Source of the DNA: Gemmatimonadota bacterium
GTDB lineage: Bacteria; Gemmatimonadota; Gemmatimonadetes; Gemmatimonadales; Gemmatimonadaceae
Assembly: GCA_026387935.1 (NCBI GenBank)
Contig: JAPLKU010000015.1
Coordinates: 1 to 64,000, forward strand
Direction: 5' to 3'
DNA length: 64,000 nucleotides
Shown: one piece after another, positions 1 through 64,000 of the stretch
Layout: each line of letters opens with the position of its first letter
Numbering within the stretch: position 1 is the stretch's first letter
The notes under the pieces: model-generated
Database searches by the model: none
What the model was told of the DNA's origin: nothing
Seen by the model: only the letters and a program-made list of their open reading frames with translations
Position numbers and translations under genes: made by a program

Positions 1-2
1 TC

Positions 3-1907
3 TACGACGATGTCGAGCCGAACTACGGCTACAAGTCGTTCAACGGCGTGAGCAACATCGTTCCACTCAACACGAGCCGGCGCGAGTATTTCACGCAGCG
101 TGATCGTCGCGGCGCGGCGATCTCGACCGACTATCACTGGGACAATGCGACGTCGTTGAACGTGCGCGGCATGTACACGCGGTTTAACGACGCGGCCATC
201 CGGTACCGTCAGGATCAGACCATCGGCAAGACGACGACCGCCTACACGCCCACTAGTGCGACGACGGGTACGGCCACGGGCGGCAGCGTAACGAGCAACG
301 TGCAGCAGCGGACGCCGATCGACCAGAACTATGTCCTGGCCATTACGGGCACCGGCGAGCCAGGGCGTGTGAAGCTCGACTACGCGCTGAACGTCACGCA
401 AAACGAGTTCGTGCGCCTGAATGCAGGCGACGTGACGTTTACGCAGAAGGGCCTGACCATGAATGTCGATCGGTCCGACCCGATCATCCCCATGATCGTG
501 CCGCAGGGCGCGTATCCGAGTGACCCGACGAAGTTTGCGTTCACAACGAACGCCGTCGCCAACCAGATCGCCCGCGGCCGCGACTACGCTGGCATCGTGA
601 ATGGCCGGATTGATCTGGGTACGCAGACGCCGTCGGCGCTGCAGTTTGGCGTGAAGCTGCGCCAGGAGCGCCGTACGTTCGATGACGCTTCGACGACGTA
701 CGCGCTGAAGGCCGGCAAGACATTCACGCTCGCGGACGTGCTCGGTGGGTTCACAAACGCGGACCACTTCTGGGGTCACTATCCCCTGGGCATCGCGCCG
801 AGCGACCGGCTGAATGAGAGCTTCATCAAGGCGCATCCGGAGATGTTTACGGTGACGCCGGACTCGAAGCTCACGTCGCTGCTGAACGTGTATAGCGGGA
901 CCGAACGGATCGGCTCCGGGTACGCGTCATACCTCGTTGACGCGGGCCGCTGGCATTGGCTGGCCGGGCTTCGAGTGGAGAACACGGGCACCACCTACAC
1001 CGCGAACAAGGCCGTCACGGATCCGGTGACGAAGCAAACGTCGGTGGCCCCCGTGGCGGGCAGCGGGAACTACACGAATGCGTTCCCGAGCGCCCAGCTC
1101 CGGTATGAGTTGAACGACAACACGAACGTCCGAGTCGCCGTGAGCACGGGCATCGCGCGGCCGCTCTATTACGACCTCGCGCCACACGCGTCCGTGACGC
1201 CCGGTGCGACGGCTAACGATCCGCAGGCCGTTACGCTCGGCAATACCGAGTTGAAGCCGATGACGTCGGTGAACTACGACCTGATGCTCGAGCACTTCAG
1301 TTCCGACGTCGGCGTCGCGTCGATCGGCGCGTTTTACAAGCAGGTAAAGAACCTCATCTACGCGAAGACCTTCAGTTACGTCGGCGCTCCGTATGACGGA
1401 TTCAACGCCGTGCAGCCGCGCAACGGTCCGAGTGGCACCGTGTACGGATTCGAAGGCAGCTTCGTCCAGCGGATGTCGTTCCTCCCGTGGGCGCTCAACG
1501 GACTCGGCCTGGATGCCAACGCGACGTATACGCAATCCACAAGCGACATCCCCGGACGCCTGGGGAAGCCATTCCCGCGCCAGGCCAACTGGAATGGCAA
1601 CGCCGCGCTCACTTACGCCAAGGGCATCGTCAGTTCGCGCGTGACGTTGCAGTACAATGGCCCGTACCTCTACACACTCGGCGACGGTTCCACGAGCGTG
1701 CAGACCGGTGACACCTACATGATGGAGCACAAGCAGATCGACGCGTCGGTCAACTTCCAGGTGTTCTCGAACGCCCAGTTTGTGATTCAGGCGCTCAACA
1801 TGAACAACGCCCCGTTCGGCTATTTCTTCGGTGGCGACCACACCGCGATCAAGCAGCGCGAGTTGTACGGCCGGACCATTACGGCCATCTGGCGCTATAC
1901 GTACTAG
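3..1907 (+). CDS. TonB-dependent receptor, 3' part (5' end outside window)
   Basis: The reading frame is open from the first bases of the window, so the N-terminal plug and signal peptide lie upstream. The visible ~635 residues look like the beta-barrel of a TonB-dependent outer-membrane receptor. They alternate aromatic and polar residues, contain the family-typical segment 'NTELKPMTSVNYDL' followed by 'GVASIGAFYKQVKNLIY', and end in an aromatic residue (WRYTY) as barrel proteins recognised by the BAM complex do. Such receptors import siderophores, vitamins or glycans using ProtonMotive energy through TonB. The substrate cannot be told from the sequence. A strong hairpin follows the stop codon. 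Confidence 0.85.
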   Translation, partial: YDDVEPNYGYKSFNGVSNIVPLNTSRREYFTQRDRRGAAISTDYHWDNATSLNVRGMYTRFNDAAIRYRQDQTIGKTTTAYTPTSATTGTATGGSVTSNVQQRTPIDQNYVLAITGTGEPGRVKLDYALNVTQNEFVRLNAGDVTFTQKGLTMNVDRSDPIIPMIVPQGAYPSDPTKFAFTTNAVANQIARGRDYAGIVNGRIDLGTQTPSALQFGVKLRQERRTFDDASTTYALKAGKTFTLADVLGGFTNADHFWGHYPLGIAPSDRLNESFIKAHPEMFTVTPDSKLTSLLNVYSGTERIGSGYASYLVDAGRWHWLAGLRVENTGTTYTANKAVTDPVTKQTSVAPVAGSGNYTNAFPSAQLRYELNDNTNVRVAVSTGIARPLYYDLAPHASVTPGATANDPQAVTLGNTELKPMTSVNYDLMLEHFSSDVGVASIGAFYKQVKNLIYAKTFSYVGAPYDGFNAVQPRNGPSGTVYGFEGSFVQRMSFLPWALNGLGLDANATYTQSTSDIPGRLGKPFPRQANWNGNAALTYAKGIVSSRVTLQYNGPYLYTLGDGSTSVQTGDTYMMEHKQIDASVNFQVFSNAQFVIQALNMNNAPFGYFFGGDHTAIKQRELYGRTITAIWRYTY

Positions 1908-1921
1908 CCGGGTGAGTTCGC

Positions 1922-1957
1922 GGTCCGGCTGGCGTGCCTGCACGCGCCAGCCGGACC
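1922..1957. terminator. Hairpin between convergent genes
   Basis: A perfect 13-bp inverted repeat (GGTCCGGCTGGCG / CGCCAGCCGGACC) with a 10-nt loop lies 15 bp after the TonB receptor stop and just after the stop of the leftward gene 1968-2240. There is no T-run, so it is a terminator-like or mRNA-end hairpin serving both strands rather than a textbook intrinsic terminator. Confidence 0.5.
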
Positions 1958-1967
1958 GTGGCCGCGG

Positions 1968-2240
1968 TCAACGCACGAATCGCCGCGCGACCTGTTCCAA
2001 ACGTTCGTTGCCGTCGCGCTCTGCCTCAGCGAGCACCTCGAGTGCAAAGTCCCGCAGCTTGGGATCGCCCCAATACAGCCCGGTCGCGCGCTCGGCGAGT
2101 TGCGTTTCGTTGACACACGCCGCTTCGAGCAACGCGCGCGTCGCGGCGCGATCGAACCCGGGGTCGTCGCGCGGCGGAAGCGCGTAGTTGCGCCGAGGCA
2201 TTTCGCCTTCGGCATCGTCTCTGAGGAATGCGCGTGACAT
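1968..2240 (-). CDS. Small hypothetical protein (90 aa)
   Basis: Not recognised. The ATG at 2240 begins MSRAFLRDDAEGEMPRR, and the 90-residue product is charged and predicted mostly helical, with no signal peptide or membrane segment. An upstream extension of the same frame runs into a dispersed repeat element and is unlikely to be coding. The protein converges on the TonB receptor. The tail (residues 30-90: Ala/Leu/Glu/Arg rich) resembles a short helical bundle. No function is proposed. Confidence 0.55.
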   Translation of the reverse strand: MSRAFLRDDAEGEMPRRNYALPPRDDPGFDRAATRALLEAACVNETQLAERATGLYWGDPKLRDFALEVLAEAERDGNERLEQVARRFVR

Positions 2241-2329
2241 AAGGTCTGTGGATGATCCAGACAGCCGGCAAACGGTTGCGTTCCAACCGATTGGAATAGC
2301 TTGGAAGATATGCGCCTCCGAGGCGAGCT

Positions 2330-2604
2330 TCACCGATTGAAGGGTCTCGGCGCTATCGCGGGTGGCGGACAAATGCCGGACGAATCGGATGGCTTCACCG
2401 CGGAAACGCCTTCGGGTCAGCGCGGCTGTGGCGCGGCTACGACAGGCGTTGGCCGTTCCCCCATCTCGCTGCAGCGGTCGTATCCGGGCCTGGTCCGATC
2501 TCTCCGGCCGTGTTCCGAACTCGCGTTAGCGCCGAGGCGCTGGTCGACCGCGACGGTCGCTCGACCCTCCAATGGTCGCGGCCGGTTTTGAAACCATTTC
2601 TAGC
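2330..2604. repeat. Dispersed inverted-repeat element, copy A
   Basis: This copy fills the 359-bp gap between the hypothetical gene and the holB-moaC 3' end. It contains the family core GGTCTCGGCGCTATCGCG with GGTGGCGGACAA at about 2344-2371 and an inverted, diverged core CGCGTTAGCGCCGAGG at about 2522-2537. It ends in TGAAACCATTTCTAGC (2589-2604), the reverse complement of the terminal repeat seen in copy C. The TAG stop codon of holB-moaC lies inside this end. Confidence 0.7.
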
Positions 2605-4177
2605 GCGCCGTGAAGTGGCCGCTGCGACCGCCGGATTTCTCGAGCAGCCTCACGGCGCCGATCTTCATTCGCTTGTCCGCACTCTTGACCATGTCGTACA
2701 CGGTGAGCAGCGCAACGGACACGGCCGTCAGCGCTTCCATCTCCACGCCGGTGGGCCCGACGGTGGCGACGGTCGCCTCCACGCGCACCATGGCCGGCTT
2801 GGCGATGAGCGTGAGCGCGATATCGACGTGCGAAAGGGCGAGCGGATGGCAGAGCGGGATCAGGTCAGCCGTGCGTTTCGCGGCCTGGATTCCGGCAAGG
2901 CGTGCAACCGCAAGCACGTCACCCTTCTTGGTCGAGTTGTTCCGAATGGCCGTCCACGCGGCGCGCGTCATCCGAATTTCGCCGCCCGCGCGGGCGCGAC
3001 GGGCCGTCGGGATCTTGGCGCCGACGTCGACCATGTGCGCGCTCCCGCGCGCGTTGACGTGGGAGAGCGTCGCTCGCGGTGGTTGGTTTGTGGATGTCTT
3101 CGCCGCCTTGGTGGCCGGCTTGGTGGCCGGCTTGGTGGCCGGCTTGGTGGCCGGCTTGGTGGCCGGCTTGGTGGCCGGCTTGGTGGCCGGCTTGGTGGCG
3201 GGTTTCTTGACCATGACCACGGCGCGCGCGCCGGCGGTGGCGAGCCGCTCGTCGCCCGACTTGGCGGCGCTGCGCGAGAGATCGTGGAGCAGTTCGGTGA
3301 GCGCATCGAGCGTGTCGGTAAACGCACCGCGGGCTTTGGTGCTGCCATGCGCATAGGCGACGCGGAAGATGCGGTCGCCACCGCCATTGGTCACGTCGAG
3401 CATCGCGCGTGCGCGGGTCATCGCCGCGGCTTTTGTATCGGCGTCGAGCAGGGTGCCGGGAGCGCCGTGGGCGAGCTTTACAAGATCAGCAACATCTTTC
3501 TTTTTTAACAGCGGCTCGGCAGCGGGCAGCGCGAGGAACTCGCGCATCTCGGCATCGCTGAGTGGATTCACTCGTACGGAGATCACTCGCGAGCGGATCG
3601 TCGGCAGCAGTGCGCCGGGCTCGCTCGAGGTGAGGATCAAGGTCGTGTCGGCCGGCGGTTCCTCGAGAAGTTTGAGAAACGCGTTGGCCGCCTGATCACT
3701 CGACGACTGCGAGACCATGCGGTCGGCTTCTCCCACGATAAAGACTTTGCGTTTTGCGAGGGCCGGCGTCATCACGGCGCGCTGGACCAGCAGGCGAGCG
3801 CCATAGAGAAAGATTCCCGACGAGCCATCGGGACGCGGGTACAGCCCATTTGCGTCCAGCCGTTCGGCGACGGCATCGGCGTTGTCTTGCGCAGCCTGTT
3901 CGATGGACGGGTCCGACTCTTTCAGACGCGCGTGCGGGAAAATCCAGAGCAGGTCGGGATGACCTCCCGCTTCGATGAAACGGCAATGTTGACAGGCGCC
4001 GCAGGGCGAGCCTGTTTCGGTGCAGAGCAGGCGCTGTGCGAGCCAGATGGCGAGCCGCTGTTTGCCGATCCCAGCTGGGCCGGTGAGCAGCAGGCTCGAC
4101 GCGAGCGTGCCGCGGCGGACCTGTTCGTCAAGGCGTGATTTGAGGGCCTGATGGCCGATAAGCGGCGGAAGCGGCAC
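2600..4177 (-). CDS. Fusion: DNA polymerase III delta-prime (HolB) + cyclic pyranopterin monophosphate synthase (MoaC)
   Basis: One 525-residue frame joins two unrelated enzymes. The first ~315 residues are a clamp-loader delta-prime AAA+ domain: P-loop [10 protein letters not shown], four-Cys zinc site (C..C..C, 'CGACQHC'), '[16 protein letters not shown]' and a degenerate SRC motif (RSRV). Then come eight KPAT repeats plus a basic, Pro/Thr-rich linker. The last ~155 residues are a full MoaC domain with 'HMVDV', '[10 protein letters not shown]', 'DLIPLCHPL', 'GVEMEALTA', 'YDMVK' and 'LLEKSGG', so the His, Glu, Asp and Lys residues used to make cPMP in molybdenum-cofactor synthesis are kept. 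I chose GTG at 4177 because a -10-like box sits 6 bp upstream; GTG at 4219 would add 14 residues. No stop or frameshift separates the domains. Confidence 0.85.
3108..3203. repeat. Eight 12-bp tandem repeats coding the KPAT linker
   Basis: The unit TTGGTGGCCGGC is repeated from 3108, seven times exactly and an eighth time with two changes. On the minus strand it encodes (KPAT)8 between the HolB and MoaC domains. The unit length is a multiple of three, so copy-number change alters linker length without shifting frame. Confidence 0.95.
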
Positions 4178-4182
4178 AGTCG

Positions 4183-4189
4183 TAAGATA
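4183..4189. promoter_or_regulatory. Overlapping bidirectional -10 boxes, possible leaderless starts
   Basis: Only 18 bp separate the divergent start codons at 4177 (-) and 4196 (+). TAAGAT (4183-4188) lies 7 nt before the rightward ATG and, on the other strand, TATCTT (4189-4184) lies 6 nt before the leftward GTG. A -10 box at this distance places transcription start at or next to the start codon, so both mRNAs could be leaderless. No clear -35 is seen. Confidence 0.35.
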
Positions 4190-4195
4190 GTGTTC

Positions 4196-5425
4196 ATGAC
4201 TCCGATTCGTCCCGCACACTCATCAGCTCCATCGCTGGCGGCGTCGGCTATGGCGAGGCTCGCTATTTCGGCCGTCGCTATTTCGGCCGCTGCCATTTCG
4301 GCCGCTGCCATGCTTCTCTCCGCCGCACCGTCGCCCGCGAGAGCCCAGACCCGCGCCGAGTCGCGGCCCCGGGCCCGAGAACTCGGTGTGGCCCCAGGCG
4401 TTTTCGCGCCGGGTCCGAAGAACGCGATTACTGACGTCACGGGCGTTCGTGTGGCGTCACTCACGATCGATGACGGCGCGAAGATCCATACCGGCATCAC
4501 GGCGATTGTGCCGCACGAAGGAAACGCCTATCTGTCGCGGGTTCCGGCCGCCATTCATGTGGGCAATGCGTTCGGAAAACTCGTGGGCTCCACGCAGGTG
4601 CGTGAACTCGGGGAGCTGGAGACGCCGATTCTGCTCACCTGCACGCTCTGTGTCTGGAAAGCCGCTGACGCGATGACGGAATGGATGATCGCACAGCCGG
4701 GAATGGAGCGCGTGCGATCGCTCAATCCGGTGGTCGGCGAGACGAATGACGGCGGCTTGAACGACATCCGCTCGCGGCCAATCACGGCAGAGCAGGTGAA
4801 GAAGGCCCTCGACGCGGCGAGCGACGGGCCGGTGGAGGAGGGCAGTGTTGGCGCCGGTCGCGGCACGAGTGCCTTCGGTTGGAAGGGCGGTATTGGGAGT
4901 TCGTCGCGCAGACTTCCGGCGTCGCTTGGCGGGCACACGGTGGGCGTGCTCGTGCAGACGAACTACGGCGGCGTGCTCCAGATGGGTGGCGCGCCAATTG
5001 GAAAAGAACTTGGCCAGTACGCCTACAAAAACGAGACCGGCACCGAGCGGGGTGATGGCTCGTGCATGATCGTCATTGCGACCGATGCGCCGTTGTCCGA
5101 CCGAAACCTCCAACGGCTGGCGGCGCGGGCGATGCTTGGCCTTGGGCGGACAGGTGGCAGCGGCTCGAACGGGTCAGGCGAGTTCGTGATCGCGTTTTCG
5201 ACGGCGAAAGAGGTGCGCCGCGTCTGGGATGCGAAGCGCTACACGACGACCGAGTTGTCGAACGAAGAGTCCTCGGCGCTGTTCGAGGCGGTAATCGAGG
5301 CGACGGAAGAAGCGATCTACAACTCGATGCTGAAAGCCACGAGTGTCAGTGCGAATGGACGGACGGTGGAGGCGCTGCCGATTGAGAAGGTGAAGGAGAT
5401 TCTGGCCAGGTACCGGCCGAAGTAA
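4196..5425 (+). CDS. P1 family (DmpA-type) aminopeptidase/esterase, exported
   Basis: A 409-residue member of the P1/DmpA (peptidase family S58) N-terminal-nucleophile hydrolases, which cleave N-terminal residues or amino-acid amides and esters after self-processing into two chains. It starts with a long Ala-rich hydrophobic signal peptide ending near 'SPARAQT', so it is probably periplasmic. Family landmarks are '[20 protein letters not shown]' near the mature N-terminus, '[10 protein letters not shown]', '[16 protein letters not shown]', '[11 protein letters not shown]' and the Gly/Ser-rich '[13 protein letters not shown]' before 'VIAFSTA'. ATG 4196 is preferred over GTG-type upstream options because it gives a clean signal peptide and a plausible leaderless promoter. 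It converges with purE, 9 bp apart. Confidence 0.8.
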
Positions 5426-5434
5426 GCGAGCAGC

Positions 5435-5920
5435 CTACGGCAGCGTCGTCGCCAGAATGTCCTTTGCCTTGGCCTCACGCCACGCCCGCATCTTGTCGCG
5501 CAGCTCGGGCCGCTTGGTGGCAATGATCTGAACCGCGAGCACGCCGGCGTTCGTTGCGCCCCACTTGCCGATCGCGAGCGTACCAACCGGAATACCAGCG
5601 GGCATCTGCACCATCGCCAACAGTGCGTCGAGGCCGCCGAGCGGCGTTGACGCGATGGGTACGGCGAGCACGGGCAGCACCGTCTTGGCGGCGATGAATC
5701 CGCCGAGGTGTGCCGCACCGCCGGCCGCGCAGATGACCACCTGAAGGCCGCGTTTCTCTGCGGTGGCCGCGTACTCGAGCGCGGCATCGGGCGTGCGGTG
5801 GGCGGAAAGCACCTTGGCCTCCCAGACGATTCCAAACTCCGTGAGGACGTCGCAGCAGCCCTTGAGGGTCTCGAAGTCATTCTTCGAGCCCATGAGAATC
5901 CCAACTTCCGGTGTGGTCAT
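5435..5920 (-). CDS. purE: N5-carboxyaminoimidazole ribonucleotide mutase
   Basis: A PurE of 161 residues, usual length for the class I mutase that converts N5-CAIR to CAIR in purine synthesis. It contains MGSKNDF, SAHRTPD, 'AGGAAHLGG', '[10 protein letters not shown]' and '[15 protein letters not shown]', the substrate-phosphate and CO2-transfer loops. ATG 5920 ([12 protein letters not shown]) fits the family start; upstream frame extension is not conserved-looking. The PurK partner is not adjacent. The C-terminal 20 residues are charged, as in other PurE proteins. Confidence 0.92.
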
Positions 5921-6000
5921 GCCAAGAAATATGGCGGAGGAGCGGGGGCGGGAGGCAGTCACCCGTTACTACGACTTCATGTCCGCCGAGTCGTTCGTGC

Positions 6001-7725
6001 TCACGGCGTGGTGGCGCGCTCCCGTCGGAACTTGTCCATGAGCACGATCAGCTCCGCATTCGTGAACGGCTGCCATCCGTGCGGCTTCATCGGACGACCA
6101 TAGTCGAACGTGAAGTTGGCCTTGGGATTGTCGAGTTTGGCCGCCTCCTGTTCCATCAGGTAGACCCCGAGGTTCAGGTAGTGGTTATCCATGTCGCCGA
6201 CATAGACGTGCATCTTGCCAGCGAGCGCCCGCCCGTTCACGGGCCAATCTTTGGTGGTGAGCCAGGTGAGGTCGTACCCCTTGTCGCGCCAGTATGCGGC
6301 GACTTCCTTGTCGATGTGGCCGGTGAGCCGGTCCCAGAGGCGGCGCGGGTAGCCGTCTGCGCCGATAGGCCCATAGGCAGCATCCCATGCGTCGAACTGT
6401 TGGCCGCTCCTGGCTTTGCTGCCCAGCACGGCTTCGAGCTGGCTCATCTGGCGCTGCGTCACCTGCGGCTGGCCGTCCGCCGTGCGCATCATGTAGCGCT
6501 CCGGAATCGGCGGCTCGCTCACGTTGGGGACAAATGCGTTCGTGTCCGCGTAGTTGTCGACCAGCTGGTTCCGGCGGAAATCGACGGGGTCTGGGTAGAG
6601 GCACCACGCGCCACCGAAGAAGTTCGGTTTCTGGATTTGCAGTGCTGCGCATTCCCATCCGCCGGTGGACCCGCCGGTGAGGAAACGGGCATTGGCTTCG
6701 GGAGCAAGCCGGAACTGCTTCTCCAGCAGCGGCACCAGCTCGGTGAGGAGCGCGTCCTGATACGGGCCGTTGTTGACGGAGTTCACTGCGTACGAGTCGT
6801 CGTAGTACGGTGTCGGGTGCTGCCACGTGATCGCGACGAAACGGGGAAACGCATCGTTCATCCAGCTCTGCGTGAATTCGCCACCAGACTCGCGCGCGGT
6901 CGTGGGCACGGCGTCGTAGGGCAGTGGGGCACCGAGCTGCATGCGCACGCCGCCGGACGCGGCACCACCTCCTGCGCGCCCACCGCCGGTCGCCGAGGCG
7001 CCTTCGGTGAATCCGAATGGCGCGCCGAGGCCGAAGTGGCCCTGGATGTAGACGGCGGGATATTTCCGGGTCGGTTCTTCGTCGAAACCCTTCGGCAGCA
7101 GCACGGTGGCACCGATGTACATCGGCGCGCCCCAGAACTTCGAGAGCAGTGCACTCTTGATCTTGATCCGTTTCACCCACTTGGTGTCGGGCGGCACGAC
7201 GACCGGCGGTAGCGCTCGCACCAGCGCAAGGGTCAGCGGCTTGCCGGCCTTCGGGTCGAAGTGCACGCGCACCGGCTCGCTCACCAGGTTGCCCGGCGAC
7301 GAGTTGAAATGCTGGCCTTCCCACTGGTCGTTGTGCACCCAGATGGCGTGTCCGTCCGCGCGGCGGAACTGCGTGTACACATTCACCATCGCCTGCGCCC
7401 AGTAGTCACCGGCGGGCACATCGGCGAGGCTCTTGTACGGATAGCCAAGCGCCTTGGCATCAATGACGGTCGTCGCGCCGGGCTTGAGCGCGTCGAAGTC
7501 CGCGCCGAAAAAGGGAGCGCTTCCGCCGTAGGAGCCGCTCTGCAGCCGCGGTTCGCGGTCGTTCGTGCGCGCGAGGAAGACAAACACGCGACCGGTGACC
7601 GGAGCGCTCGCCACGGAAGGATCGAGCCGGATGTCGAATCGCTGAGCGCTTGCCGGACCGGCGACGAGAAGCGAGCCGAGTGTTCCGGCGATCGCGAATG
7701 CGCAACGGACATCGAAGCGGACCAT
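6001..7725 (-). CDS. Secreted alpha/beta-hydrolase esterase
   Basis: A 574-residue protein with a signal peptide (cleavage near PASAQ) and a putative-esterase (D-type) alpha/beta hydrolase fold. The nucleophile elbow is 'LTGGSTGGWECA', the likely acid 'VYVGDMDNHYLN' and the likely catalytic His 'MKPHGWQP' near the C-terminus. Residues 30-190 form a separate beta-rich region. A Gly/Ala-rich insertion ('ATGGGRAGGGAASGG') sits on a surface loop. A clear GAGGTG ribosome site lies 7 nt before the ATG. Substrate is unknown; enterochelin/feruloyl-esterase-like enzymes are the nearest named relatives I can suggest. A hairpin and tRNA-Asn lie upstream. Confidence 0.75.
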   Translation of the reverse strand: MVRFDVRCAFAIAGTLGSLLVAGPASAQRFDIRLDPSVASAPVTGRVFVFLARTNDREPRLQSGSYGGSAPFFGADFDALKPGATTVIDAKALGYPYKSLADVPAGDYWAQAMVNVYTQFRRADGHAIWVHNDQWEGQHFNSSPGNLVSEPVRVHFDPKAGKPLTLALVRALPPVVVPPDTKWVKRIKIKSALLSKFWGAPMYIGATVLLPKGFDEEPTRKYPAVYIQGHFGLGAPFGFTEGASATGGGRAGGGAASGGVRMQLGAPLPYDAVPTTARESGGEFTQSWMNDAFPRFVAITWQHPTPYYDDSYAVNSVNNGPYQDALLTELVPLLEKQFRLAPEANARFLTGGSTGGWECAALQIQKPNFFGGAWCLYPDPVDFRRNQLVDNYADTNAFVPNVSEPPIPERYMMRTADGQPQVTQRQMSQLEAVLGSKARSGQQFDAWDAAYGPIGADGYPRRLWDRLTGHIDKEVAAYWRDKGYDLTWLTTKDWPVNGRALAGKMHVYVGDMDNHYLNLGVYLMEQEAAKLDNPKANFTFDYGRPMKPHGWQPFTNAELIVLMDKFRRERATTP

Positions 7726-7754
7726 AGGAGAGCACCTCAGGGGCGGGGGTATGC

Positions 7755-7784
7755 CAACGGGCCAGCCTGTCGGCTGACCCGTTG
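7755..7784 (-). terminator. Hairpin downstream of tRNA-Asn
   Basis: CAACGGG-C-CAGCC / GGCTG-A-CCCGTTG forms a 12-bp stem with one mismatch and a 4-nt loop, 29 bp beyond the tRNA-Asn 3' end and before the esterase gene. It is the likely tRNA transcript end; it lacks a long T-run. Confidence 0.45.
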
Positions 7785-7812
7785 AGAGCGATCCTGTGAT
7801 TTGTCCAGCCAG

Positions 7813-7884
7813 CTCCCGAGGAGGGATTTGAACCCCCGACCCGGCGATTAACAGTCGCCTGCTCTACCCCTGAGCTACTCGGGA
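7813..7884 (-). tRNA. tRNA-Asn (GTT)
   Basis: The minus strand folds as a cloverleaf. The acceptor stem TCCCGAG pairs with CTCGGGA, the D-arm contains AGCTCAGGGGTAGAGC, the anticodon loop CTGTTAA gives anticodon GTT, and the T-arm contains GGGGGTTCAAATCCC. CCA is not encoded. Confidence 0.95.
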
Positions 7885-7985
7885 ATCTGTGAAAAATACC
7901 CGGCGCGGACGGGGCGGGCAATGTTTTGCCCCGAATGCGTGGCGTGTCGCAGCCGGCACCCTGCCGACCCTCCGGACCTCCCTGT

Positions 7986-9320
7986 TCACGCGAGCGCTGC
8001 GAGGAACCGCTCCACGTCGCCCATGTCGTTGTAGACCGAGGGCGAGAGCCGCATCCAATCGCGGCCCAGCCGCACGTTCACTTTGGCAGCGGCGAAGCGC
8101 TTCGGGAGGTCGCCGTCGCCCAGCCCGGCTTTCGCGAATGAGACATTCCCGCCCGTGGCGTTCGGTGGCGTGACAGCCGTGTATCCGAGCCGCGGAACCT
8201 CCTGCTGCAGCCGCCGGATCATCGGCAGGCGATGCGCCTGAATGTTGGCCACACCGAGCGCCTTTACGTAGGCGAGCGATGACGCGAGAAGCGCGAGGTT
8301 GGTCATCGTGCTTCCGGTGAGCGTGCCCATCTCGAACATGCTCGCGGCCGTCGGCGGACCGTACGAATAATCCACCGGGCGGTATTCGCCTGCCGGCAAG
8401 TATGGCGGATAATTCGCATCCAGGTTTGGCGCCTGGTAGTAGCCCACGACGGGGCGCTGGATTTTCGGGAGCACCTCCTCGCGCGCATAGAGAAAGCCAA
8501 GGCCGAAATCGCCCATCAGCCACTTGAAGCTCGAGCACGACGCGAAGTCGACGCCGCTGGCCTTTACATCAAACGGCTCGGCGCCCGCGGTGTGGGCGAT
8601 GTCGGCATAGACATATGCGCCATGTGCGTGCGCGAGATCGGCGACGGCCTTCAGGTCGTGCTGGAAGCCGTTGTACATCGCGGCCGACGACACCTCGACG
8701 AGCTTCGTCTTGCGGTTCATCGCGCGCTCGAGGTCCTTCAGGTCGACGCGAAAATCCTTCGTGGGCTTCACGACCCGGACGTCGAGTCCGCGCTTCTGCA
8801 GTTCGAGGAGATGCATGATCGCGCCCTCGAAATGCAGGCCGTCGGTGACGACGTTGCCGTCGAACCGATGGTCGAGCCCGAGCGCGCGCACCACAAGGTT
8901 CTCACCCGCGCTCGTGCTGGACACATACGCGATCTCGGACGGTTTCGCATTGATCAGCTCGGCGAACAACGCGCGCGGATTCGGTGCGCTGGCGCTCCCG
9001 CCGATCCGACCCGACGGCGGTGGAGTGGGGCGGAGTGTTCCGCGCGCTTCGGAGGCGCGCCGCGCGGCCTCGACCGACACGCGCGGAATGGGGTGTGTGT
9101 ACGCGGCATTGATGTAGGTGTAGCCGTCCTCGATGTTGAAATCCGCCTTGCGCGGAAACGTCGCCTGCGGGCCGGGAAGCTCGGCGGGTGCGGCACCCTC
9201 GGGAGGTATCGCAAAGGGCAGAACAGTGCGCGCGGCGTCAGGACGCCCGAACGGGCCCAGCGCCGTCGTCGCAGCGAAGCCGCCGAGTCCGGTGAGGAGG
9301 TCGCGTCGATTGATGGACAT
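7986..9320 (-). CDS. Tat-exported class V aminotransferase-like PLP enzyme
   Basis: A 444-residue fold-type I PLP enzyme of the class V aminotransferase/cysteine-desulfurase group. The N-terminus 'NRRDLLTGLGGFAATTALG' is a twin-arginine signal (RR followed by a hydrophobic stretch), so folded holoenzyme is probably exported. PLP landmarks are 'VSSTSAGENLVV' (phosphate-binding), 'YADIAHTAGAEPFDV' (Asp and His stacking on the ring) and the Schiff-base Lys in 'SCSSFKWLMGDFG'. The C-terminal domain ends 'RLSPSVYNDMGDVERFLAAL'. Substrate unknown: isopenicillin-N-epimerase-like and kynureninase-like proteins share this layout. The next gene upstream on the same strand is the protease fusion, 33 bp away, so the two may be cotranscribed. 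Confidence 0.8.
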   Translation of the reverse strand: MSINRRDLLTGLGGFAATTALGPFGRPDAARTVLPFAIPPEGAAPAELPGPQATFPRKADFNIEDGYTYINAAYTHPIPRVSVEAARRASEARGTLRPTPPPSGRIGGSASAPNPRALFAELINAKPSEIAYVSSTSAGENLVVRALGLDHRFDGNVVTDGLHFEGAIMHLLELQKRGLDVRVVKPTKDFRVDLKDLERAMNRKTKLVEVSSAAMYNGFQHDLKAVADLAHAHGAYVYADIAHTAGAEPFDVKASGVDFASCSSFKWLMGDFGLGFLYAREEVLPKIQRPVVGYYQAPNLDANYPPYLPAGEYRPVDYSYGPPTAASMFEMGTLTGSTMTNLALLASSLAYVKALGVANIQAHRLPMIRRLQQEVPRLGYTAVTPPNATGGNVSFAKAGLGDGDLPKRFAAAKVNVRLGRDWMRLSPSVYNDMGDVERFLAALA

Positions 9321-9353
9321 GGGTGGTCGTCCGTGCGATGGGGAAGAAGCGGT

Positions 9354-12329
9354 TCAGTGAATCCAGGTACGGAGCTGCGCGGCGAGAATCCGCCGGGTTG
9401 CATCGTCGGCAAAGACACTGTGGGCCGCCGGGAGGAGCGCGGCGGTGGTGCGGACAGCGGGAATGCCGGCCTGTTCAAATGCGCGCACCGCGGCGTGGGC
9501 CGGGGTGGTGAGATCGAAATAGCCCCCGGTCCAGAAGAGACGCAAGGCGGGGCGCTCTCGCATGGCTGTGGCGAGGGCGGAGGTGGTTTCGCCGCCGCCT
9601 TCCTGATCCCAGACGACGTTGATGTCGAGATTGAGGCTGCGGTACGACTCCAGCGTGCGGAACCGGAGATCCTTCTTGAGGTACGCCTCGAGTGCCGGCG
9701 CGGCGGGCGTCGGTGGAACCGTGGGCTCTCCCGGAAGCAGCGCGGGCGCGAGCATCGACGTGCCGAACCGCATGGCGCCGCCATTGAACGACGGATCGTT
9801 GAGGCCACCCGTCTTCGTGGTGTCGCGGACCGACGTCACCCGCGTGTCGAGCATCCCGGTGCGGAGCCCGCGCTCCGTGAGGACGTGCAGCATCCAGTCG
9901 TCTTTCGACAGCCGAAGAGTTCGGGCGATGATGTATTCCGTTGGCACGCCAATCAGCGCCGACATCCGCGCGGCGACGCGATCACGCTCGGCAGGGTCGA
10001 GCCGTGCGCCCTTCGTGAGTGCCGCGTGGTAGTCGGTCACGGAAAACTCCGCCGCCTGCGCAAAGACCTCCTCGACCGTGCGGGCATCGCGGATTCCCTT
10101 GCCGTGGAACCACGCCGACGTGGCCATGGTCGGGAGTGCGCGTTCGTAGCCAAGGTCGGCGTCCACGCTTGGGGAATCGCTGAGCGCTCCGGCGACGACC
10201 GCGACGAGAATCAGGCCGTCGAAGCGGAGTTCCTTCTGCTCGTGGAGCATGACGTTCGCGCGCACGGTGCCATAGCTCTCGCCGGCGAGATACCGCGGGG
10301 ATCGTTCGCGTCCGTGGATGCGCAGCCAACGTCGGATGGCCTGCGCGACGGAAGCGGCGTCGCCGCTGCGAGTCCAGTACGACCGGCGGCCGGCTTCGGT
10401 GGTGAACGGGCGGCTGAATCCCGTGCCAATAGGATCCATGAAGACGAGATCCGTCGCGTCGAGGATGCTGCTGGGGTTCGGGATCGTGCTGTCGCCCGCC
10501 GTGAGCCGCGGGCCGAGGCCGGCCATGTGGAGTGGCGACGACGAGGAGCCCGGTCCGCCGTTGAAGACGAACGTCACGGGCCGGCGCCTGCGATCCTTCA
10601 CATCGTCGCGCACGTAGGCGATGGTCACCAGCGATGCGTCGGGCACGCCGCCGGGACCTGCGAGCAGGTGCTCCTCCACAATGGCCGTATACGGGATGCG
10701 CGCGCCGCCGAAGGTTCCGACCTGCTTCGTATTCGCGACCGTCGGACGTCGGCTGGATAACGAGCGCGGAACGAGCGCGGGTCCCCACGCGCGGCAGGTG
10801 GAGTCGGCCACGCCTGGAACGCGGACCCATTCGAAGCCGGCCGCGCGCGGCGCTCCGCTCACGATGGTCGCTGGCGTCTCGTGGCGCGCGAAGCATGGGC
10901 CGAAGGCGCCGGGCGCGGGCACGAGTGTTGCAGAGCCCTTGAGGATCAGCTCCTCGAAGTCGGCGCCGGCGCTGGGCCCGGCTTCGCGCGTCACCGTGGC
11001 GACCCACATATCGTGATTGAACCGTTCTCCGCGGGCCCGGCGCTCGAACAGTTCGCGCAACACTTCGTCGAGCGTGCGCCGCCCTCCGGAATGCGCGCGG
11101 ATCTTCGCGTCGAGGTCAGCGAAGTAGAGGCTGCTCCGAACATAGGGCATGTGCCGCACCTTCTCGTCGGCGAAGCCGATCTTCGTGATCGAATCAGCAG
11201 AGAAATTGCGGGCCACGCCGAACCAATACTCCTGAAACGCGGTGTTGACCTGCCGGCCGTACTCCTCGACGGACGTGAAGCCGCCGCGCATCGGGAGCAC
11301 TCGTGTGTAGTACGTGTTGAGGCCTTCGCTGAACCAGCTCGACACGCCCTGTGGGGCATCCACCTGCCCGACAAAGAGGTGGCCCATCTCGTGCGTGATG
11401 GTCTCACGTGGCGCTTCGCCCTGCGCGGGCGCACCGGCGTCGCGCGGTGGTGCGGACATCATGAACGAGTTGTCGAGCGCAGTGCCCACGCCGCGCGTCC
11501 CGCCGGTACGGATGAAGACGCGATAGCGCGGCAGCGGGTTCAGGTAGCCGTACGACTTGCCGAGCCAGGTGAACATCTCAGACGCCCAGCGCATCTCGGC
11601 GGCGGGGTCCCATGCCGGTGTCCCGGTCCACGCGGCGCTGAAGGCGCCACCGTTCGGCGAACTGTACCCGCCGAGTACTCCCGCCATGATCCAGCCTTGC
11701 GTGGGCGCCGACGGCTCGCCGCGAAGCGTGAAGTCGCCATCGCCAAACGAGGTGAGCGCCGTCGCACCGGCGGCGAGGCCGCTGAGGTCCCAGTGCACCC
11801 GCGTAGTAACGACGAGATCGCCCTCGGGGAGCACGAGAAAGCCCGAGCCGGCGCCACTGATGCCGCCAGCGGCCGAGAAAAGGCCGAATGGGGGTCCGCG
11901 GAATTGGCCCGTCTGGGAGAGCGAGCGGTACGTGTATGCGAGTGGAAATGTCACGCGCCGGCTGGCGCGCAGGTGGCGGTAGTAGGGAAAGCCGCCTGGT
12001 GCGGGCGGATCGTCTTCAACGGTGAGCGGGACTTCGCCGGCTGCGTCGCGAACCGAGAGGTTCAGTGTGCGCTCGGCGATTCCGGTCACGTTCGCGTAGA
12101 CGATCGGCACCTTGAGACTGAATCCATCGCCCGCGGACGCCGGCAGTTCCGTGACTTCGGTGCGCACGTCGATGGCCACAATCTCGGGCCCGCCATCACG
12201 TATCGGCTTCCACGTATGGGCGATGCTGCCGACTGGGGCCCGGGCGGCGCCTGATCCCTGCGCCGCCAGCTCGGCGGTGCCCGCCAGGGCGACGAGGACG
12301 ATGCCAAGTGCGCGAGGGAGCGTCTTCAT
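9354..12329 (-). CDS. Two-peptidase fusion: gluzincin metallopeptidase (M61-like) + S10 serine carboxypeptidase
   Basis: A 991-residue exported protein whose ATG 12329 gives a signal peptide (MKTLPRALGIVLVALAG). Residues ~1-500 are an M61/M1-like gluzincin with zinc motif HEMGH at about residue 313 and the third ligand Glu 18 residues on, in 'WFSEGLNTYY'. After a linker, residues ~530-991 are a serine carboxypeptidase-like (S10) domain with 'FNGGPGSSSSPLHM' (oxyanion hole), 'YLAGESYGT' (Ser about 685), 'FWTGGYFDLTTP' (Asp) and 'LLPAAHSVFADD' (His). Both catalytic sets are intact. The frame is continuous without a stop or frameshift. The role is likely periplasmic or secreted protein breakdown combining endo- and C-terminal exo-cleavage, which is inference from the domains. 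Confidence 0.8.
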   Translation of the reverse strand: MKTLPRALGIVLVALAGTAELAAQGSGAARAPVGSIAHTWKPIRDGGPEIVAIDVRTEVTELPASAGDGFSLKVPIVYANVTGIAERTLNLSVRDAAGEVPLTVEDDPPAPGGFPYYRHLRASRRVTFPLAYTYRSLSQTGQFRGPPFGLFSAAGGISGAGSGFLVLPEGDLVVTTRVHWDLSGLAAGATALTSFGDGDFTLRGEPSAPTQGWIMAGVLGGYSSPNGGAFSAAWTGTPAWDPAAEMRWASEMFTWLGKSYGYLNPLPRYRVFIRTGGTRGVGTALDNSFMMSAPPRDAGAPAQGEAPRETITHEMGHLFVGQVDAPQGVSSWFSEGLNTYYTRVLPMRGGFTSVEEYGRQVNTAFQEYWFGVARNFSADSITKIGFADEKVRHMPYVRSSLYFADLDAKIRAHSGGRRTLDEVLRELFERRARGERFNHDMWVATVTREAGPSAGADFEELILKGSATLVPAPGAFGPCFARHETPATIVSGAPRAAGFEWVRVPGVADSTCRAWGPALVPRSLSSRRPTVANTKQVGTFGGARIPYTAIVEEHLLAGPGGVPDASLVTIAYVRDDVKDRRRRPVTFVFNGGPGSSSSPLHMAGLGPRLTAGDSTIPNPSSILDATDLVFMDPIGTGFSRPFTTEAGRRSYWTRSGDAASVAQAIRRWLRIHGRERSPRYLAGESYGTVRANVMLHEQKELRFDGLILVAVVAGALSDSPSVDADLGYERALPTMATSAWFHGKGIRDARTVEEVFAQAAEFSVTDYHAALTKGARLDPAERDRVAARMSALIGVPTEYIIARTLRLSKDDWMLHVLTERGLRTGMLDTRVTSVRDTTKTGGLNDPSFNGGAMRFGTSMLAPALLPGEPTVPPTPAAPALEAYLKKDLRFRTLESYRSLNLDINVVWDQEGGGETTSALATAMRERPALRLFWTGGYFDLTTPAHAAVRAFEQAGIPAVRTTAALLPAAHSVFADDATRRILAAQLRTWIH

Positions 12330-12410
12330 GCAGAGGAGGCTAGAGGGGCGACCAGTAGCGAAACCGCGCGCGCGCCGACACAGTAGGATAGTCATGTCGA
12401 GGCCCATCCG

Positions 12411-13658
12411 TTGATCCACTCCGAATCGCTCCGCGTGGGGATGCTCACCCTGCGCGCCAACCCGCTGCGCACGATCCTCTCGACCCTCGGCGTGATCATG
12501 GGCGTCGGGTCAATGGTGTCGGTCCTCGCCATGGGCGACGGTGTCGAGAAGTACGCGCGTGAGCAGGTGGCCAAGACGACCGATCTGCAGGCCATCGCCA
12601 TCTCACCGAATTTCGTCCAGCGCGTGGATGGAATTTTCGTGCGGCGCGCGGATGTCGTGCAGTTCACGGCGGCGGACCTCGACTCGGTGAAAGCGGCCGT
12701 CCTCGAAGCGATGTCGGTGCAGGTCAGCGTGAGCGGCGGCACGATTGCCCAGCGCGATTCTGCGTCGAAAGGGCGCGGAATCAATGTGCATGCCGGCGCA
12801 TCGACTGAACCAATCGCGGCGCAAATGGCATCGCGCAAACTCGAGATTCGCGACGGACGCCTCTTCACCGATGCCGAGGCGCGCGCGGCGAAGGCCGTCG
12901 TCGTGCTCCGTGCGACAGCGGCCGACTCGATTGGTGGCGGCGCGGCGCTGGTGGGACAGACGATCCTGCTGCAGCGGCACCCGTTCGTGGTGGTTGGCGT
13001 ACTGAAGCCTGAGGAAAACGAGCGGATGGAAGCGTTCGTTCCGTTCGGCACCACGGAAGGTGTGATTTTTGGCTTCGGCGGGGCCACAATTCCGCCGCAA
13101 CTCTCGCTCGTGGCCAAGCGCGTCGAAGATGTGGAAACGGCAAAAGCCCACGCTGAACGATTCTTCGCGCGCCGCTATGGTATGAAGTGGAAGGAGCGCG
13201 TGAACATCGTGGCCAACAGCACGCGGGTGGAGCAGCTCACACAGGCGCTGCTCGTGTTCAAGATCCTGATGGGGGCGATTACCGGCGTGTCACTGCTCGT
13301 GGGCGGCGTCGGCATCATGAACGTGATGCTCGCAGCCGTGATCGAGCGGACGCGCGAGATCGGTGTGCGAAAGGCGATGGGCGCGCGGAATCGCGACATT
13401 CTGGTGCAGTTCCTTGCCGAGTCGGTGACGATCACGAGCACGGGTGCGGCGCTCGGTGTACTGCTTGGGCTGGGCATCGCGTTTCTCGCTGCGGCGATCA
13501 TGCGCATGCAGACGCAGGCGCCGGTGCATGCGGCCGTCACCTTCACGACGGTCTTTGTGGCGGCAATCGCGTCGGTGATCGTCGGACTTACGTTCGGGCT
13601 GTACCCCGCGCTACGCGCGTCGCGACTCTCGCCGATTGACGCGATTCGACACGAGTAG
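12411..13658 (+). CDS. MacB/FtsX-type ABC transporter permease
   Basis: A 415-residue MacB-like permease with the expected order: TM1 (residues ~18-40), ~220-residue periplasmic MacB_PCD domain, then three TM helices. The FtsX domain carries 'VGGVGIMNVMLAAVIERT', 'EIGVRKAMGARNRDI', and the C-terminal 'GLYPALRASRLSPIDAIR'. The frame has no ATG before residue 11; TTG 12411 gives the family-like start MIHSESLRVGM, with ATG 12441 as the alternative. The cognate ATPase and membrane-fusion partners are not adjacent, so this is an orphan permease. It diverges from the protease fusion, 81 bp apart. Confidence 0.85.
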   Translation: MIHSESLRVGMLTLRANPLRTILSTLGVIMGVGSMVSVLAMGDGVEKYAREQVAKTTDLQAIAISPNFVQRVDGIFVRRADVVQFTAADLDSVKAAVLEAMSVQVSVSGGTIAQRDSASKGRGINVHAGASTEPIAAQMASRKLEIRDGRLFTDAEARAAKAVVVLRATAADSIGGGAALVGQTILLQRHPFVVVGVLKPEENERMEAFVPFGTTEGVIFGFGGATIPPQLSLVAKRVEDVETAKAHAERFFARRYGMKWKERVNIVANSTRVEQLTQALLVFKILMGAITGVSLLVGGVGIMNVMLAAVIERTREIGVRKAMGARNRDILVQFLAESVTITSTGAALGVLLGLGIAFLAAAIMRMQTQAPVHAAVTFTTVFVAAIASVIVGLTFGLYPALRASRLSPIDAIRHE

Positions 13659-13677
13659 CGGCGTTGTGGCCGCCAGC

Positions 13678-13895
13678 GGCTCGGCGCTATCGCGTGGGCG
13701 GAACACCGCCGGATGGCTCGGAAATCTCGTGTGCGCGACTGCTGCAAATACTTGGACGAGCTGAAACGACGAATCGCGCTGGGGTGGCAGTACCCCTAGT
13801 TGTTGTAGTTGTTGTCGTTCCTGTCCAGACCGCTAAGAAATCCGGGAGTACCTCCGGTTTTTTTTCCGCACCCGCGATAGCGCCGAGACCCTTGA
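13678..13895. repeat. Dispersed inverted-repeat element, copy B
   Basis: This copy lies between convergent genes. Left half (CTCGGCGCTATCGCGTGGGCGG, GCCGGATGGCTCGGAAATCTCG, GTGCGCGACTGCTGCAAATACTTGG) matches the reverse complement of copy E. The right end CGCGATAGCGCCGAGACCC inverts the core. The outer terminal repeat (GCTAGAARTGGTTTCA type) is missing. Confidence 0.7.
13842..13865 (+). terminator. Intrinsic terminator inside repeat copy B
   Basis: CCGGGAG-TAC-CTCCGG forms a short stem with one bulge, followed directly by eight T residues. It lies 184 bp after the ABC permease stop, inside the repeat element, which therefore appears to supply or host the terminator. Confidence 0.55.
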
Positions 13896-13903
13896 CCGTG
13901 CGT

Positions 13904-14113
13904 TCAGGCCGAGAGGCGCGGCGTGGCCAGAATCCACTGCTGCGGTCCCGGGCGCCGTTCGTCGAGCGCTCGCGCCAGTGCCCCAGGAACGAAATGTCGC
14001 AGGGACGGGAACGCATCGGCCGGTAGCCGCCGAAGCAGACCAGCCGTTTCGTAGCCGTCCGAGGCACCGACCATACAGATAAAATCGGCCCGCAGTTGCT
14101 GTCCGATGCTCAT
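13904..14113 (-). CDS. Small hypothetical protein coupled to uvrA (69 aa)
   Basis: Not recognised. ATG 14113 overlaps the uvrA stop as ATGA, the usual sign of translational coupling. The 69-residue product (MSIGQQLRADFICMVGASDG...) has a hydrophobic start, a Gly/Asp loop and an Arg/Pro-rich C-terminal half; no signal peptide or clear domain. It may be an extra uvrA-operon protein or a remnant. The following 3' region is repeat copy B. Confidence 0.5.
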   Translation of the reverse strand: MSIGQQLRADFICMVGASDGYETAGLLRRLPADAFPSLRHFVPGALARALDERRPGPQQWILATPRLSA

Positions 14114-16908
14114 GCTCGGCTCCGCACCAGTAGCGGCTTGAGCCACTTGCCGGTGTGCGACGCTTTCACCTTGACGATCTGCTCCGGCGTGCCCATCGCA
14201 ACGAGGCGACCGCCGCCCTCGCCGCCATCCGGCCCGAGATCAATCACCCAATCGGCCAGCGAAATGACATCGAGGTTATGCTCGATGAGCACGACCGTGT
14301 GTCCGGCGTCCACCAGGCGGTCGAGCACCTGCATCAGCTTGCGGATGTCGTCGAGGTGAAGACCGGTGGTTGGCTCGTCCATGACATAGAGCTTCCGTCC
14401 TTTTCCTTTCGCGCTCGAAATCAACTCGCGCGCGATCTTGAGCCGCTGGGCCTCGCCGCCTGAAAGCGTCGTGGCGGCCTGTCCGAGGCGCAGGTAGCCC
14501 AGTCCGACCTGCTGCACATGCCAGAGTGCCTGGCCGAGTTTCTCTTCGCGGGGAAAGAAGCGAATCGCCTCGTCAACCGTGAGGTTGAGCACTTCGACGA
14601 TGCTCTTTCCATTGACCTTCACGTCGAGCACGGCTGGCTTGAAGCGACGGCCTTCGCACTCCTCGCAGGGAAGGTACAGATCAGCCATGAAGAGCATTTC
14701 GACTTCTTGATAGCCCGCACCCTCACACTTGTCGCAGCGGCCGCCTGCGACGTTGAAACTGAACGTGCTGGCCGTGTACTTCCGTTCACCCGCGAGCGGG
14801 ACCTCGGAGAACAGCCGGCGAATCTCGTCGAATGCCTTGATGTAGGTGACCGGGTTTGAGCGCGGGGTGCGGCCGATGGGTTCCTGATCTACCAGCACGA
14901 CTTCATCGAGCGCTTCGGCGCCTTCGAGCTTGTCGAATGACCCGACACGTTCGCCGAGATGGATTTTGGCGCTGTGCTCGCCAGTCAGCTTTTGCTCAAG
15001 CGCGCGAAAGAGAATGTCGTGAATGAGCGTGCTTTTGCCGCTCCCCGAGACGCCGGTCACGGCGGTGAACGCCGCCAGTGGAATCTTGATGTCCACGCCG
15101 CGCAGGTTGTGTTCACGCGCGCCGGTGAGGGTGAGCCAGCGACGGCCGAGTGCTCGTCGCTTCTCGGGAATCGGAAGCGTGCGCTCGCCGGAGAGGTATT
15201 TCCCGGTGAGCGGACTCGTTGTCGCGGCGTCGGCAATCGTGCCTTCAAAGACGATCGTGCCGCCATGCTCGCCGCTGCCGGGGCCCATTTCCACCATCCA
15301 GTCGGCCGCGCGAATGGCTTCGAGGTCGTGCTCCACGACGATGACGGTGTTGCCGGCATCGCGCAGCCGCGCGAGAATCGCGAGCAGCCGATCGAGGTCG
15401 CGCGCATGCAACCCGATGCTCGGTTCGTCGAGGACATAGGTCGTGTCGACGAGATGCGAACCGAGCGAGTTGGCGAGCGTAATGCGCTGCGCCTCGCCGC
15501 CGGAGAGCGTGCGGGCGGCGCGATCGAGCGTCAGGTATGTCAGGCCGACATCGCAGAGAAACCGGAGGCGGTCGCGCGCTTCACGGAGAATGTGCGCGGC
15601 GATTTCCTGCTCGTTTCCGGTGAGCGTCAGCGTATCGAGCCAGGCGCGCAGTAGGTCCACCGGCATGGCGGACACCTCGGCGACTGACTTCCCGCCGACT
15701 TTCACATTCAGCGCGTCGGGCCGGAGTTTCGTGCCATGACAGGTGCGGCATTCCTGCGCGATCTGGTAGCGTCGCAGAAACACCCTGATGTACTGCTTGT
15801 ACTTCTTGGGTTCGAGTGACTCGAGGTGGCTTACAACGCCGAGAAAGCCCTTGGCCTTGCCGCGAAAGAGTGAATCGCGCTGTGCGGCAGTGAGCTTGCT
15901 CCACGGGCGGTCCATGGGGATGCCTGCACGCTTGCAAAACTCCGCCAAAGCCCGCCGTTTGTTGTCGTAGCGCGGCATGGTCCACGGTTCAATCGCGCCG
16001 TCGTTGAGGACGCGATCGGGGTACGGGATGATCAGCGACTCGTCGTACTCGAGCGTGGCGCCAAAGCCGTTGCAGGTGGGGCAGGCACCGCGCGGATTGT
16101 TGAAGGAGAAGAGCTGGGGAGACGGGGCGGGGGCAACGTGGCCGTCGTTGGGGCAGCGGAAGGACTGCGTAAACGAGAGCCGATCCCCGTCGGCAATCAA
16201 TGCCACGGCGTCACCATCCCCTTCGCGGAACGCCGTTTCGAACGCATCCGTCAGGCGCGCGCGATCGGACTCAGCTACCACGAGGCGATCGGTAACCACT
16301 AAGAGCTCTTTGGCCTTGGCGAGATTCGTTTTCGGCGGTAGTTCGTCGAAGTGCAGACCGACGCCATCGGCCACGACGCGAACGAAGGCTTGAGCGCGAA
16401 GCCCGTTCACCAGTTCGGCGTGGGTCAGCTTCGCCGAGCGGCGGAGCGGGAAGGTGATATGGGCCCGCAGGCCGGGCGCCTGGGCGAGCACCTCGTTCGT
16501 TGCCGATTCGGCGGAATCGGGCTTCAGTTCGCGGCCGCACACCGGACAAACGGTCCGGCCAACGCGAGCCCAGAGCAGGCGCACGTAGTCGTAAATTTCC
16601 GTGGCCGTGCCGACCGTCGAACGCGAAGTTCTGGTCGCGTTCTTCTGCTCGATCGCTACGGCAGGCGAGAGCCCGTCGATGAAATCGACGTCCGGCTTGT
16701 GCATCCGCTCGAGAAACTGGCGGGCATATGCCGAGAGTGACTCGACGTATCGGCGCTGGCCCTCGGCGTAAATCGTGTCGAACGCGAGCGAGGACTTGCC
16801 GGACCCAGACGGTCCCGTGATGACCGTGATTGCACGCCGTGGCACATCGAGGTTTATGGCCTTCAGATTGTGCTGTCGGGCGCCCCGAATGCGTATGCGA
16901 TCCTTCAC
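14110..16908 (-). CDS. uvrA: Excinuclease ABC subunit A
   Basis: A full-length UvrA of 932 residues, the damage-recognition dimer ATPase of nucleotide excision repair. The first ATPase has GPSGSGKSSLAFDT, then 'QRRYVESLSAYARQFLERM', the zinc site 'VCPVCGREL' and 'CPTCNGFGA'. The signature LSGGEAQRI occurs in both halves, with Walker B 'VLDEPSIGLHARD' and 'VMDEPTTGLHLDD'. The second P-loop is GVSGSGKSTL and the second zinc module 'CDKCEGAGYQEVEM' / 'CEECEGRRF'. The GTG start at 16908 gives MKDRIRIRGARQHNLK, the normal family N-terminus. TAGCTT lies 6 nt upstream of the GTG, so the mRNA may be leaderless. Confidence 0.97.
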   Translation of the reverse strand: MKDRIRIRGARQHNLKAINLDVPRRAITVITGPSGSGKSSLAFDTIYAEGQRRYVESLSAYARQFLERMHKPDVDFIDGLSPAVAIEQKNATRTSRSTVGTATEIYDYVRLLWARVGRTVCPVCGRELKPDSAESATNEVLAQAPGLRAHITFPLRRSAKLTHAELVNGLRAQAFVRVVADGVGLHFDELPPKTNLAKAKELLVVTDRLVVAESDRARLTDAFETAFREGDGDAVALIADGDRLSFTQSFRCPNDGHVAPAPSPQLFSFNNPRGACPTCNGFGATLEYDESLIIPYPDRVLNDGAIEPWTMPRYDNKRRALAEFCKRAGIPMDRPWSKLTAAQRDSLFRGKAKGFLGVVSHLESLEPKKYKQYIRVFLRRYQIAQECRTCHGTKLRPDALNVKVGGKSVAEVSAMPVDLLRAWLDTLTLTGNEQEIAAHILREARDRLRFLCDVGLTYLTLDRAARTLSGGEAQRITLANSLGSHLVDTTYVLDEPSIGLHARDLDRLLAILARLRDAGNTVIVVEHDLEAIRAADWMVEMGPGSGEHGGTIVFEGTIADAATTSPLTGKYLSGERTLPIPEKRRALGRRWLTLTGAREHNLRGVDIKIPLAAFTAVTGVSGSGKSTLIHDILFRALEQKLTGEHSAKIHLGERVGSFDKLEGAEALDEVVLVDQEPIGRTPRSNPVTYIKAFDEIRRLFSEVPLAGERKYTASTFSFNVAGGRCDKCEGAGYQEVEMLFMADLYLPCEECEGRRFKPAVLDVKVNGKSIVEVLNLTVDEAIRFFPREEKLGQALWHVQQVGLGYLRLGQAATTLSGGEAQRLKIARELISSAKGKGRKLYVMDEPTTGLHLDDIRKLMQVLDRLVDAGHTVVLIEHNLDVISLADWVIDLGPDGGEGGGRLVAMGTPEQIVKVKASHTGKWLKPLLVRSRA

Positions 16909-17004
16909 CCCTGAAAGCTAGCCGTGAGAGCGGAAAACATGGCCAGATCCATGTCAGAAATCGCCTTGCCACCCCTGTGGTTCAGGGGGTAGTTTCCCTG
17001 CCGG

Positions 17005-17214
17005 ATGCCGTATCTCCAATTCCGGGACCAACGAGTAACGCTCACGCCGGCAGATCCGGCGATTGGGGCGTTCGATGGCGCGATCCTGCGCCTCCCCGGA
17101 GATGAGCCGACGGCGCGGGCGGTCGTCCGGATCGCAGCCGACGGCACGGGGATCATTGCACGGGGCGCCGCCGGCGCCGGGATGCTCGCGATTCTCCTCA
17201 AGGTTGGGGGCTGA
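17005..17214 (+). CDS. FHA-domain-like fragment (69 aa)
   Basis: The 69 residues (MPYLQFRDQRVTLTPADPAI...) resemble the first half of a forkhead-associated phosphothreonine-binding domain: 'TLTPADPAIGAFDGAILRLP' (L..G....IG...I.LP pattern) then an 'ARAVVRIAADGTGIIARG' strand pair. The second half, with the conserved 'NG' and 'L.dGD.I.vG' segments, is absent and the frame ends at 17214. It lies 4 bp before a PP2C phosphatase, the usual partner of FHA proteins in Ser/Thr-phosphorylation modules. I read it as a truncated or degenerate FHA gene; a short standalone protein is possible. Resemblance is by eye. Confidence 0.45.
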   Translation: MPYLQFRDQRVTLTPADPAIGAFDGAILRLPGDEPTARAVVRIAADGTGIIARGAAGAGMLAILLKVGG

Positions 17215-17218
17215 CCTC

Positions 17219-17983
17219 TTGCAGCTAGCCGTTGGCGCCCGCTCGGATGTGGGCATGGTCCGCTCCGGAAACGAGGACAACTTCTTCACCGAAGCCGACG
17301 ATAAACGCGGCGTCTTCGTCGTGGCCGACGGTATGGGTGGTCACGCGGCCGGTGAAGTGGCGAGCGAGATGGCGGTGCAGATCGTCTCGCGCCACCTGCT
17401 TCCGCTCGAGCATATTCGCGACAACGAGTCCGGCGAGCGGATGGCACAGGCGCTGCGCGACGCCAATCGCGCGATCTACGAGCGCATGCTCGCCGAAGTG
17501 GACAAACAGGGCATGGGCACGACCGCGTCGTGTCTGGTGCTCTCGGAAAACCAATATCTGATTGGTCAGGTTGGCGATTCGCGGATCTACCTGCTGCGGG
17601 ACGGCGCGCTTCGGCAGATCACGAAGGACCACTCCTATGTGCAGGAGCAGGTGGACGCGGGCCTGCTGACGCCCGAGCAGGCGCGCTACCACCCGTACAG
17701 CAATGTGATCACGCGGTGCGTAGGCGCGAACGAATCGGTGGATGTGGATTTGTATCGCGGCGAAGTCCTGCCCGGGGACGTGTTCCTTGTGGCGAGCGAC
17801 GGTCTGACCGGGATGGTGGACGACCGTCGGCTGCAGCAGATCCTGCTGGCGCGCTCGAGCCCGGGCCGGATTGTGGATGCGCTGATAGCGGAAGCGAATG
17901 GGCGCGGTGGCCTCGACAACATCACGGCGATCATCGTGCAGATCGGTGCGGTGACCGCAGCAGAGGCACCTCCATCGGAATGA
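17219..17983 (+). CDS. PP2C-family (PPM) Ser/Thr protein phosphatase
   Basis: A 254-residue PPM/PP2C phosphatase, a metal-dependent cytosolic enzyme that removes phosphate from Ser/Thr. The metal and phosphate motifs are in order: 'VRSGNEDNF', 'VVADGMGGHAAGEVAS', 'GMGTTASCLVL', 'VGDSRIYLLRDG', 'FLVASDGLTGMV' and 'GGLDNITAIIV' with the last metal-binding Asp. The conserved domain begins right at TTG 17219 (MQLAVGARSDVG), and extending upstream would enter the FHA-like gene in another frame. Its stop overlaps the next small gene as ATGA. A cognate Hanks-type kinase is not in the window. Confidence 0.9.
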   Translation: MQLAVGARSDVGMVRSGNEDNFFTEADDKRGVFVVADGMGGHAAGEVASEMAVQIVSRHLLPLEHIRDNESGERMAQALRDANRAIYERMLAEVDKQGMGTTASCLVLSENQYLIGQVGDSRIYLLRDGALRQITKDHSYVQEQVDAGLLTPEQARYHPYSNVITRCVGANESVDVDLYRGEVLPGDVFLVASDGLTGMVDDRRLQQILLARSSPGRIVDALIAEANGRGGLDNITAIIVQIGAVTAAEAPPSE

Positions 17984-18177
17984 GCGAGACCCCGTCGAGC
18001 GACACCAGGCAGGACGCGACGGTCGAGTCGCTCTCGGCCCTGTACCTCGGCAACATTCTGTACGCACTCGAGCGGTGCGCGATTTCGCTTGCGAGCGAAG
18101 GGAAGGGTGAAGACGCCGCGTTCTACCGCGGGATTGGGCGAGTGCTGGCGGAGGCGCGCGGACGGGAACGGCTGTAG
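17980..18177 (+). CDS. Small hypothetical protein coupled to the PP2C gene (65 aa)
   Basis: Not recognised. ATG 17980 overlaps the phosphatase stop (ATGA). The 65 residues begin MSETPSSDTRQ, Ser/Thr-rich, and continue with an amphipathic helical part ('ATVESLSALYLGNILYALER'). It could be a substrate or regulator of the phosphatase, judged only from coupling and the Ser/Thr-rich head. The stop lies inside the hairpin that follows. Confidence 0.55.
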   Translation: MSETPSSDTRQDATVESLSALYLGNILYALERCAISLASEGKGEDAAFYRGIGRVLAEARGRERL

Positions 18178-18207
18178 CCGACAATTGCCGGTGTCTCTAC
18201 CGGCTAC
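18174..18207. terminator. Nested hairpin between convergent genes
   Basis: GTAGCCG (18174-18180) pairs with CGGCTAC (18201-18207), and alternatively GCCGGT (18187-18192) with ACCGGC (18199-18204). The outer stem includes the stop of the 65-aa gene. CTACTCGCTACG following it recurs at the pdxA/CorC junction. Confidence 0.4.
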
Positions 18208-18210
18208 TCG

Positions 18211-19434
18211 CTACGCAGTCAGCAGCTCCGCGTTCACCGCCGCCGTCGCATCTACCCGCGACGCCGTGAACACCCGCAGGCAGCGCGCACTCGCGTAGAG
18301 CTCTCCCGCCAGGCGCGGCAGGTCGATTGCTCCCGCGAGCCCGGCCTGCGTGAGCCGGCGCACTGTGCCGTCACGCTGCGACACCAGCACATCGAGCCCG
18401 AGCATCTGCGTCTTGGCGGGAAAGTCGAGCAGCACATCCTGCGGATCGAGCTTCAGGCGGCGAGCAATCCGTGCCTCGGCATCACGCGTGCGTACGCGGT
18501 CGTCAGCGATCCACTCGAGCGCTTCCATGTTGAGCGCAGCGGCTGGCACTTCGTAGGCCCGTTTGAAGAGTCGACGCGCGCGAAGCGCGGCGAGCATGGG
18601 ATCGTTTCCACCACCCGCCTCGACGGCATGCAGCAGACCTTCGTCGGTAAAGCTGCCGAGTCCGCCGGTGGCGAGCGCACCGCGTTCTACGGCGCGCTCG
18701 ACAATCCGCTTGTACATCGCGGTCGCGCTGCGGCAGGCGTGGTGCCAATACACGTTCCGGTACATCTGGTACTTCGCGAACAGCAGGGTCTCGACGGCCG
18801 AAAGCCCCTTCTCGCGAATGCCGACATACGCGCGGCCCGATGCCGGGTCCGTGAGTACGAGCATCGACTGCAGCAGTCGGTCCTCGTCGATTTCGCCGTA
18901 GGGCACGCCGCACATCCGCGCGTCGCGCTTCAGATAGTCGGTCTTGTCGAGGTCGAACGAGCCCGAGATGAGCCCCTGAAGCGGCGATTCGCTCTTGCTG
19001 CTGATCAGGGCGAAGACGCGCTCGGGCGCATCCGTGCCCACTTCGCTGCGCAGGATTTCCGCGACCGGTCCGATGGTGACCAGCGCCTCGGCGAGCGCCT
19101 CATGGTGTGGCGCGCCGATTTCCTCCAGCGCGTGCGAGAACGGATAGTGCCCGACGTCGTGCAGCAGCGCGGCGGCAGAGACGACCGCTGGCTCGTCCGC
19201 GGGGAGTGCCTTCAGCCCCCCTGCTTCGCGCAGGTTGGCCAGCGCGCGCCTGGCGAGATGATAGGCGCCCAGCGCGTGCTCAAAGCGCGAATGCGATGCG
19301 CCGGGGTAGACGAGATGGGCGAGCCCAAGTTGGCGGACGTAGCGCAGGCGCTGGAGCGCCGGTGTATCGAGCAGCCGTGCGGCTACCGGATCAACGGCGA
19401 TCGAGCCCCAAAGTGGATCACGGATGTGGAGCAG
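18211..19434 (-). CDS. HD-domain phosphohydrolase (dNTPase/SAMHD1-like), apparent CTG start
   Basis: A 407-residue HD-superfamily protein of the COG1078 type. The metal ligands are seen as 'YPGASHSRFEHALG' (first His), 'LLHDVGHYPFSHALE' (HD pair) and 'GAPHHEALAEALV'. The later portion 'DYLKRDARMCGVPYG' is also characteristic. Relatives hydrolyse dNTPs or other phosphoesters. The conserved N-terminus 'IRDPLWGSIAVDPVAARLLD' lies upstream of the first GTG (19041) and between it and the pckA TAA (same frame, 19440-19438) there is no ATG, GTG or TTG. CTG 19434, 3 bp after that stop, is the best start. It follows pckA directly, so coupling is likely. Confidence 0.8.
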   Translation of the reverse strand: MLHIRDPLWGSIAVDPVAARLLDTPALQRLRYVRQLGLAHLVYPGASHSRFEHALGAYHLARRALANLREAGGLKALPADEPAVVSAAALLHDVGHYPFSHALEEIGAPHHEALAEALVTIGPVAEILRSEVGTDAPERVFALISSKSESPLQGLISGSFDLDKTDYLKRDARMCGVPYGEIDEDRLLQSMLVLTDPASGRAYVGIREKGLSAVETLLFAKYQMYRNVYWHHACRSATAMYKRIVERAVERGALATGGLGSFTDEGLLHAVEAGGGNDPMLAALRARRLFKRAYEVPAAALNMEALEWIADDRVRTRDAEARIARRLKLDPQDVLLDFPAKTQMLGLDVLVSQRDGTVRRLTQAGLAGAIDLPRLAGELYASARCLRVFTASRVDATAAVNAELLTA

Positions 19435-19437
19435 TCG

Positions 19438-21060
19438 TTACCCCTTCGGGCCCGCCGCCAGAATCTTGTCGCTCACGGCGGCCCCGAACTTCTTCATGTT
19501 CTCACGAAACATGGCCGCGAGCTTCGTGGCCTGCGCGTCGTATGCGGCGGGGTCCTTCCAGGTGCCGCGCGCGTCGAGTACCTCGGCCGGAACGCCCGCG
19601 ATGCCCTGTGGCACCGGGAGTCCGAACACGGGATCAACTTTTGTCGGCGCCGATGCGAGCGCGCCGCTGAGCGCCGCGCGGATCATGGCGCGCGTGTACC
19701 CAATCTTCATGCGCGCGCCGACGCCGTAGGGGCCGCCGCTCCAGCCAGTGTTCACCAGCCACACGTTCGCGTCCTTGTGCGTGTCGAGCAGCTGGCCGAG
19801 CATTTCGGCGTACTTGGTTGGGTGCCAGACGAGGAACACGGCGCCGAAGCAGGCGCTGAACGTGGCCTGCGGTTCCGTCACGCCGCGCTCGGTGCCGGCC
19901 ACCTTCGCCGTGTACCCCGAGAGGAAGTAGTACATCGCCTGGTCGCGCGTGAGATGCGCGATGGGCGGCAGCACGCCGAAGGCGTCGGCCGTGAGGAAGA
20001 CGACGTTCTGTGGATGACCCGCGCGTCCGCTGGCGACGTGATTGCGGATGTAGTGGAGCGGATAACTCGCGCGCGTGTTCTCCGTGATCTTCTGGCTCTC
20101 GAACTTGACCTTCTTGGTAAGCGGATCGAGCTCACAGTTCTCAAGCACCGTCCCGAACATCTGTGTGGTGGCGTAGATGTCCGGCTCGCTCTCCTTGGAG
20201 AGGTTGATCACCTTCGCGTAGCAGCCGCCTTCAAAGTTGAATATCCCGTCGCTCGACCAGCCATGTTCGTCGTCGCCGATGAGCCCGCGCTCAGGGTCTG
20301 CTGACAGCGTCGTCTTGCCGGTGCCGGAGAGCCCGAAGAAGAGCGCAGAATCACCCGTGGGTCCGACGTTTGCCGAGCAGTGCATCGAGAGCACGCCCTG
20401 CTTGGGAAGCAGGTAGTTCATCACGGTGAACATCGACTTCTTGAGTTCGCCGGCGTAGCGCGTGCCCACAATGATGATCATGCGCTTCGCGATGTTGAGC
20501 ACGATGCCCGTCGTCGTGCGCGTGCCATGCTTCGCGGTGTCGGCCTGGAACTCGGGCGCGTGCAGAATGCTGAAGTTCGGCGCGAACGCCGCCAGTGCAG
20601 CGACCTCGGGGCGGATGAACATGTTGCGCACGAACGAGGCGTGCCACGCATTGGGTGTCACGTAGCGGCACGAAAGGCGGTACTGCGGATCGGCGCCGCA
20701 ATACAGGTCCTGGATGAACAACTCGTCCAATCCGTTCAGGTACGCGCGCACATCGGCGAGGAGTACCTCAAAGTGCGCCTCGGTGATTTTCTGGTTGACG
20801 TTGCCCCAGTCAACGTCCTTCTCCGACGACGGCTCGACGACAACGAACTTGTCCTTGGGCGAACGCCCAGTGTGCGGCGTGGTCACCGCGACAAACGGTC
20901 CCATATCGGCGAGTTCGCCTTCACCCTTGCGGATGGCGGCCTGAACGAGCTCAGGCGCGACGAGGTTCCACTGCAGCTGTCCCTTGGGTGCGAGTCCCTG
21001 GGCGGAAAGGCCGTGCTCGCTTTCACGCGATCCAGACACGGCGGGAGATGCGCTTGGCAT
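19438..21060 (-). CDS. pckA: Phosphoenolpyruvate carboxykinase (ATP)
   Basis: A 540-residue ATP-dependent PEPCK that converts oxaloacetate to PEP in gluconeogenesis. Diagnostic motifs are 'FGLSGTGKTTLSADPERG' (kinase 1a P-loop), 'IGDDEHGWSSDGIFNFEGG' (kinase 2 and metal site), 'DLYCGADPQYRLSCR', 'TPHTGRSPKDKFVV' (substrate Arg) and 'NTGWSGGPYGVGAR'. ATG 21060 begins a short variable head before the conserved part. A TAGGAT box 10 nt upstream of the ATG could be its -10. It is followed 3 bp later by the HD gene in the same frame. The malic enzyme gene lies just upstream, so both anaplerotic/gluconeogenic enzymes are clustered. Confidence 0.97.
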   Translation of the reverse strand: MPSASPAVSGSRESEHGLSAQGLAPKGQLQWNLVAPELVQAAIRKGEGELADMGPFVAVTTPHTGRSPKDKFVVVEPSSEKDVDWGNVNQKITEAHFEVLLADVRAYLNGLDELFIQDLYCGADPQYRLSCRYVTPNAWHASFVRNMFIRPEVAALAAFAPNFSILHAPEFQADTAKHGTRTTTGIVLNIAKRMIIIVGTRYAGELKKSMFTVMNYLLPKQGVLSMHCSANVGPTGDSALFFGLSGTGKTTLSADPERGLIGDDEHGWSSDGIFNFEGGCYAKVINLSKESEPDIYATTQMFGTVLENCELDPLTKKVKFESQKITENTRASYPLHYIRNHVASGRAGHPQNVVFLTADAFGVLPPIAHLTRDQAMYYFLSGYTAKVAGTERGVTEPQATFSACFGAVFLVWHPTKYAEMLGQLLDTHKDANVWLVNTGWSGGPYGVGARMKIGYTRAMIRAALSGALASAPTKVDPVFGLPVPQGIAGVPAEVLDARGTWKDPAAYDAQATKLAAMFRENMKKFGAAVSDKILAAGPKG

Positions 21061-21090
21061 GATCGGAAAAATCCTATCGGTTCAGAAGAG

Positions 21091-23475
21091 TCAGCGATCC
21101 GAGGTTGGCGCCGGCCGGGCGCGTTCCTTGCGGGACGTTGCGGGGGGGATGGGAGCGGAAATTGCGGCGCCGTTCATGACGCTCAGCTCTCCGGTGGTGC
21201 CAACAGGCACGTACGACCCGCTGGTCGTGCGCACCCGCCACTGCGCGTCAATCACGCACACGGCGGCCATGTTGACGAGATCCTGCACGTCGGCGTTCTG
21301 CTCGAGCACGTGCACGGGGTGTGCCATGCCGACCAGAATCGGGCCGATCGCCGTCGCGCCGCCAAGTGTGGTCAGCAGCTTGTAGGCAATGTTGCCGGCC
21401 GAAAGGTTTGGGAAGATCAGGACGTTCGCGGCTTCCGTGAGCTTGCTGAACGGATAACGCGCTGCGAGTTGCGCTTCGTCAAACGCGAGATCGGCCTGCA
21501 TTTCGCCGTCCACGGCGAGGGCAGGGCGTTGCTCGCGAACAATGCGGACCGCTTCGGCCATCTTTTCCGCGTGCGGATGCTTGACCGAGCCGAAGGTCGA
21601 GAAGGACAGCATCGCGATCTTTGGCACGTGGCCGAAGTTCGCAACCAGTCCTGCGGCAGAAATCGCAATCTGCGCGATCTGTTCGGCAGTGGGATCGATG
21701 TTGACCGTTGTGTCGCCGCAGAAGACGACGCGCTTGTCGAACACCAGCATATAGAGGCCGCTGGCGAGTTTGGTGACATGGTGCGCGCCGATCACTTCGA
21801 GCGCGGGCCGCACCGTTTCGGGGTAGTACTTGCCGAGTCCGCCCACGATGCCGTCCGCGTCGCCGACCGACACCATGACGCAGCCGAAGTAGATACCCTT
21901 GTAGAGGCGCTGCTCCGCCTCAGAGAGCGAAAGTCCCTTTCGCTGGCGCAGGTCGAACAGGTGTTTCGCGTACCGCTCACGGTTGGGCGACGTGCCCGGA
22001 TCCTCGATGCGAATGCCTTCGAGCGAGATGCCCCACTCTTCAGCGGTATTGCGAATCTTGTTGGTGCGGCCGAGCAGAATGGGATGCGCGATGCCCTCGT
22101 CGACGATGATCTGCGCTGCGCGCAGGACCTTGAGTTCTTCGCCTTCCGGGAAGACGATGCGCTTGGGGTCCTGCCGGGCACGGTTGACGATGCCGCGCAT
22201 GAGGCCGCGCGCGGGGCCGAGCCGGAGTTCAAGAGTGTCGCGATAGTGCTCGAGGTCGATCATCTCGCGCGCGACGCCGCTGGCGACGGCAGCCCAGGCG
22301 ACGGCCGGTGCCACCCAGAGCAGCGCGCGTGGATCGAACGCAAACGGGATCAGGTATTCCGGTCCGAACTTGACTGACGAAAGTCCGTAGAGTTGGGCGA
22401 CATTCTCCGGCACGTCCTCCTTGGCCAGCGCCGCGAGTGCACGCGTGGCGGCCATCTTCATTTCCTCGTTGATCTCGCTGGCGCGAACGTCGAGTGCGCC
22501 GCGGAAGATGAACGGGAAGCCGAGGACGTTGTTCACCTGGTTCGGAAAATCACTGCGCCCAGTGGCGACGATCGCATCGCTGCGCACCGCGCGGACTTCG
22601 GACGGCAGGATTTCAGGGACCGGATTGGCGAGGGCAAAGATGATCGGCTTGGGGCCCATCGTCTTGACCATGGCCTGCGACATGGCGCCGGCGGCGGAGA
22701 GGCCGACAAAGACGTCGGCGTCCTTCAGCGCTTCCTCAAGCGTCCGGTCGTTCGTCTTGAGCGCGAACCGGGCCTTGTACGGGTCCATTCCCTCAGTGCG
22801 ACCCTCGTAGATCACGCCCGAGCGATCGCACATCGCGAGATGCTCGCGCCGCACGCCGAGGCGCACATAGTGCTCCGCGGTGGAAATCGCCGCGGCGCCA
22901 GCGCCCGAAAACACGACCTTCACCTGGTCGATGTCCTTGCCGACGACTTCGAGCGCGTTCAAGAGCGCGGCGCCGGAAATAATGGCGGTACCGTGCTGGT
23001 CGTCGTGGAAGACCGGAATCTTCATGGTCTTGCGCAACGTTTCTTCGATGTAGAAGCAGTCTGGGGCCCTGATGTCCTCGAGGTTGATGCCGCCCACCGT
23101 GGGCTCGAGGAGCTGGCAGAACTTGATCACGTCGTCAGGCGACTCGGACCCGACTTCGAGGTCAAAGACGTCGATGTCAGCGAACTGCTTGAAGAGGTTG
23201 GCCTTGCCTTCCATCACCGGCTTGCCGGCGGCCGCGCCGATGTTGCCAAGGCCGAGGACGGCGGTGCCGTTGCTTACAACGGCGACGAGATTCCCCTTGG
23301 CCGTGTACTTGTAGACGTCATCGGGGTTGTTCTTGATCTCCAGGCACGGCTCTGCCACGCCCGGGGTGTACGCCAACGCCAAATCACGCTGGTTTCCCAG
23401 CGGTTTGGTGGGGACGACGGCGATTTTGCCGGGGCGGCCGCGCGCATGATAGTCCAGCGCGTCTTCACGTTTCAT
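21091..23475 (-). CDS. maeB: NADP-dependent malic enzyme with phosphotransacetylase-like C-terminal domain
   Basis: A 794-residue MaeB-type protein, typical length. Residues 1-430 are malic enzyme: '[13 protein letters not shown]', '[15 protein letters not shown]', '[20 protein letters not shown]' (metal Asp), '[12 protein letters not shown]' (Rossmann NADP site) and '[10 protein letters not shown]'. Residues ~430-770 are a phosphate acetyl/butyryltransferase-like domain, considered regulatory (acetyl-CoA-responsive) in this family: '[20 protein letters not shown]', '[14 protein letters not shown]', '[12 protein letters not shown]'. Together with PckA it balances malate, pyruvate and PEP. TAAATT lies 9 nt before the ATG. 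Confidence 0.95.
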
Positions 23476-23558
23476 AGGCGGGGAAATTTAGCGCCTTGAC
23501 GGTGTTTTGGTCGCTCGAGATTCGGGTTTCTTTCGGATACCGCTTTCCGGCTGTTCGC

Positions 23559-23801
23559 TCAATGGTGCCGCTTCCACTCGCTGCCGTTGCGAGCGCTCGG
23601 CCGGGGTCTCGGCTTCATGGGTGATCGGATGAACGCGAATGGGGCGAATCGGGCGAATGGGTCCTGCGGGCAGTATGGACCAGCCTGTAGAATCGGGGTT
23701 CGGGCCCGAACTACTGATAGGCCGATCTTGTTATACGCGTCGTAGAACGCGCCGATGACGGAATGCGTCAGTTCCCGCTCAAGGAGTTCGTCGTTGCCCA
23801 T
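23559..23801 (-). pseudogene. Truncated GxxExxxY-family gene
   Basis: ATG 23801 begins 'MGNDELLERELTHSVIGAF' followed by 'YDAYNKIG', the N-terminal signature of GxxExxxY proteins (PDDEXK_3 nuclease-like family, about 120-130 residues). After residue ~28 similarity stops: the family's 'G.LE..Y' segment and nuclease core are missing, and the frame runs out through a repeat. It is therefore a remnant with an internal or 3' deletion, enclosed in the inverted repeats at 23592-23945. Confidence 0.65.
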
Positions 23802-23945
23802 CCGGCACGATACATCGTACCGGTCCGACCCTCGCAATCATGCTGTTGCAGTTCCAATCATTTTGCTGTTGTCGTATCCGCCTCATTCGCTCCATTCGCG
23901 TTCATCCGATAATTCATAAAGCCGAGACCCTGGCCAAGCGCTGGC
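23592..23945. mobile_element. Inverted-repeat element carrying the GxxExxxY remnant
   Basis: About 60-bp imperfect inverted repeats flank the remnant. The left arm is at 23592-23652 (GCTCGGCCGGGGTCTCGGCT, then ATCGGATGAACGCGAATGG). The right arm, 23881-23945, reads on the other strand GCTTGGCCAGGGTCTCGGCT, then ATCGGATGAACGCGAATGG. The arms share the word GGTCTCGGC with the other dispersed repeats. It occupies most of the 160-485-bp gap between maeB and the metal permease. No transposase is present. The gap 23476-23558 shows nothing further. Confidence 0.65.
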
Positions 23946-23961
23946 AGAGGAGTCCAGTCGG

Positions 23962-24801
23962 CTATGCCCGTTTTCTCACCGCCACAAACACGTTCACCAG
24001 TGCCAGGGCCACGCCGCAGGCCGCGACGATGGCCGCGCCGGTCGGCAGGTCGAGGCGATACGAAGCCAGGAGGCCGCCGAGACTTGCCAGCGTGGCCACG
24101 AGCCAACCGATCACCAGTCTCGACGTCCACGACTTGCCCAGCATCACCGCACAGACAGCGGGAACGATCAGATAGGCGAAGGTGAGCAGGACGCCGGCGA
24201 CGCGAACAAAACTCACCACGACGAGCGCGAACGCGGCGTAGAAGAGAAAGTCCCAGAGGTGCACGCGCATCCCCTGTTTTTCGAGGGCTTCGCCACCTTC
24301 GGAAATAAGGGCGAACCGGCGGTGAAATGCGCCGTAGAACCCGGCAAGTACGGCAAACAGGAGGGCGCGTTTGCCGACATCGCCGCCGGTCACATTCAGG
24401 ATATCGCCGGTAAGGAGGTGTTCCAGCTCTTCCTTGCCGCCGGATACACGGCTGAGCAGCAGGATCACGCCGGCGGCAGCCACCACAAAGGTGATGCCGA
24501 TGATGGCTTCCTGTGGCACCGAGTGCTGACGACTGCCGCGTGACCAGCTGAAGAGCGCGGCGCCAACGAAGGTGACCGCCAGCGACAACCAGAAAGTGAT
24601 CGGGTCGTCAAAGTGGTAGCCCATGATGAGCGACACGCAGGTGCCGAGCGCCGCCATCTGTGCGAGCGCCAAGTCGACGAAGATGACTTCGCGTTCAATG
24701 ACGTGCAGCCCGAGATAGACGAGCAGCGGCGGAAGCAGTAGGCAGGCCGCGAGCGGCCACTTCATGACCTCCCAGACGACACCCCAATCAGTCGGGTTCA
24801 C
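23962..24801 (-). CDS. Metal (zinc/manganese) ABC transporter permease, ZnuB-like
   Basis: A 279-residue ABC-3 family permease with about eight hydrophobic helices. It contains 'GREVIFVDLALAQMAALG'-like text (here 'EREVIFVDLALAQMAALG'), 'GDILNVTGGDVGK' and 'RVAGVLLTFAYLIVPAVCA', which carry the family's conserved TM glycines. GTG 24801 overlaps the binding-protein stop (GTGA), so translation is coupled. It would form the membrane channel for divalent metal taken from the periplasmic binding protein. The ATPase normally encoded next to it is missing from the locus and window. Confidence 0.85.
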   Translation of the reverse strand: MNPTDWGVVWEVMKWPLAACLLLPPLLVYLGLHVIEREVIFVDLALAQMAALGTCVSLIMGYHFDDPITFWLSLAVTFVGAALFSWSRGSRQHSVPQEAIIGITFVVAAAGVILLLSRVSGGKEELEHLLTGDILNVTGGDVGKRALLFAVLAGFYGAFHRRFALISEGGEALEKQGMRVHLWDFLFYAAFALVVVSFVRVAGVLLTFAYLIVPAVCAVMLGKSWTSRLVIGWLVATLASLGGLLASYRLDLPTGAAIVAACGVALALVNVFVAVRKRA

Positions 24802-25748
24802 TTCGCTCCTCCGAGTGCCTTGGCGAGCGTGCCAACGAGGTTGTCCATCATCGCGATGTAGCTGTCGGTGTTCTTGGTAGCGCCGGGTTGCTCCGGCATG
24901 TCGAGTACCGTGGCGTCCGTCTGGCGGGCAACGGTCTCCGCGGTTTTCCGGTTCTGAAAAGGCTGCACGAGGATCACCTTCACGTTGTTCGACTTCATCG
25001 TGCCGATGACCTTGGCAAGGTGCGCCGGCGACGGTGCGATGCCCGGTTTCGGCTCCAGCTCCTCGACGATGTTCAGGCCGAACCGTTCGGCGAGGTACAC
25101 GAAATCCTTGTGATAGGTGGCAATCTTCGCGCCCTTGTACGGCGCGAGCAATTTCTGCCACTCGGCCAGCTTCAGATCGAGCGCCGCCTCGAACTTCTTG
25201 CGGTTGGCGGCGAACATCGGGGCCGATTGTGGATCCACCAGCGAGAGGTGCTCCGTGATCTGCGCGATCACGAGCTTGACGCGCACCGGATCGACAAGGA
25301 AGTGTGGATTGCCGAGCGAGTGGACGTCGCCTTTGGCACGATCGAACGTGGACGGAACTTCCATCATCTGCACGCCCGCTGATGCGCTGATTCGGCCGGG
25401 AGAACCGGCGGCGATCTTGTCGTTGCGCGCGCTCTCGAGCAGGGCCGGCAACCACCCGAGTTCGAGCTCAGCGCCGCCGTCGATAAGAACGTCAGCGCGG
25501 TTCAGCGTCACGATATGGCTCGGCTTCGCGTCCACGAAATGCGGATCTTCAGTGGGCTTCGCGAGCGCCTTCACATCCACGGCATCCCCGCCGATCTCGC
25601 GGGCGAGCGAGGCCAGGTCTGGCGTGGTGGCGACGACGCTGAGTTTCGCGCGCGCCGGAGGTGCTGGAGACGCCGGAGGAGCGGTGATCGGCACTGGAGC
25701 CGCAATTGCTGCGGCAACCAGGATTTGGAACAACGGAAGGATCTTCAT
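24798..25748 (-). CDS. Metal ABC transporter substrate-binding protein, ZnuA/TroA-like
   Basis: A 316-residue cluster A-I periplasmic binding protein with a signal peptide, followed by a Pro/Ala-rich stretch. Metal-ligand positions are visible: 'TEDPHFVDAKPS' (first His), 'LGNPHFLVDP' (second His), 'ATYHKDFVYLAERFG' (third His) and an acidic residue near 'QPGATKNTDSY'. The His-rich loop typical of ZnuA is absent, so zinc versus manganese is open. It precedes the permease with a 4-bp overlap and follows the outer-membrane protein gene by 18 bp. Confidence 0.85.
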   Translation of the reverse strand: MKILPLFQILVAAAIAAPVPITAPPASPAPPARAKLSVVATTPDLASLAREIGGDAVDVKALAKPTEDPHFVDAKPSHIVTLNRADVLIDGGAELELGWLPALLESARNDKIAAGSPGRISASAGVQMMEVPSTFDRAKGDVHSLGNPHFLVDPVRVKLVIAQITEHLSLVDPQSAPMFAANRKKFEAALDLKLAEWQKLLAPYKGAKIATYHKDFVYLAERFGLNIVEELEPKPGIAPSPAHLAKVIGTMKSNNVKVILVQPFQNRKTAETVARQTDATVLDMPEQPGATKNTDSYIAMMDNLVGTLAKALGGAK

Positions 25749-25766
25749 ATGAAGGCTGTTGGATAT

Positions 25767-27119
25767 CTAGAATTTGTGAGCAGCGTGTGCGCCGAGCAGG
25801 AACTCGAACTGGAACCAGAGCGAGTGATCCTCGCCGATACCCGTGCGATGGTCGAAGTTGTACTGCACGCGAAACTTCGAAAACTCGGTGGGATACCACG
25901 TGAGGTTCGGTGACCAGCGCGTACGATCGGCGCGGTCGGCGGAGACGAACGTCGATTTGTCGGCGTGGGCAAATTCGCCGCGGAATCCGGCGACGATGCG
26001 TGGCTGGATGCCCCACAGGATCTGCGCGTATGCGCCGTCGTCCTTGAGGGTTTGCGCCGCGAGCTGCGGAACAGCGGTGCCGGGGGGCCGTGGCGCCTCG
26101 AGGTCTTCGACAGCAGGGCGCTTCGCCGCATCGTAGTGACGGAAAATGTATTCGCTCTGCACGGATACGAACGGAAAGCCCTGGTCAGCGTGCGTGGATT
26201 TCCATTTCCAGTAGAGATCGCCGCCGTAGATCTTCGTGCTGGTGTTCACGCCGGAGTTATTCGGGCCAAACGCGCCTGAGGCCCCGAGCACCAGCGTCTG
26301 CGTGTCATTGAGCTCGAACGACGTGGCGACACGCGGGACGTAGAGCATGTCGCCGAGATCCTTCACCTGCCGGTCAAGCGCAGCGCCGCCGTGGATCAAT
26401 CCAGACTCCTCCGACCGAAAGCTCGACGCCGCACCGCCCGAACTGTTCAACACGGCAAGGCTGGCTTCCGTGTAGAAATCGGTCGGCAAGAGCCAGGAGA
26501 GTCGCACACCCTGGCTTCGGAGTCCGTCTGGCCCGAACATCCGGTTGAGCACGAGTGGCTGATCGGCGAAGCCCCACGAGTGCGGGTGCTGCGGATTCTG
26601 GCGGCCGAACTCCGCGAAAAACTGCCCGACCTTCAGCTGCAGGTTTGCCGGCAGCGCGGTTGTGAGCACGAACATCTCTTCGAGCTCAACACTCGTCTCG
26701 CCATTGTTGTCGAGTTTGTACACGATGTTCGTGACGCCCTTGAAGTAGGGGTCGACCGCACCGTCAAGTGAGAGTTCCGCGTTGCGGTGAGAAAACCCGC
26801 GAACCTTTGGATCGTGATCGCCCTTCTGCAGCGATTCGACATCGGGTGTCGACGACCAGCCGAAGTCGGTCAGCCCAACGAAGCTGACGTTCATGTAGGC
26901 GCCCGAGGTACGGACGGGCGCCGCGGCCGTTGACGCCGACGCACGGGCGTGCTCGAGGCTGTCCATCCGGGCCTGCAGCGTGCGCAGGGCGGTGGCCAGG
27001 GAGTCGAGGGCGCGCTGCTGGCGCCTGGCGGTCGTATCGGATGCCTGCTGTGCGCCAACTGACGTGCTCGTGAGCACGGCGGCCGCGACGATAGTCGCGA
27101 CCAGATGATTCGGTCTCAT
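25767..27119 (-). CDS. Predicted outer-membrane porin-like protein of the metal locus
   Basis: A 450-residue protein with a signal peptide (ending VGAQQ), a short coiled coil ('LATALRTLQARMDSLEHA') and a long beta-strand-rich region ('ELSLDGAVDPYFKGVTNIVY', 'NLQLKVGQFFAEFGRQNP', 'YNFDHRTGIGEDHSLWFQFE') like a phosphate-porin/zinc-regulated outer-membrane channel. No plug domain is seen. Lying between a Cys/His-rich protein and ZnuA/B on one strand, it probably lets metal or a metal chelate across the outer membrane, which is inference. AGGAG lies just before the ATG. Confidence 0.6.
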   Translation of the reverse strand: MRPNHLVATIVAAAVLTSTSVGAQQASDTTARRQQRALDSLATALRTLQARMDSLEHARASASTAAAPVRTSGAYMNVSFVGLTDFGWSSTPDVESLQKGDHDPKVRGFSHRNAELSLDGAVDPYFKGVTNIVYKLDNNGETSVELEEMFVLTTALPANLQLKVGQFFAEFGRQNPQHPHSWGFADQPLVLNRMFGPDGLRSQGVRLSWLLPTDFYTEASLAVLNSSGGAASSFRSEESGLIHGGAALDRQVKDLGDMLYVPRVATSFELNDTQTLVLGASGAFGPNNSGVNTSTKIYGGDLYWKWKSTHADQGFPFVSVQSEYIFRHYDAAKRPAVEDLEAPRPPGTAVPQLAAQTLKDDGAYAQILWGIQPRIVAGFRGEFAHADKSTFVSADRADRTRWSPNLTWYPTEFSKFRVQYNFDHRTGIGEDHSLWFQFEFLLGAHAAHKF

Positions 27120-27172
27120 ACGCTCCTGGCTTCAATCTGGTTTTCCGGGCGGCACGGTGCCGCCTCGGCGAA

Positions 27173-27535
27173 TCAGGACTGAACGGAGGGCGGAGCTCTG
27201 GCGTGAAGGGGAGACGCTTCCGCGAATGCTGCGGCGGTGTACGTCTTCGGCGCGATGGCAATCGCCAGGCGCGGCGCGTCTAACGTCGGCTCGGGGAGTG
27301 TCGGCAACGAGCTCTGTGCGCGCGCCGAGCAAATGATGCACGTCGCTTCGTTGTGCGAGTCGACGTGCCGCGTGCCGTCCTGCTCTGTATGGAGCCCGAG
27401 CTTCAGCTCAACGCGCGGTTCCCAGAGGGCTGACCCTGCCAATGCCGCCTGCAGCGCGAACACGAGCGCGCCGAGAATACGGCGCGCCCCTGGACGGGCC
27501 AAGCGGCGAAGGCGACGGGCGGAAATCATGGTCAT
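27173..27535 (-). CDS. Small Cys/His-containing membrane-anchored or exported protein
   Basis: A 120-residue protein with a basic N-terminus and one hydrophobic segment ('ILGALVFALQAALAGSALW'), then 'LHTEQDGTRHVDSHNEATC' leading into CIIC. The H...H....CxxC spacing suggests a metal site, resembling DUF2946-type proteins found in metal-regulated operons. It is first in the leftward metal-uptake series. ATG 27535 (or 27529) is preferred. TAATTA and the palindrome GTAATTAC lie 10-20 nt upstream and could be a -10 or an operator for a Fur-family regulator; this is weak. Confidence 0.5.
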   Translation of the reverse strand: MTMISARRLRRLARPGARRILGALVFALQAALAGSALWEPRVELKLGLHTEQDGTRHVDSHNEATCIICSARAQSSLPTLPEPTLDAPRLAIAIAPKTYTAAAFAEASPLHARAPPSVQS

Positions 27536-27563
27536 GTACTCTACGTAATTACCCCGATGTCCG

Positions 27564-28646
27564 TTAGGCGTTGGCGTCCGCAAACCCCCGGAGCATCCGG
27601 AGCATCCTGCGGTCGTTGGTCACCATGTCATCGCCCTTTGGCGTTTCGAGGACCTTGGCGACATGCCCCAGGCGCGGCTCGTTGATGATCTTCGCGAACG
27701 GGCCTGTGCCGATGGAGCCGTCTCCGATGAGCTCATGGCGGTCCTTATGCGAGCCGAAGGGCGTCTTGGAATCGTTGAGGTGCAGGCAGCCAAGGCGGTC
27801 GAGCCCGAGGATGTCGTCGAACCTGGTCCAGACGCCAGCGAAATCGTTCACGAGGTCGTAGCCGGCCGAGTAGAGATGGCAGGTGTCGAGGCAGATGCCG
27901 ATGCGCGCGCGAAGGGCGGCGGGGACCTGATTGAGCAGGTCGGCAAGCTCTTCGAAGCTGGATCCAATCACCGTGCCCTGCCCAGCGGTGCCTTCCATGA
28001 GGAGGCGCGTGGGGCCGGGGTGCGTTTCGAGCGCCTGTGTGATGCCGTCAGCGTTCCGCGCGATGCCGCTCGCTCGGTCATCAATAAAGTTGCCCGGATG
28101 CGAGACGAGCGCGTCGAGGTGGAGGATGTTGCAGCGCTCGATTTCGCGCGAAAAGCTGTCGATGGACCGGTCGCGAATTGCCGGATCAGGCGACGCGAGG
28201 TTGATCAGGTAGCTGTCGTGCGAGGTGGTGAACTTCACGCCACTCGCGGCGAGCGCTGTGCGAAACACCACCGCCTCGTCCGCAGTGATCGACGGCTCCT
28301 TCCACTGGTTTGGCGTCTTCGTGAAGATCTGCATCGCGGTGGCGCCAATCAGATCGGCGCGAGGCGGTGCTGCGGCCGCTCCACCTGCAGTCGAGATGTG
28401 TGCGCCGAGTGGCGGGCCGGCGTACGGCGGCATCGCGCCGAGGGGCGCGACGTCGTATGGCTTGGCCTTTGAGATTGGCCTGCTTGCGTCAGGCTTCACC
28501 GACTTTGAACGACGATTTACGCGGAAACTGGCGGATTTCTTTTTGGGGGCGCGCTTCGACGGGGCCCGCGCAGGGGACTTCTTAGGCGACCTTTTCAGCG
28601 CTTTCTTCTTCGCGGCGCCCTGCTTCACGACTTTCTTCTTCGCCAT
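27564..28646 (-). CDS. nfo: Endonuclease IV with lysine-rich N-terminal tail
   Basis: A 360-residue protein whose last ~285 residues are the AP endonuclease IV TIM barrel: 'PPLGAHISTAGGAA', 'IGATAMQIFTKTPNQWK', 'TSHDSYLINLASPD', 'LHLDALVSHPGNFIDD', 'LLMEGTAGQGTVIG', 'GICLDTCHLYSAGYD', 'LHLNDSKTPFGSHKDRHELI' - the nine metal ligands are largely visible. It cuts DNA at abasic sites in base-excision repair. The first ~75 residues are an added tail rich in Lys, Pro and Ala, like histone-H1-type tails, probably for DNA binding. ATG 28646 overlaps the zinc-ribbon stop (TAATG). Confidence 0.92.
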   Translation of the reverse strand: MAKKKVVKQGAAKKKALKRSPKKSPARAPSKRAPKKKSASFRVNRRSKSVKPDASRPISKAKPYDVAPLGAMPPYAGPPLGAHISTAGGAAAAPPRADLIGATAMQIFTKTPNQWKEPSITADEAVVFRTALAASGVKFTTSHDSYLINLASPDPAIRDRSIDSFSREIERCNILHLDALVSHPGNFIDDRASGIARNADGITQALETHPGPTRLLMEGTAGQGTVIGSSFEELADLLNQVPAALRARIGICLDTCHLYSAGYDLVNDFAGVWTRFDDILGLDRLGCLHLNDSKTPFGSHKDRHELIGDGSIGTGPFAKIINEPRLGHVAKVLETPKGDDMVTNDRRMLRMLRGFADANA

Positions 28647-28852
28647 TACTCGATCCCTGTTGTGCGTCCGCGCAGGCGCAGGCCACAGCGCGGACAGTGG
28701 AGGTCGTCGCCCATCTCGGTGAGCGCGTAGTCGTATGCGCGGCCGCAGCTGCACGCATCCTCAAGCCCGTCGTGGCCGCAGCCGATGCAAAACGTGTCGT
28801 CGGCCTCGTAATCGCGGAATCGGCGGCAGGTGGCGCACCGCTTGACGGTCAT
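28646..28852 (-). CDS. Zinc-ribbon protein (68 aa)
   Basis: A 68-residue protein with four CxxC-type pairs: 'CATCRRF', 'FCIGCGHDG', 'DACSCGRAY', 'LHCPRCGLRL', enough for two zinc ribbons or knuckles. The function is unknown. Its ATG overlaps the EnvC-like gene stop (ATGA) and its stop overlaps nfo's start (TAATG), so it is translated within the ftsEX-envC-nfo chain. A nucleic-acid or protein adaptor role is possible from the fold alone. Confidence 0.75.
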   Translation of the reverse strand: MTVKRCATCRRFRDYEADDTFCIGCGHDGLEDACSCGRAYDYALTEMGDDLHCPRCGLRLRGRTTGIE

Positions 28853-30063
28853 CGGTTCGCGCGAAGCCAGCCGAGGGGGTCCACCGCGCGACCGTTGGGA
28901 CGGATTTCGAAGTGCAGGTGTGCGGCAAGATCCGGATCCGACGTACCCACCGTTCCGATGATCTGGCCCTTCGTGACCTTGGCATTCTTGGCGACGTTCG
29001 CCTTGCCGAGCGAGCCGTACAAGGAGTAGTCGCCGGAGCCGTGATCAACAATCACCATCAAGCCGTACGTGCCGAACCGTTCGGCATATTCGACAGTGCC
29101 CGCGCTGACGGCCTTCACCGGCGTGCCTGCCGCAGCGCCGATGCCGATGCCATTCCAGCGCAGCGTCGCGTTGTTGGGATTCACAACCCGACCGAACCGA
29201 TAAAGCACGGTGCCGTCCACCGGCCAGTCGAGTTTGCCGAGGTCGCTGGTCCTGAGTGAACTGGCCGCCGGTGGCGTCGCCCCCGGACGGGCTTCCGCGC
29301 GGCGCCGTGCGTCCTCGAGCGCGGCGAGTACGCTCGTGAGCCTCGCCTCGTCCTTGGCAATCTGTGCCAAGCGCGCTTCGACCTGCTGTTGTTGCGATTC
29401 GGCCTGCACCATGCTGCGCCCGCGCTGCTGCTCCAGGGCGCGCAGCCGACGCTCCTCGTCGGCCTTCTCCTGCCGCGACTGTTCCGCGTCGTTCCGCAAC
29501 TTCACAAGCGTCTGTCGTTGCGTGCCGATCTGCTCACCAAGCGCGGTCACGCGAGTCACCAGCGTGCGGTCGCGCACCGCCACAAGGTGCAAATACTTGT
29601 ACCGCGCCAGCAGTTCGCCGAAGGAGTTCGCGGAGAGCATCGCTTCAAGCGTGAACATGCCGCCGCGTTTGTAGATCTCGCGCACGCGATAGCGAAGAAT
29701 GGCGCGCTTCACGGCGAGTTCATCCTGCGCCTGTACGAGATTCGTGGTCGCGTCGGCTGCTTCGTCGGAGATGGAGAGGATCTGCCGATCGAGCGTGACG
29801 ACCACCCGGGCCGTCGCATCGGCCTGGCGGTCGAGATTGGTGCGCTCCTCCGACAGGTTGTGCACCGTCGACTTCAGCTCACGCGCTTTTCGCTCCAGCT
29901 CGGCGCGTTCACGGCGGATGCGGTCGAGTTCCTCGCGGGGTTTGGGGCGCTCCTGTTGCGAGACGGGGGGTTGTTGCGCACCCGCCGGTGTCGCGGCGAA
30001 GGCGAACAGGATACACGCGAGGCGCGCCATGCTGGCTGCCGTGCGCCCGAGTCGCGCAGTCAC
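28849..30063 (-). CDS. EnvC-like murein hydrolase activator (degenerate LytM)
   Basis: A 404-residue periplasmic protein with a signal peptide (MTARLGRTAASMARLACILF), ~200 residues of coiled coil (from 'RERAELERKARELKSTV') and a C-terminal LytM/M23 domain. The first zinc-ligand motif is degenerate: 'LRWNGIGIGAAAGTPV' has Asn where an enzyme has His and lacks the Asp, as in E. coli EnvC. The later 'AHLHFEIRPNGRAVDP' is kept. It therefore probably activates amidases rather than cutting peptidoglycan itself, recruited by FtsEX through the coiled coil. GTG 30063 has a GGGAG site; ATG 30030 is the alternative. Confidence 0.85.
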   Translation of the reverse strand: MTARLGRTAASMARLACILFAFAATPAGAQQPPVSQQERPKPREELDRIRRERAELERKARELKSTVHNLSEERTNLDRQADATARVVVTLDRQILSISDEAADATTNLVQAQDELAVKRAILRYRVREIYKRGGMFTLEAMLSANSFGELLARYKYLHLVAVRDRTLVTRVTALGEQIGTQRQTLVKLRNDAEQSRQEKADEERRLRALEQQRGRSMVQAESQQQQVEARLAQIAKDEARLTSVLAALEDARRRAEARPGATPPAASSLRTSDLGKLDWPVDGTVLYRFGRVVNPNNATLRWNGIGIGAAAGTPVKAVSAGTVEYAERFGTYGLMVIVDHGSGDYSLYGSLGKANVAKNAKVTKGQIIGTVGTSDPDLAAHLHFEIRPNGRAVDPLGWLRANR

Positions 30064-30079
30064 GGCGCGTGCACTCCCG

Positions 30080-30928
30080 TTACACGTCCCGGAGGTGACG
30101 GCCGACGCTGAACGCGCTCCCGCCGAGGCCAATCAGCGCCCCGGCGAAAATTCCGAGGATCGAAAGGCGCAGGTCGAAGAACGCGGCACTGAACGCCACG
30201 CGTCCGATGATTTCATTCGTCGCCCAGGTGAGCAGCAGCGCCAGCACTCCGCCGAGCGTGCCCTTCAGCGAACCCTCAATCAGGAATGGCGCGCGTATAA
30301 AGCTGTCGGTCGCGCCCACGAGTCGCATGATGGCGATTTCACGCGCGCGCGCGAGGATCGCCATGCGAATCGTCGAGCCGATGATAATCACGGCGACAAT
30401 CGCGAAGGTGAGCCCCAAGGCGGTGCCGGCAAGCGTGGCGATGTTGCGAATCTGGTGGAGTTTCTCCACCCATTCTTCACCGAAGCGCACGTCTTCAATG
30501 AAGTCGTACGTCTTGATGCGGGCGGCGACGGCCCGCACATGTTCTGGATCGCGAAAGCCCGGCTTTAGCTGGATGTCGATCGACGACGGCAGGAGTCCGG
30601 CGTCGAAGACATCGTTGAACTCGCCGAGTTCCTTGCGGGCGCGGTCGAGCGCCTGTTGTGGCGTCACGAGAGCGGCCGATGCGACTTCGGGGAAGGCGGT
30701 GATATCGCCGAGCGCAGTGGCCGCCGCTTCTGACGCCGTGCCGTCGCCGAGGAAAGCGCGAATCTCCACGCGGTCTTCGAGGCGAGTGAGCGCCTGGCTC
30801 ATGTTGAGGGCGACGAGCCCGAACAGCCCGAACGCAAAGAGCGAGAAGGCGATGGTCGTGATGGAGAGCGCGTTCAACATGGGCGCGCGCCGAAAGGCCA
30901 TCACTGCTTCACGCCACGCGAGCCTCAT
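30080..30928 (-). CDS. ftsX: Cell-division ABC transporter permease
   Basis: A 282-residue FtsX with TM1 ('SITTIAFSLFAFGLFGLVA'), a ~100-residue periplasmic loop that binds the EnvC-type activator, and three C-terminal TM helices with 'RAREIAIMRLVGATDSFIR' and 'EGSLKGTLGGVLALLL'. It transmits FtsE ATP hydrolysis to septal peptidoglycan hydrolysis. ATG 30928 overlaps the ftsE stop (ATGA). Confidence 0.93.
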   Translation of the reverse strand: MRLAWREAVMAFRRAPMLNALSITTIAFSLFAFGLFGLVALNMSQALTRLEDRVEIRAFLGDGTASEAAATALGDITAFPEVASAALVTPQQALDRARKELGEFNDVFDAGLLPSSIDIQLKPGFRDPEHVRAVAARIKTYDFIEDVRFGEEWVEKLHQIRNIATLAGTALGLTFAIVAVIIIGSTIRMAILARAREIAIMRLVGATDSFIRAPFLIEGSLKGTLGGVLALLLTWATNEIIGRVAFSAAFFDLRLSILGIFAGALIGLGGSAFSVGRHLRDV

Positions 30929-31614
30929 CGTTCGCCCTGGCCGGTCATGGGTTCGTGCGAATCAAAGACGAGCTGGCCGCGGTTGATTTCCAGCGTTCGG
31001 CAGTCGGAGCGCTTCACGAGTTCAAGGTTGTGTGTGGCCATCATCACGGCCGTCCCCGTGGCATTGATGTCGCGGAGCAGTTCAAAGACACCACGCGTGG
31101 CGCGCTCATCGAGATTGCCGGTCGGTTCGTCGGCGAGGATCACCACCGGGTCGTTCACGAGAGCGCGGGCGATGGCGACGCGCTGCTGTTCGCCGCCGGA
31201 GAGTTCCGTGGGGAGCGCACGCGCCTTGGACGAGAGTCCCACCTGCGTCAACACTCGGGCGACGCGCGAGCCGATCACGGATCGCGGTGCGCCGGTGACT
31301 TCAAGTGCGAAGCTGACATTGGCTTCCACCGTCCGGTCTTCAAGCAGGCGGAAGTCCTGGAAGACGATGCCGAGTTTGCGGCGGAGGCGCGCCACGTCTC
31401 GATGTTTGAGGGTCGCAGAGCTGACGTTGGCGACCTTCACTTCGCCGCTGGTCGGAAGCTCGTCAGCGAAGATCATTTTGAGGATCGTGCTCTTGCAGGC
31501 GCCGCTGGGGCCGGTGAGGAACACGAACTCGCCCTTGTTGACCTGAAACGAGACGTCATTGAGGGCGACGCCCGTGCGCGGATATTCCTTGCGGACGCGG
31601 GTGAAGCGGATCAT
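30925..31614 (-). CDS. ftsE: Cell-division ATP-binding protein, unusual Walker A
   Basis: A 229-residue FtsE ATPase with Q-loop 'GIVFQDFRLLEDRTV', signature LSGGEQQRVAIARAL, Walker B 'VVILADEPTGNLDE' and H-loop 'MMATHNLELV'. The Walker A reads GPSGACKST: the invariant glycine before Lys is Cys40 (TGC at 31497-31495). The rest of the ATPase and the operon order ftsE-ftsX-envC-like are normal, so the gene is probably functional. The product couples septal ring assembly to peptidoglycan hydrolysis. The gene starts just after repeat copy C. Confidence 0.93.
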   Translation of the reverse strand: MIRFTRVRKEYPRTGVALNDVSFQVNKGEFVFLTGPSGACKSTILKMIFADELPTSGEVKVANVSSATLKHRDVARLRRKLGIVFQDFRLLEDRTVEANVSFALEVTGAPRSVIGSRVARVLTQVGLSSKARALPTELSGGEQQRVAIARALVNDPVVILADEPTGNLDERATRGVFELLRDINATGTAVMMATHNLELVKRSDCRTLEINRGQLVFDSHEPMTGQGER

Positions 31615-31656
31615 TGCTTCAATCTATGTTACCCCCCGTGCCATACGAGGGCCGCG

Positions 31657-31945
31657 GCTAGAAGTGGTTTCAAAGCCCATCGTGGGGTCTCAGCGCTAGC
31701 GCGACATCGGACAAGCCCCGGATGAATCGGAGACCCGCCGGATACGGCAACTGACTGGGGGCACTCCACCGACGGTGCCACGGTGCGATCCGTGGTGATT
31801 TCAAGCGGTCGTTGCAGTCGTCTTGCACGCGAACCATCCGAACCATCCGGCGGTGTTCCGCCCACGCGATAGCGCCGAGACCCCTGTCGCTCGCGCCGTG
31901 ACTCGATGCATGAAGCGTCGAGCCGGTTATGAAACCACTTCGAGC
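31657..31945. repeat. Dispersed inverted-repeat element, copy C (most complete)
   Basis: A 289-bp element between ftsE's start and the cystathionine gene's 3' end. It has 16-bp terminal inverted repeats, GCTAGAAGTGGTTTCA at 31657-31672 and TGAAACCACTTCGAGC at 31930-31945 (one mismatch), and inner inverted cores GGTCTCAGCGCTAGCGCG (~31686) and CGCGATAGCGCCGAGACC (~31865). No ORF and no transposase. The rest of the 31615-31961 gap is only short flanks. Confidence 0.75.
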
Positions 31946-31961
31946 GCGCGGGCGTGCCGTG

Positions 31962-33113
31962 TTACTTCAGCGCCTGCTCGATATCGGCGATCAGGTCGTC
32001 CGCATCCTCGATGCCCACCGAGATGCGCGTGAAGCCGTCGGGGATCCCGATGCGCGACCGCTCCTCGCTCGACATGCGGGCATGGGACGAATACCGCGGC
32101 TCGCTCACGAGCGAATCGACGCCGCCGAGGCTCGTCGCGTGCTGGATGATCTTGAGGCGGCGCAGGAACCGGTCGGCCGCCTTGCCGCCCCCGGTGAGCT
32201 CAATGGCGAGCATGCCGCCCCATCCATCCAGCATCGCCTTGGCCACGTCGTGGTCCGGGTGAGTCCGCAGGCCAGGGTAGTGCACCTTCTTGATCTCTTT
32301 CCGGTCGGCGCACCAGAGCGCGATGCGCATCGCGTTTTCATTCTGGCGCTTAACCCGCACATCAAGGGTTTTGAGGCCACGATCGAGGAGCCAGGCGGCA
32401 AATGGATCAGGCGCCTGTCCCCAGACCATCATCTTGGCCAGCACTTCGGCGATGTACGGCTCGGTGCCGCAGACCACGCCGCACATCGCGTCGTGGTGGC
32501 CGTTCAGGTACTTGGTGCCGGAATGGATGACGACATCGGCGCCATGCTCCAGGGGCCGGAAGTTCACCGGGCTCGCAAAGGTCGAGTCTACGACGAGGGC
32601 GAGGCCGACTTCCTTGGTCAGGTACGAAATTGGCCGCATGTCGAGCACGCGGCAGGTGGGATTCACCGGCGACTCCACGAACACGGCGCGCGTTTCTTTT
32701 CGGAGGTGCTTGCGCCAGGCACGCGGTTCGAACGGGTCCACGAGGGTCACTTCGATGCCGTTCCGGGTGAACTCCTCGGTCAGCAGGCGATAGGTGCCGC
32801 CATAGATGTGCGAGCTGGCGAGCAGGTGGTCGCCGGGGCGGAGCAGGGCGAGCATGGCGCAGGCCGTCGCGCCCATGCCGCTCGCCAGCACCAGCGACGC
32901 TTCGGCGCCTTCGATGAGCGCCAGCCGCTTCTGGACCTGCACCAGATTCGGCGTATTCCCGTAGCGGGTGTACAGCAGGCCGTCTTCGGTGCCCACTTCC
33001 TGAATGAAGTTCACCGACTGCACGAGCGGCGGTGCGATGGGATCGCCGGGATGACGCGCGCCAGAGCCGCCGTGGATGGCGTTCGTCGCAAGGGAGTGCT
33101 TCTTTCGGCTCAT
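31962..33113 (-). CDS. Cystathionine gamma-synthase/lyase family PLP enzyme
   Basis: A 383-residue trans-sulfuration (Cys/Met metabolism) PLP enzyme. Substrate/PLP landmarks are 'YTRYGNTPNL', 'LASGMGATACAMLALL', 'SSHIYGGTYRLL', 'VDSTFASPVNFRPLEHGADV' and the Schiff-base Lys in 'VIHSGTKYLNGHHDAM'. The C-terminal 'SLGGVDSLVSEP' and 'RISVGIEDADDLIADIEQAL' are typical. Synthase (cystathionine formation), lyase and O-acetylhomoserine sulfhydrylase cannot be separated by eye. It lies 19 bp after the small 102-aa gene on the same strand, so is the last gene of the kinase/STAS chain. Confidence 0.88.
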   Translation of the reverse strand: MSRKKHSLATNAIHGGSGARHPGDPIAPPLVQSVNFIQEVGTEDGLLYTRYGNTPNLVQVQKRLALIEGAEASLVLASGMGATACAMLALLRPGDHLLASSHIYGGTYRLLTEEFTRNGIEVTLVDPFEPRAWRKHLRKETRAVFVESPVNPTCRVLDMRPISYLTKEVGLALVVDSTFASPVNFRPLEHGADVVIHSGTKYLNGHHDAMCGVVCGTEPYIAEVLAKMMVWGQAPDPFAAWLLDRGLKTLDVRVKRQNENAMRIALWCADRKEIKKVHYPGLRTHPDHDVAKAMLDGWGGMLAIELTGGGKAADRFLRRLKIIQHATSLGGVDSLVSEPRYSSHARMSSEERSRIGIPDGFTRISVGIEDADDLIADIEQALK

Positions 33114-33132
33114 GGACGGAAAGGTACGCCCT

Positions 33133-33441
33133 TCAGGCATGGGAGGGAGTGATGAGCGGCCGCTCGGCGTCGTCGATTCGCACGAGCGTGATGATCTCCG
33201 TCACCGCCAGGCCGACAATATCGCGCACGACCACGCCGCCACGCGGCAAAGAGTCGTCGATGCGCACCGTGGCGAGGTTATGGCTGCGCGGGCCGTAGAT
33301 CCACACCAGCTCTCCTTCATGGATCGTGCGGACGTGCGCTTCGTACGCCTGCATCCGGATTTCCGGTCCGCGATCGGCGTCGGACACCCGTGTGGCAATG
33401 AATCCGATGACCTGTAACGGCGGATTGTACAGCCGTACCAT
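33133..33441 (-). CDS. Small beta-rich hypothetical protein (102 aa)
   Basis: Not firmly recognised. The 102 residues are beta-strand-rich, with 'YGPRSHNLATVRIDDSLPRG' and 'GVVVRDIVGLAVTEIITLVR' resembling the double-psi barrel at the C-terminus of molybdopterin oxidoreductases or similar small barrels. ATG 33441 overlaps the stop of the STAS-like gene (TAATG), so it is translationally coupled to a STAS/kinase-like pair. No signal peptide. Confidence 0.6.
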   Translation of the reverse strand: MVRLYNPPLQVIGFIATRVSDADRGPEIRMQAYEAHVRTIHEGELVWIYGPRSHNLATVRIDDSLPRGGVVVRDIVGLAVTEIITLVRIDDAERPLITPSHA

Positions 33442-33986
33442 TACGACGCCACACCGATCGGCGCGAAGGTGAACCCATCGCGCCGGAGCAGGCGGCGGTC
33501 GAGCAGCGCTTCGAGCACCGGCAGCACGTCAGCAGAGTTGCGGGCGCTGTCGCGCGCGAGATCGTCTACGAGATAGGTGCCGCGGGCGTGCACGAGCTGC
33601 CAGAGGACGCGTTCGTCTTCGCTTACAGCGCCAACAAGGCGCGCGGCACCATCGGCGAAGTGCACGACCAGCGCGAGGCCATGGTGGAGGAGCACGTCCT
33701 CGATGGCCTCGAGGTGTGCATCGGTGATGCCATGGAAGACGAGCGATGACGGACGTCCACCGCGGCGCGCGAGGTCGAGCAGCAGCTTCGCGACGACTTC
33801 ATCGGCACAGGAATAGTCCATCATGCCGATATGCGTGAAGTCGAGCGTGGCCACGTCATCATGAGCGAGCGACGACAGCTCGGCTTCAATGCAGCGGCGG
33901 ACCGCGGCGCCGGTGGAGCGCGTCACGAGGTCGGCATACGGCAGATTGGCTGAATGGCGGAGTACGGAACCCACGTCGATGCGCAT
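33441..33986 (-). CDS. STAS-like (DUF4325-like) protein, 181 aa
   Basis: Starts at ATG 33986, overlapping the previous stop (TGATG). The first ~110 residues look like a STAS/DUF4325 domain: 'VATLDFTHIGMMDYSCADEV' has the anti-anti-sigma pattern of a buried strand leading to a Ser-containing loop ('MDYS'), followed by a helix. The last ~60 residues ('HARGTYLVDDLARDSARN...LLRRDGFTF') resemble a winged helix. With the STAS-HATPase protein encoded just before, it could be a partner-switching regulator; the target sigma or effector is not in the window. Confidence 0.6.
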   Translation of the reverse strand: MRIDVGSVLRHSANLPYADLVTRSTGAAVRRCIEAELSSLAHDDVATLDFTHIGMMDYSCADEVVAKLLLDLARRGGRPSSLVFHGITDAHLEAIEDVLLHHGLALVVHFADGAARLVGAVSEDERVLWQLVHARGTYLVDDLARDSARNSADVLPVLEALLDRRLLRRDGFTFAPIGVAS

Positions 33987-34873
33987 CACGCGGCCGATTT
34001 CTCCGGAATCGTGATTTGCAGCTGGGCGCCCGCGAAGGGTGCCAGGTTGTCGCGGCGCGGGACGTCGTCGTCCCACGGCGGTACGAGGGCGATTCTTGCC
34101 GTTCCGCTTCGCACGGAGAGCTTGCCGTCCCATCGATGCACATACCCCCGGATTCCCTTCAGGCCCTGACCGCGGCCCGGGTCTCCATAGCGGCTGACGC
34201 CATTGACGACGGCGGTTTCGAGCGCAAAGCCGTCGTCCCATCGGTCGGTCAATGGGCGGCGGGGGCTCGACTCCAGCGAACGGCGGAATCCAAGCCCGGC
34301 GTCGCACACTGCAATGACAACTGCATGACGACCGCCGAGCCGCTTCCGATACTGATAGACCTGGACCATCACCCAGCCGCCGCGACCGGCATGCTCGACA
34401 ATGTTCTGGCAGGCTTCTGAGAGGGCCATGGTAAAGCCCATCGTCGCGCGGGAGATGAGGTGCAGCCGGTTGGTGAGGATCTGTGTCGCCTTGTCCTTGA
34501 TCCGCTCAACCACGGTGTGCACGTCATCGCTCTTCACGACCGGTGTGATCTCAAGGAGCACATCGCTCTCGCTGGTGGATCGCGGGCGCGGGACCGAGCC
34601 CTGCACATCATAGACTTCTTCGGCGTAGCGGAAGAACCCCGCGCGCGCCCAGTAGGTGAGTTTGTCGGCGTCTTCGGGCGGGAGAAACGCCGGGCGCTCC
34701 GAACGCGTCTGCGCGAGCGTGAGGAGGGCGGTAAGTCCGTAGGGCGACGCGAACGTGCAGTGGCGCGCGTCGACAATCACCTTGGCGTCTGCCGGATGTG
34801 CCGCGAGTTGGTCGAGCACGAGCTCGAACGACAGGTCGTCCAGCGACGACGGCACAGTGATGACGGCAGTCAC
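33986..34873 (-). CDS. STAS + HATPase (anti-sigma-kinase-like) protein
   Basis: A 295-residue cytosolic protein. Residues 1-90 resemble a STAS domain ('KVIVDARHCTFASPYGLTAL'); residues ~120-290 are a GHKL ATPase with N box 'GFTMALSEACQNIVEHAG', G1 box 'VCDAGLGFRRS' and G2 box 'DPGRGQGLKGIRGYV'. No HisKA phospho-acceptor or sensor region is seen, as in RsbW-type serine kinases. The gene starts at ATG 34873 overlapping the sugar-kinase stop (ATGA) and its stop overlaps the next STAS-like gene. The joined STAS and kinase domains, normally separate proteins, suggest an internally regulated switch, which is inference. Confidence 0.75.
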   Translation of the reverse strand: MTAVITVPSSLDDLSFELVLDQLAAHPADAKVIVDARHCTFASPYGLTALLTLAQTRSERPAFLPPEDADKLTYWARAGFFRYAEEVYDVQGSVPRPRSTSESDVLLEITPVVKSDDVHTVVERIKDKATQILTNRLHLISRATMGFTMALSEACQNIVEHAGRGGWVMVQVYQYRKRLGGRHAVVIAVCDAGLGFRRSLESSPRRPLTDRWDDGFALETAVVNGVSRYGDPGRGQGLKGIRGYVHRWDGKLSVRSGTARIALVPPWDDDVPRRDNLAPFAGAQLQITIPEKSAA

Positions 34874-35865
34874 GTGGAACTCAGCTCTCCCCGGAGATAG
34901 TGTGCGAGGCCCGTGGCTCCGCGATGCTCAACATTTCGCGCCGCGGCCTGCATCGCCGTCTGTAACGCGTCAGTAATGATATCATCAGCAAGCAGTCGCG
35001 AGAAGAACGTCGCGCCCCAAACATCACCGCATCCGGTTGGGTCGCCCCCTTGCGCATCGCGCGTGGTTGCTGCAGGAACCAACGCCGTACGAACCGGTCC
35101 GGGACTTGCGCTCAGCGCATGGAGACGTCCGGAGTCCAGGTGCTGGAGCCGCGAGAAGGACGGCTGCGCGAAATACACGGCGCCGCGCGGCCCCAGCGTG
35201 ACGACGAGCGCGCTCACGCCGGAGGCCAGCGCTGTCGCAGAGAGGGCGAGCGGGTCGGCCGCCATCATCGACATCTCGTCTTCATTCACCTGAAGAAAAT
35301 CGACGCACCGGCACCACGCGGCCGCGTCCGGAACGGGCCGGAGCGTGCGCATGCCGTCTTCCTGCAGCGCGAGCGAGAGCGAATGGAGATCACAATAGAT
35401 AGGACCGCGGAACTGGCGACGAATCAACTGCATCGTCTCGAGGTCCAGTTCCCATCCGCTGATGAGATTCACGTACAGGGCGTCCAGGTCCTTCAGTAAT
35501 GGCGACAACCCGGCCCAGGTCCAGCCTGGCACGCCACCAGTCAGCACTTCGGTGCGCCGTTCGGCGTCCTTGTACACCAGCTCGACGCGATTGTTGGGGT
35601 ATGGCACCGCGATCGGCGCGGCATCTGGCGCCATACGCCGCAGCTGACGGAGAAAATCGTTGGCGCGCGCGGCAAGGTCCTCGCCGACCTTCACCAAGGG
35701 AACGAGTTCCCAGTCGTTCGGAAGCGCCGCGTCAAATGCGGAGAGCGCATAGGTGATGCCGCCCCACTCCTCAATCGGCGCGCGGCCCGGCACCTGCGAG
35801 TCGCGCCCGTGAATCCTGTCCCAGACGAACGTGCCGATCACACCGACGCGGCGGCGGCGCGTCAT
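34870..35865 (-). CDS. PfkB-family carbohydrate/nucleoside kinase
   Basis: A 331-residue ribokinase (PfkB) family protein: 'VGVIGTFVWDRIHG' and a di-Gly hinge 'EEWGGITYALSAFDAALP' at the front, a mid-domain 'FLQVNEDEMSMM', and the anion hole plus catalytic Asp in 'GGDPTGCGDVWGATFF'. It phosphorylates a sugar or similar alcohol using ATP in the cytosol; the substrate is unknown. It heads the chain of coupled genes to 31962, and repeat copy D lies immediately upstream, so its promoter must lie within or beyond the repeat. Confidence 0.82.
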   Translation of the reverse strand: MTRRRRVGVIGTFVWDRIHGRDSQVPGRAPIEEWGGITYALSAFDAALPNDWELVPLVKVGEDLAARANDFLRQLRRMAPDAAPIAVPYPNNRVELVYKDAERRTEVLTGGVPGWTWAGLSPLLKDLDALYVNLISGWELDLETMQLIRRQFRGPIYCDLHSLSLALQEDGMRTLRPVPDAAAWCRCVDFLQVNEDEMSMMAADPLALSATALASGVSALVVTLGPRGAVYFAQPSFSRLQHLDSGRLHALSASPGPVRTALVPAATTRDAQGGDPTGCGDVWGATFFSRLLADDIITDALQTAMQAAARNVEHRGATGLAHYLRGELSST

Positions 35866-35887
35866 AGGTTTGTCATCGCGCGCCTGG

Positions 35888-36186
35888 CCGCAGTTGCAAA
35901 ACCCATTTGAGAGGTCTCGGCGCTAACGCGTGGTGCGGACAAAGGCCGGAAGTACTGCCGGATGTTTTCGCGACAGAGCAGGGAAACGACAGCGCTTGGG
36001 GAACTACCACGACAGCGTGGGGCCGAACGGTCGTGGCGGTTCCCCCAAGTATTTGTAGTGGTCGCGCACTCGAAGCGTCCGTTCCATCCGGCAGTGGTCC
36101 GCACCCGCGATAGCGCCGAGACCTCGATCGATCGCGCCAGCCACCCAGCTCACGAAGGGTCTGGGCGGCCTCGAAACCACGTCCAG
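35888..36186. repeat. Dispersed inverted-repeat element, copy D
   Basis: About 300 bp filling the gap between the PfkB start and the ROK 3' end. Left core GGTCTCGGCGCTAACGCG at ~35914; inverted right core CGCGATAGCGCCGAGACC at ~36106; degenerate right terminus TCGAAACCACGTCCAG. The centre has GGGAACTACCACGACAGCGTG and, inverted-like, CGGTCGTGGCGGTTCCCCC, then AAGTATTTGTAGTGGTCGCGC. Shares long blocks with copy E. Confidence 0.72.
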
Positions 36187-36191
36187 GGCAC

Positions 36192-37175
36192 TCATGCGCC
36201 GGCCCGTTGCTCCGCGAGGAACATGGCGACCGCGCCGACGACTCCCGCCCGAGCGCCGAGATCGCCCGGTACGATGCGCGCCGCGTCTACCGCCGGCCGA
36301 AACGCGCGTTTTTTCACTTCGGCGCGCAGCGGCGCGAGGAGCAGTTCCCCGGCGTTGGTCACGCTCCCGGCCAGCACGACGACGTCTGGATTGAACAGGT
36401 TGAGCATGTTGGCGACGCCGGCGCCGAGATAGCGTGCCGTGTCGCGGACCACTTCCTTCGCGACATCATCGCCCCGTTGCGCGGCCTCGTAGACATGCTG
36501 GGCCGTGATCGCCGCGAGATCGCCGCCGGTGATGGTATGCAGCAGCGACTCGCCGTCCGCCTCCAGCGCCTCGCGCGCACGCTCGGCGATTGCCGGACCA
36601 GAGGCGTACGCCTCGAGACATCCATAGTTCCCGCACTTGCAGCGGCGGCCAGCGGTTTCAATCGTGGTATGCCCGATTTCACCGGCCACATCACTTGACC
36701 CGTGGTAGAGGCGGCCGCCAAAGATCAGCCCGCCACCGATGCCGGTACCGATCGTGAGTCCGACGACGTTGTTTGCGCCGCGCGCCGCGCCGATCCACCA
36801 CTCGCCGAGCGTTGCACAGTTGGCGTCGTTATCGAGAATCACGTTGAGTCTTGTGGCGGCGCTGAGCTGCTCTGCGAGCGGGTAGTCATGCCAGCCGAGG
36901 TTCGGCGCCACCACCACGACGCCGTCTGCGCGCCGTAGCGGCCCGGGCGCACCGATGCCGATGCCGAGGAAATCCGCGCGGGTGGCACCGGTTTCTGCGC
37001 ACGTCTGTGCGATAACCGTTTCGACGAGCTTGGCGATGCGCTCGACGATATGATCAGCACTGAGCTCGGCGCGTGTCAGCTGTGATTGGAACGCGAACTC
37101 ATGCGTTCCTTCGGCGTCCATCGCGCCGACCGCGAATTTGGTTCCGCCGAGGTCGACCCCAACGACGTATTTCAT
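36192..37175 (-). CDS. ROK family glucokinase-like sugar kinase
   Basis: A 327-residue ROK-family kinase. ATP motif 'VGVDLGGTKFAVG', sugar-site 'LDNDANCATLGEWW' and 'GLTIGTGIGGGLIFGG', and the zinc motif 'GHTTIETAGRRCKCGNYGC' followed by 'LEAYAS' (His plus three Cys). No winged-helix DNA-binding domain, so an enzyme not a repressor. ATG 37175 overlaps the heptosyltransferase stop as ATGA. It likely phosphorylates glucose or N-acetylated hexoses, possibly feeding LPS or wall precursors given its partner gene. Confidence 0.9.
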   Translation of the reverse strand: MKYVVGVDLGGTKFAVGAMDAEGTHEFAFQSQLTRAELSADHIVERIAKLVETVIAQTCAETGATRADFLGIGIGAPGPLRRADGVVVVAPNLGWHDYPLAEQLSAATRLNVILDNDANCATLGEWWIGAARGANNVVGLTIGTGIGGGLIFGGRLYHGSSDVAGEIGHTTIETAGRRCKCGNYGCLEAYASGPAIAERAREALEADGESLLHTITGGDLAAITAQHVYEAAQRGDDVAKEVVRDTARYLGAGVANMLNLFNPDVVVLAGSVTNAGELLLAPLRAEVKKRAFRPAVDAARIVPGDLGARAGVVGAVAMFLAEQRAGA

Positions 37176-38176
37176 GCGGTCAGCGCGAGGACCTGATCGA
37201 GCACCTGCTGCGCGTCGAGATCCTTCATGCACTTGAAGTGGCCGAGGGGACAGGTCTGCGGGCCGTGGCTGCTGCACGGGCGGCAGTTGAGCGTCATGAC
37301 TTCGGCAATCGCCCGGCGCGGCGCCAGCGGGCCAAAGCCGAACGCCGGGACCGTTGGCCCAAAAATGGCGACGGTCGGTGTGCCCATCGCACTCGCGAGG
37401 TGGAGCGGCGCGGAGTCATTCGTTACGAGCGCAGCGCAACGCCGGAGGAGTTCGGCCGATTCGAGCAATGACAACTTTCCCGTGGCGTCAACAATGCGCT
37501 CCACGCCGGCCGCGCTCGCGATCTCCTGTGCGAGTGGAGCGTCGCCGGCGCCGCCGACCGTTATCAGTCGATAGAGTGGCGCGAGCCGCGAGGCGAGGGC
37601 GGGGAAGTGCGGCCATCGTTTGGTGCCCCAGATGCTTCCTGGCGCGAGCGCAAGCAGCTTGGCGCCGTCACGCGGTACGTCGCGGAGCAGGCGATCAACC
37701 TTCTCACGCTCGCTGGCGCCGGGAAAGAGCTGCGGCCGCATCGCATCGGCCGTGAGCGCGGCGCTATTGCCGGCGGCCAACCGCCAGAGTCGCACCGCGT
37801 GGTGCTCGTCTTTTCTGTGCGCGATGCGTTCGGTGTAAAGCAGTCTGCCGGCGCTCGTGTCGAATCCCACGCGCCGGCCAATGCGCGCGGCGAATCCGAT
37901 CGCGGCGCTGCGTATGGATCCTTGGGCGAAATATGCGGCATCGTAGTTCGCGTTCCGCAGGCGTCCGATCAGGCTGACCATGCCCGCGATCCCCGATTCC
38001 GCTCCGTGCTTGTCATACGGAATGCGGGTGCGGACCGCGGGATGATTCGCGAGCAGCGCGGCCGCCGCCGGCGTGGTCACCACGTCCACCGGTCCGCGCG
38101 TCGCCAATTCAGCAAGCAGCGGCGTCGTGAGGATGACGTCGCCGAGGAACGAGGTCTGGATGACGAGGGAAGGCAG
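37172..38176 (-). CDS. LPS heptosyltransferase (GT9), apparent CTG start
   Basis: A 334-residue glycosyltransferase family 9 protein. The start-of-fold segment 'LVIQTSFLGDVILTTPLL', 'APGSIWGTKRWPHFPALASR' and 'LVTNDSAPLHLASAMGTPTV' followed by 'AIFGPT' are family hallmarks of ADP-heptose:LPS heptosyltransferases, which build the inner core on the cytoplasmic face. The conserved N-terminus lies upstream of the first TTG (38107). Between it and an in-frame TAA at 38191 there is no ATG, GTG or TTG, so CTG 38176 (MPSLVIQTSFLG) is the likely start. The stop overlaps the ROK gene. Confidence 0.85.
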   Translation of the reverse strand: MPSLVIQTSFLGDVILTTPLLAELATRGPVDVVTTPAAAALLANHPAVRTRIPYDKHGAESGIAGMVSLIGRLRNANYDAAYFAQGSIRSAAIGFAARIGRRVGFDTSAGRLLYTERIAHRKDEHHAVRLWRLAAGNSAALTADAMRPQLFPGASEREKVDRLLRDVPRDGAKLLALAPGSIWGTKRWPHFPALASRLAPLYRLITVGGAGDAPLAQEIASAAGVERIVDATGKLSLLESAELLRRCAALVTNDSAPLHLASAMGTPTVAIFGPTVPAFGFGPLAPRRAIAEVMTLNCRPCSSHGPQTCPLGHFKCMKDLDAQQVLDQVLALTA

Positions 38177-38219
38177 GGTCGTGGTGAGTTGTCGTTACCG
38201 GCTAGCGAGTCCTTCGTAC

Positions 38220-40016
38220 CTACTCAACCTGCAGCACCGCCAGGAATGCTTCCTGCGGAATTTCCACGCTTCCCACCTGCTTCATCCTCTTCTTTCCTTC
38301 CTTCTGCTTCTCAAGGAGCTTTCGCTTGCGCGTGATGTCACCGCCGTAGCACTTGGCGAGCACGTCTTTGCGGAGCGGCTTCACCGTCGTGCGGGCGATG
38401 ACCTTCATGCCGACGGTTGCCTGAATGGCCACCTCAAACATCTGCCGCGGGATGAGTTCCTTCAGCTTGTCCGCGATCTTGCGGCCCCAATCGTACGCCT
38501 TGTCCTGATGAATAATCACGCTGAAGGCGTCGATCGGGTCGCCGTTGATCAGCATGTCGAGTCGCACGAGGTCGCTGCGGCGGTCGCCGAGGATCTCGTA
38601 GTCGAGCGAGGCGTAGCCGCGCGAAATGGACTTCAGCTTGTCAAAGAAGTCGAGGATGATCTCGCCGAGCGGGAACTCCCACTCGAACTCGACGCGGGCC
38701 GTGTCGATGTAGTGCATCCCCTTGTACTCGCCACGGCGGTCGGTTCCGAGCGTCATGATCGGTCCGATGTATTCCGTGGGCGCCATGATGCGCGCCTTCA
38801 CATATGGCTCCTCGACGTAGTCGATGACGGACTGCGGCGGCATGAGCGCGGGATTCTCGACGAGCAGCAGCTCGCCGTCGGTCTTGTGCACGCGGTACTC
38901 GACGGTCGGCACCGTGGTGATGAGCGAGAGATCGAACTCCCGTTCAAGCCGCTCGCGCACGATTTCCATGTGGAGCAGGCCGAGGAATCCGCAGCGGAAT
39001 CCAAAGCCGAGCGCCGTCGACGTTTCGGGCTGGTAGTTCAGCGAGGCGTCGTTGAGCTGGAGTTTTTCGAGCGCATCGCGCAGGTCTTCGTACTGCTGTG
39101 TGTCCGTGGGATACAGTCCGGCAAAGACAAACGACTTCACCGCCTGATAGCCCGGCAGTGGGATCTTGGCGTTATTGTCAGCGTCAAACACGGTGTCGCC
39201 GGCACGCGTTTCGCGCACGGACTTCACGCTGGCGACGACGTAGCCGACTTCACCGGCCGTGAGCTCGTCTGTGGGGACCTGGCGAAGCTGATTGTAGCCG
39301 ACTTCGGCCACCTCATAGACGCTTTCGCCGGTGCCGAAGGTGATCTTCGTGCCCTTTCGGAGCGAGCCGTCCACCACGCGCAGGCTCGGAATGGCGCCGC
39401 GGTACTTGTCGTAATATGAGTCGTAGATGAGCGCGCGGAGCGGAGCCGTGGGGTCGCCGGTCGGCGGCGGAACCAGGGCCACGACCTTTTCGAGCAGCTC
39501 GGGGACGCCGAGTCCTTCCTTCGCACTGACGAGGAGGATGTCTTCAGGTTTACAGCCCAGGAGGCCGACGACCTCGGCGCGCCGTTTTTCGGGTTCGGCG
39601 CCCGGCAGGTCAATCTTGTTCAAAATCGGGATGATTTCGAGCCCTGCTTCCATGGCCAGGAAGAGGTTCGACAGGGTCTGCGCCTGAATGCCCTGCGACG
39701 CGTCCACCACGAGGATGGCGCCTTCGCATGCGGCCAGCGAGCGTGACACTTCGTACGTGAAGTCCACGTGCCCGGGCGTGTCGATCAGGTTCAGCTCATA
39801 GAGCTGCCCGTTCTTGGCCGTATAGCTCATGCGCACGGCATTGAGCTTGATCGTGATGCCCCGTTCGCGCTCCAAGTCGAGCGTATCGAGCACCTGCGCC
39901 TTCATTTCCCGCTTCTGAAGCATGCCCGTTGCTTCGATCAGGCGGTCCGCAAGCGTGGACTTGCCATGGTCGATATGGGCAACGATGCAGAAATTACGGA
40001 TATGGTCGAGCTGCAC
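38220..40016 (-). CDS. lepA: Elongation factor 4 (LepA)
   Basis: A 598-residue LepA/EF4, the translational GTPase thought to back-translocate stalled ribosomes or assist 30S biogenesis. G1 '[19 protein letters not shown]', G2/switch '[18 protein letters not shown]', G3 '[14 protein letters not shown]', G4 'NKIDLPGA', and the LepA-specific C-terminal domain including '[20 protein letters not shown]'. GTG 40016 ([20 protein letters not shown]) matches the usual start and length. Heads the leftward lepA-heptosyltransferase-ROK series. Confidence 0.96.
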
Positions 40017-40151
40017 GAAACACGGGATTGGAAGGGCAAGCGCTAACGCGCTGGACGGGGGTGCCGCGGGCAATCGTTTAATAATAGTCGCGCGTACTAG
40101 AGAGACTGCTCCGTGCCGTGTGGCATTCCCGCGAGTACTTTTGACATCCCA

Positions 40152-41066
40152 ATGGCCGATCCGAACGTAAGCCGACCGGACCTGATGGACCCAGCCCTCG
40201 TTGCAGGGCTCGGTTCAGTAGAGCTTGTTGCCCGTCGCATTGTGGACGGATTCATGCAGGGGCTTCATCGCTCCCCCCGAAAAGGCTTTTCGGTGGAGTT
40301 TGGCGACCATCGCGCCTATCAGCCTGGCGAAGACCTGCGCTTCATTGACTGGAAGGTGCTCGCGCGCACCGATCGGTGGATGATGAAAATGAACGAGGAG
40401 GACACCAACCTCCGTGCGACGATCGTGCTCGACGTCAGTAAATCGATGGACTGGACCGGGTCGCCTGGCCGCCTCACGAAATCGGCCTACGCGGAGCGGC
40501 TGGCCGCCACCGTGGCGTTGCTCCTGCTTCGGCAGCGCGACTCCGTCGGATTGATCCGCTTCGACAGCGAAGTGCGCAGCGTGGTTCCGTCGCGCTCGCG
40601 AAGCATCCACTGGCATCGCATCGTTGGCGCGCTGGGGGAGCCGGGATCGGGACTGGCCAGCGACGCGCCGGGTGGACTCATCGCTGCGGCCTCGCTGGTG
40701 AAACGCGCCGGCATGGTGATCCTGATTTCGGATCTCCTGATGGAGCCACTCGAAGTTGCCGATGCCCTGAAGATTCTCGCCGGTGCGGGACATCACCTCA
40801 CGGTGCTGCACATCATGGATCCCGCCGAACGCGACCTTGGCGTGACGGCCATCGAAGCCGAGTTCAAGGATCCGGAATCCGGGCAGACGCTGGCCGCGAC
40901 GGTTGCTGAAGTGCGCGAGGCGTACAAGACCGCCGTTGTCGAAACGATCGACGAGTGGCGCGAGCACCTGAGCGGCGCCGCCGCGAGTCATGAGATTGTG
41001 CTCACCGACCAGCCTTTTGGCATGCCGCTGCGGCGTGCGTTCATGAACCGGCAGATCTTGCCATGA
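40152..41066 (+). CDS. DUF58 / von Willebrand-type protein
   Basis: A 304-residue DUF58 protein, the family that accompanies MoxR ATPases and Bat proteins. The DUF58 hallmark is '[20 protein letters not shown]', followed by '[18 protein letters not shown]' and a vWA-like MIDAS strand '[14 protein letters not shown]'. Cytosolic; role likely in assembling or controlling membrane or envelope machinery. ATG 40152 is used; the stop overlaps the next gene (ATGA). No MoxR gene is found adjacent. Confidence 0.88.
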
Positions 41067-42880
41067 GTTTCCTCTCCCCGCTCGCGCTCCTGCTCATGGG
41101 CGCGATTGCCGTGCCGCTCGTGCTCCACCTGCTGCGCCGAAAGACGGGCGAACCGGTGGAGTTTCCCGCGCTTCGCTATCTGCTTCGCGCGCAACGCGAG
41201 TTCTCGCGCACGCTGAAGCTGCGGAACCTGTTGTTGATGCTGATTCGCATTGCCATCTGCCTCGTGCTGGCGCTTGCTGCCGCGCGCCCGATTGGGCGGA
41301 TGATCGGCGGCGGTCACGCCCCAACCGGACTGGCGATCGTCCTCGACAACTCGCTTTCGACCTCGGTGGTCGTGAATGGCCAGCCGATCCTGGCGCGCCT
41401 CAAGGACGCCGCCAAGTCTGCGCTCGCGCGGGCCGCGAGCGGCGACCGTGCCTGGCTGGTGACCGCTGACGGCAAGGTTGTTGGCGGCGACATGAACGCC
41501 GTGCGTGATGCGGTAGATCGTACCGAAGGATTTGCCGGCGCCGGTGATCTGGTCGGCGCGGTGAAGCGCGCACTGCAGCTTGTTGAAGCGTCCGGAATTC
41601 CGGCGCATCAGGTGGCGATCTTCACCGACGCGCAGGCTTCGACCTGGACCGCGTCAACGGCACTCGCCGGCGTGAGTGCGACGATTTTTGCTCCGGCCAT
41701 TACTCCACCGCGGAACCGCGCGGTGGTGCGCGCGATTCCTGAGCCGCCGCACTGGACGCCGCGCGGAACGATTCGTGCGACGACGACCGCGAGCGACTCG
41801 GCCACGTTCCGCGTGATGCTTGGCGGCAAGGCGATTGCTCGCGGAACAGCAGCACCAGGCGCGGAAGTGTCCGTGCGATTGCAGCCCTCCGAGCGTGGCT
41901 GGGTGGCGGGCTCGGTTGAGCTCGAGCCCGACGAGCTCCGCGGCGACGACGTGCGCTGGTTTGCCGCCCACATCGGTGCGGCTCCGGCGGTCGTGGCCGA
42001 TCCAGGCGCCGGCGCTTTTGCGCGCACGGCCGTCGAAGCGCTCGTGCAGGAAGGGCGCGTCACGCGCGGCTCCGACGTGGTGATTGCTGGCGCTGAGGCG
42101 GCCCGGAAACCTGCCGTGCTGTTCGCGCCCAGCGATCCCGTGCAACTCGGCGCGGCCAATCGCGCGCTGCAACGCGCCGGAATTCCCTGGCGGTTTGGCC
42201 CCGTGCGCTCGGGCCCAGCTCCAGTGCGCGGTACTGGGCTCGATGGGGTGACGGCAACGAAGTGGTATGCGCTGGAGCAGGTGGCGGCGAGCGCGGAGAC
42301 GGTGTCGGATACACTGGCACGCGCCGGTGGCGATGCTTGGGCCGTTGCAGGCGACGGCTATGTACTGATCGCTTCGCCGCTCACGGCCGAAGCCACGGAC
42401 CTTCCACTGCGCGCGGTATGGGTGCCCTGGATTGGGGCGGCGATTTCAGACCGCCTCGGTGGTGAAGCCGGCGCGGTAACGGAAGTCGCACCGGCCGCGG
42501 TCGTGGCGCGCCCGTCCTGGTCGCGCGAACTCGAATGGCCCGATGGCAGCGTGCATGCGGTACCGGAAGCGCGGCTCCGAGCACCGAGTCGTGCCGGCGT
42601 CTACTTCTGGCGTCGCGGGGCGGCACGTGGCGGCGCGCTCGTCGTCAATCCCGAAATCGTCGAAAGCGACCTCACCCGCCTGACGCCAGCAGTGTTCGCC
42701 TCGCGTTTCTCGGGCGCTCCCGTAAGCGTGCTCGGCGACGCCACGCCGTTCATTGCAACGGTGTTTGCGGTGACTGGCCGGCGCGCGCTCGAAGGAAGTT
42801 TCCTCATCGTGGCGCTCCTCCTGCTTGGCGCCGAGGCCGCGGTGACCCGCGCCGTGCCTGAGAATAAGGACGCCGACTAG
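41063..42880 (+). CDS. BatA-like membrane protein with vWA region
   Basis: A 605-residue inner-membrane protein. It begins with the BatA N-terminal segment 'LSPLALLLMGAIAVPLVLHL' then 'LRRK', has a second helix ('LLLMLIRIAICLVLALAAA'), then a vWA-like start 'GLAIVLDNSLSTSVV', a ~450-residue periplasmic/cytosolic region, and a final TM helix ('SFLIVALLLLGAEAAV'). Probably works with the coupled DUF58 protein (4-bp overlap) in an aerotolerance-type or envelope complex; the MoxR ATPase is elsewhere. Confidence 0.82.
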   Translation: MSFLSPLALLLMGAIAVPLVLHLLRRKTGEPVEFPALRYLLRAQREFSRTLKLRNLLLMLIRIAICLVLALAAARPIGRMIGGGHAPTGLAIVLDNSLSTSVVVNGQPILARLKDAAKSALARAASGDRAWLVTADGKVVGGDMNAVRDAVDRTEGFAGAGDLVGAVKRALQLVEASGIPAHQVAIFTDAQASTWTASTALAGVSATIFAPAITPPRNRAVVRAIPEPPHWTPRGTIRATTTASDSATFRVMLGGKAIARGTAAPGAEVSVRLQPSERGWVAGSVELEPDELRGDDVRWFAAHIGAAPAVVADPGAGAFARTAVEALVQEGRVTRGSDVVIAGAEAARKPAVLFAPSDPVQLGAANRALQRAGIPWRFGPVRSGPAPVRGTGLDGVTATKWYALEQVAASAETVSDTLARAGGDAWAVAGDGYVLIASPLTAEATDLPLRAVWVPWIGAAISDRLGGEAGAVTEVAPAAVVARPSWSRELEWPDGSVHAVPEARLRAPSRAGVYFWRRGAARGGALVVNPEIVESDLTRLTPAVFASRFSGAPVSVLGDATPFIATVFAVTGRRALEGSFLIVALLLLGAEAAVTRAVPENKDAD

Positions 42881-42881
42881 T

Positions 42882-42916
42882 ATGGCGCTCTAGCATGGCG
42901 CTCTAGCATGGCGCTC
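42882..42916 (+). repeat. Three 13-bp tandem start sites before mfd (two 'MAL-stop' minicistrons)
   Basis: ATGGCGCTCTAGC occurs at 42882 and 42895, followed by ATGGCGCTCCCC at 42908, the true mfd start. The first two ATGs each read Met-Ala-Leu-stop; the third continues as Mfd. They lie 1 bp after the BatA-like stop. Confidence 0.85.
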
Positions 42917-45900
42917 CCCGCGCTCCTCGAGCGGATCGCGGCCCTCCCGGCATTCACGCGACTCACGTCCACGCTGCCCCTTCGTTCGGGGGCAGTGCGC
43001 GCAACCGGCTTGTTCGGCTCTGCCGATGCGGTGCTCGTTGGTGCCCTCAGCGAGCGGCAGGCAACACGGCTGATCGTCGTGCTGACCGACCACGTCGCCG
43101 AAGCCGAACGCTGGCTCGCCGACTTGCACTCGGTGCTCGGCGAAGCAGGCGTCGCGCTCTATCCGCCGCGTGAAGGGTTCGGCGAGCTCGAGCCACACGC
43201 CGAAGTGGCTGGCGAGCGAGTGGAAACGTTGTCTCGTCTGGCAGGCGGCGCGATTCGAATTCTGATCACCACGTCCCGCGCGACGCTGGAGCGAACGCGG
43301 CTTCCGCGCGCGCTGGCCACGGCCCGTCTCGAAATTCTGCGCGGCGACACACGGCGCATCGAAGATCTCACCGCCCATCTCGACAAAGTGGGATTTGAGC
43401 GCGTGCCGCTCGTCGAGGATGTTGCGCAGTACGCAGTGCGCGGCGGAATCGTCGATGTGTACGGATTCGGAATGTCGCAGCCGATGCGCCTCGAGTTTTT
43501 TGGCGACGAGGTCAGTGAGATTCGACCCTTCGACCTGCTCACACAGCGCTCGAGCGGATTGGTCGATCGCGTGGTGGTACTGCCGGTAGAATCGGTCGGC
43601 GAAGCCGACGACGCCTCGGACGACCGCACGTCGCTGCCGGCGCTCTGGCCGCCAGAGACGCTCGTCGTGCAGGCCGCCGGCACGCACGTGAAGCCCGAAC
43701 TGGCCCGCACCTGGAGCGAGGCGCTCCACCATGCCGATCTCGCGCGTCGGCGTGGCGAGGATGTCGTCACGCGCGACACGCTGTTCGAGAGTCCTGAGCG
43801 CACGTTGTCGCGCCTTCGCGCCTTCCCCACGGTGCAGTTGGTTGCCGAGGATGCGGCGGACGAGAGTGACGACGGCGCGAAGCCGATGGACACCGTGCTC
43901 TTTCCGCTCCGGCCACCGGAGGCGATTGATCGCGATATGCCGCGGCTTGGCGCCCTCGTGCGTGACGGAATGAGCACGATCATCCTCTGCGACAATCCGG
44001 GTCAGGCGGAGCGGCTCGACGAACTGCTCGCCGGTGGTTCCAGTGGAGCAGGTGGTTCAACATCGCCGTCGCCTGCGGGCATCGTGGTTGGCGTGCTTGG
44101 CGGCGGATTCGTCGTCCCGCCGACCGGCAGCGATCGCGCCACGGGGCTGCGGGTGCTCACCGACCACGAAATCTTCCGGCGTGAACGCCGGATGCGGCGC
44201 GCCCGGAAGTATTCAGCGGGCAGTGCGCTCGAGACGGTCACCGCACTCAAGGAAGGCGACCATGTCGTCCACCTCGAGCATGGCGTCGGCATCTATCGCG
44301 GGCTGGCGACGATTTTTCAGGGGGAGTCCACGCTCGAAGCGATCGTCATCGAGTATGAAGGCGGCGATAAGCTGAACGTCCCGCTCTACCGGCTCGACCA
44401 GATTGAGCGGTATCGCAGCGCGACGGACATTACTTCGGACACGCCACCGCCGCGGCTGCACAAACTCGGCGGCAAGAAGTGGAAGGCGCAGCGCGAGCAT
44501 ACGCGCAGTGCCATCCAGGAGATGACGGTGGAGCTGCTCGACCTGTATGCGCGCCGCAAGATTGCCAGCCGGCCGTCGCACATGCCGGATGGCGCGTGGC
44601 AGCGACAGCTCGAGTCGAGTTTCCTCTTTGAGGATACGCCCGACCAGCTGAAGGCGACCGAGGATGTCAAACGCGACATGGAAGGGTCGCGGCCGATGGA
44701 CCGGCTGCTTGTGGGAGATGTCGGCTACGGGAAGACCGAGATTGCCGTGCGCGCGGCGTTCAAAGCGCTGCAGAGCGAACGCCAGGTGGCGGTGCTCGTG
44801 CCGACGACGATTCTGGCCGAACAACATCGCCGGACGTTCGGAGAACGGTTTGCCGATTTCCCGGTGCGCATTGGCGTGCTGAGTCGGTTCGCGGGCCCGA
44901 AGGAAACGGCGCGCGTGCTCGCCGAAGTGAAGGCCGGTACGCTCGATGTAGTGATCGGCACGCACCGGTTGTTGTCGAAGGATGTGGAGTTCAACAAGCT
45001 CGGCCTGATTGTCGTTGACGAGGAACACCGCTTTGGTGTGAAGCACAAGGAGCGGCTCAAGCAGCTGCGCCTCGAGACGGATGTGCTGACGTTGACGGCG
45101 ACGCCGATTCCGCGCACGATGCACCTCGCGCTTGCGGGTCTGCGCGACATGACGCTGATGCAGACGCCGCCGCGCGATCGCTCGCCGGTGCTCACCTTCG
45201 TCGAACCCTGGGACGATGGCCTCCTCGAAGAGGGCATCAACCGCGAGCTCGACCGCGGCGGACAGGTCTTTGTCGTCCACAATCGCATCGAGACCATTGA
45301 AGCCATCGCCGAGCACCTGCGCCGGTTAATTCCGCGCGCGAAAATCGAGGTTGGGCATGGGCAGCAGCCCGAGCGCGAACTCGAAAAGGTGATGACGCGG
45401 TTTGTGAATGGCGAAGTGGATGTCCTGGTCTCAACGCTGATCGTCGAGAGCGGACTCGACGTGCCCAACGCGAATACCATGTTCGTGAATCGCGCCGACC
45501 ATCTCGGGCTCGCGCAGCTCTACCAGCTGCGCGGACGGGTGGGCCGTTCGCACCGTCGGGCGTACTGTTACCTGATGGTGCCGGACAACGTGGATGAGCA
45601 GGCGGAGCGGCGGCTCAAGGTGCTGGAGCATCATACCGAGCTCGGCGCCGGGTACCGCGTGGCCCTCAAGGATCTCGAAATGCGCGGGGCCGGGAACCTG
45701 CTTGGCCCCGAGCAGTCGGGGTTCGTGCATGCCGTCGGCTTCGACCTCTATCTCCGGATGCTGGAGGAAACGGTCAAGCGGATCATGCGCGGCGATGACG
45801 CGCCCCCGCCGCAGCCCGCCGAGGTGTCGCTGGACCAGAGCGCGTTCCTGCCGGACACCTACATCGAAAGCGGCCCGGCCAAGCTTGATGTCTATCGGCG

Positions 45901-46252
45901 TTTGACGACGCTCTCCGACCCGGTGGCCATTCAGGAGGTGAAGGCCGAGGTGCGCGACCGCTTTGGACCCCTCCCGCCGGAGGCGGAGCGGTACTTCGCG
46001 CTGGCCGCGCTCCGTCACTTGGGGGCCCCCTTGGGCATAGAGGGCATGCTGGTGCGCGGAGACGAGGCCCGTGTTAACTTCCGATCCGATGCGCTGCCGC
46101 GGTTGAAGCCATTATCGGCGGCCTTTCGGGAGGTCCAGTTCCAGGTCGATGTGCGGCGCGTGCAGCCGTTGTCGCTGAAGCTGACCCGGCTCGGTGGATC
46201 CCCGATTCTGGACGGACTTTTGCACGCGCTGCGAACTATCGCGACCGGCTGA
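42908..46252 (+). CDS. mfd: Transcription-repair coupling factor
   Basis: A 1,114-residue Mfd, the DNA translocase that dislodges stalled RNA polymerase and recruits UvrA. The UvrB-like N-terminal domain ('LYPPREGFGELEPHAEVAGE'), the RNA-polymerase-interacting CarD-like domain ('LKEGDHVVHLEHGVGIYRG'), helicase Walker A 'RLLVGDVGYGKTEIAVRAA', DEEH box 'LIVVDEEHRFGVKHKERL', 'TATPIPRTMHLAL' and 'QLRGRVGRSHRRAYCYL', then the TRCF C-terminal autoinhibition domain are all in order. The uvrA gene is in the same window but not linked. Confidence 0.97.
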   Translation: MALPALLERIAALPAFTRLTSTLPLRSGAVRATGLFGSADAVLVGALSERQATRLIVVLTDHVAEAERWLADLHSVLGEAGVALYPPREGFGELEPHAEVAGERVETLSRLAGGAIRILITTSRATLERTRLPRALATARLEILRGDTRRIEDLTAHLDKVGFERVPLVEDVAQYAVRGGIVDVYGFGMSQPMRLEFFGDEVSEIRPFDLLTQRSSGLVDRVVVLPVESVGEADDASDDRTSLPALWPPETLVVQAAGTHVKPELARTWSEALHHADLARRRGEDVVTRDTLFESPERTLSRLRAFPTVQLVAEDAADESDDGAKPMDTVLFPLRPPEAIDRDMPRLGALVRDGMSTIILCDNPGQAERLDELLAGGSSGAGGSTSPSPAGIVVGVLGGGFVVPPTGSDRATGLRVLTDHEIFRRERRMRRARKYSAGSALETVTALKEGDHVVHLEHGVGIYRGLATIFQGESTLEAIVIEYEGGDKLNVPLYRLDQIERYRSATDITSDTPPPRLHKLGGKKWKAQREHTRSAIQEMTVELLDLYARRKIASRPSHMPDGAWQRQLESSFLFEDTPDQLKATEDVKRDMEGSRPMDRLLVGDVGYGKTEIAVRAAFKALQSERQVAVLVPTTILAEQHRRTFGERFADFPVRIGVLSRFAGPKETARVLAEVKAGTLDVVIGTHRLLSKDVEFNKLGLIVVDEEHRFGVKHKERLKQLRLETDVLTLTATPIPRTMHLALAGLRDMTLMQTPPRDRSPVLTFVEPWDDGLLEEGINRELDRGGQVFVVHNRIETIEAIAEHLRRLIPRAKIEVGHGQQPERELEKVMTRFVNGEVDVLVSTLIVESGLDVPNANTMFVNRADHLGLAQLYQLRGRVGRSHRRAYCYLMVPDNVDEQAERRLKVLEHHTELGAGYRVALKDLEMRGAGNLLGPEQSGFVHAVGFDLYLRMLEETVKRIMRGDDAPPPQPAEVSLDQSAFLPDTYIESGPAKLDVYRRLTTLSDPVAIQEVKAEVRDRFGPLPPEAERYFALAALRHLGAPLGIEGMLVRGDEARVNFRSDALPRLKPLSAAFREVQFQVDVRRVQPLSLKLTRLGGSPILDGLLHALRTIATG

Positions 46253-46328
46253 GGTACTTAACTCGGGAGCCGGTCGTGGTTTGGCCACTATTGTCCGAGT
46301 CTCCACGTCCAATCAAACCCACCGCCCT

Positions 46329-47888
46329 ATGCTTCGTCGTCGCGCCGCGCTCGCGTTCCTTGCCCTGTCCATCGTCGGTTGTGGAGCGCTCAAGGATGCC
46401 CTGACCAGCCATGTCGACGTCGCCGCCAAGGCCGGCGGGCAGGAACTCTCGTCCAAGAAGCTCGCGGAGATGATGGCGGCTGCGCAGATGCCCGCACGCA
46501 AGGATCTCGCGCTTGCGGTCACCAATCTCTGGGTGAACTACCATCTGCTGGGTGAAGCCGCCTCGCGCGCCGACACCATGGCCGATAACAAGGCCACCGA
46601 CGATGCGATGTGGGCACAGATCTCCCAGTCGCGCCTGAAGAAGTTCCAGGTTGAGATGGTCAAGAGCGCCAAGTCGCTCGATGCCGCCGGCCTGCAGAAG
46701 GCCTATGAAGCCGGCGACGGCATGTTTGCCGCGCAGCACATCCTGATCATGGCCGACAAGAATACGCTCAAGCCTGAGCAGATCGAAGCGGCTCGCAAGA
46801 CGGCGGATGGCATTCGCAAGCAGGTCGCGAGTGCGAACTACGCCATGATGTCGGCCATGGCCAAGAAGTACAGCGGCGATCCGGGCTCGAAGGACAAGGC
46901 CGGCGAGTATGTCTTCCCGGCCGGCCAGATGGTGCCGGAGTTCGAGCAAGCGACCAAGGCGCTGAAGGCCGGTGAAGTGTCGGGCCTCGTGCAGACGGCG
47001 TACGGATTCCACATCATCCGCCGCGAGACGTACGAAGAAGCAAAGGTCAAGTTCGACTCGGCCTATCAGGGTGTGGTGAAGCAAAAGGCCGAAAGCCTGT
47101 TCGTTTCCGGACTCGACAAAGCAGCGAACATCAAGGTGAGCGACGGCGCAGCCAAGCTCGTGAAGTCGATTGCCGAGGACGTGGACAGCTATCGCAACGA
47201 CAAAACCGTCCTCGCCTCGTCGAAGAGCTACGATCTTCGCGCGGCGCGTGTCGCCCTCTGGATCGCCGCGTTTCCGGCGAACATGCAGATTCGTCGCCAG
47301 CTGATGCAGGCGCCCGACAGCGCGATGCCGGACTTCCTCAAGAACCTCATGCGCAACGAGTTGCTGCTCAAGGCGGCCGATAGCGCGAAGATCATCGTTG
47401 AGCCGGCCGAGATGGAACAGATTCGCAAGGCGTTCCGCAGTTCGGTGCAGACCTCGATGGGCGGACTCAATCTGCTGCCGTCGCAGCTCGCCGACAGCGC
47501 GAAGTCGGAAGGCGACCGCGCAAAGCTGGCGTCAGCGCGCGTGGACGCCTACATGGCCAAGTTGCTCAAGAACGAAGCACAGTTCGTCGATGTTTCGGAG
47601 CCGGTCGCGCTCGCCTTGCGCCGGAAGTACGACGCCAAGGTGACATTGGCCGGCGTTGAGCGTGCCATAGCGCAGGTGACGGAGCAGAAGGCCAAGGCCG
47701 ACTCGGCGACGAACGCGTCCATGCCGGCCTCCGATGTGCCGATGCCGCCGGGTGTCACGGCGCCGGCAACGCAAAAGGCCGCGCCAGCACCGGGTGGCGA
47801 CATGCCGCCGCAGGCCCTGATCGACTCTGTCGACCGTGAAATGAAGAAGCAGCAGGCGGCAAAGGCGAAGAGCGCTAAGAAGCCGTAG
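46329..47888 (+). CDS. Parvulin-type peptidyl-prolyl isomerase lipoprotein
   Basis: A 519-residue protein with a lipoprotein signal (lipobox LSIVGC), so lipid-anchored in the periplasm. A parvulin (rotamase) domain spans about residues 130-250 ('MFAAQHILIMADKNTL' and 'GYGFHIIRRET'-type end, here 'AYGFHIIRRETY'). The rest is helical, with a Pro/Ala/Met-rich tail ending in Lys/Ala repeats. It is a PrsA/PpiC-type folding catalyst; the neighbouring SurA-like gene begins 2 bp after its stop, so the two chaperones form a pair for outer-membrane protein folding. ATG 46329 fits the signal peptide. Confidence 0.88.
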   Translation: MLRRRAALAFLALSIVGCGALKDALTSHVDVAAKAGGQELSSKKLAEMMAAAQMPARKDLALAVTNLWVNYHLLGEAASRADTMADNKATDDAMWAQISQSRLKKFQVEMVKSAKSLDAAGLQKAYEAGDGMFAAQHILIMADKNTLKPEQIEAARKTADGIRKQVASANYAMMSAMAKKYSGDPGSKDKAGEYVFPAGQMVPEFEQATKALKAGEVSGLVQTAYGFHIIRRETYEEAKVKFDSAYQGVVKQKAESLFVSGLDKAANIKVSDGAAKLVKSIAEDVDSYRNDKTVLASSKSYDLRAARVALWIAAFPANMQIRRQLMQAPDSAMPDFLKNLMRNELLLKAADSAKIIVEPAEMEQIRKAFRSSVQTSMGGLNLLPSQLADSAKSEGDRAKLASARVDAYMAKLLKNEAQFVDVSEPVALALRRKYDAKVTLAGVERAIAQVTEQKAKADSATNASMPASDVPMPPGVTAPATQKAAPAPGGDMPPQALIDSVDREMKKQQAAKAKSAKKP

Positions 47889-47890
47889 TG

Positions 47891-49321
47891 ATGCCACCCT
47901 GGAGCCGGATCCCGCGCTTGACCACTGCCGCGTTCGCGGCGGCACTCTCGTGCGCGGCGGTCGGCACGCTCCAGGCCCAAGCGGCGGCGGCAAAGCCGGC
48001 TCCAACCCCGGTAACCGCCCCCGCCCCGGTGGCGGAGAAGGGCGCCACGCTCGATCGAATCGTGGCGGTTGTCGGTTCCAGGCCGATCCTCTTGAGCGAA
48101 GTGCTCGAAGAGGTGAACACGCTTCGCTCTCAGGGTGAAGTGGTTCCCCAGGACTCGATTGGCCAGGCCGCACTGATGAAGCGCGTCGTCAACGACCTCA
48201 TCGACAACGAAGTGGTCGTGCAGGTGGCGAAGCAGTACAAGGCCGATGTCACGGATGAAGACGTGGCCAAGAATGTCGATGATCGGTTCAATGACATTCG
48301 CAAACGCTTCAAGTCTGAGCCGGAGTTCCGCGACGCCATCAAATCGAACGGATTCGGCACGTCGGAAGACTACCGGCGCACGCTACGCGAGCAGGCCAAG
48401 CGATACAAGCTCCAGCAGCTTGGATACGACTCGCTTCGCGCGCATGGGCGTCTCTCGGCGCCGGTGCAGGTGACCGAGTCAGACGTCACGACGGCATTTG
48501 AAACGTCGAAGGGCAAACTCCCAACGCGCCCCGCCACGCTCTCCTTCCGGCAAATCGTCATTGCCCCAAAGCCGTCACCGGCGGCGAAGGCAGTGGCGCA
48601 GGCCAAGGCCGATTCGTTGCTGGTCGAGCTGACCAAGGGGGCGGACTTCGCCTCGGTGGCGCGCCGGGAATCCATGGATCCCGGCTCGAAGGAACTCGGT
48701 GGCGACCTGGGTTGGGCGCGCCGTGGCAGTGGATTCGTGGCAGAGTTTGAGCGGGTCATTTTCAGCATGCCGCCCGGCCAGTTGAGCCCGGTGATCGAGA
48801 CGAGCTTTGGCTATCACATCATCCGGGTTGATCGCATTCAACCGGCAGAAGTGAAGTCGCGACACATTTTGATCGCACCAAAGATTGATTCTGCCGATGT
48901 CACACGTGCGAGGTTGCTCGCGGATTCGGTGCTCACCAAGTGGAAGGCCGGTTCGTCGTACGACTCGCTCGTTGTCAGGTACCATGATCCCGCCGAAGAG
49001 CGGAGCATCCCGGACGGTATTGCCGTGGACTCGATGCCCGAGGTGTACAAGGCGGCCGTCGAGGGCGTTGGGACGAGGGAATTTACGAAGCTCTTCGAAA
49101 TTCCCGATCCGCGCGCCGGTCAGCCGAAGATCGGCATTCTACAGGTGACCGATCGCAACGCCGGCGGCGAGTATACGGTCGCCGACGTGCGGACGAAGAT
49201 CCGCCAGCAGCTCACGCAGGAGAAGCAGATCCGCCGCATGCTCGATCAGCTGCGTCGCGAACATTATGTGCGACTGATGTTCGACGAACCCGCTGCGGTG
49301 GTCGCCAAGCCCAAGCAGTAG
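47891..49321 (+). CDS. surA: SurA-like periplasmic chaperone/PPIase
   Basis: A 476-residue exported protein with signal peptide, SurA N-terminal domain ('LDRIVAVVGSRPILLSEVLE' ... 'VVNDLIDNEVVVQVAKQY') and a parvulin domain ('LSFRQIVIAPKPS' to 'GELGWARRGSGFV'-like 'LGGDLGWARRGSGFVAEFE', 'TSFGYHIIRVDRI'), followed by a second, weaker parvulin-like region ('VKSRHILIAPKID'). It ferries unfolded outer-membrane proteins. ATG 47891 is used; a GTG three bases earlier would overlap the upstream stop. Confidence 0.9.
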   Translation: MPPWSRIPRLTTAAFAAALSCAAVGTLQAQAAAAKPAPTPVTAPAPVAEKGATLDRIVAVVGSRPILLSEVLEEVNTLRSQGEVVPQDSIGQAALMKRVVNDLIDNEVVVQVAKQYKADVTDEDVAKNVDDRFNDIRKRFKSEPEFRDAIKSNGFGTSEDYRRTLREQAKRYKLQQLGYDSLRAHGRLSAPVQVTESDVTTAFETSKGKLPTRPATLSFRQIVIAPKPSPAAKAVAQAKADSLLVELTKGADFASVARRESMDPGSKELGGDLGWARRGSGFVAEFERVIFSMPPGQLSPVIETSFGYHIIRVDRIQPAEVKSRHILIAPKIDSADVTRARLLADSVLTKWKAGSSYDSLVVRYHDPAEERSIPDGIAVDSMPEVYKAAVEGVGTREFTKLFEIPDPRAGQPKIGILQVTDRNAGGEYTVADVRTKIRQQLTQEKQIRRMLDQLRREHYVRLMFDEPAAVVAKPKQ

Positions 49322-49336
49322 GCAGGCGAACACACT

Positions 49337-50224
49337 GTGGCCGCGCGCGCGCGCCTTGCCATTACGCTCGGTGATCCGCGCGGAATCGGCCCGGAGATTG
49401 TCGCCAAGGCACTGAGCGATCTGCGCGTCCGTGACGCCGTCGAGGCGACGATTGTCGGTCCCTCTGGCACTGAAGTCGCCGCGGACCTCGTGGTCGGCAG
49501 CTGGGCTCCGGGCGGATCGCCCGCTGAGGCCGGCAAGCTGGCTGGGTTGGCCATCGAGCGCGCGGTGCGTCTCGCGCGCTCGGGAGCTGTTTCGGGCATC
49601 GTGACCGCACCACTCGACAAGCATGCGTTGCACCTGGGTGGCTACCACTTCCCCGGCCACACCGAACTGCTGGCATCGCTCACCGGCAGTCGCACCGCGA
49701 TGATGCTGGCGTCAGACCGTTTGCGCGTCGTGCTCGCCACCACGCACATCGCGCTCCGCGACGTACCGGCGGCTGTGACCGACGTCGCGATCGCCGAAGC
49801 CGCGGCGATTACGCGCACCGGACTGCAGCAGTGGTTCGGCATCGCCGAACCACGAATTGCACTCTGTGGCATGAACCCCCACCTCGGCGACGGCGGGCTG
49901 TTCGGCAGCGAAGACGAGGCGGTGCTCACTCCGGCGGCGAGGAACGCCGGGATCAGCGGCCCGTTTGCAGCCGATACGGTCTTCGTTCGCGCGATGGCTG
50001 GAGAGTTCGACGCCGTCATCGCACCGTACCACGACGTCGGCATGACGGCGATCAAGGTCGCGAGTTTTGGGACCGCCGTGAATGTGACACTCGGACTGCC
50101 GTTTCCGCGGACGAGTCCGGATCATGGAACGGCCATCGACATCGCGGGGCAGGACGTCGCGCGCGCGGAGTCGATGATCGAGGCTCTGCTCGTCTGCGCA
50201 AAGATCGTAGAGCGTAGGGGGTAA
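49337..50224 (+). CDS. pdxA: 4-hydroxythreonine-4-phosphate dehydrogenase
   Basis: A 295-residue PdxA, the NAD-dependent dehydrogenase of the DXP-dependent pyridoxal 5'-phosphate pathway. 'ITLGDPRGIGPEIVAKAL' at the start, 'YHFPGHTELLASLTG', 'LATTHIALRDVP', 'GMNPHLGDGGLFG', 'VIAPYHDVGMTAIKV' and 'RTSPDHGTAIDIAG' include the metal-binding His residues. GTG 49337 is the start. It ends the rightward DUF58-to-pdxA series; a hairpin covers its stop. Confidence 0.94.
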   Translation: MAARARLAITLGDPRGIGPEIVAKALSDLRVRDAVEATIVGPSGTEVAADLVVGSWAPGGSPAEAGKLAGLAIERAVRLARSGAVSGIVTAPLDKHALHLGGYHFPGHTELLASLTGSRTAMMLASDRLRVVLATTHIALRDVPAAVTDVAIAEAAAITRTGLQQWFGIAEPRIALCGMNPHLGDGGLFGSEDEAVLTPAARNAGISGPFAADTVFVRAMAGEFDAVIAPYHDVGMTAIKVASFGTAVNVTLGLPFPRTSPDHGTAIDIAGQDVARAESMIEALLVCAKIVERRG

Positions 50225-50270
50225 CGACAACGGACGTAGACCGTGTACCGTCTACAGAAGTGGTCGTTAC
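50221..50270. terminator. Hairpin between convergent pdxA and the CorC-like gene
   Basis: Outer arms GTAACGAC (50221-50228) / GTCGTTAC (50263-50270) and inner arms GTAGAC (50236-50241) / GTCTAC (50250-50255) form an interrupted stem that includes the pdxA stop. No T-run follows; it may act on both strands. Confidence 0.45.
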
Positions 50271-50280
50271 CTACTCCCGT

Positions 50281-51582
50281 CTACTCGCTACGATCCTTCT
50301 CCACCGCGATCGTCGCCAGCCTCCTCCCATCCATGCTCCGCACGATCCACGTCGCGCCGCAGCCCTGCGCGCGGTCGCCGGGCACGGGAAGCCGCCCAAT
50401 CGCTCCAAACACATAGCCGGCAATCGTCGTGTAGTCGTCGTCGGGCACGGTCGTGCCAAAGCGGTCGTTCACATCGCCAATCGGCGTGGTGCCGGCCACG
50501 ATGGATTCACCTGCGGCTGAGCGCGGCGTCGCGATTTCCGTCGTTTCGTCGAACTCATCGCGAATTTCGCCAACGATTTCTTCGAGCAGGTCTTCCATCG
50601 TCACCAGTCCCGCTGTGCCACCAAACTCGTCGAGCACGATGGCCATGTGCTCTTTCATCCGTTTGAAGTCGGAGAGCACGTCTTCCACTTCGCGCGAGCC
50701 CGGGACGACGTGAATGCGACGCATGGTCTCTCGAAGCGCGAAGCCATCCTTTCGGTCCACCACCGCCCACAGCAGATCCTTCGCGTGCACCATGCCGATG
50801 ACGTTGTCGATGGTCTCTTCGTACACCGGATAGCGCGAGAACCCGCCTTCGCGCACGATGGCCAGCGCCGCGTCGAGTGACGCATGGACCGGAATGGAGA
50901 CGACCTTCGTCCTCGGCGTCATCACCTCGCGCGCGTTCTTTTCCGAAAACTCGAACACCGCGTCAATCAGCTCGGCGTCCTTGGATTCGATGACGCCGCG
51001 TTGTTCGCTCTGCTCAACGAGAATGCGCAGCTCGTCAGGCGAATGCACCGCGTCATGGGTCTCGCCGAGCTTCTGACCGAACACCGAAAGCACGAATGCG
51101 GCGGAGCGGTTGAGGACCATCGTGAACGGTGTCATGAGCCAGGCGAAGGCCATCAGCGGCGGCGCCAGCCACTTGGCGACCTGCTCCGGATGGCTCAAGG
51201 CCGCCGAGCGTGGGGCCAGCTCGCCGAACACCACGTGCAGATAGGTGACCCCGAGCAGAGCGATGCCAGCGCCAATGCTGACGCGGAGCGAAGTTTCAAT
51301 GGCGAAGGGCAGCGTGCTCATCAGATCGGCGAAGAGATGGCCGAATGTGCTCTCAGCCACCCAGCCAAGTGCGAGCGAGGCGAGGGTGATCCCTATCTGG
51401 CTGGCAGAGAGTACACGGGCGAGATTTCCAGTGGCGGCAAGCGCAAATCGGGCGATTGGATCTCCGGCCCGGACCATCGCTTGCAGCCGACTGCGGCGGG
51501 CGCGCACGAGCGCGAACTCCACCGCCACGAAATAGCCGTTGAGGACAAGCAATACGACGATGACCGATAGCCGAGCCAGCAC
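50281..51582 (-). CDS. CorC/HlyC-type (DUF21-CBS) membrane protein
   Basis: A 433-residue protein: DUF21 membrane domain (residues ~5-190, with TM segments such as 'LSVIVVLLVLNGYFVAVEFA'), a CBS pair ('MTPRTKVVSIPVHASLDAAL' ... 'HMAIVLDEFGGTAGLVTMED') and a C-terminal CorC_HlyC domain ('DVNDRFGTTVPDDDYTTIAG'). Members export or sense Mg/Co or related ions. Starts GTG 51582, opposite a CDF metal transporter 19 bp away, which fits a shared metal-handling role. TAACTT lies 6 nt before the start codon, suggesting a leaderless mRNA. Confidence 0.88.
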   Translation of the reverse strand: MLARLSVIVVLLVLNGYFVAVEFALVRARRSRLQAMVRAGDPIARFALAATGNLARVLSASQIGITLASLALGWVAESTFGHLFADLMSTLPFAIETSLRVSIGAGIALLGVTYLHVVFGELAPRSAALSHPEQVAKWLAPPLMAFAWLMTPFTMVLNRSAAFVLSVFGQKLGETHDAVHSPDELRILVEQSEQRGVIESKDAELIDAVFEFSEKNAREVMTPRTKVVSIPVHASLDAALAIVREGGFSRYPVYEETIDNVIGMVHAKDLLWAVVDRKDGFALRETMRRIHVVPGSREVEDVLSDFKRMKEHMAIVLDEFGGTAGLVTMEDLLEEIVGEIRDEFDETTEIATPRSAAGESIVAGTTPIGDVNDRFGTTVPDDDYTTIAGYVFGAIGRLPVPGDRAQGCGATWIVRSMDGRRLATIAVEKDRSE

Positions 51583-51601
51583 AAACCAAAGTTACGATTG
51601 C

Positions 51602-52645
51602 GTGAAGGCTAATCGCCAGCAGGCGACGGCCCGCGACCATGCTGGCGGCCATGGCCATGGGCACCACGACGGGCATGCCCACCCGCATGCCCACCCGCAT
51701 GCCCACGGCGGCGCCCCGCGCGGTTCGGCCTTTGATCATGGCGCACAGGTGCACCAGCGCGGCGATGACGGCCACGATGTGTCGCGTGCGCTCAAGCTCG
51801 CGCTGGTAATCACGTCGATCTTCCTCGTGGCTGAGGTAGTCGGTGGCATCGCCTCGAACTCGCTGACGCTGCTCGCCGACGCCGGGCATATGCTCACCGA
51901 CGTGGGCGCGCTGGCTTTTTCGCTCTTTGTCGCGTGGCTGTCGCGGCAGCCGGCGACACCGAGGGCCACCTATGGCTATCTGCGCTGGGAGATTCTCGCG
52001 GCGTTTCTGAATGGCGCGGCGCTCCTGGCGGTGTCGGCCGCGATCATCTGGGAGGCGATCGCACGATTCCGGCATCCCGAGCCGGTGCAGACCGGCATCA
52101 TGCTCGGCGTGGCGGTCCTTGGTCTCATCGTGAATGGCGTGGCCGCCAAGCTGCTGCACGGCGGGTCCGGCCACTCGCTGAACATGCGAGGCGCGTATCT
52201 TCACGTGCTCAGCGACCTGCTGGGGTCGGTCGCGGCGCTCATTGCCGCTCTCTGTCTCCGCTACTTCGGCTGGGCAGTGGCCGACCCGATTGCGTCGATC
52301 CTGATGACCGTGCTCATCGTGCGCGGAAGCTGGTCGCTGGTGCGCGAAAGCGTCGATATTCTGCTCGAGTCGACGCCAGCGCATATTGACGTGCTCGAAG
52401 TGCGAAAGGCGCTCGAGGCGGTGGCCGACGTCGAATCCGTGCACGACCTTCATGTATGGACCCTCACCTCGGGTGTCGTCGCCATGAGCGCGCATGCAAT
52501 GGTGCGCGAAGCGAGCCACCACCAGCGGGTGCTCGAGGCCATGACCGCTGAGGCCGGGCGGATGGGAATCCACCACACCACCATACAGCTTGAGAACCGT
52601 GCGCTTGCCGACTGTGCGCCGGTGGCGGAGCCGCTCCCGCACTGA
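51602..52645 (+). CDS. Cation diffusion facilitator (CzcD/ZitB-like) metal exporter
   Basis: A 347-residue CDF protein with a His-rich N-terminal loop ('GHGHGHHDGHAHPHAHPHAH') for metal, six TM helices with the metal sites 'LADAGHMLTDVGAL' (HxxxD) and 'HVLSDLLGSVAALIAA' (HxxxD), and a cytosolic C-terminal domain ('DVESVHDLHVWTLTSG'). It exports Zn/Co/Cd by proton antiport. GTG 51602 is used; ATG 51560 in frame would overlap the divergent gene's start and add 14 residues. Confidence 0.9.
   Translation: MKANRQQATARDHAGGHGHGHHDGHAHPHAHPHAHGGAPRGSAFDHGAQVHQRGDDGHDVSRALKLALVITSIFLVAEVVGGIASNSLTLLADAGHMLTDVGALAFSLFVAWLSRQPATPRATYGYLRWEILAAFLNGAALLAVSAAIIWEAIARFRHPEPVQTGIMLGVAVLGLIVNGVAAKLLHGGSGHSLNMRGAYLHVLSDLLGSVAALIAALCLRYFGWAVADPIASILMTVLIVRGSWSLVRESVDILLESTPAHIDVLEVRKALEAVADVESVHDLHVWTLTSGVVAMSAHAMVREASHHQRVLEAMTAEAGRMGIHHTTIQLENRALADCAPVAEPLPH
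51673..51706 (+). repeat. 12-bp repeats coding the His-rich loop
   Basis: GCATGCCCACCC repeats at 51673, 51685 and, partially, 51697. It encodes the AHPHAHPHAH stretch of the CDF transporter and can expand without changing frame. Confidence 0.85.
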
Positions 52646-52816
52646 GTGTACGCCCTGAACCGTTGGAACGTGTCCGTTGTTGTCGACGAAAAGGGCGACT
52701 TCGCACGGCGCACTGGCCGGTTCAAGCCGGTGGATCGTCCGGCCGAGGATGCCCCGGCTAAGCCCGGAATCACGGGCGCCAAGCGGGCCGGCAGCCGTTC
52801 GGTGGGTAGCCGTTAG
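52646..52816 (+). CDS. Possible 56-aa small protein after the CDF gene
   Basis: GTG 52646 directly follows the CDF stop (TGA GTG). The 56 residues (MYALNRWNVSVVVDEKGDFA...) show Lys/Arg-rich text ending 'KRAGSRSVGSR' with GC-rich third codon positions, but there is no recognised domain. It may be a short coupled gene or simply open frame. Confidence is low. Confidence 0.3.
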   Translation: MYALNRWNVSVVVDEKGDFARRTGRFKPVDRPAEDAPAKPGITGAKRAGSRSVGSR

Positions 52817-52875
52817 GCGGTTTTCGACCGGCTGCCCTGACTGGAGGCCTGTCTCAGGGGTGTAAAAATCTTCGG

Positions 52876-52901
52876 TCAGGGGCCAGAAATTGGGCCCCTG
52901 A
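52876..52901 (+). terminator. Hairpin upstream of typA
   Basis: TCAGGGGCC (52876-52884) pairs perfectly with GGCCCCTGA (52893-52901), 8-nt loop. It is followed by GCGATTAGTTTT, a weak T-run, and ends 20 bp before the typA ATG. It may terminate the CDF transcript or regulate typA. Confidence 0.45.
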
Positions 52902-52921
52902 GCGATTAGTTTTCTCAGGCT

Positions 52922-54754
52922 ATGGACATTCGCAACATCGCCATCATCGCGCACGTCGACCACGGGAAGACCACCCTCGTGGACAAGATGCTCCGGCAGG
53001 CCGGCGCATTCCGCGAAAATCAGGTCGTCGCCGAGCGCGTCATGGACTCCAATCCGCTTGAGCGCGAGCGGGGGATCACGATCCTCGCGAAAAACACGTC
53101 CGTGCGCTGGCACGGCACGAAACTCAATATCATCGATACGCCGGGCCACGCCGATTTCGGCGGCGAAGTGGAACGCATCCTTCGCATGGTGGACGGCGTG
53201 CTCCTCATTGTCGATGCGTTTGACGGTCCGATGCCGCAGACGCGGTTCGTGCTCCGGAAGGCGCTCGCGCTCGGCCGGACGCCGATCGTGGTCATCAACA
53301 AGATCGATCGTCCCGGCGCCGACCCCCTCAAGGCGCATGACGAAGTGCTCAATCTGCTCATCGAGCTCGAAGCGACCGAGGCGCAGCTCAACTGCCCGTT
53401 CGTGTACGCCTCAGGGCGCGACGGCACGGCCACGCTCGACATGGATGTGCCGGCCGTTGATCTCACGCCGCTCTTTGAGACCGTGCTGAAGTCGGTGCCG
53501 AAGCCGCCGTCGGACGCGAACGGCCCGTTTCAGATGCTCATTTCCACGATCGATTATTCGCCGTACCTCGGCCGCCTCGCCATTGGGCGTGTTGAGCGTG
53601 GCACGGTGCACGTCGGCGATCAGGTGGTGTTGCTTCCGCTGAACGAGTCGGAGAAGCCGGCGCTCTCGAAGGTCACGAAGCTCTTCGGGTTCGAAGCGCT
53701 CGAGCGCATTGAAATCGAATCGGCCGCCGCCGGCGAAATCGTCGCCATGGCCGGTCTTGAGGGCGTCGAAATCGGTCTGACGATGACGGAGCCGGATTTC
53801 CCGGAGCGGCTCGAAGGCATCGCCGTGGAGTCGCCGACGATCTCGGTGGACTTCCTGGTGAACAACTCGCCCTTCGCCGGAAAGGAAGGGAAGTACGTCA
53901 CGTCGCGGCAGATTCGCGAACGGCTGATGCTCGAGTTGCAGAAGAATGTCGCGCTCCGCGTGGACGACACGGACACGATGGACACGTTCACGGTGAGCGG
54001 CCGCGGCGAACTCCACCTGACGATCCTCATGGAAACCATGCGGCGCGAAGGCTTCGAGTTCCAGGTATCGCGCCCTCGCGTGATTACGCACGAGGGCCCA
54101 AACGGCGAGAAGCTTGAGCCGTACGAAGAGCTGTCAATTGACGTGCCCGACGAGTTCATGGGCGTGGTTATCGAGCAGCTTGGCCCGCGTAAAGGTCAGA
54201 TGCTCGAAATGAAGCACCCCGGCCAGGGACTGGTTCGTCTGACGTACAAGATTCCCGCGCGTGGGCTGTTCGGCTATCGGTCGGAGTTCATGACCGATAC
54301 CCGCGGGACCGGCATCATCCATCACCGCTTTCTCGAATACGGGCCGTGGGCGGGCCACCTCGAGGGGCGTGGGCGCGGCGTGTTGGTGTCGATGGAAGGC
54401 GGGACGATCGTCGGATTTGCCCTCAACAACCTGCAGGATCGTTCCGTACTGTTTGTATCGCCGGGCGACGCCGTCTATGAAGGGATGATCGTCGGGCAGA
54501 ATTCACGGGTCGGCGATATGGATGTCAACCCGTGCAGGGAAAAGAAGCTGTCGAATATGCGCTCCAAAAGCGCGGACGAGCACATCATGCTCGAGCCGCC
54601 GCGGGTGTTGACGCTCGAAGGTGCGCTGGAGTATATCGAAAGCGATGAGTTGATTGAGGTGACGCCACAGTCGATCCGTCTTCGCAAGCGCATGCTCGGG
54701 GGCAGCGATCGCAAGAAGGTCTCGAGAGTGCAGAAGAAGGAACGGGAGTCCTGA
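52922..54754 (+). CDS. typA: Translational GTPase TypA/BipA
   Basis: A 610-residue BipA/TypA, a ribosome-associated GTPase involved in 50S assembly under stress. G1 '[19 protein letters not shown]', switch '[17 protein letters not shown]', G3 '[14 protein letters not shown]', G4 '[12 protein letters not shown]', EF-G-like domains III and V ('[20 protein letters not shown]'), and the BipA-specific C-terminal domain ('[20 protein letters not shown]'-like, here '[20 protein letters not shown]'). ATG 52922 is right at the conserved start; TAGTTT 9 nt upstream. Confidence 0.96.
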
Positions 54755-54805
54755 GTCGGCGAGTCCGAATCTTCCTCACGAATCACCCTGGCGGAGAAAG
54801 AGAAA

Positions 54806-55057
54806 ATGTTGGGCGGGGACGAGCCTGGAAAAGACAAGGATCCTGCGGTTGATCCGGTTGATCCGGTTGATCCGGTTGATGGCCAGGAGGTTGCGGGCGA
54901 AGCGCTTGAAGGCGAAGAACTCGAAGGTGAAGAACTCGAAGGCGACGACGAGGATGATCAGGGCGACGAGTTCGACGACCTGATCGACCTCGACGACCAA
55001 TGGGACGATGCGGACGAAGAGGACAAGCACGACAATCCGCACAAGTTCTACGAATAG
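54806..55057 (+). CDS. Small acidic low-complexity protein (83 aa)
   Basis: Not recognised. The ATG at 54806 has a GGAG-like site (ggcggagaaagagaa) just upstream. The 83-residue product is extremely acidic, built from (VDP)3-4 encoded by four 9-bp repeats (54847-54882, GGTTGATCC), then two 15-bp repeats (54908-54937) giving EGEEL units, and a Glu/Asp tail ending 'HDNPHKFYE'. Disordered, cytosolic. 51 bp after typA and just before tRNA-Ile. Could be an RNA- or ribosome-mimic regulator, unproved. Confidence 0.6.
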   Translation: MLGGDEPGKDKDPAVDPVDPVDPVDGQEVAGEALEGEELEGEELEGDDEDDQGDEFDDLIDLDDQWDDADEEDKHDNPHKFYE

Positions 55058-55156
55058 GGTGTTTTTCGGGTCCTGGTTCGGCCCTTTTGGCAGGGAAGTA
55101 CGTTGGCCCCGAGGTTGGCTTTTGCTTACTTTCCGGGCTCGCAAAACTAGTAGCGC

Positions 55157-55230
<74 letters not shown>

Positions 55231-55256
55231 CTCAAGAAGGTCGACGGTAGATGGCA

Positions 55257-55294
55257 AAACGCCCCGCCGGGAAGTCCCGGCGGGGCGTTTGTTT
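55257..55294 (+). terminator. Intrinsic terminator of tRNA-Ile
   Basis: GCCCCGCCGGGA (55261-55272) pairs perfectly with TCCCGGCGGGGC (55275-55286), followed by GTTTGTTT. Strong 12-bp GC stem with a T-run. It starts 26 bp after the tRNA. Confidence 0.9.
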
Positions 55295-55381
55295 AGGGCC
55301 CGATAGAGTGCCCGCTACGCCGGTTTCGGCGTACTCTTCGCCGTCCCCGCAGGCCGTAGTCTCTCCTTCCCGAGACCGGCG

Positions 55382-55662
55382 TGACCGAGAAGATCGACGG
55401 CTGGAATCGAGTATCTCATCACGGGCTCGTTTGCGCCCGCCGGCGCCGCGTGGAGCTGGATGGTTTCAACGCGCAGTTCATCTCGCCGGAAGACCTGGTG
55501 CTCGCAAAGCTCCTCTGGCGCCGCGCGAGCGGTTCCGAGCAGCAACTCCGGGATGTTCGATCAGTCGTGGCGGCCGTGCCTGCGTTGGACTGGACATATC
55601 TTTCCAGCTGGGCCGAGCGGCTCGGCCTCGCGAACGACGTCCACCAACTCAAGGCAACGTGA
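55382..55662 (+). pseudogene. Decayed nucleotidyltransferase (toxin-like), internal deletion
   Basis: Two pieces of one gene in different frames. Frame of 55400 gives 'AGIEYLITGSFA', the start of nucleotidyltransferase domains of AbiEii-like/DUF6036-type proteins. Frame of 55381 gives 'ARRRRVELDGFNAQF' then 'ISPEDLVLAKLLWRRASGSE' and 'LDWTYLSSWAERLGL', the C-terminal end of the same family. The ~100-residue middle, including the catalytic Asp pair, is lost and the frame changes, so it is non-functional. The stop overlaps the next gene (GTGA). Confidence 0.6.
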
Positions 55663-55907
55663 GCGACACCTCGGAAACCGTAGCGCGCCTGATCGTGGAA
55701 AGATACGGCGAGCTGACACCTGCCCAGCGTGTGCGCCTGGCTGCATCGATGTACGATGCGGCCATCATGCTCGCTCGCGCCGGCATCAGGGAGCAGCTTG
55801 GAAATCTGCCCGAATCGGAGGTACGTGCAGCGCTCCTGCGGCGCCTCCATGGAACGGAGTTGACTGAGACGCAGATCAACACCATTTGTCGCGTTCAGGT
55901 GGCGTGA
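55659..55907 (+). CDS. Small partner protein of the nucleotidyltransferase (82 aa)
   Basis: GTG 55659 overlaps the remnant's stop. The 82 residues, with 'LIVERYGELTPAQRVRLAAS' and 'MYDAAIMLARAGIREQLGNL', resemble the small proteins that are coded next to such nucleotidyltransferases (putative cognate antitoxin or partner). Its partner is decayed, so it is orphaned. It has no signal peptide and is mainly helical. Confidence 0.6.
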   Translation: MSDTSETVARLIVERYGELTPAQRVRLAASMYDAAIMLARAGIREQLGNLPESEVRAALLRRLHGTELTETQINTICRVQVA

Positions 55908-55969
55908 CCCGGCAGGCCGACCGCCTTTACACGGCCCTGGCGCAGCGTTCCCCGCTTTCGTTATTCCCT

Positions 55970-56716
55970 ATGAGAATCGCAAAGACTTTGTATCTGATTT
56001 CGGCCGCCGCCGGACTGCTGTTGGGTTTCGGGCAGGAGGCGAGCGCACAGGGCTCTCGCCCAGTCGTGCTCCGCTTCCGCAAGGCGGGCGACACGACGGT
56101 GGCAGTTCGAAACGCGCTGATTACCGTCGATCATAGTATCGAGGCAGGCCTCACCGATTCCCTCGGGATCGTCCGAATCGCGGACCTCGAGGATGGCGGG
56201 CACATCGTCGAGGCGGTCGCCAAGGGCTACCAGGCATTCTTCGACAAGTTCGTCAGCGGGCCGAACATTCCGCAGCCGATCCAGCTGGACGTGGACGCGG
56301 TGGTGGTGGCGGCAAAAGTGAGAGGCCAGCCGACGGAGCTTCGCGTTGCGGAGTTCGACAAGCGCCGCGCCGCGGGGCAGGCAAAGTTCTTCACGCTCGC
56401 GCAGCTCAAGGCGGCCGACGGACGTCCGCTCTCCAATCTCCTCAAGGGCGAAACCGGGATGATCATTGCCTCGGGACCGAAGGGAGAGTCTCTGCTCGCG
56501 TCGCGTGCGCAGCCTCGCCCGGCCGCACCCTGCTTTGCCGCCGTGGTGCGCGACGGGCTTCGCCTGTACCCGTTTGAGGGCGCCAGTCCGCCGGACCTCG
56601 ACAAGATTTTCACCGATGACCTCGCGGGCATCGAGATCTATTCGCGCGCCGCGCTCGCGCCGGCCGAACTGCGCGAGGCCGCGACATGCGGTGCTCTGCT
56701 GCTCTGGAGCCGGTGA
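55970..56716 (+). CDS. Exported carboxypeptidase-regulatory-like / plug-like protein
   Basis: A 248-residue protein with signal peptide (ends EASAQG). Residues ~25-110 form an Ig-like carboxypeptidase-regulatory fold ('AVRNALITVDHSIEAGLTDS' and 'GHIVEAVAKGYQAF'). The later part, 'LRVAEFDKRRAAGQAKFFT' ... 'GRPLSNLLKGETGMIIASGP' ... 'LAGIEIYSRAALAPAEL' and 'CGALLLWSR', resembles a TonB-receptor plug without a barrel, a type common in Gemmatimonadota by my recollection. Function unknown; surface or periplasmic binding is suggested. Confidence 0.6.
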   Translation: MRIAKTLYLISAAAGLLLGFGQEASAQGSRPVVLRFRKAGDTTVAVRNALITVDHSIEAGLTDSLGIVRIADLEDGGHIVEAVAKGYQAFFDKFVSGPNIPQPIQLDVDAVVVAAKVRGQPTELRVAEFDKRRAAGQAKFFTLAQLKAADGRPLSNLLKGETGMIIASGPKGESLLASRAQPRPAAPCFAAVVRDGLRLYPFEGASPPDLDKIFTDDLAGIEIYSRAALAPAELREAATCGALLLWSR

Positions 56717-56727
56717 CGCCGGACAGC

Positions 56728-56895
56728 CAGAACTGGTTTCGAGGACTTGCGGGAACTACCACAGCGCGAGTTCACGCAGTCGTTGCAGTTCCCCCAGTAT
56801 TTGCAATAGTCGCGCGCACGAGACTTCCGATTCGTCCGGCTGTTGTCCGCCACCCGCGCTAGCGCCGAGACCCCAGTCGTCCGCAAACGCCTGAC
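56728..56895. repeat. Dispersed repeat element, copy E (half copy)
   Basis: Between convergent genes. It has AGAACTGGTTTCGAGG at the left, the inner block GGGAACTACCACAGCGCG and GCAGTTCCCCCAGTATTTGC, GTCCGGCTGTTGTCCGCCACC, and core CGCGCTAGCGCCGAGACCCC at about 56853-56872. Only one core is present, so it lacks the inverted left core and outer right terminus. Confidence 0.7.
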
Positions 56896-56910
56896 GGGGT
56901 GATCAAATAA

Positions 56911-56940
56911 CAAAGGGCGCCCCTCGCGGGGCGCCCTTTG
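56911..56940. terminator. Bidirectional terminator
   Basis: CAAAGGGCGCCCC (56911-56923) pairs perfectly with GGGGCGCCCTTTG (56928-56940), loop TCGC. It lies between convergent genes, with A-rich and T-containing ends that suit both strands. Confidence 0.8.
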
Positions 56941-56971
56941 TTCACTCGGAGCGTTGGCCAGCTACTTCTTG

Positions 56972-58816
56972 TTACTTCGAGACTGCGGCCAACCGCCTGA
57001 TTTCGCCCGCCATCGCGGTCACGCGGGCGGCATCCTTCGCCCCCTTCGCATCACCGTCCACCTGTGTCGCCAGCGCGGTCAGTGCCGCGCCGCGCGCGCC
57101 GCCGCGCTTCTGTTCTGCTGCGTCGAGCGCCGCGGAAATCGCCGCGGTGCGATTGGCCGCGAGGCCGCTTCCACGCACCAGCTGGTCGAGGTACGACCGC
57201 ACAACCACAAACGCCGCCGGCCACGACAGCTTTGGCTGGCTTGTGGGCTTGTACTGTTCAAACGTCACCAGCTTCGCCGCCGCGAGTTCGTTCGCCGAGA
57301 TGTCGGCACTCGGCTGGAGTTCGTAGATGTCCAGGCCGCGGTTGAGTTCCGACGAGTAGACCATGCCGTTCCAGTAGTACGCGCCCCACGAGCCGCCGGT
57401 CGTGCCGCGGCTGCGCCCGCCCGCCGCGCCTGCCGCTGCCGCCACCGGAATGTCAGCTCCCGGCGGTGGATCGATCGAGCCGCGATCGAAGTAGGCGATT
57501 TCCGTCGGATGGTCGGCGTCCGTGAAGTCCATCACGTTCACGCCGCCCTGGTACCAGCCCTGCACGTACAGGTCGCGACCCGGCACCGGAATCAGGCCGC
57601 CGTTGTGGGCCACGCAGTTTTCCTCGGCCGACTGGGCCGCGGGAAGCTTGAAGTACGCGCGCTGCGTGACCTTCTTGTTGTCGGCGCTGAGCGTGAGGAT
57701 CGTGTTGCCGCCCATCTCGAGCATCGAGTTGGACTGGCACATCGGCGAGGTGCCACCGCCCCATTCGTTGGTGACGATGAGCTTCTTGCCGTCGTTGCTG
57801 AACCCGGCGGTGTGCCGGCCCTGGAAGTTGTTGGTGTCAGACAGCGCGGCGATCCGGAACGGCTTCTCCGGGTTCGAAATATCCACCAGGATTCCGTACG
57901 CGTTGCACGCGGCGAGGAGGAGGTTTTTCTCAGGATACGCCGTGACGTCGTGGCAGTTGCGCGGCCCGGTGGGGAGCGGAGCGGGCGCATCGGGGGCCGC
58001 ACCGGCACGTCCACCACGTCCGCCGCCGCCCGTTGCCGGAGCACAGAACGTGAGGCAATCCGGACTCGGGGTGAGGCCGGTGAAGATTCGTGCGCCCGGA
58101 ATCACCTTGGCGTTCTCCGGGTGATCGAGCGGCACCTTGATGATGTCGAGCATGTACATCGAGTTCGTTACATCGGCGGGATCAGTGCCGTTCTTGCACC
58201 CTGCGAGCTCAGTCTCCGGCCGGGCACCCTGTCCGCCCGAGACGTAGAGGTACACGATATTGTTGTCCGTCTTGCTCGGGACGGGCGTGAACGTGTGTGA
58301 GCCTTTGCAGGTCTGCACGTTCTTAATCAGCTTAGGCGCCTTCGGGTTCGTGACGTCGAAGATGCGAACGCCCGCCATGTGGTCCTTCGGGTCCTGGACG
58401 CCGCTCTTCCCGCAATCGTTGCGGTTGCCCGCGCCCTCGGCGGAGATGAACAGCAGGTTGCCGATGTTGGTCGGGTCACCCTGGGAGGTGATGCACTCGT
58501 ACACAGCCGTCAGCACGGGCTTGGCCGGATCAATCACGTCCCAAATCGTGAATCCGGCAAAGTTTCCCTGATAGACGTAGTGCGTGCCGAACGAGAGATC
58601 GGAGTTGACGAACGTCAGGCCGCGCGTCGAGTCGAACTGCGCCGGCGTGGGCGACAACGAGACGAGCCTCATGGCCTTCGCTGCCGTGGCCGCGTCGAAT
58701 CGGCCCGGCTTGAGCGTGCTCCGGGGATCGGTCTTGCTGGGGTAGGTCTGCGCACTCAGCAGCGCGGGAAGTACGATGGTCGCGGCGAGCGCGATCAGCC
58801 TGCGGGCACTATGCAT
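56972..58816 (-). CDS. Exported LVIVD-repeat beta-propeller protein
   Basis: A 614-residue secreted protein with a signal peptide (ends LLSAQ). LVIVD-type repeats with the '..IWDV.DP..P' pattern: 'AGFTIWDVIDPAKPVLTAVY', 'AGVRIFDVTNPKAPKLIKN', 'YGILVDISNPEKPFRIAAL', 'GGVNVMDFTDADHPTEIAYF'. Cys and His in 'NCHDVTAYPEKN' and 'ENCVAHNGGLIP' may bind metal or form disulfides. Between them is a Gly/Arg/Ala-rich linker. The C-terminal 100 residues are helical. Function unknown; surface protein similar to propeller secreted enzymes. GGAG precedes the ATG. Confidence 0.72.
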   Translation of the reverse strand: MHSARRLIALAATIVLPALLSAQTYPSKTDPRSTLKPGRFDAATAAKAMRLVSLSPTPAQFDSTRGLTFVNSDLSFGTHYVYQGNFAGFTIWDVIDPAKPVLTAVYECITSQGDPTNIGNLLFISAEGAGNRNDCGKSGVQDPKDHMAGVRIFDVTNPKAPKLIKNVQTCKGSHTFTPVPSKTDNNIVYLYVSGGQGARPETELAGCKNGTDPADVTNSMYMLDIIKVPLDHPENAKVIPGARIFTGLTPSPDCLTFCAPATGGGGRGGRAGAAPDAPAPLPTGPRNCHDVTAYPEKNLLLAACNAYGILVDISNPEKPFRIAALSDTNNFQGRHTAGFSNDGKKLIVTNEWGGGTSPMCQSNSMLEMGGNTILTLSADNKKVTQRAYFKLPAAQSAEENCVAHNGGLIPVPGRDLYVQGWYQGGVNVMDFTDADHPTEIAYFDRGSIDPPPGADIPVAAAAGAAGGRSRGTTGGSWGAYYWNGMVYSSELNRGLDIYELQPSADISANELAAAKLVTFEQYKPTSQPKLSWPAAFVVVRSYLDQLVRGSGLAANRTAAISAALDAAEQKRGGARGAALTALATQVDGDAKGAKDAARVTAMAGEIRRLAAVSK

Positions 58817-58869
58817 GTGGAAAGGCTCCGGTATGGTGGGGTCGTGTTACTCAGCTTCTCCGTGTGTTC

Positions 58870-59487
58870 TTACGGCTTCTGGTCTTTACGCAACTTCAGC
58901 ATGATGCCGATCTCTCCGGTCTGCACCGTTACGACGTCATTCGCAAAAACGTTCGTGTCAACCTCCTGGCCGGCGCCAGGAGTGGCGAAGAGATCCTCCA
59001 CCATTTTCAGCGCGCCGCTGTGATGCTGAATCATGTATTCGAGAAACTTGCGATCGAACTCGACGCCCTGCGCGGCATTGAGCGCCTTGATCTGCTCGTC
59101 CGTGAGCATGCCCGCCATCGTCATGGTGTGCCATGAACTCGTGTCCGGCGCGAACTGGTTATACCGGCGGAGCCAATCCTGCATGATCCGAATCTCCGGG
59201 ATCTGCGACTGGTCAATCATCGTGGCCAGGGCGAGCACTTTGGGGTTCGCGCCGTGGCCGGCGGCAAGTCGAGACATATACACGGCTTGCGCGTGATGGG
59301 CGATCATCCCCTGCATGAACTCGACGTCGGCCTTGGTGTAGCCGGCGCCTTTCGGGATCATGATATGGCCGGGCATGTCCATGCCGCTCATTCCGCTCAT
59401 GCTGCCGCCCTGCGCGGCGGCGGGTGACGATCCGCCCACGACGAGGGCGAACAGGGCGCATGCAACGACAGCGCGATTGGCTTTCAT
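58870..59487 (-). CDS. DUF305 exported ferritin-like protein
   Basis: A 205-residue DUF305 protein with signal peptide. A Gly/Met-rich stretch (MSGMSGMDMPGH) follows, then the four-helix DUF305 domain with the paired HH motifs 'MIAHHAQAVYMSRLA' and 'MIQHHSGALKMVEDL'. Family members are thought to be copper or other metal binding and ferritin-like. It sits upstream of the LVIVD gene on the same strand, 53 bp apart, and diverges from chaN. Confidence 0.8.
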   Translation of the reverse strand: MKANRAVVACALFALVVGGSSPAAAQGGSMSGMSGMDMPGHIMIPKGAGYTKADVEFMQGMIAHHAQAVYMSRLAAGHGANPKVLALATMIDQSQIPEIRIMQDWLRRYNQFAPDTSSWHTMTMAGMLTDEQIKALNAAQGVEFDRKFLEYMIQHHSGALKMVEDLFATPGAGQEVDTNVFANDVVTVQTGEIGIMLKLRKDQKP

Positions 59488-59632
59488 GGCGGGTGTGCTC
59501 CGTCAGTAGGGCGGCCCTACGAGCGAGCCGGGGGAAGAAGTACGCCTCGAAACGATACCGCGCGGCGGGGCGGCGCACTAGGTGGTGTACCGGTGCCCCG
59601 CGGGCGTTCCCCCGCTGGTCCACGGGGCCCGA

Positions 59633-59661
59633 TTGACGCCGGGCTTTCGCTTAGGTTGTTT
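59633..59661 (+). promoter_or_regulatory. Candidate promoter of the ChaN-like gene
   Basis: TTGACG (59633-59638), 17-bp spacer, TTGTTT (59656-59661), 31 bp before the ATG at 59693. The -35 is good but the -10 is weak. Confidence 0.35.
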
Positions 59662-59692
59662 GCACCCCGCGCTGTCACCCTCGAATCATACC

Positions 59693-60667
59693 ATGGGCAT
59701 TCGCACTGGCTCCACGCTGTTCGCGACGCTCGCCCTCACTGGCTGCGCATCGCTCGGCCAGGCCATCACCTCGATGGCAGCCTCGTCGGCGACCCCGGCC
59801 GTCGGGTATCGGATCGTCGCGCCAGCAACCGTCACCGACGCGACTCGAGTGCAGATGGTCGAACGACTCGCACGCGCCGACGTCGCTTTCTTCGGCGAGC
59901 AGCACGATGACCCGGAAACCCATCGCGCTGAGTTTGAGCTGCTCGACGCCATTGGACGGACCGGCCGGCCCGTGGTGCTCTCGCTGGAGATGTTCGAGCG
60001 CGACGTGCAAGGTGTTGTCGACGAGTATCTCGCCGGCCGGCTGAGTGAACGCGATTTTCTCGCCCGTTCACGCCCGTGGGATCGGTACGCCACGGATTAC
60101 CGCCGGTTGATCGAACTCGCGAAGGAGAAGCACTGGCCCGTGGTCGCAGCGAACGTGCCGCGGTCGCTCGCGTCTGCCGTGGGTCGAAAGGGACTCGCTG
60201 CGCTGGATACGCTCACGTCGAAAGACCGGCACAACGCCGCGCAGGACAACCAGTGTCCACGCGACGACTACCACGCGCGCTTCCTCGAGTCGATGCAATC
60301 ACATTCGGCGGGCGCGGCGCCGGCAGGTACGGCTGCAGCGGTCGCTCCGACTGTCGACTCCTTGCCGACGGTGGTTGCCGAGCGATTCTACCTCGCGCAG
60401 TGTGTGAAGGACGAGACGATGGCCGAGTCCATCGTGAATGCGCGGCTCGCCGCACCGCGTGATGCCATCGTCGTCCACTACGACGGCGCGTTTCACAGTG
60501 ACTACTCGCAGGGCACGGTGGCTCGCGTCAAGCGCCGTCAGCCGGGCTGGACGCTCGCAATTGTGAGTGCGGTGCCGGTCGCCGACCCAGCCGTGGCTCC
60601 AATCGTCACACACAGCGGCCTGGCCGACTTCGTGATCTTCACGCGCAAGCCGGCGCGGCGTCCGTAG
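59693..60667 (+). CDS. ChaN-family lipoprotein
   Basis: A 324-residue lipoprotein (lipobox LALTGC) of the ChaN/haem-binding uptake family. 'VAFFGEQHDDPETHRAEFEL' , 'LSLEMFERDVQGVVDEYL', 'RPWDRYATDYRRLIELA' and 'VVHYDGAFHSDYSQG' are family-typical. ChaN relatives bind haem or are linked to iron acquisition and EreA-like esterase folds; the metal- or haem-binding role is inference. Short low-complexity Ala/Gly insert near residue 205. ATG 59693 is chosen because the lipobox follows it. Confidence 0.85.
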   Translation: MGIRTGSTLFATLALTGCASLGQAITSMAASSATPAVGYRIVAPATVTDATRVQMVERLARADVAFFGEQHDDPETHRAEFELLDAIGRTGRPVVLSLEMFERDVQGVVDEYLAGRLSERDFLARSRPWDRYATDYRRLIELAKEKHWPVVAANVPRSLASAVGRKGLAALDTLTSKDRHNAAQDNQCPRDDYHARFLESMQSHSAGAAPAGTAAAVAPTVDSLPTVVAERFYLAQCVKDETMAESIVNARLAAPRDAIVVHYDGAFHSDYSQGTVARVKRRQPGWTLAIVSAVPVADPAVAPIVTHSGLADFVIFTRKPARRP

Positions 60668-60720
60668 TCCGGTGGTGAAACCGCTCCGTCGGCGCCAACT
60701 GGTAATGCCACATAAAGGGG

Positions 60721-60749
60721 TTGCGAAGTTCGCTCGTCACGGGTAGATT
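60721..60749 (+). promoter_or_regulatory. Candidate sigma-70-like promoter of the XRE gene
   Basis: TTGCGA (60721-60726), 17-bp spacer, TAGATT (60744-60749), 36 bp before the ATG at 60785. GGGAT serves as ribosome site. Confidence 0.45.
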
Positions 60750-60784
60750 TCAGGGACAATCGCCCGGATCCGCGAGGGATCGCC

Positions 60785-61243
60785 ATGCTCAGCAGCCAGA
60801 TTGCCGACCGCCTTCGGCACGCCCGCAAGACGCTCGGACTGACGCAAGCGGAGCTTGCCGGCCGTGCGGCCGTGAGTACCCGCCTCGTCGCCGAAGTCGA
60901 GCGCGGTGAACGGGACAACGTGAGTATGGCGACGATGCTCCGCCTCCTCGGAGAAGCCGGCCTGTCGGTATCGCTGAGCGATTCGGCGTACAGCGGCGCA
61001 TCGCGGCGAGGCTCCGGCGAGCGCAAGTCTACACGCGCCATGCGCGTCGCCGAACGGCGCGCCACCTGGGGTGGCCGACAGCTACGACTCGCCCAGGAAG
61101 GCTTGGAAGACCCGGCCGCGCCATGCGGCGTCGAGCGGCTCGCGGCCGTTGCTCTCGTGTCGACGCAAGCGTTTGCGGTCGCCGGCAGCCGCATGGTACG
61201 AGCGCGCGCCGCGACGGTCCACGCGGCGCGGACGAAGAAATAG
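60785..61243 (+). CDS. XRE-family (HipB-like) DNA-binding protein
   Basis: A 152-residue protein. Residues 4-60 are a Cro/CI helix-turn-helix ('LRHARKTLGLTQAELAGRAA', 'VSTRLVAEVERGERDNVSMA'). The remaining ~90 residues ('RAMRVAERRATWGGRQLRLA' to 'RARAATVHAARTKK') are basic and helical, unlike HipB, and resemble tails of XRE proteins next to nucleotidyltransferases. It is the likely antitoxin/regulator for the fragment just downstream. Confidence 0.8.
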   Translation: MLSSQIADRLRHARKTLGLTQAELAGRAAVSTRLVAEVERGERDNVSMATMLRLLGEAGLSVSLSDSAYSGASRRGSGERKSTRAMRVAERRATWGGRQLRLAQEGLEDPAAPCGVERLAAVALVSTQAFAVAGSRMVRARAATVHAARTKK

Positions 61244-61249
61244 CTGGCG

Positions 61250-61390
61250 GTGGCGCACGGCAACGCCGAGCTTGCGGGTTTTCGCCTGCTGGTGATCGGA
61301 TTGCGGGAGTTGCAGATCATCAAGTGGGCGTCAGGCCGTGCGAAGGACCTGGACGACCTGCGTCGGTTGCGTGCCGTGAAGCGTAAGTGA
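61250..61390 (+). pseudogene. Nucleotidyltransferase C-terminal remnant (46 aa)
   Basis: The frame from GTG 61250 to TGA 61390 gives 'AELAGFRLLVIGLRELQIIK' and 'WASGRAKDLDDLRRLRAVKR', the typical C-terminus of minimal nucleotidyltransferases ('PVIGL.EL..MK.A.GR.KDL.DL..L'). The N-terminal half, with the catalytic GSxxxGxxxxxSDxD, is missing. It starts 6 bp after the XRE gene, so it is a broken toxin partner. Confidence 0.5.
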
Positions 61391-61458
61391 GACTTGCTGG
61401 CGACGCGTGACGGCAGCTGTCATCGAGCGGTCAGGTACGGCCGGTACGTTTGACGTAT

Positions 61459-63897
61459 ATGTCGAAATCAACGTTCGTATTGTTGGGCGCACTTCTGGTG
61501 GCCTCGGTCGCTGGCGCGCAGGGAACACCCGCCACGCGCCCTCGCGGTGAAGTACGCGGCCTCGTCGTGAATGCCGAGACCAAGGCGCCGGTCAGCGGCG
61601 CTCGTGTTGAGGTCACTGGCGCGGCGCTCGCTGACTCGGTGCGCCGCGCAGTAGCCGGAGCCGACGGTCGTTTTCGCGTGCAGCCGCTTCGGCCGGGCAC
61701 GTATCGTGTTCGCGTTTCTGCGATTGGATTCGCGCTTCGTGATGTCGCGCAGGTCACCGTCGGCTCTGCGGCGCCCACCGTTGACGCAGGGACGGTCGCG
61801 TTGACTCCCGCGGCAGTCGAGCTGGGTGCTGTTGCCATCCGGGATCGAAAGGCGGACGTGGAACTCGCGCCGGACCGAAACGCCTACGTTGTGCACGACA
61901 TGCCGACCGTGAAGGGCGGCACCGCGCTGGACGTACTGCGCAACGTGCCGTCGGTAGATGTCGACATCGACAACATCGTGAGTTTTCGCGGCCACTCCGG
62001 CGTCATCGTCCAGATCAACGGCCGACCGAGTCCGCTCAAGGGTGGACAACTCGGCAACTACCTTGCGCAACTCCCTGCGGATGTTGTGACCACCGTCGAG
62101 GTCGTCTCGAATCCGTCTGCGCGCGAAGATGCGACCGGCGTCGCCGGGATTATCAACATCATCCTCAAGCAGGAATCAGATGCCGGAACGAGCGGCGGCC
62201 TGACGATCGGTGCATCGACAACGGGCACGCAGAACATCGGCGGCAACTACGGATACGATCGTGGCCCGCTCGCGCTGTTCGGGAGCTACGGATTGATCAA
62301 CGACCGACGCACTCGCACTGACGGCGTGGCGCGCGACAACCTGTTCACGTCGCCGACGACCTATCTCGACGAAACAGGTCTGCGGTTCCAGAAGCCACTG
62401 ATGCACACCTTCACCGGCACCGCGTCGTACGCGCTGACGAAGAAGGACGAAGTGTCGGCGGATCTGCTCTTCAGCACGCGTACGGAGCCCGAGACGTACG
62501 ACGTGCGCTACACGAACCTTGATCCGCAGCGGAAGGTGTCGAGCCGCTACACGAGGTACACCGATGGACTGAACCACGAGAACAGCCTCGAGTCGTCGCT
62601 CGAGTACAAGCACGCGTTCGCCGAGAAGGGACACCGGCTCAAGGCGGGCGTACGTTACAACCAGGGCGTGGAAGGCGGGCCGACCGGGATTGTGCAACGC
62701 GCACTGAATGCCGACGGCACAGCTGGAGCGATTCAGGTGCAGGAAAAGAGCACGCCGGAGGCGCCGACGAGCGACGCGTACCTCACACTGGACTATGCAC
62801 GCCCCATTTCGAAGACCTGGCGGTTCGAGGCCGGCTACAAGGGTTCGCTCGTGCAGTTTCACTCGACTCTTGATACCCACGTCCTCGATCTGACCAGTGT
62901 CGCGTTTGTACCGGACCCGTCGCGCATTGCCGACGTGCACTTCGACCAGTGGGTGCACGCCGCGTACAGCATTCTGAGCGCGCAGCTTGGCAACTTCACG
63001 CTTCAGGGTGGCGTGCGGGCTGAGCATGCAGCCACGACCTTTCTGCCGCGAAAGAACGGAGTGGCCTACAACAACTCCTACGACGAGGCGTATCCAAGCG
63101 GGCTCGTTGTTTACCACTTCGACGACGCGCGAGAAGCAAAGCTCAGCTTCTCGACGCGGATTCGGCGACCCGACGACACCGATGTACTCGACCCAACGCC
63201 GCACATTCTGGATCCGCTCAATATCCGGCGCGGCAATCCGTACCTGAAGCCCGAGATCATTCGCGCGTTCGAGCTCGGGCTGCAGCAGACGGCGGGGAAG
63301 GTCACCGTCCAGATCACGCCATACTTCCGGCGAACGTTCGATGCAATTCGCACGATTCGCACGGTGGACGCCAGCGGTGTCTCCACCCAGACTTACGCCA
63401 ACATCGCGACGAGCGACGCGTCAGGGCTCGATTTCACCGTCGCTCTCGGCGGTGGCCGCATCAGCGGATTTGCCGGCGCGAGTGCCTACAAGCAGGTGAG
63501 CAACGCTTCTAACGTCGCCAACGGACTGTCGATCAATACGTTCGGTTGGACGGCGCGCTCGAACATCACGTTCCGCCTGTCAGGCACGGTCGACGCGCAG
63601 GCGCTCGTGAGCTATCAGGCGCCCATGGACATCGAGCAGGGGCACAACGCGGCGCGCACGCGCGTGAACTTCGCGGCACGCAAGAAGTTCATGGACGATC
63701 AGCTTGGCGTGACGCTCAAAATCATGGATCCATTTGCCACATCACTTGAACGCTCGACGACGATCGATCCGCGCATCTATCAGGTGACTGACCGGGTGCG
63801 CGTGATTCGCGGCATTGGGCTCAGCCTGAACTGGACGTTCGGGAAGCCGGCCAAAGAAAAGACGACGGACCTGATCGGGACTCCACCGGCGGAATAG
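61459..63897 (+). CDS. TonB-dependent receptor (carboxypeptidase-regulatory + outer-membrane barrel)
   Basis: An 812-residue outer-membrane receptor. Signal peptide (ends SVAGAQG), carboxypeptidase-regulatory domain ('RGLVVNAETKAPVSGARVEV'), plug domain ('ALDVLRNVPSVDVDIDNIVS', 'GVIVQINGRPSPLKGGQL', 'TVEVVSNPSAREDATGVAG') and a long barrel with 'HILDPLNIRRGNPYLKPEII' (barrel hallmark). Matches the outer-membrane beta-barrel family (OMP_b-brl_3). Ligand unknown. TACGTT lies about 8 nt before the ATG. A terminator follows. Confidence 0.88.
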   Translation: MSKSTFVLLGALLVASVAGAQGTPATRPRGEVRGLVVNAETKAPVSGARVEVTGAALADSVRRAVAGADGRFRVQPLRPGTYRVRVSAIGFALRDVAQVTVGSAAPTVDAGTVALTPAAVELGAVAIRDRKADVELAPDRNAYVVHDMPTVKGGTALDVLRNVPSVDVDIDNIVSFRGHSGVIVQINGRPSPLKGGQLGNYLAQLPADVVTTVEVVSNPSAREDATGVAGIINIILKQESDAGTSGGLTIGASTTGTQNIGGNYGYDRGPLALFGSYGLINDRRTRTDGVARDNLFTSPTTYLDETGLRFQKPLMHTFTGTASYALTKKDEVSADLLFSTRTEPETYDVRYTNLDPQRKVSSRYTRYTDGLNHENSLESSLEYKHAFAEKGHRLKAGVRYNQGVEGGPTGIVQRALNADGTAGAIQVQEKSTPEAPTSDAYLTLDYARPISKTWRFEAGYKGSLVQFHSTLDTHVLDLTSVAFVPDPSRIADVHFDQWVHAAYSILSAQLGNFTLQGGVRAEHAATTFLPRKNGVAYNNSYDEAYPSGLVVYHFDDAREAKLSFSTRIRRPDDTDVLDPTPHILDPLNIRRGNPYLKPEIIRAFELGLQQTAGKVTVQITPYFRRTFDAIRTIRTVDASGVSTQTYANIATSDASGLDFTVALGGGRISGFAGASAYKQVSNASNVANGLSINTFGWTARSNITFRLSGTVDAQALVSYQAPMDIEQGHNAARTRVNFAARKKFMDDQLGVTLKIMDPFATSLERSTTIDPRIYQVTDRVRVIRGIGLSLNWTFGKPAKEKTTDLIGTPPAE

Positions 63898-63929
63898 CCG
63901 CGCAAGCGGCAGTCGTGGCTGGATACAAC

Positions 63930-63963
63930 AACGCCCCGCCAATCGTTCGGCGGGGCGTTTTGC
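63930..63963 (+). terminator. Intrinsic terminator of the receptor gene
   Basis: AACGCCCCGCC (63930-63940) pairs perfectly with GGCGGGGCGTT (63949-63959), followed by TTGCTTG. It lies 32 bp after the stop. From 63964 to the window end nothing is assigned. Confidence 0.85.
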
Positions 63964-64000
63964 TTGCCGGCCTGAGTATCTACGGCTTTCCGATCATCTG

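Follow-up and report, generated by a model that had tools for sequence, protein, structure and literature searches.

Inverted Repeats around GxxExxY Genes: A Gene Relic between Paired Arms in a Gemmatimonadota Genome and Its Armed Relatives in Many Phyla

The repeats analyzed here have their closest described counterpart in the RAYT-REP/REPIN system, in which a small gene is accompanied by many dispersed, intergenic and gene-less palindromes that carry the same end sequence and form inverted doublets. A comparable architecture, in which inverted ends bound a compact element carrying a single small ORF, characterizes the IVS of 23S rRNA with its S23/IVP four-helix bundle protein. Dispersed short-word repeats are also known in the form of the STRR heptamers of cyanobacteria. 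TAACTGA heptamer repeats have been described in Beggiatoaceae, Cyanobacteria, and Bacteroidetes, a study that reports no evident transfer mechanism (PMC4679880). The protein family that concerns us, GxxExxY (TIGR04256; PF13366), is named for its motif only and is mentioned incidentally in the papers found; family-model accessions or the IVP protein name occur, for instance, in PMC9756366. Within the open-access papers searched, we found neither a description of an element combining a nuclease gene with word arrays nor the name GxxExxxY, and the repeat-word strings returned nothing beyond an eDNA fish study.

We have analyzed a window of 64,000 nt (positions 1 to 64,000 of contig JAPLKU010000015.1, assembly GCA_026387935.1) from a Gemmatimonadota bacterium of the family Gemmatimonadaceae. 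The longest inverted repeat detected in this window, among those with arms no more than 2.5 kb apart, comprises a left arm at 23588-23658 (plus strand) and a right arm at 23876-23946 (minus strand), the latter delimited by inverted-repeat detection together with matches in the same genome. The arms are 85% complementary over 71 nt and separated by 217 nt, so that the inverted repeats around a gene start that a preliminary description had reported are real. The element, which we call family A, is not inside a 23S rRNA gene but between two protein ORFs, labeled from reading their translations as malic-enzyme-like (21091-23475, minus strand) and znuB-like (ending at 23962, minus strand). Folded as single-stranded DNA, the segment 23580-23955 reaches -105.6 kcal/mol, whereas 100 dinucleotide-shuffled versions give -65.4 ± 3.7 (z = -10.7), and no Rfam model matched positions 22000-37000 at gathering score.

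Between the arms, the minus strand retains 27 codons (23721-23801) encoding MGNDELLERELTHSVIGAFYDAYNKIG, which alignment to an intact gene on contig C21 identifies as the start of a GxxExxY protein; since the relic ORF alone matches no Pfam or NCBIfam model, its GxxExxY identity rests on this alignment. Compared with the C21 element, about 250 nt of the gene's middle are missing, after which its 3' end resumes (minus strand, approximately 23660-23712). The gene had been considered broken after some 28 residues: its short start stands, but the relic, as the alignment shows, is the product of an internal deletion with the 3' end kept, which is more than a truncation.

How does this relic relate to intact genes? 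A search of the same genome with positions 23560-23980 recovered, at C21:6762-7398, an intact GxxExxY gene between the same arms, and thus the intact copy with the same ends that the preliminary description had suggested looking for. It also returned a gene-less palindrome with family A arms (C18:245900-246040), a diverged pair of such arms (C25:41455-41652), and a half copy (C23:78770-78825). The left arm of the window element recurs at all four places and in the congener G132, where an intact GxxExxY gene lies within family A arms (C45) and the arms match at two further places. Among 18 genomes of the genus, the arm part of the query was matched only in G000 and G132; G096 and G084 gave short matches that lie within its gene part. 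The comparison with relatives, proposed earlier as a check, shows that the window site is without the element in G114 and G132, the two congeners in which both flanking genes are matched side by side. We regard the window element as, on balance, the miniature and non-autonomous form of a small mobile element, the movement of which would be driven by the nuclease encoded in its complete copies.

A second family of repeats, family B, is recognized by the head GGTCTCGGCGCTATCGCG, which with up to three mismatches occurs at nine sites in the window against 0.26 expected. Words shared between the window element and the other repeats had been proposed as a hint of a common system; GGTCTCGGCGCTATCGCG has the nine sites just given, and TCGGATGAACGCGAATGG turned out to be confined to the two arms of the window element. 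Gene-less family B palindromes with heads at both ends lie at 2343-2539, 13677-13890, 31686-31882, and 35913-36123, the last of which served as query for the genus-wide search, and a half copy with a single head (56855-56872) occupies 56746-56872 on the minus strand. Their length, measured in 20 rows covering the window plus 30 loci, is about 115-230 nt; 18 of the rows are distinct because three represent one element with a tandem head. The second intact GxxExxY gene of the genome (C2:8997-9317) is situated between family B ends. Matches in the same genome numbered 95 with this gene-bearing copy and 76 with the 35.9-kb copy, and by hand count they fall at about 40 places, about five of which match the inner part only; roughly 35 places, mostly gene-less, have the repeat itself. 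The other 17 genomes of the genus have one full copy (G141), weak partial matches in three cases, and none in 13. Family B copies fold strongly, and many, as seen by eye and uncounted, start near stop codons.

Three further features of these repeats were observed. Outside the heads of some family B copies, but not of others, lies a further inverted pair, GAAGTGGTTTCAAAACC, at a distance of about 20-80 nt (window 31664-31940 and 2519-2600; loci L023, L028, and L031). Next to the family B copy that carries a gene, the end word, beginning with GGCGCTATCGGC, is repeated in tandem at L019 (2048-2191), with about 21 nt per repeat. An inner hairpin of the type GGGAACGACAGCG...CGCTGTCGTTCCC (window 35995-36059; L335-L341) is common to family B and to the CACGGAT palindromes of G096, the arms of which differ, and is found alone at about five places in the genome studied.

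The full copies contain one gene; its product, of about 115-150 residues, is a stand-alone PD-(D/E)XK nuclease with a Cas4/RecB-like core. Three proteins of the genome studied and that of locus L268 pass the TIGR04256 model with 97-154 bits (cut-off 35). GxxExxY proteins conserve E22, D62, E72-x-K74, Q86, and Y90, with E22, D62, and K74 invariant in both alignments and E72 nearly so. An AlphaFold2 model of the L268 protein (pLDDT 94.9, pTM 0.87) was aligned by VIA-align with Cas4 SSO0001 (Z 9.8, rmsd 3.1, 95 aligned residues) and with Hjc (Z 7.3, rmsd 3.1, 83 aligned residues); because middling Z values of this kind are common, we claim only a nuclease core shared with Cas4 and Hjc. A Foldseek search of the PDB with the same model returned nothing at E 0.001 or better, sequence relatives with solved structure were absent at E 1, and the Cas4 matches of PADLOC were weak (E 0.003-0.04). 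The assignment to the PD-(D/E)XK nucleases is founded on the conservation of D and ExK within the core fold and on the matches of the model to nucleases of this fold.

All three PF13366 matches in the genome studied, which is 95% complete, have arms. A contig edge cuts the third intact gene (C15:76-411). No arm was recognized from the 75 nt to its left alone, but against the arms of a 70%-identical G132 protein its flanks score 66 and 61, compared with at most 25 against 79 other loci. Every intact GxxExxY gene of this genome thus has arms, which are of three kinds; the finding that the preliminary description had named as a refutation, intact genes lacking the flanking repeats, was looked for and did not occur. 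Across 148 genomes of the family, PF13366 is present in 101. To score arms, 300 nt to the left of the gene were aligned with the reverse complement of 300 nt to the right, a score of at least 36 being counted as a pass. We applied this test to 80 family loci, a non-random set picked by hand among the score-ranked matches listed and mostly more than 6 kb from the contig start, from which L131 and L147 were left out as too short. Spanning inverted arms were found in 34 of the 78 usable loci, versus 7/920 mismatched flanks, 2/936 intervals elsewhere, 3/899 other ORFs, and 1/335 long ORFs (1/60 for those with intergenic gaps on both sides). The other 44 loci have no spanning arms at this threshold; when palindromes on one side of the gene are also counted, the figures become 60/78 for the family loci versus 6/312 for intervals and 11/60 for gapped long ORFs.

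The association extends well beyond the family. Scanning GTDB species contigs with an LGPGLL-containing pattern and retaining the best 80 of at least 579 loci, a procedure by which the set covers one clade, we obtained a multi-phylum collection that includes two archaeal loci and from which four loci were dropped for insufficient flank. Spanning arms were present in 61 of the 76 usable loci, versus 1/912 intervals elsewhere and 2/139 long ORFs; of the archaeal loci, L211 passes with a score of 43 and L213 remains just under the threshold with 35. Mismatched flanks also score high in this set (83/901), since different phyla share words such as ACCACAGAGACACAGAG. The arms often consist of rows of two to four near-tandem short words, often of 7 nt, for example CACAGAG, CACGGAT, or GCGAAT. 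Of the multi-phylum arms, 46/122 pass a periodicity threshold, the lag being 8 or 9 nt in 42, and of the family arms 14/68 do so with mixed lags, compared with five and three shuffled arms, respectively. Chance can be rejected as the origin of the pattern: an intact gene carries the arms of the window element too, and the position controls stay at 0-2%.

In four betaproteobacterial MAGs (L205, L214, L217, and L225), as read from the sequence, the element lies just before the apparent start of trpG, a position that may reflect common ancestry or a recurrent insertion site.

Words of the same kinds are dispersed as gene-less palindromes. CACAGAG-type triplets occur in 41 of the 148 family genomes, with up to 126 pattern matches per genome versus eight in all for the backward control. 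PF13366 is present in 36 of these 41 genomes, the status of which was read by hand, and in 65 of the 107 without triplets (p = 0.0014); the five genomes having triplets with no gene detected are G030, G071, G088 (26 matches), G093, and G108. CACGGAT pairs, a shorter and noisier pattern, were found in 47 of 148 genomes, with 17 control matches of which 14 are in G084. One of the three genes of G096 has CACGGAT arms and the genome has 28 CACGGAT matches, several forming opposite-strand pairs about 110-125 nt apart; the arm of the CACGGAT-armed gene can be aligned with six solo palindromes of this genome. G062 and G112 are likewise rich in CACGGAT, and in both the gene fetched adjoins a CACGGAT palindrome; in G072 (48 matches) no such words were seen near the two of its three genes that were examined.

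Arms and proteins also vary together. The rank Mantel correlation between arm similarity and protein identity is 0.36 for the family set (36 entries) and again for the multi-phylum set (61 entries, L213 being excluded for an in-frame stop), with p = 0.0005 in each, the limit of 2000 permutations. Using a word class defined by a regular expression that was chosen after the arms had been seen, CRCNVAG-type words accompany 78 of 84 GPG-type proteins versus 4 of 13 others (p = 2e-6), and 18 of 23 versus 4 of 13 (p = 0.011) in the family loci and those of the studied genome alone. This covariation would fit recognition of the arms by the protein; plain co-inheritance of a single unit could give the same result.

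In mechanistic terms, gene and arms co-occur in many phyla, gene-less copies are lineage-specific in number, and sites can be empty: besides the window site, loci in other genera differ, in that G070 lacks a gene where the syntenic G110 and G023 carry one, and G048 lacks one where the syntenic G127 and G086 have it. What, then, moves these elements? We favor, with moderate confidence, a mobile system that resembles RAYT/REPIN and relies on a minimal nuclease of Cas4-like type. This enzyme would recognize the arms of its own element, probably in an extruded or single-stranded palindrome, and cut there, and the element would be copied into a new intergenic site, or relocated there, with no target duplication; copies having both arms and no gene would be mobilized in trans, giving rise to the solo palindromes. 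Deletion between the arms is one route to gene-less copies, as the window element shows. The preliminary description's suggestion of one mobilization system in which the nuclease takes part thus gains support from gene-less copies, empty sites, and arm-protein covariation, the nuclease-driven movement itself being what we infer. Divergence between the flanks of empty and filled loci is too great for the cut site to be fixed. In G110 and G023 a terminator-like hairpin, by eye, immediately precedes the left arm. At the boundaries of 71 loci, direct matches were not above the mismatched control, a comparison that very short duplications could escape.

One might alternatively suppose that the arrays are older and are moved or kept by something else, with the GxxExxY gene inserting into them and the words acting as its targets. 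Solo palindromes outnumbering gene-bearing copies, the five genomes that have them with no gene detected, the loci in which a palindrome lies whole on one side of the gene, and the comparable arrays around IVP genes would all agree with such homing. We nonetheless judge it unlikely, given that the arms follow the protein type and that at least one gene-less copy derives from a gene-bearing copy, the window element being a deletion of the latter. Less probable again is a fixed unit of arms and gene that does not move, in which the hairpins would serve regulation, termination, or repair and the solo palindromes would be regulatory hairpins. Its appeal lies in the strong folding of the copies and their frequent start near stop codons, but it accommodates poorly the lineage-specific copy numbers, the empty sites in congeners, and the similar units found across phyla.

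We assign the lowest probability, a slim one, to ordinary MITEs or REPINs moved by a classical transposase of DDE or Y1 type with GxxExxY as a bystander. Copy number, palindromy, and intergenic position do resemble those of REPINs (PMC3116915), and the outer GAAGTGGTTTCAAAACC pair of some family B copies might delimit a larger element. Yet the 95%-complete genome has no match to Y1_Tnp (PF01797), which the same search detected in 5 of 14 control genomes; the 71 loci show no target duplication above control; and the arms recur around the gene in the multi-phylum loci, which were found by the gene. The lack of Y1_Tnp also led us to reject membership in the RAYT/REPIN system proper, while retaining the functional analogy.

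The nuclease-based system has a possible sister. IVP genes (PF05635) are present in 120 of the 148 family genomes, and spanning inverted arrays surround them in 26 of 30 usable loci versus 13 of 870 mismatched cases; their arms are mostly tandem words with a 7-nt period (L295-L324 and L049). Because unrelated IVP genes also lie between inverted arrays, arms of this type are not unique to a nuclease. A single system for GxxExxY and IVP was considered and rejected, IVP genes having their own, mostly heptamer arms. IVP elements are a possible source of dispersed heptamer repeats. In the window, the palindrome at 50207-50284 resembles the flank of the genome's own IVP four-helix-bundle gene (C5:32711; local score 51), and from this resemblance it is probably a solo IVP-type element.

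More broadly, we tentatively envisage, with a little less than even confidence, a previously undescribed and very widespread class of prokaryotic mobile elements in which a single minimal Cas4-like PD-(D/E)XK nuclease would move both itself and gene-less palindromes via the words of the arms, words and enzymes co-diversifying in the manner of a recognition code. IVP elements would form a sister class with heptamer arms, and a large part of the dispersed short-word repeats in genomes of environmental bacteria would stem from the two together. The word-array pattern, which spans many bacterial phyla, may explain many scattered hairpin repeats. For a protein family known by its motif, the arms supply a testable substrate. 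If the nuclease does move the palindromes, this would be a transposition-like system with no known transposase, the origin of some REP-like hairpins lacking RAYT would be explained, and the natural pairs of arms and proteins would constitute a data set on how a tiny nuclease reads DNA; were nuclease-driven movement demonstrated, the enzyme class would make the system a new kind.

Compared with the systems considered at the outset, the likeness to RAYT-REP/REPIN lies in the small gene and its dispersed inverted doublets, which match the gene's repeats in family A, family B, and G096. The difference is in the enzyme, a Y1 HUH transposase there and a PD-(D/E)XK nuclease here, and in the arms, which here are often rows of short words. 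From the IVS of 23S rRNA the present elements are set apart by an unrelated protein and by their position between protein genes, the arms of IVP elements being mainly 7-nt arrays. With Cas4 and Hjc they share the predicted nuclease core and the QxxxY motif, whereas here the gene stands alone (about 115 residues in the modeled core) between inverted repeats. Finally, the TAACTGA and STRR heptamers have in common with our elements the dispersal of tandem short words in distant phyla. The TAACTGA repeats differ in forming mainly direct arrays, to which neither a nuclease nor an IVP gene is linked in the part of the study considered (PMC4679880), and a connection between them and the word-array elements is best taken as a lead.
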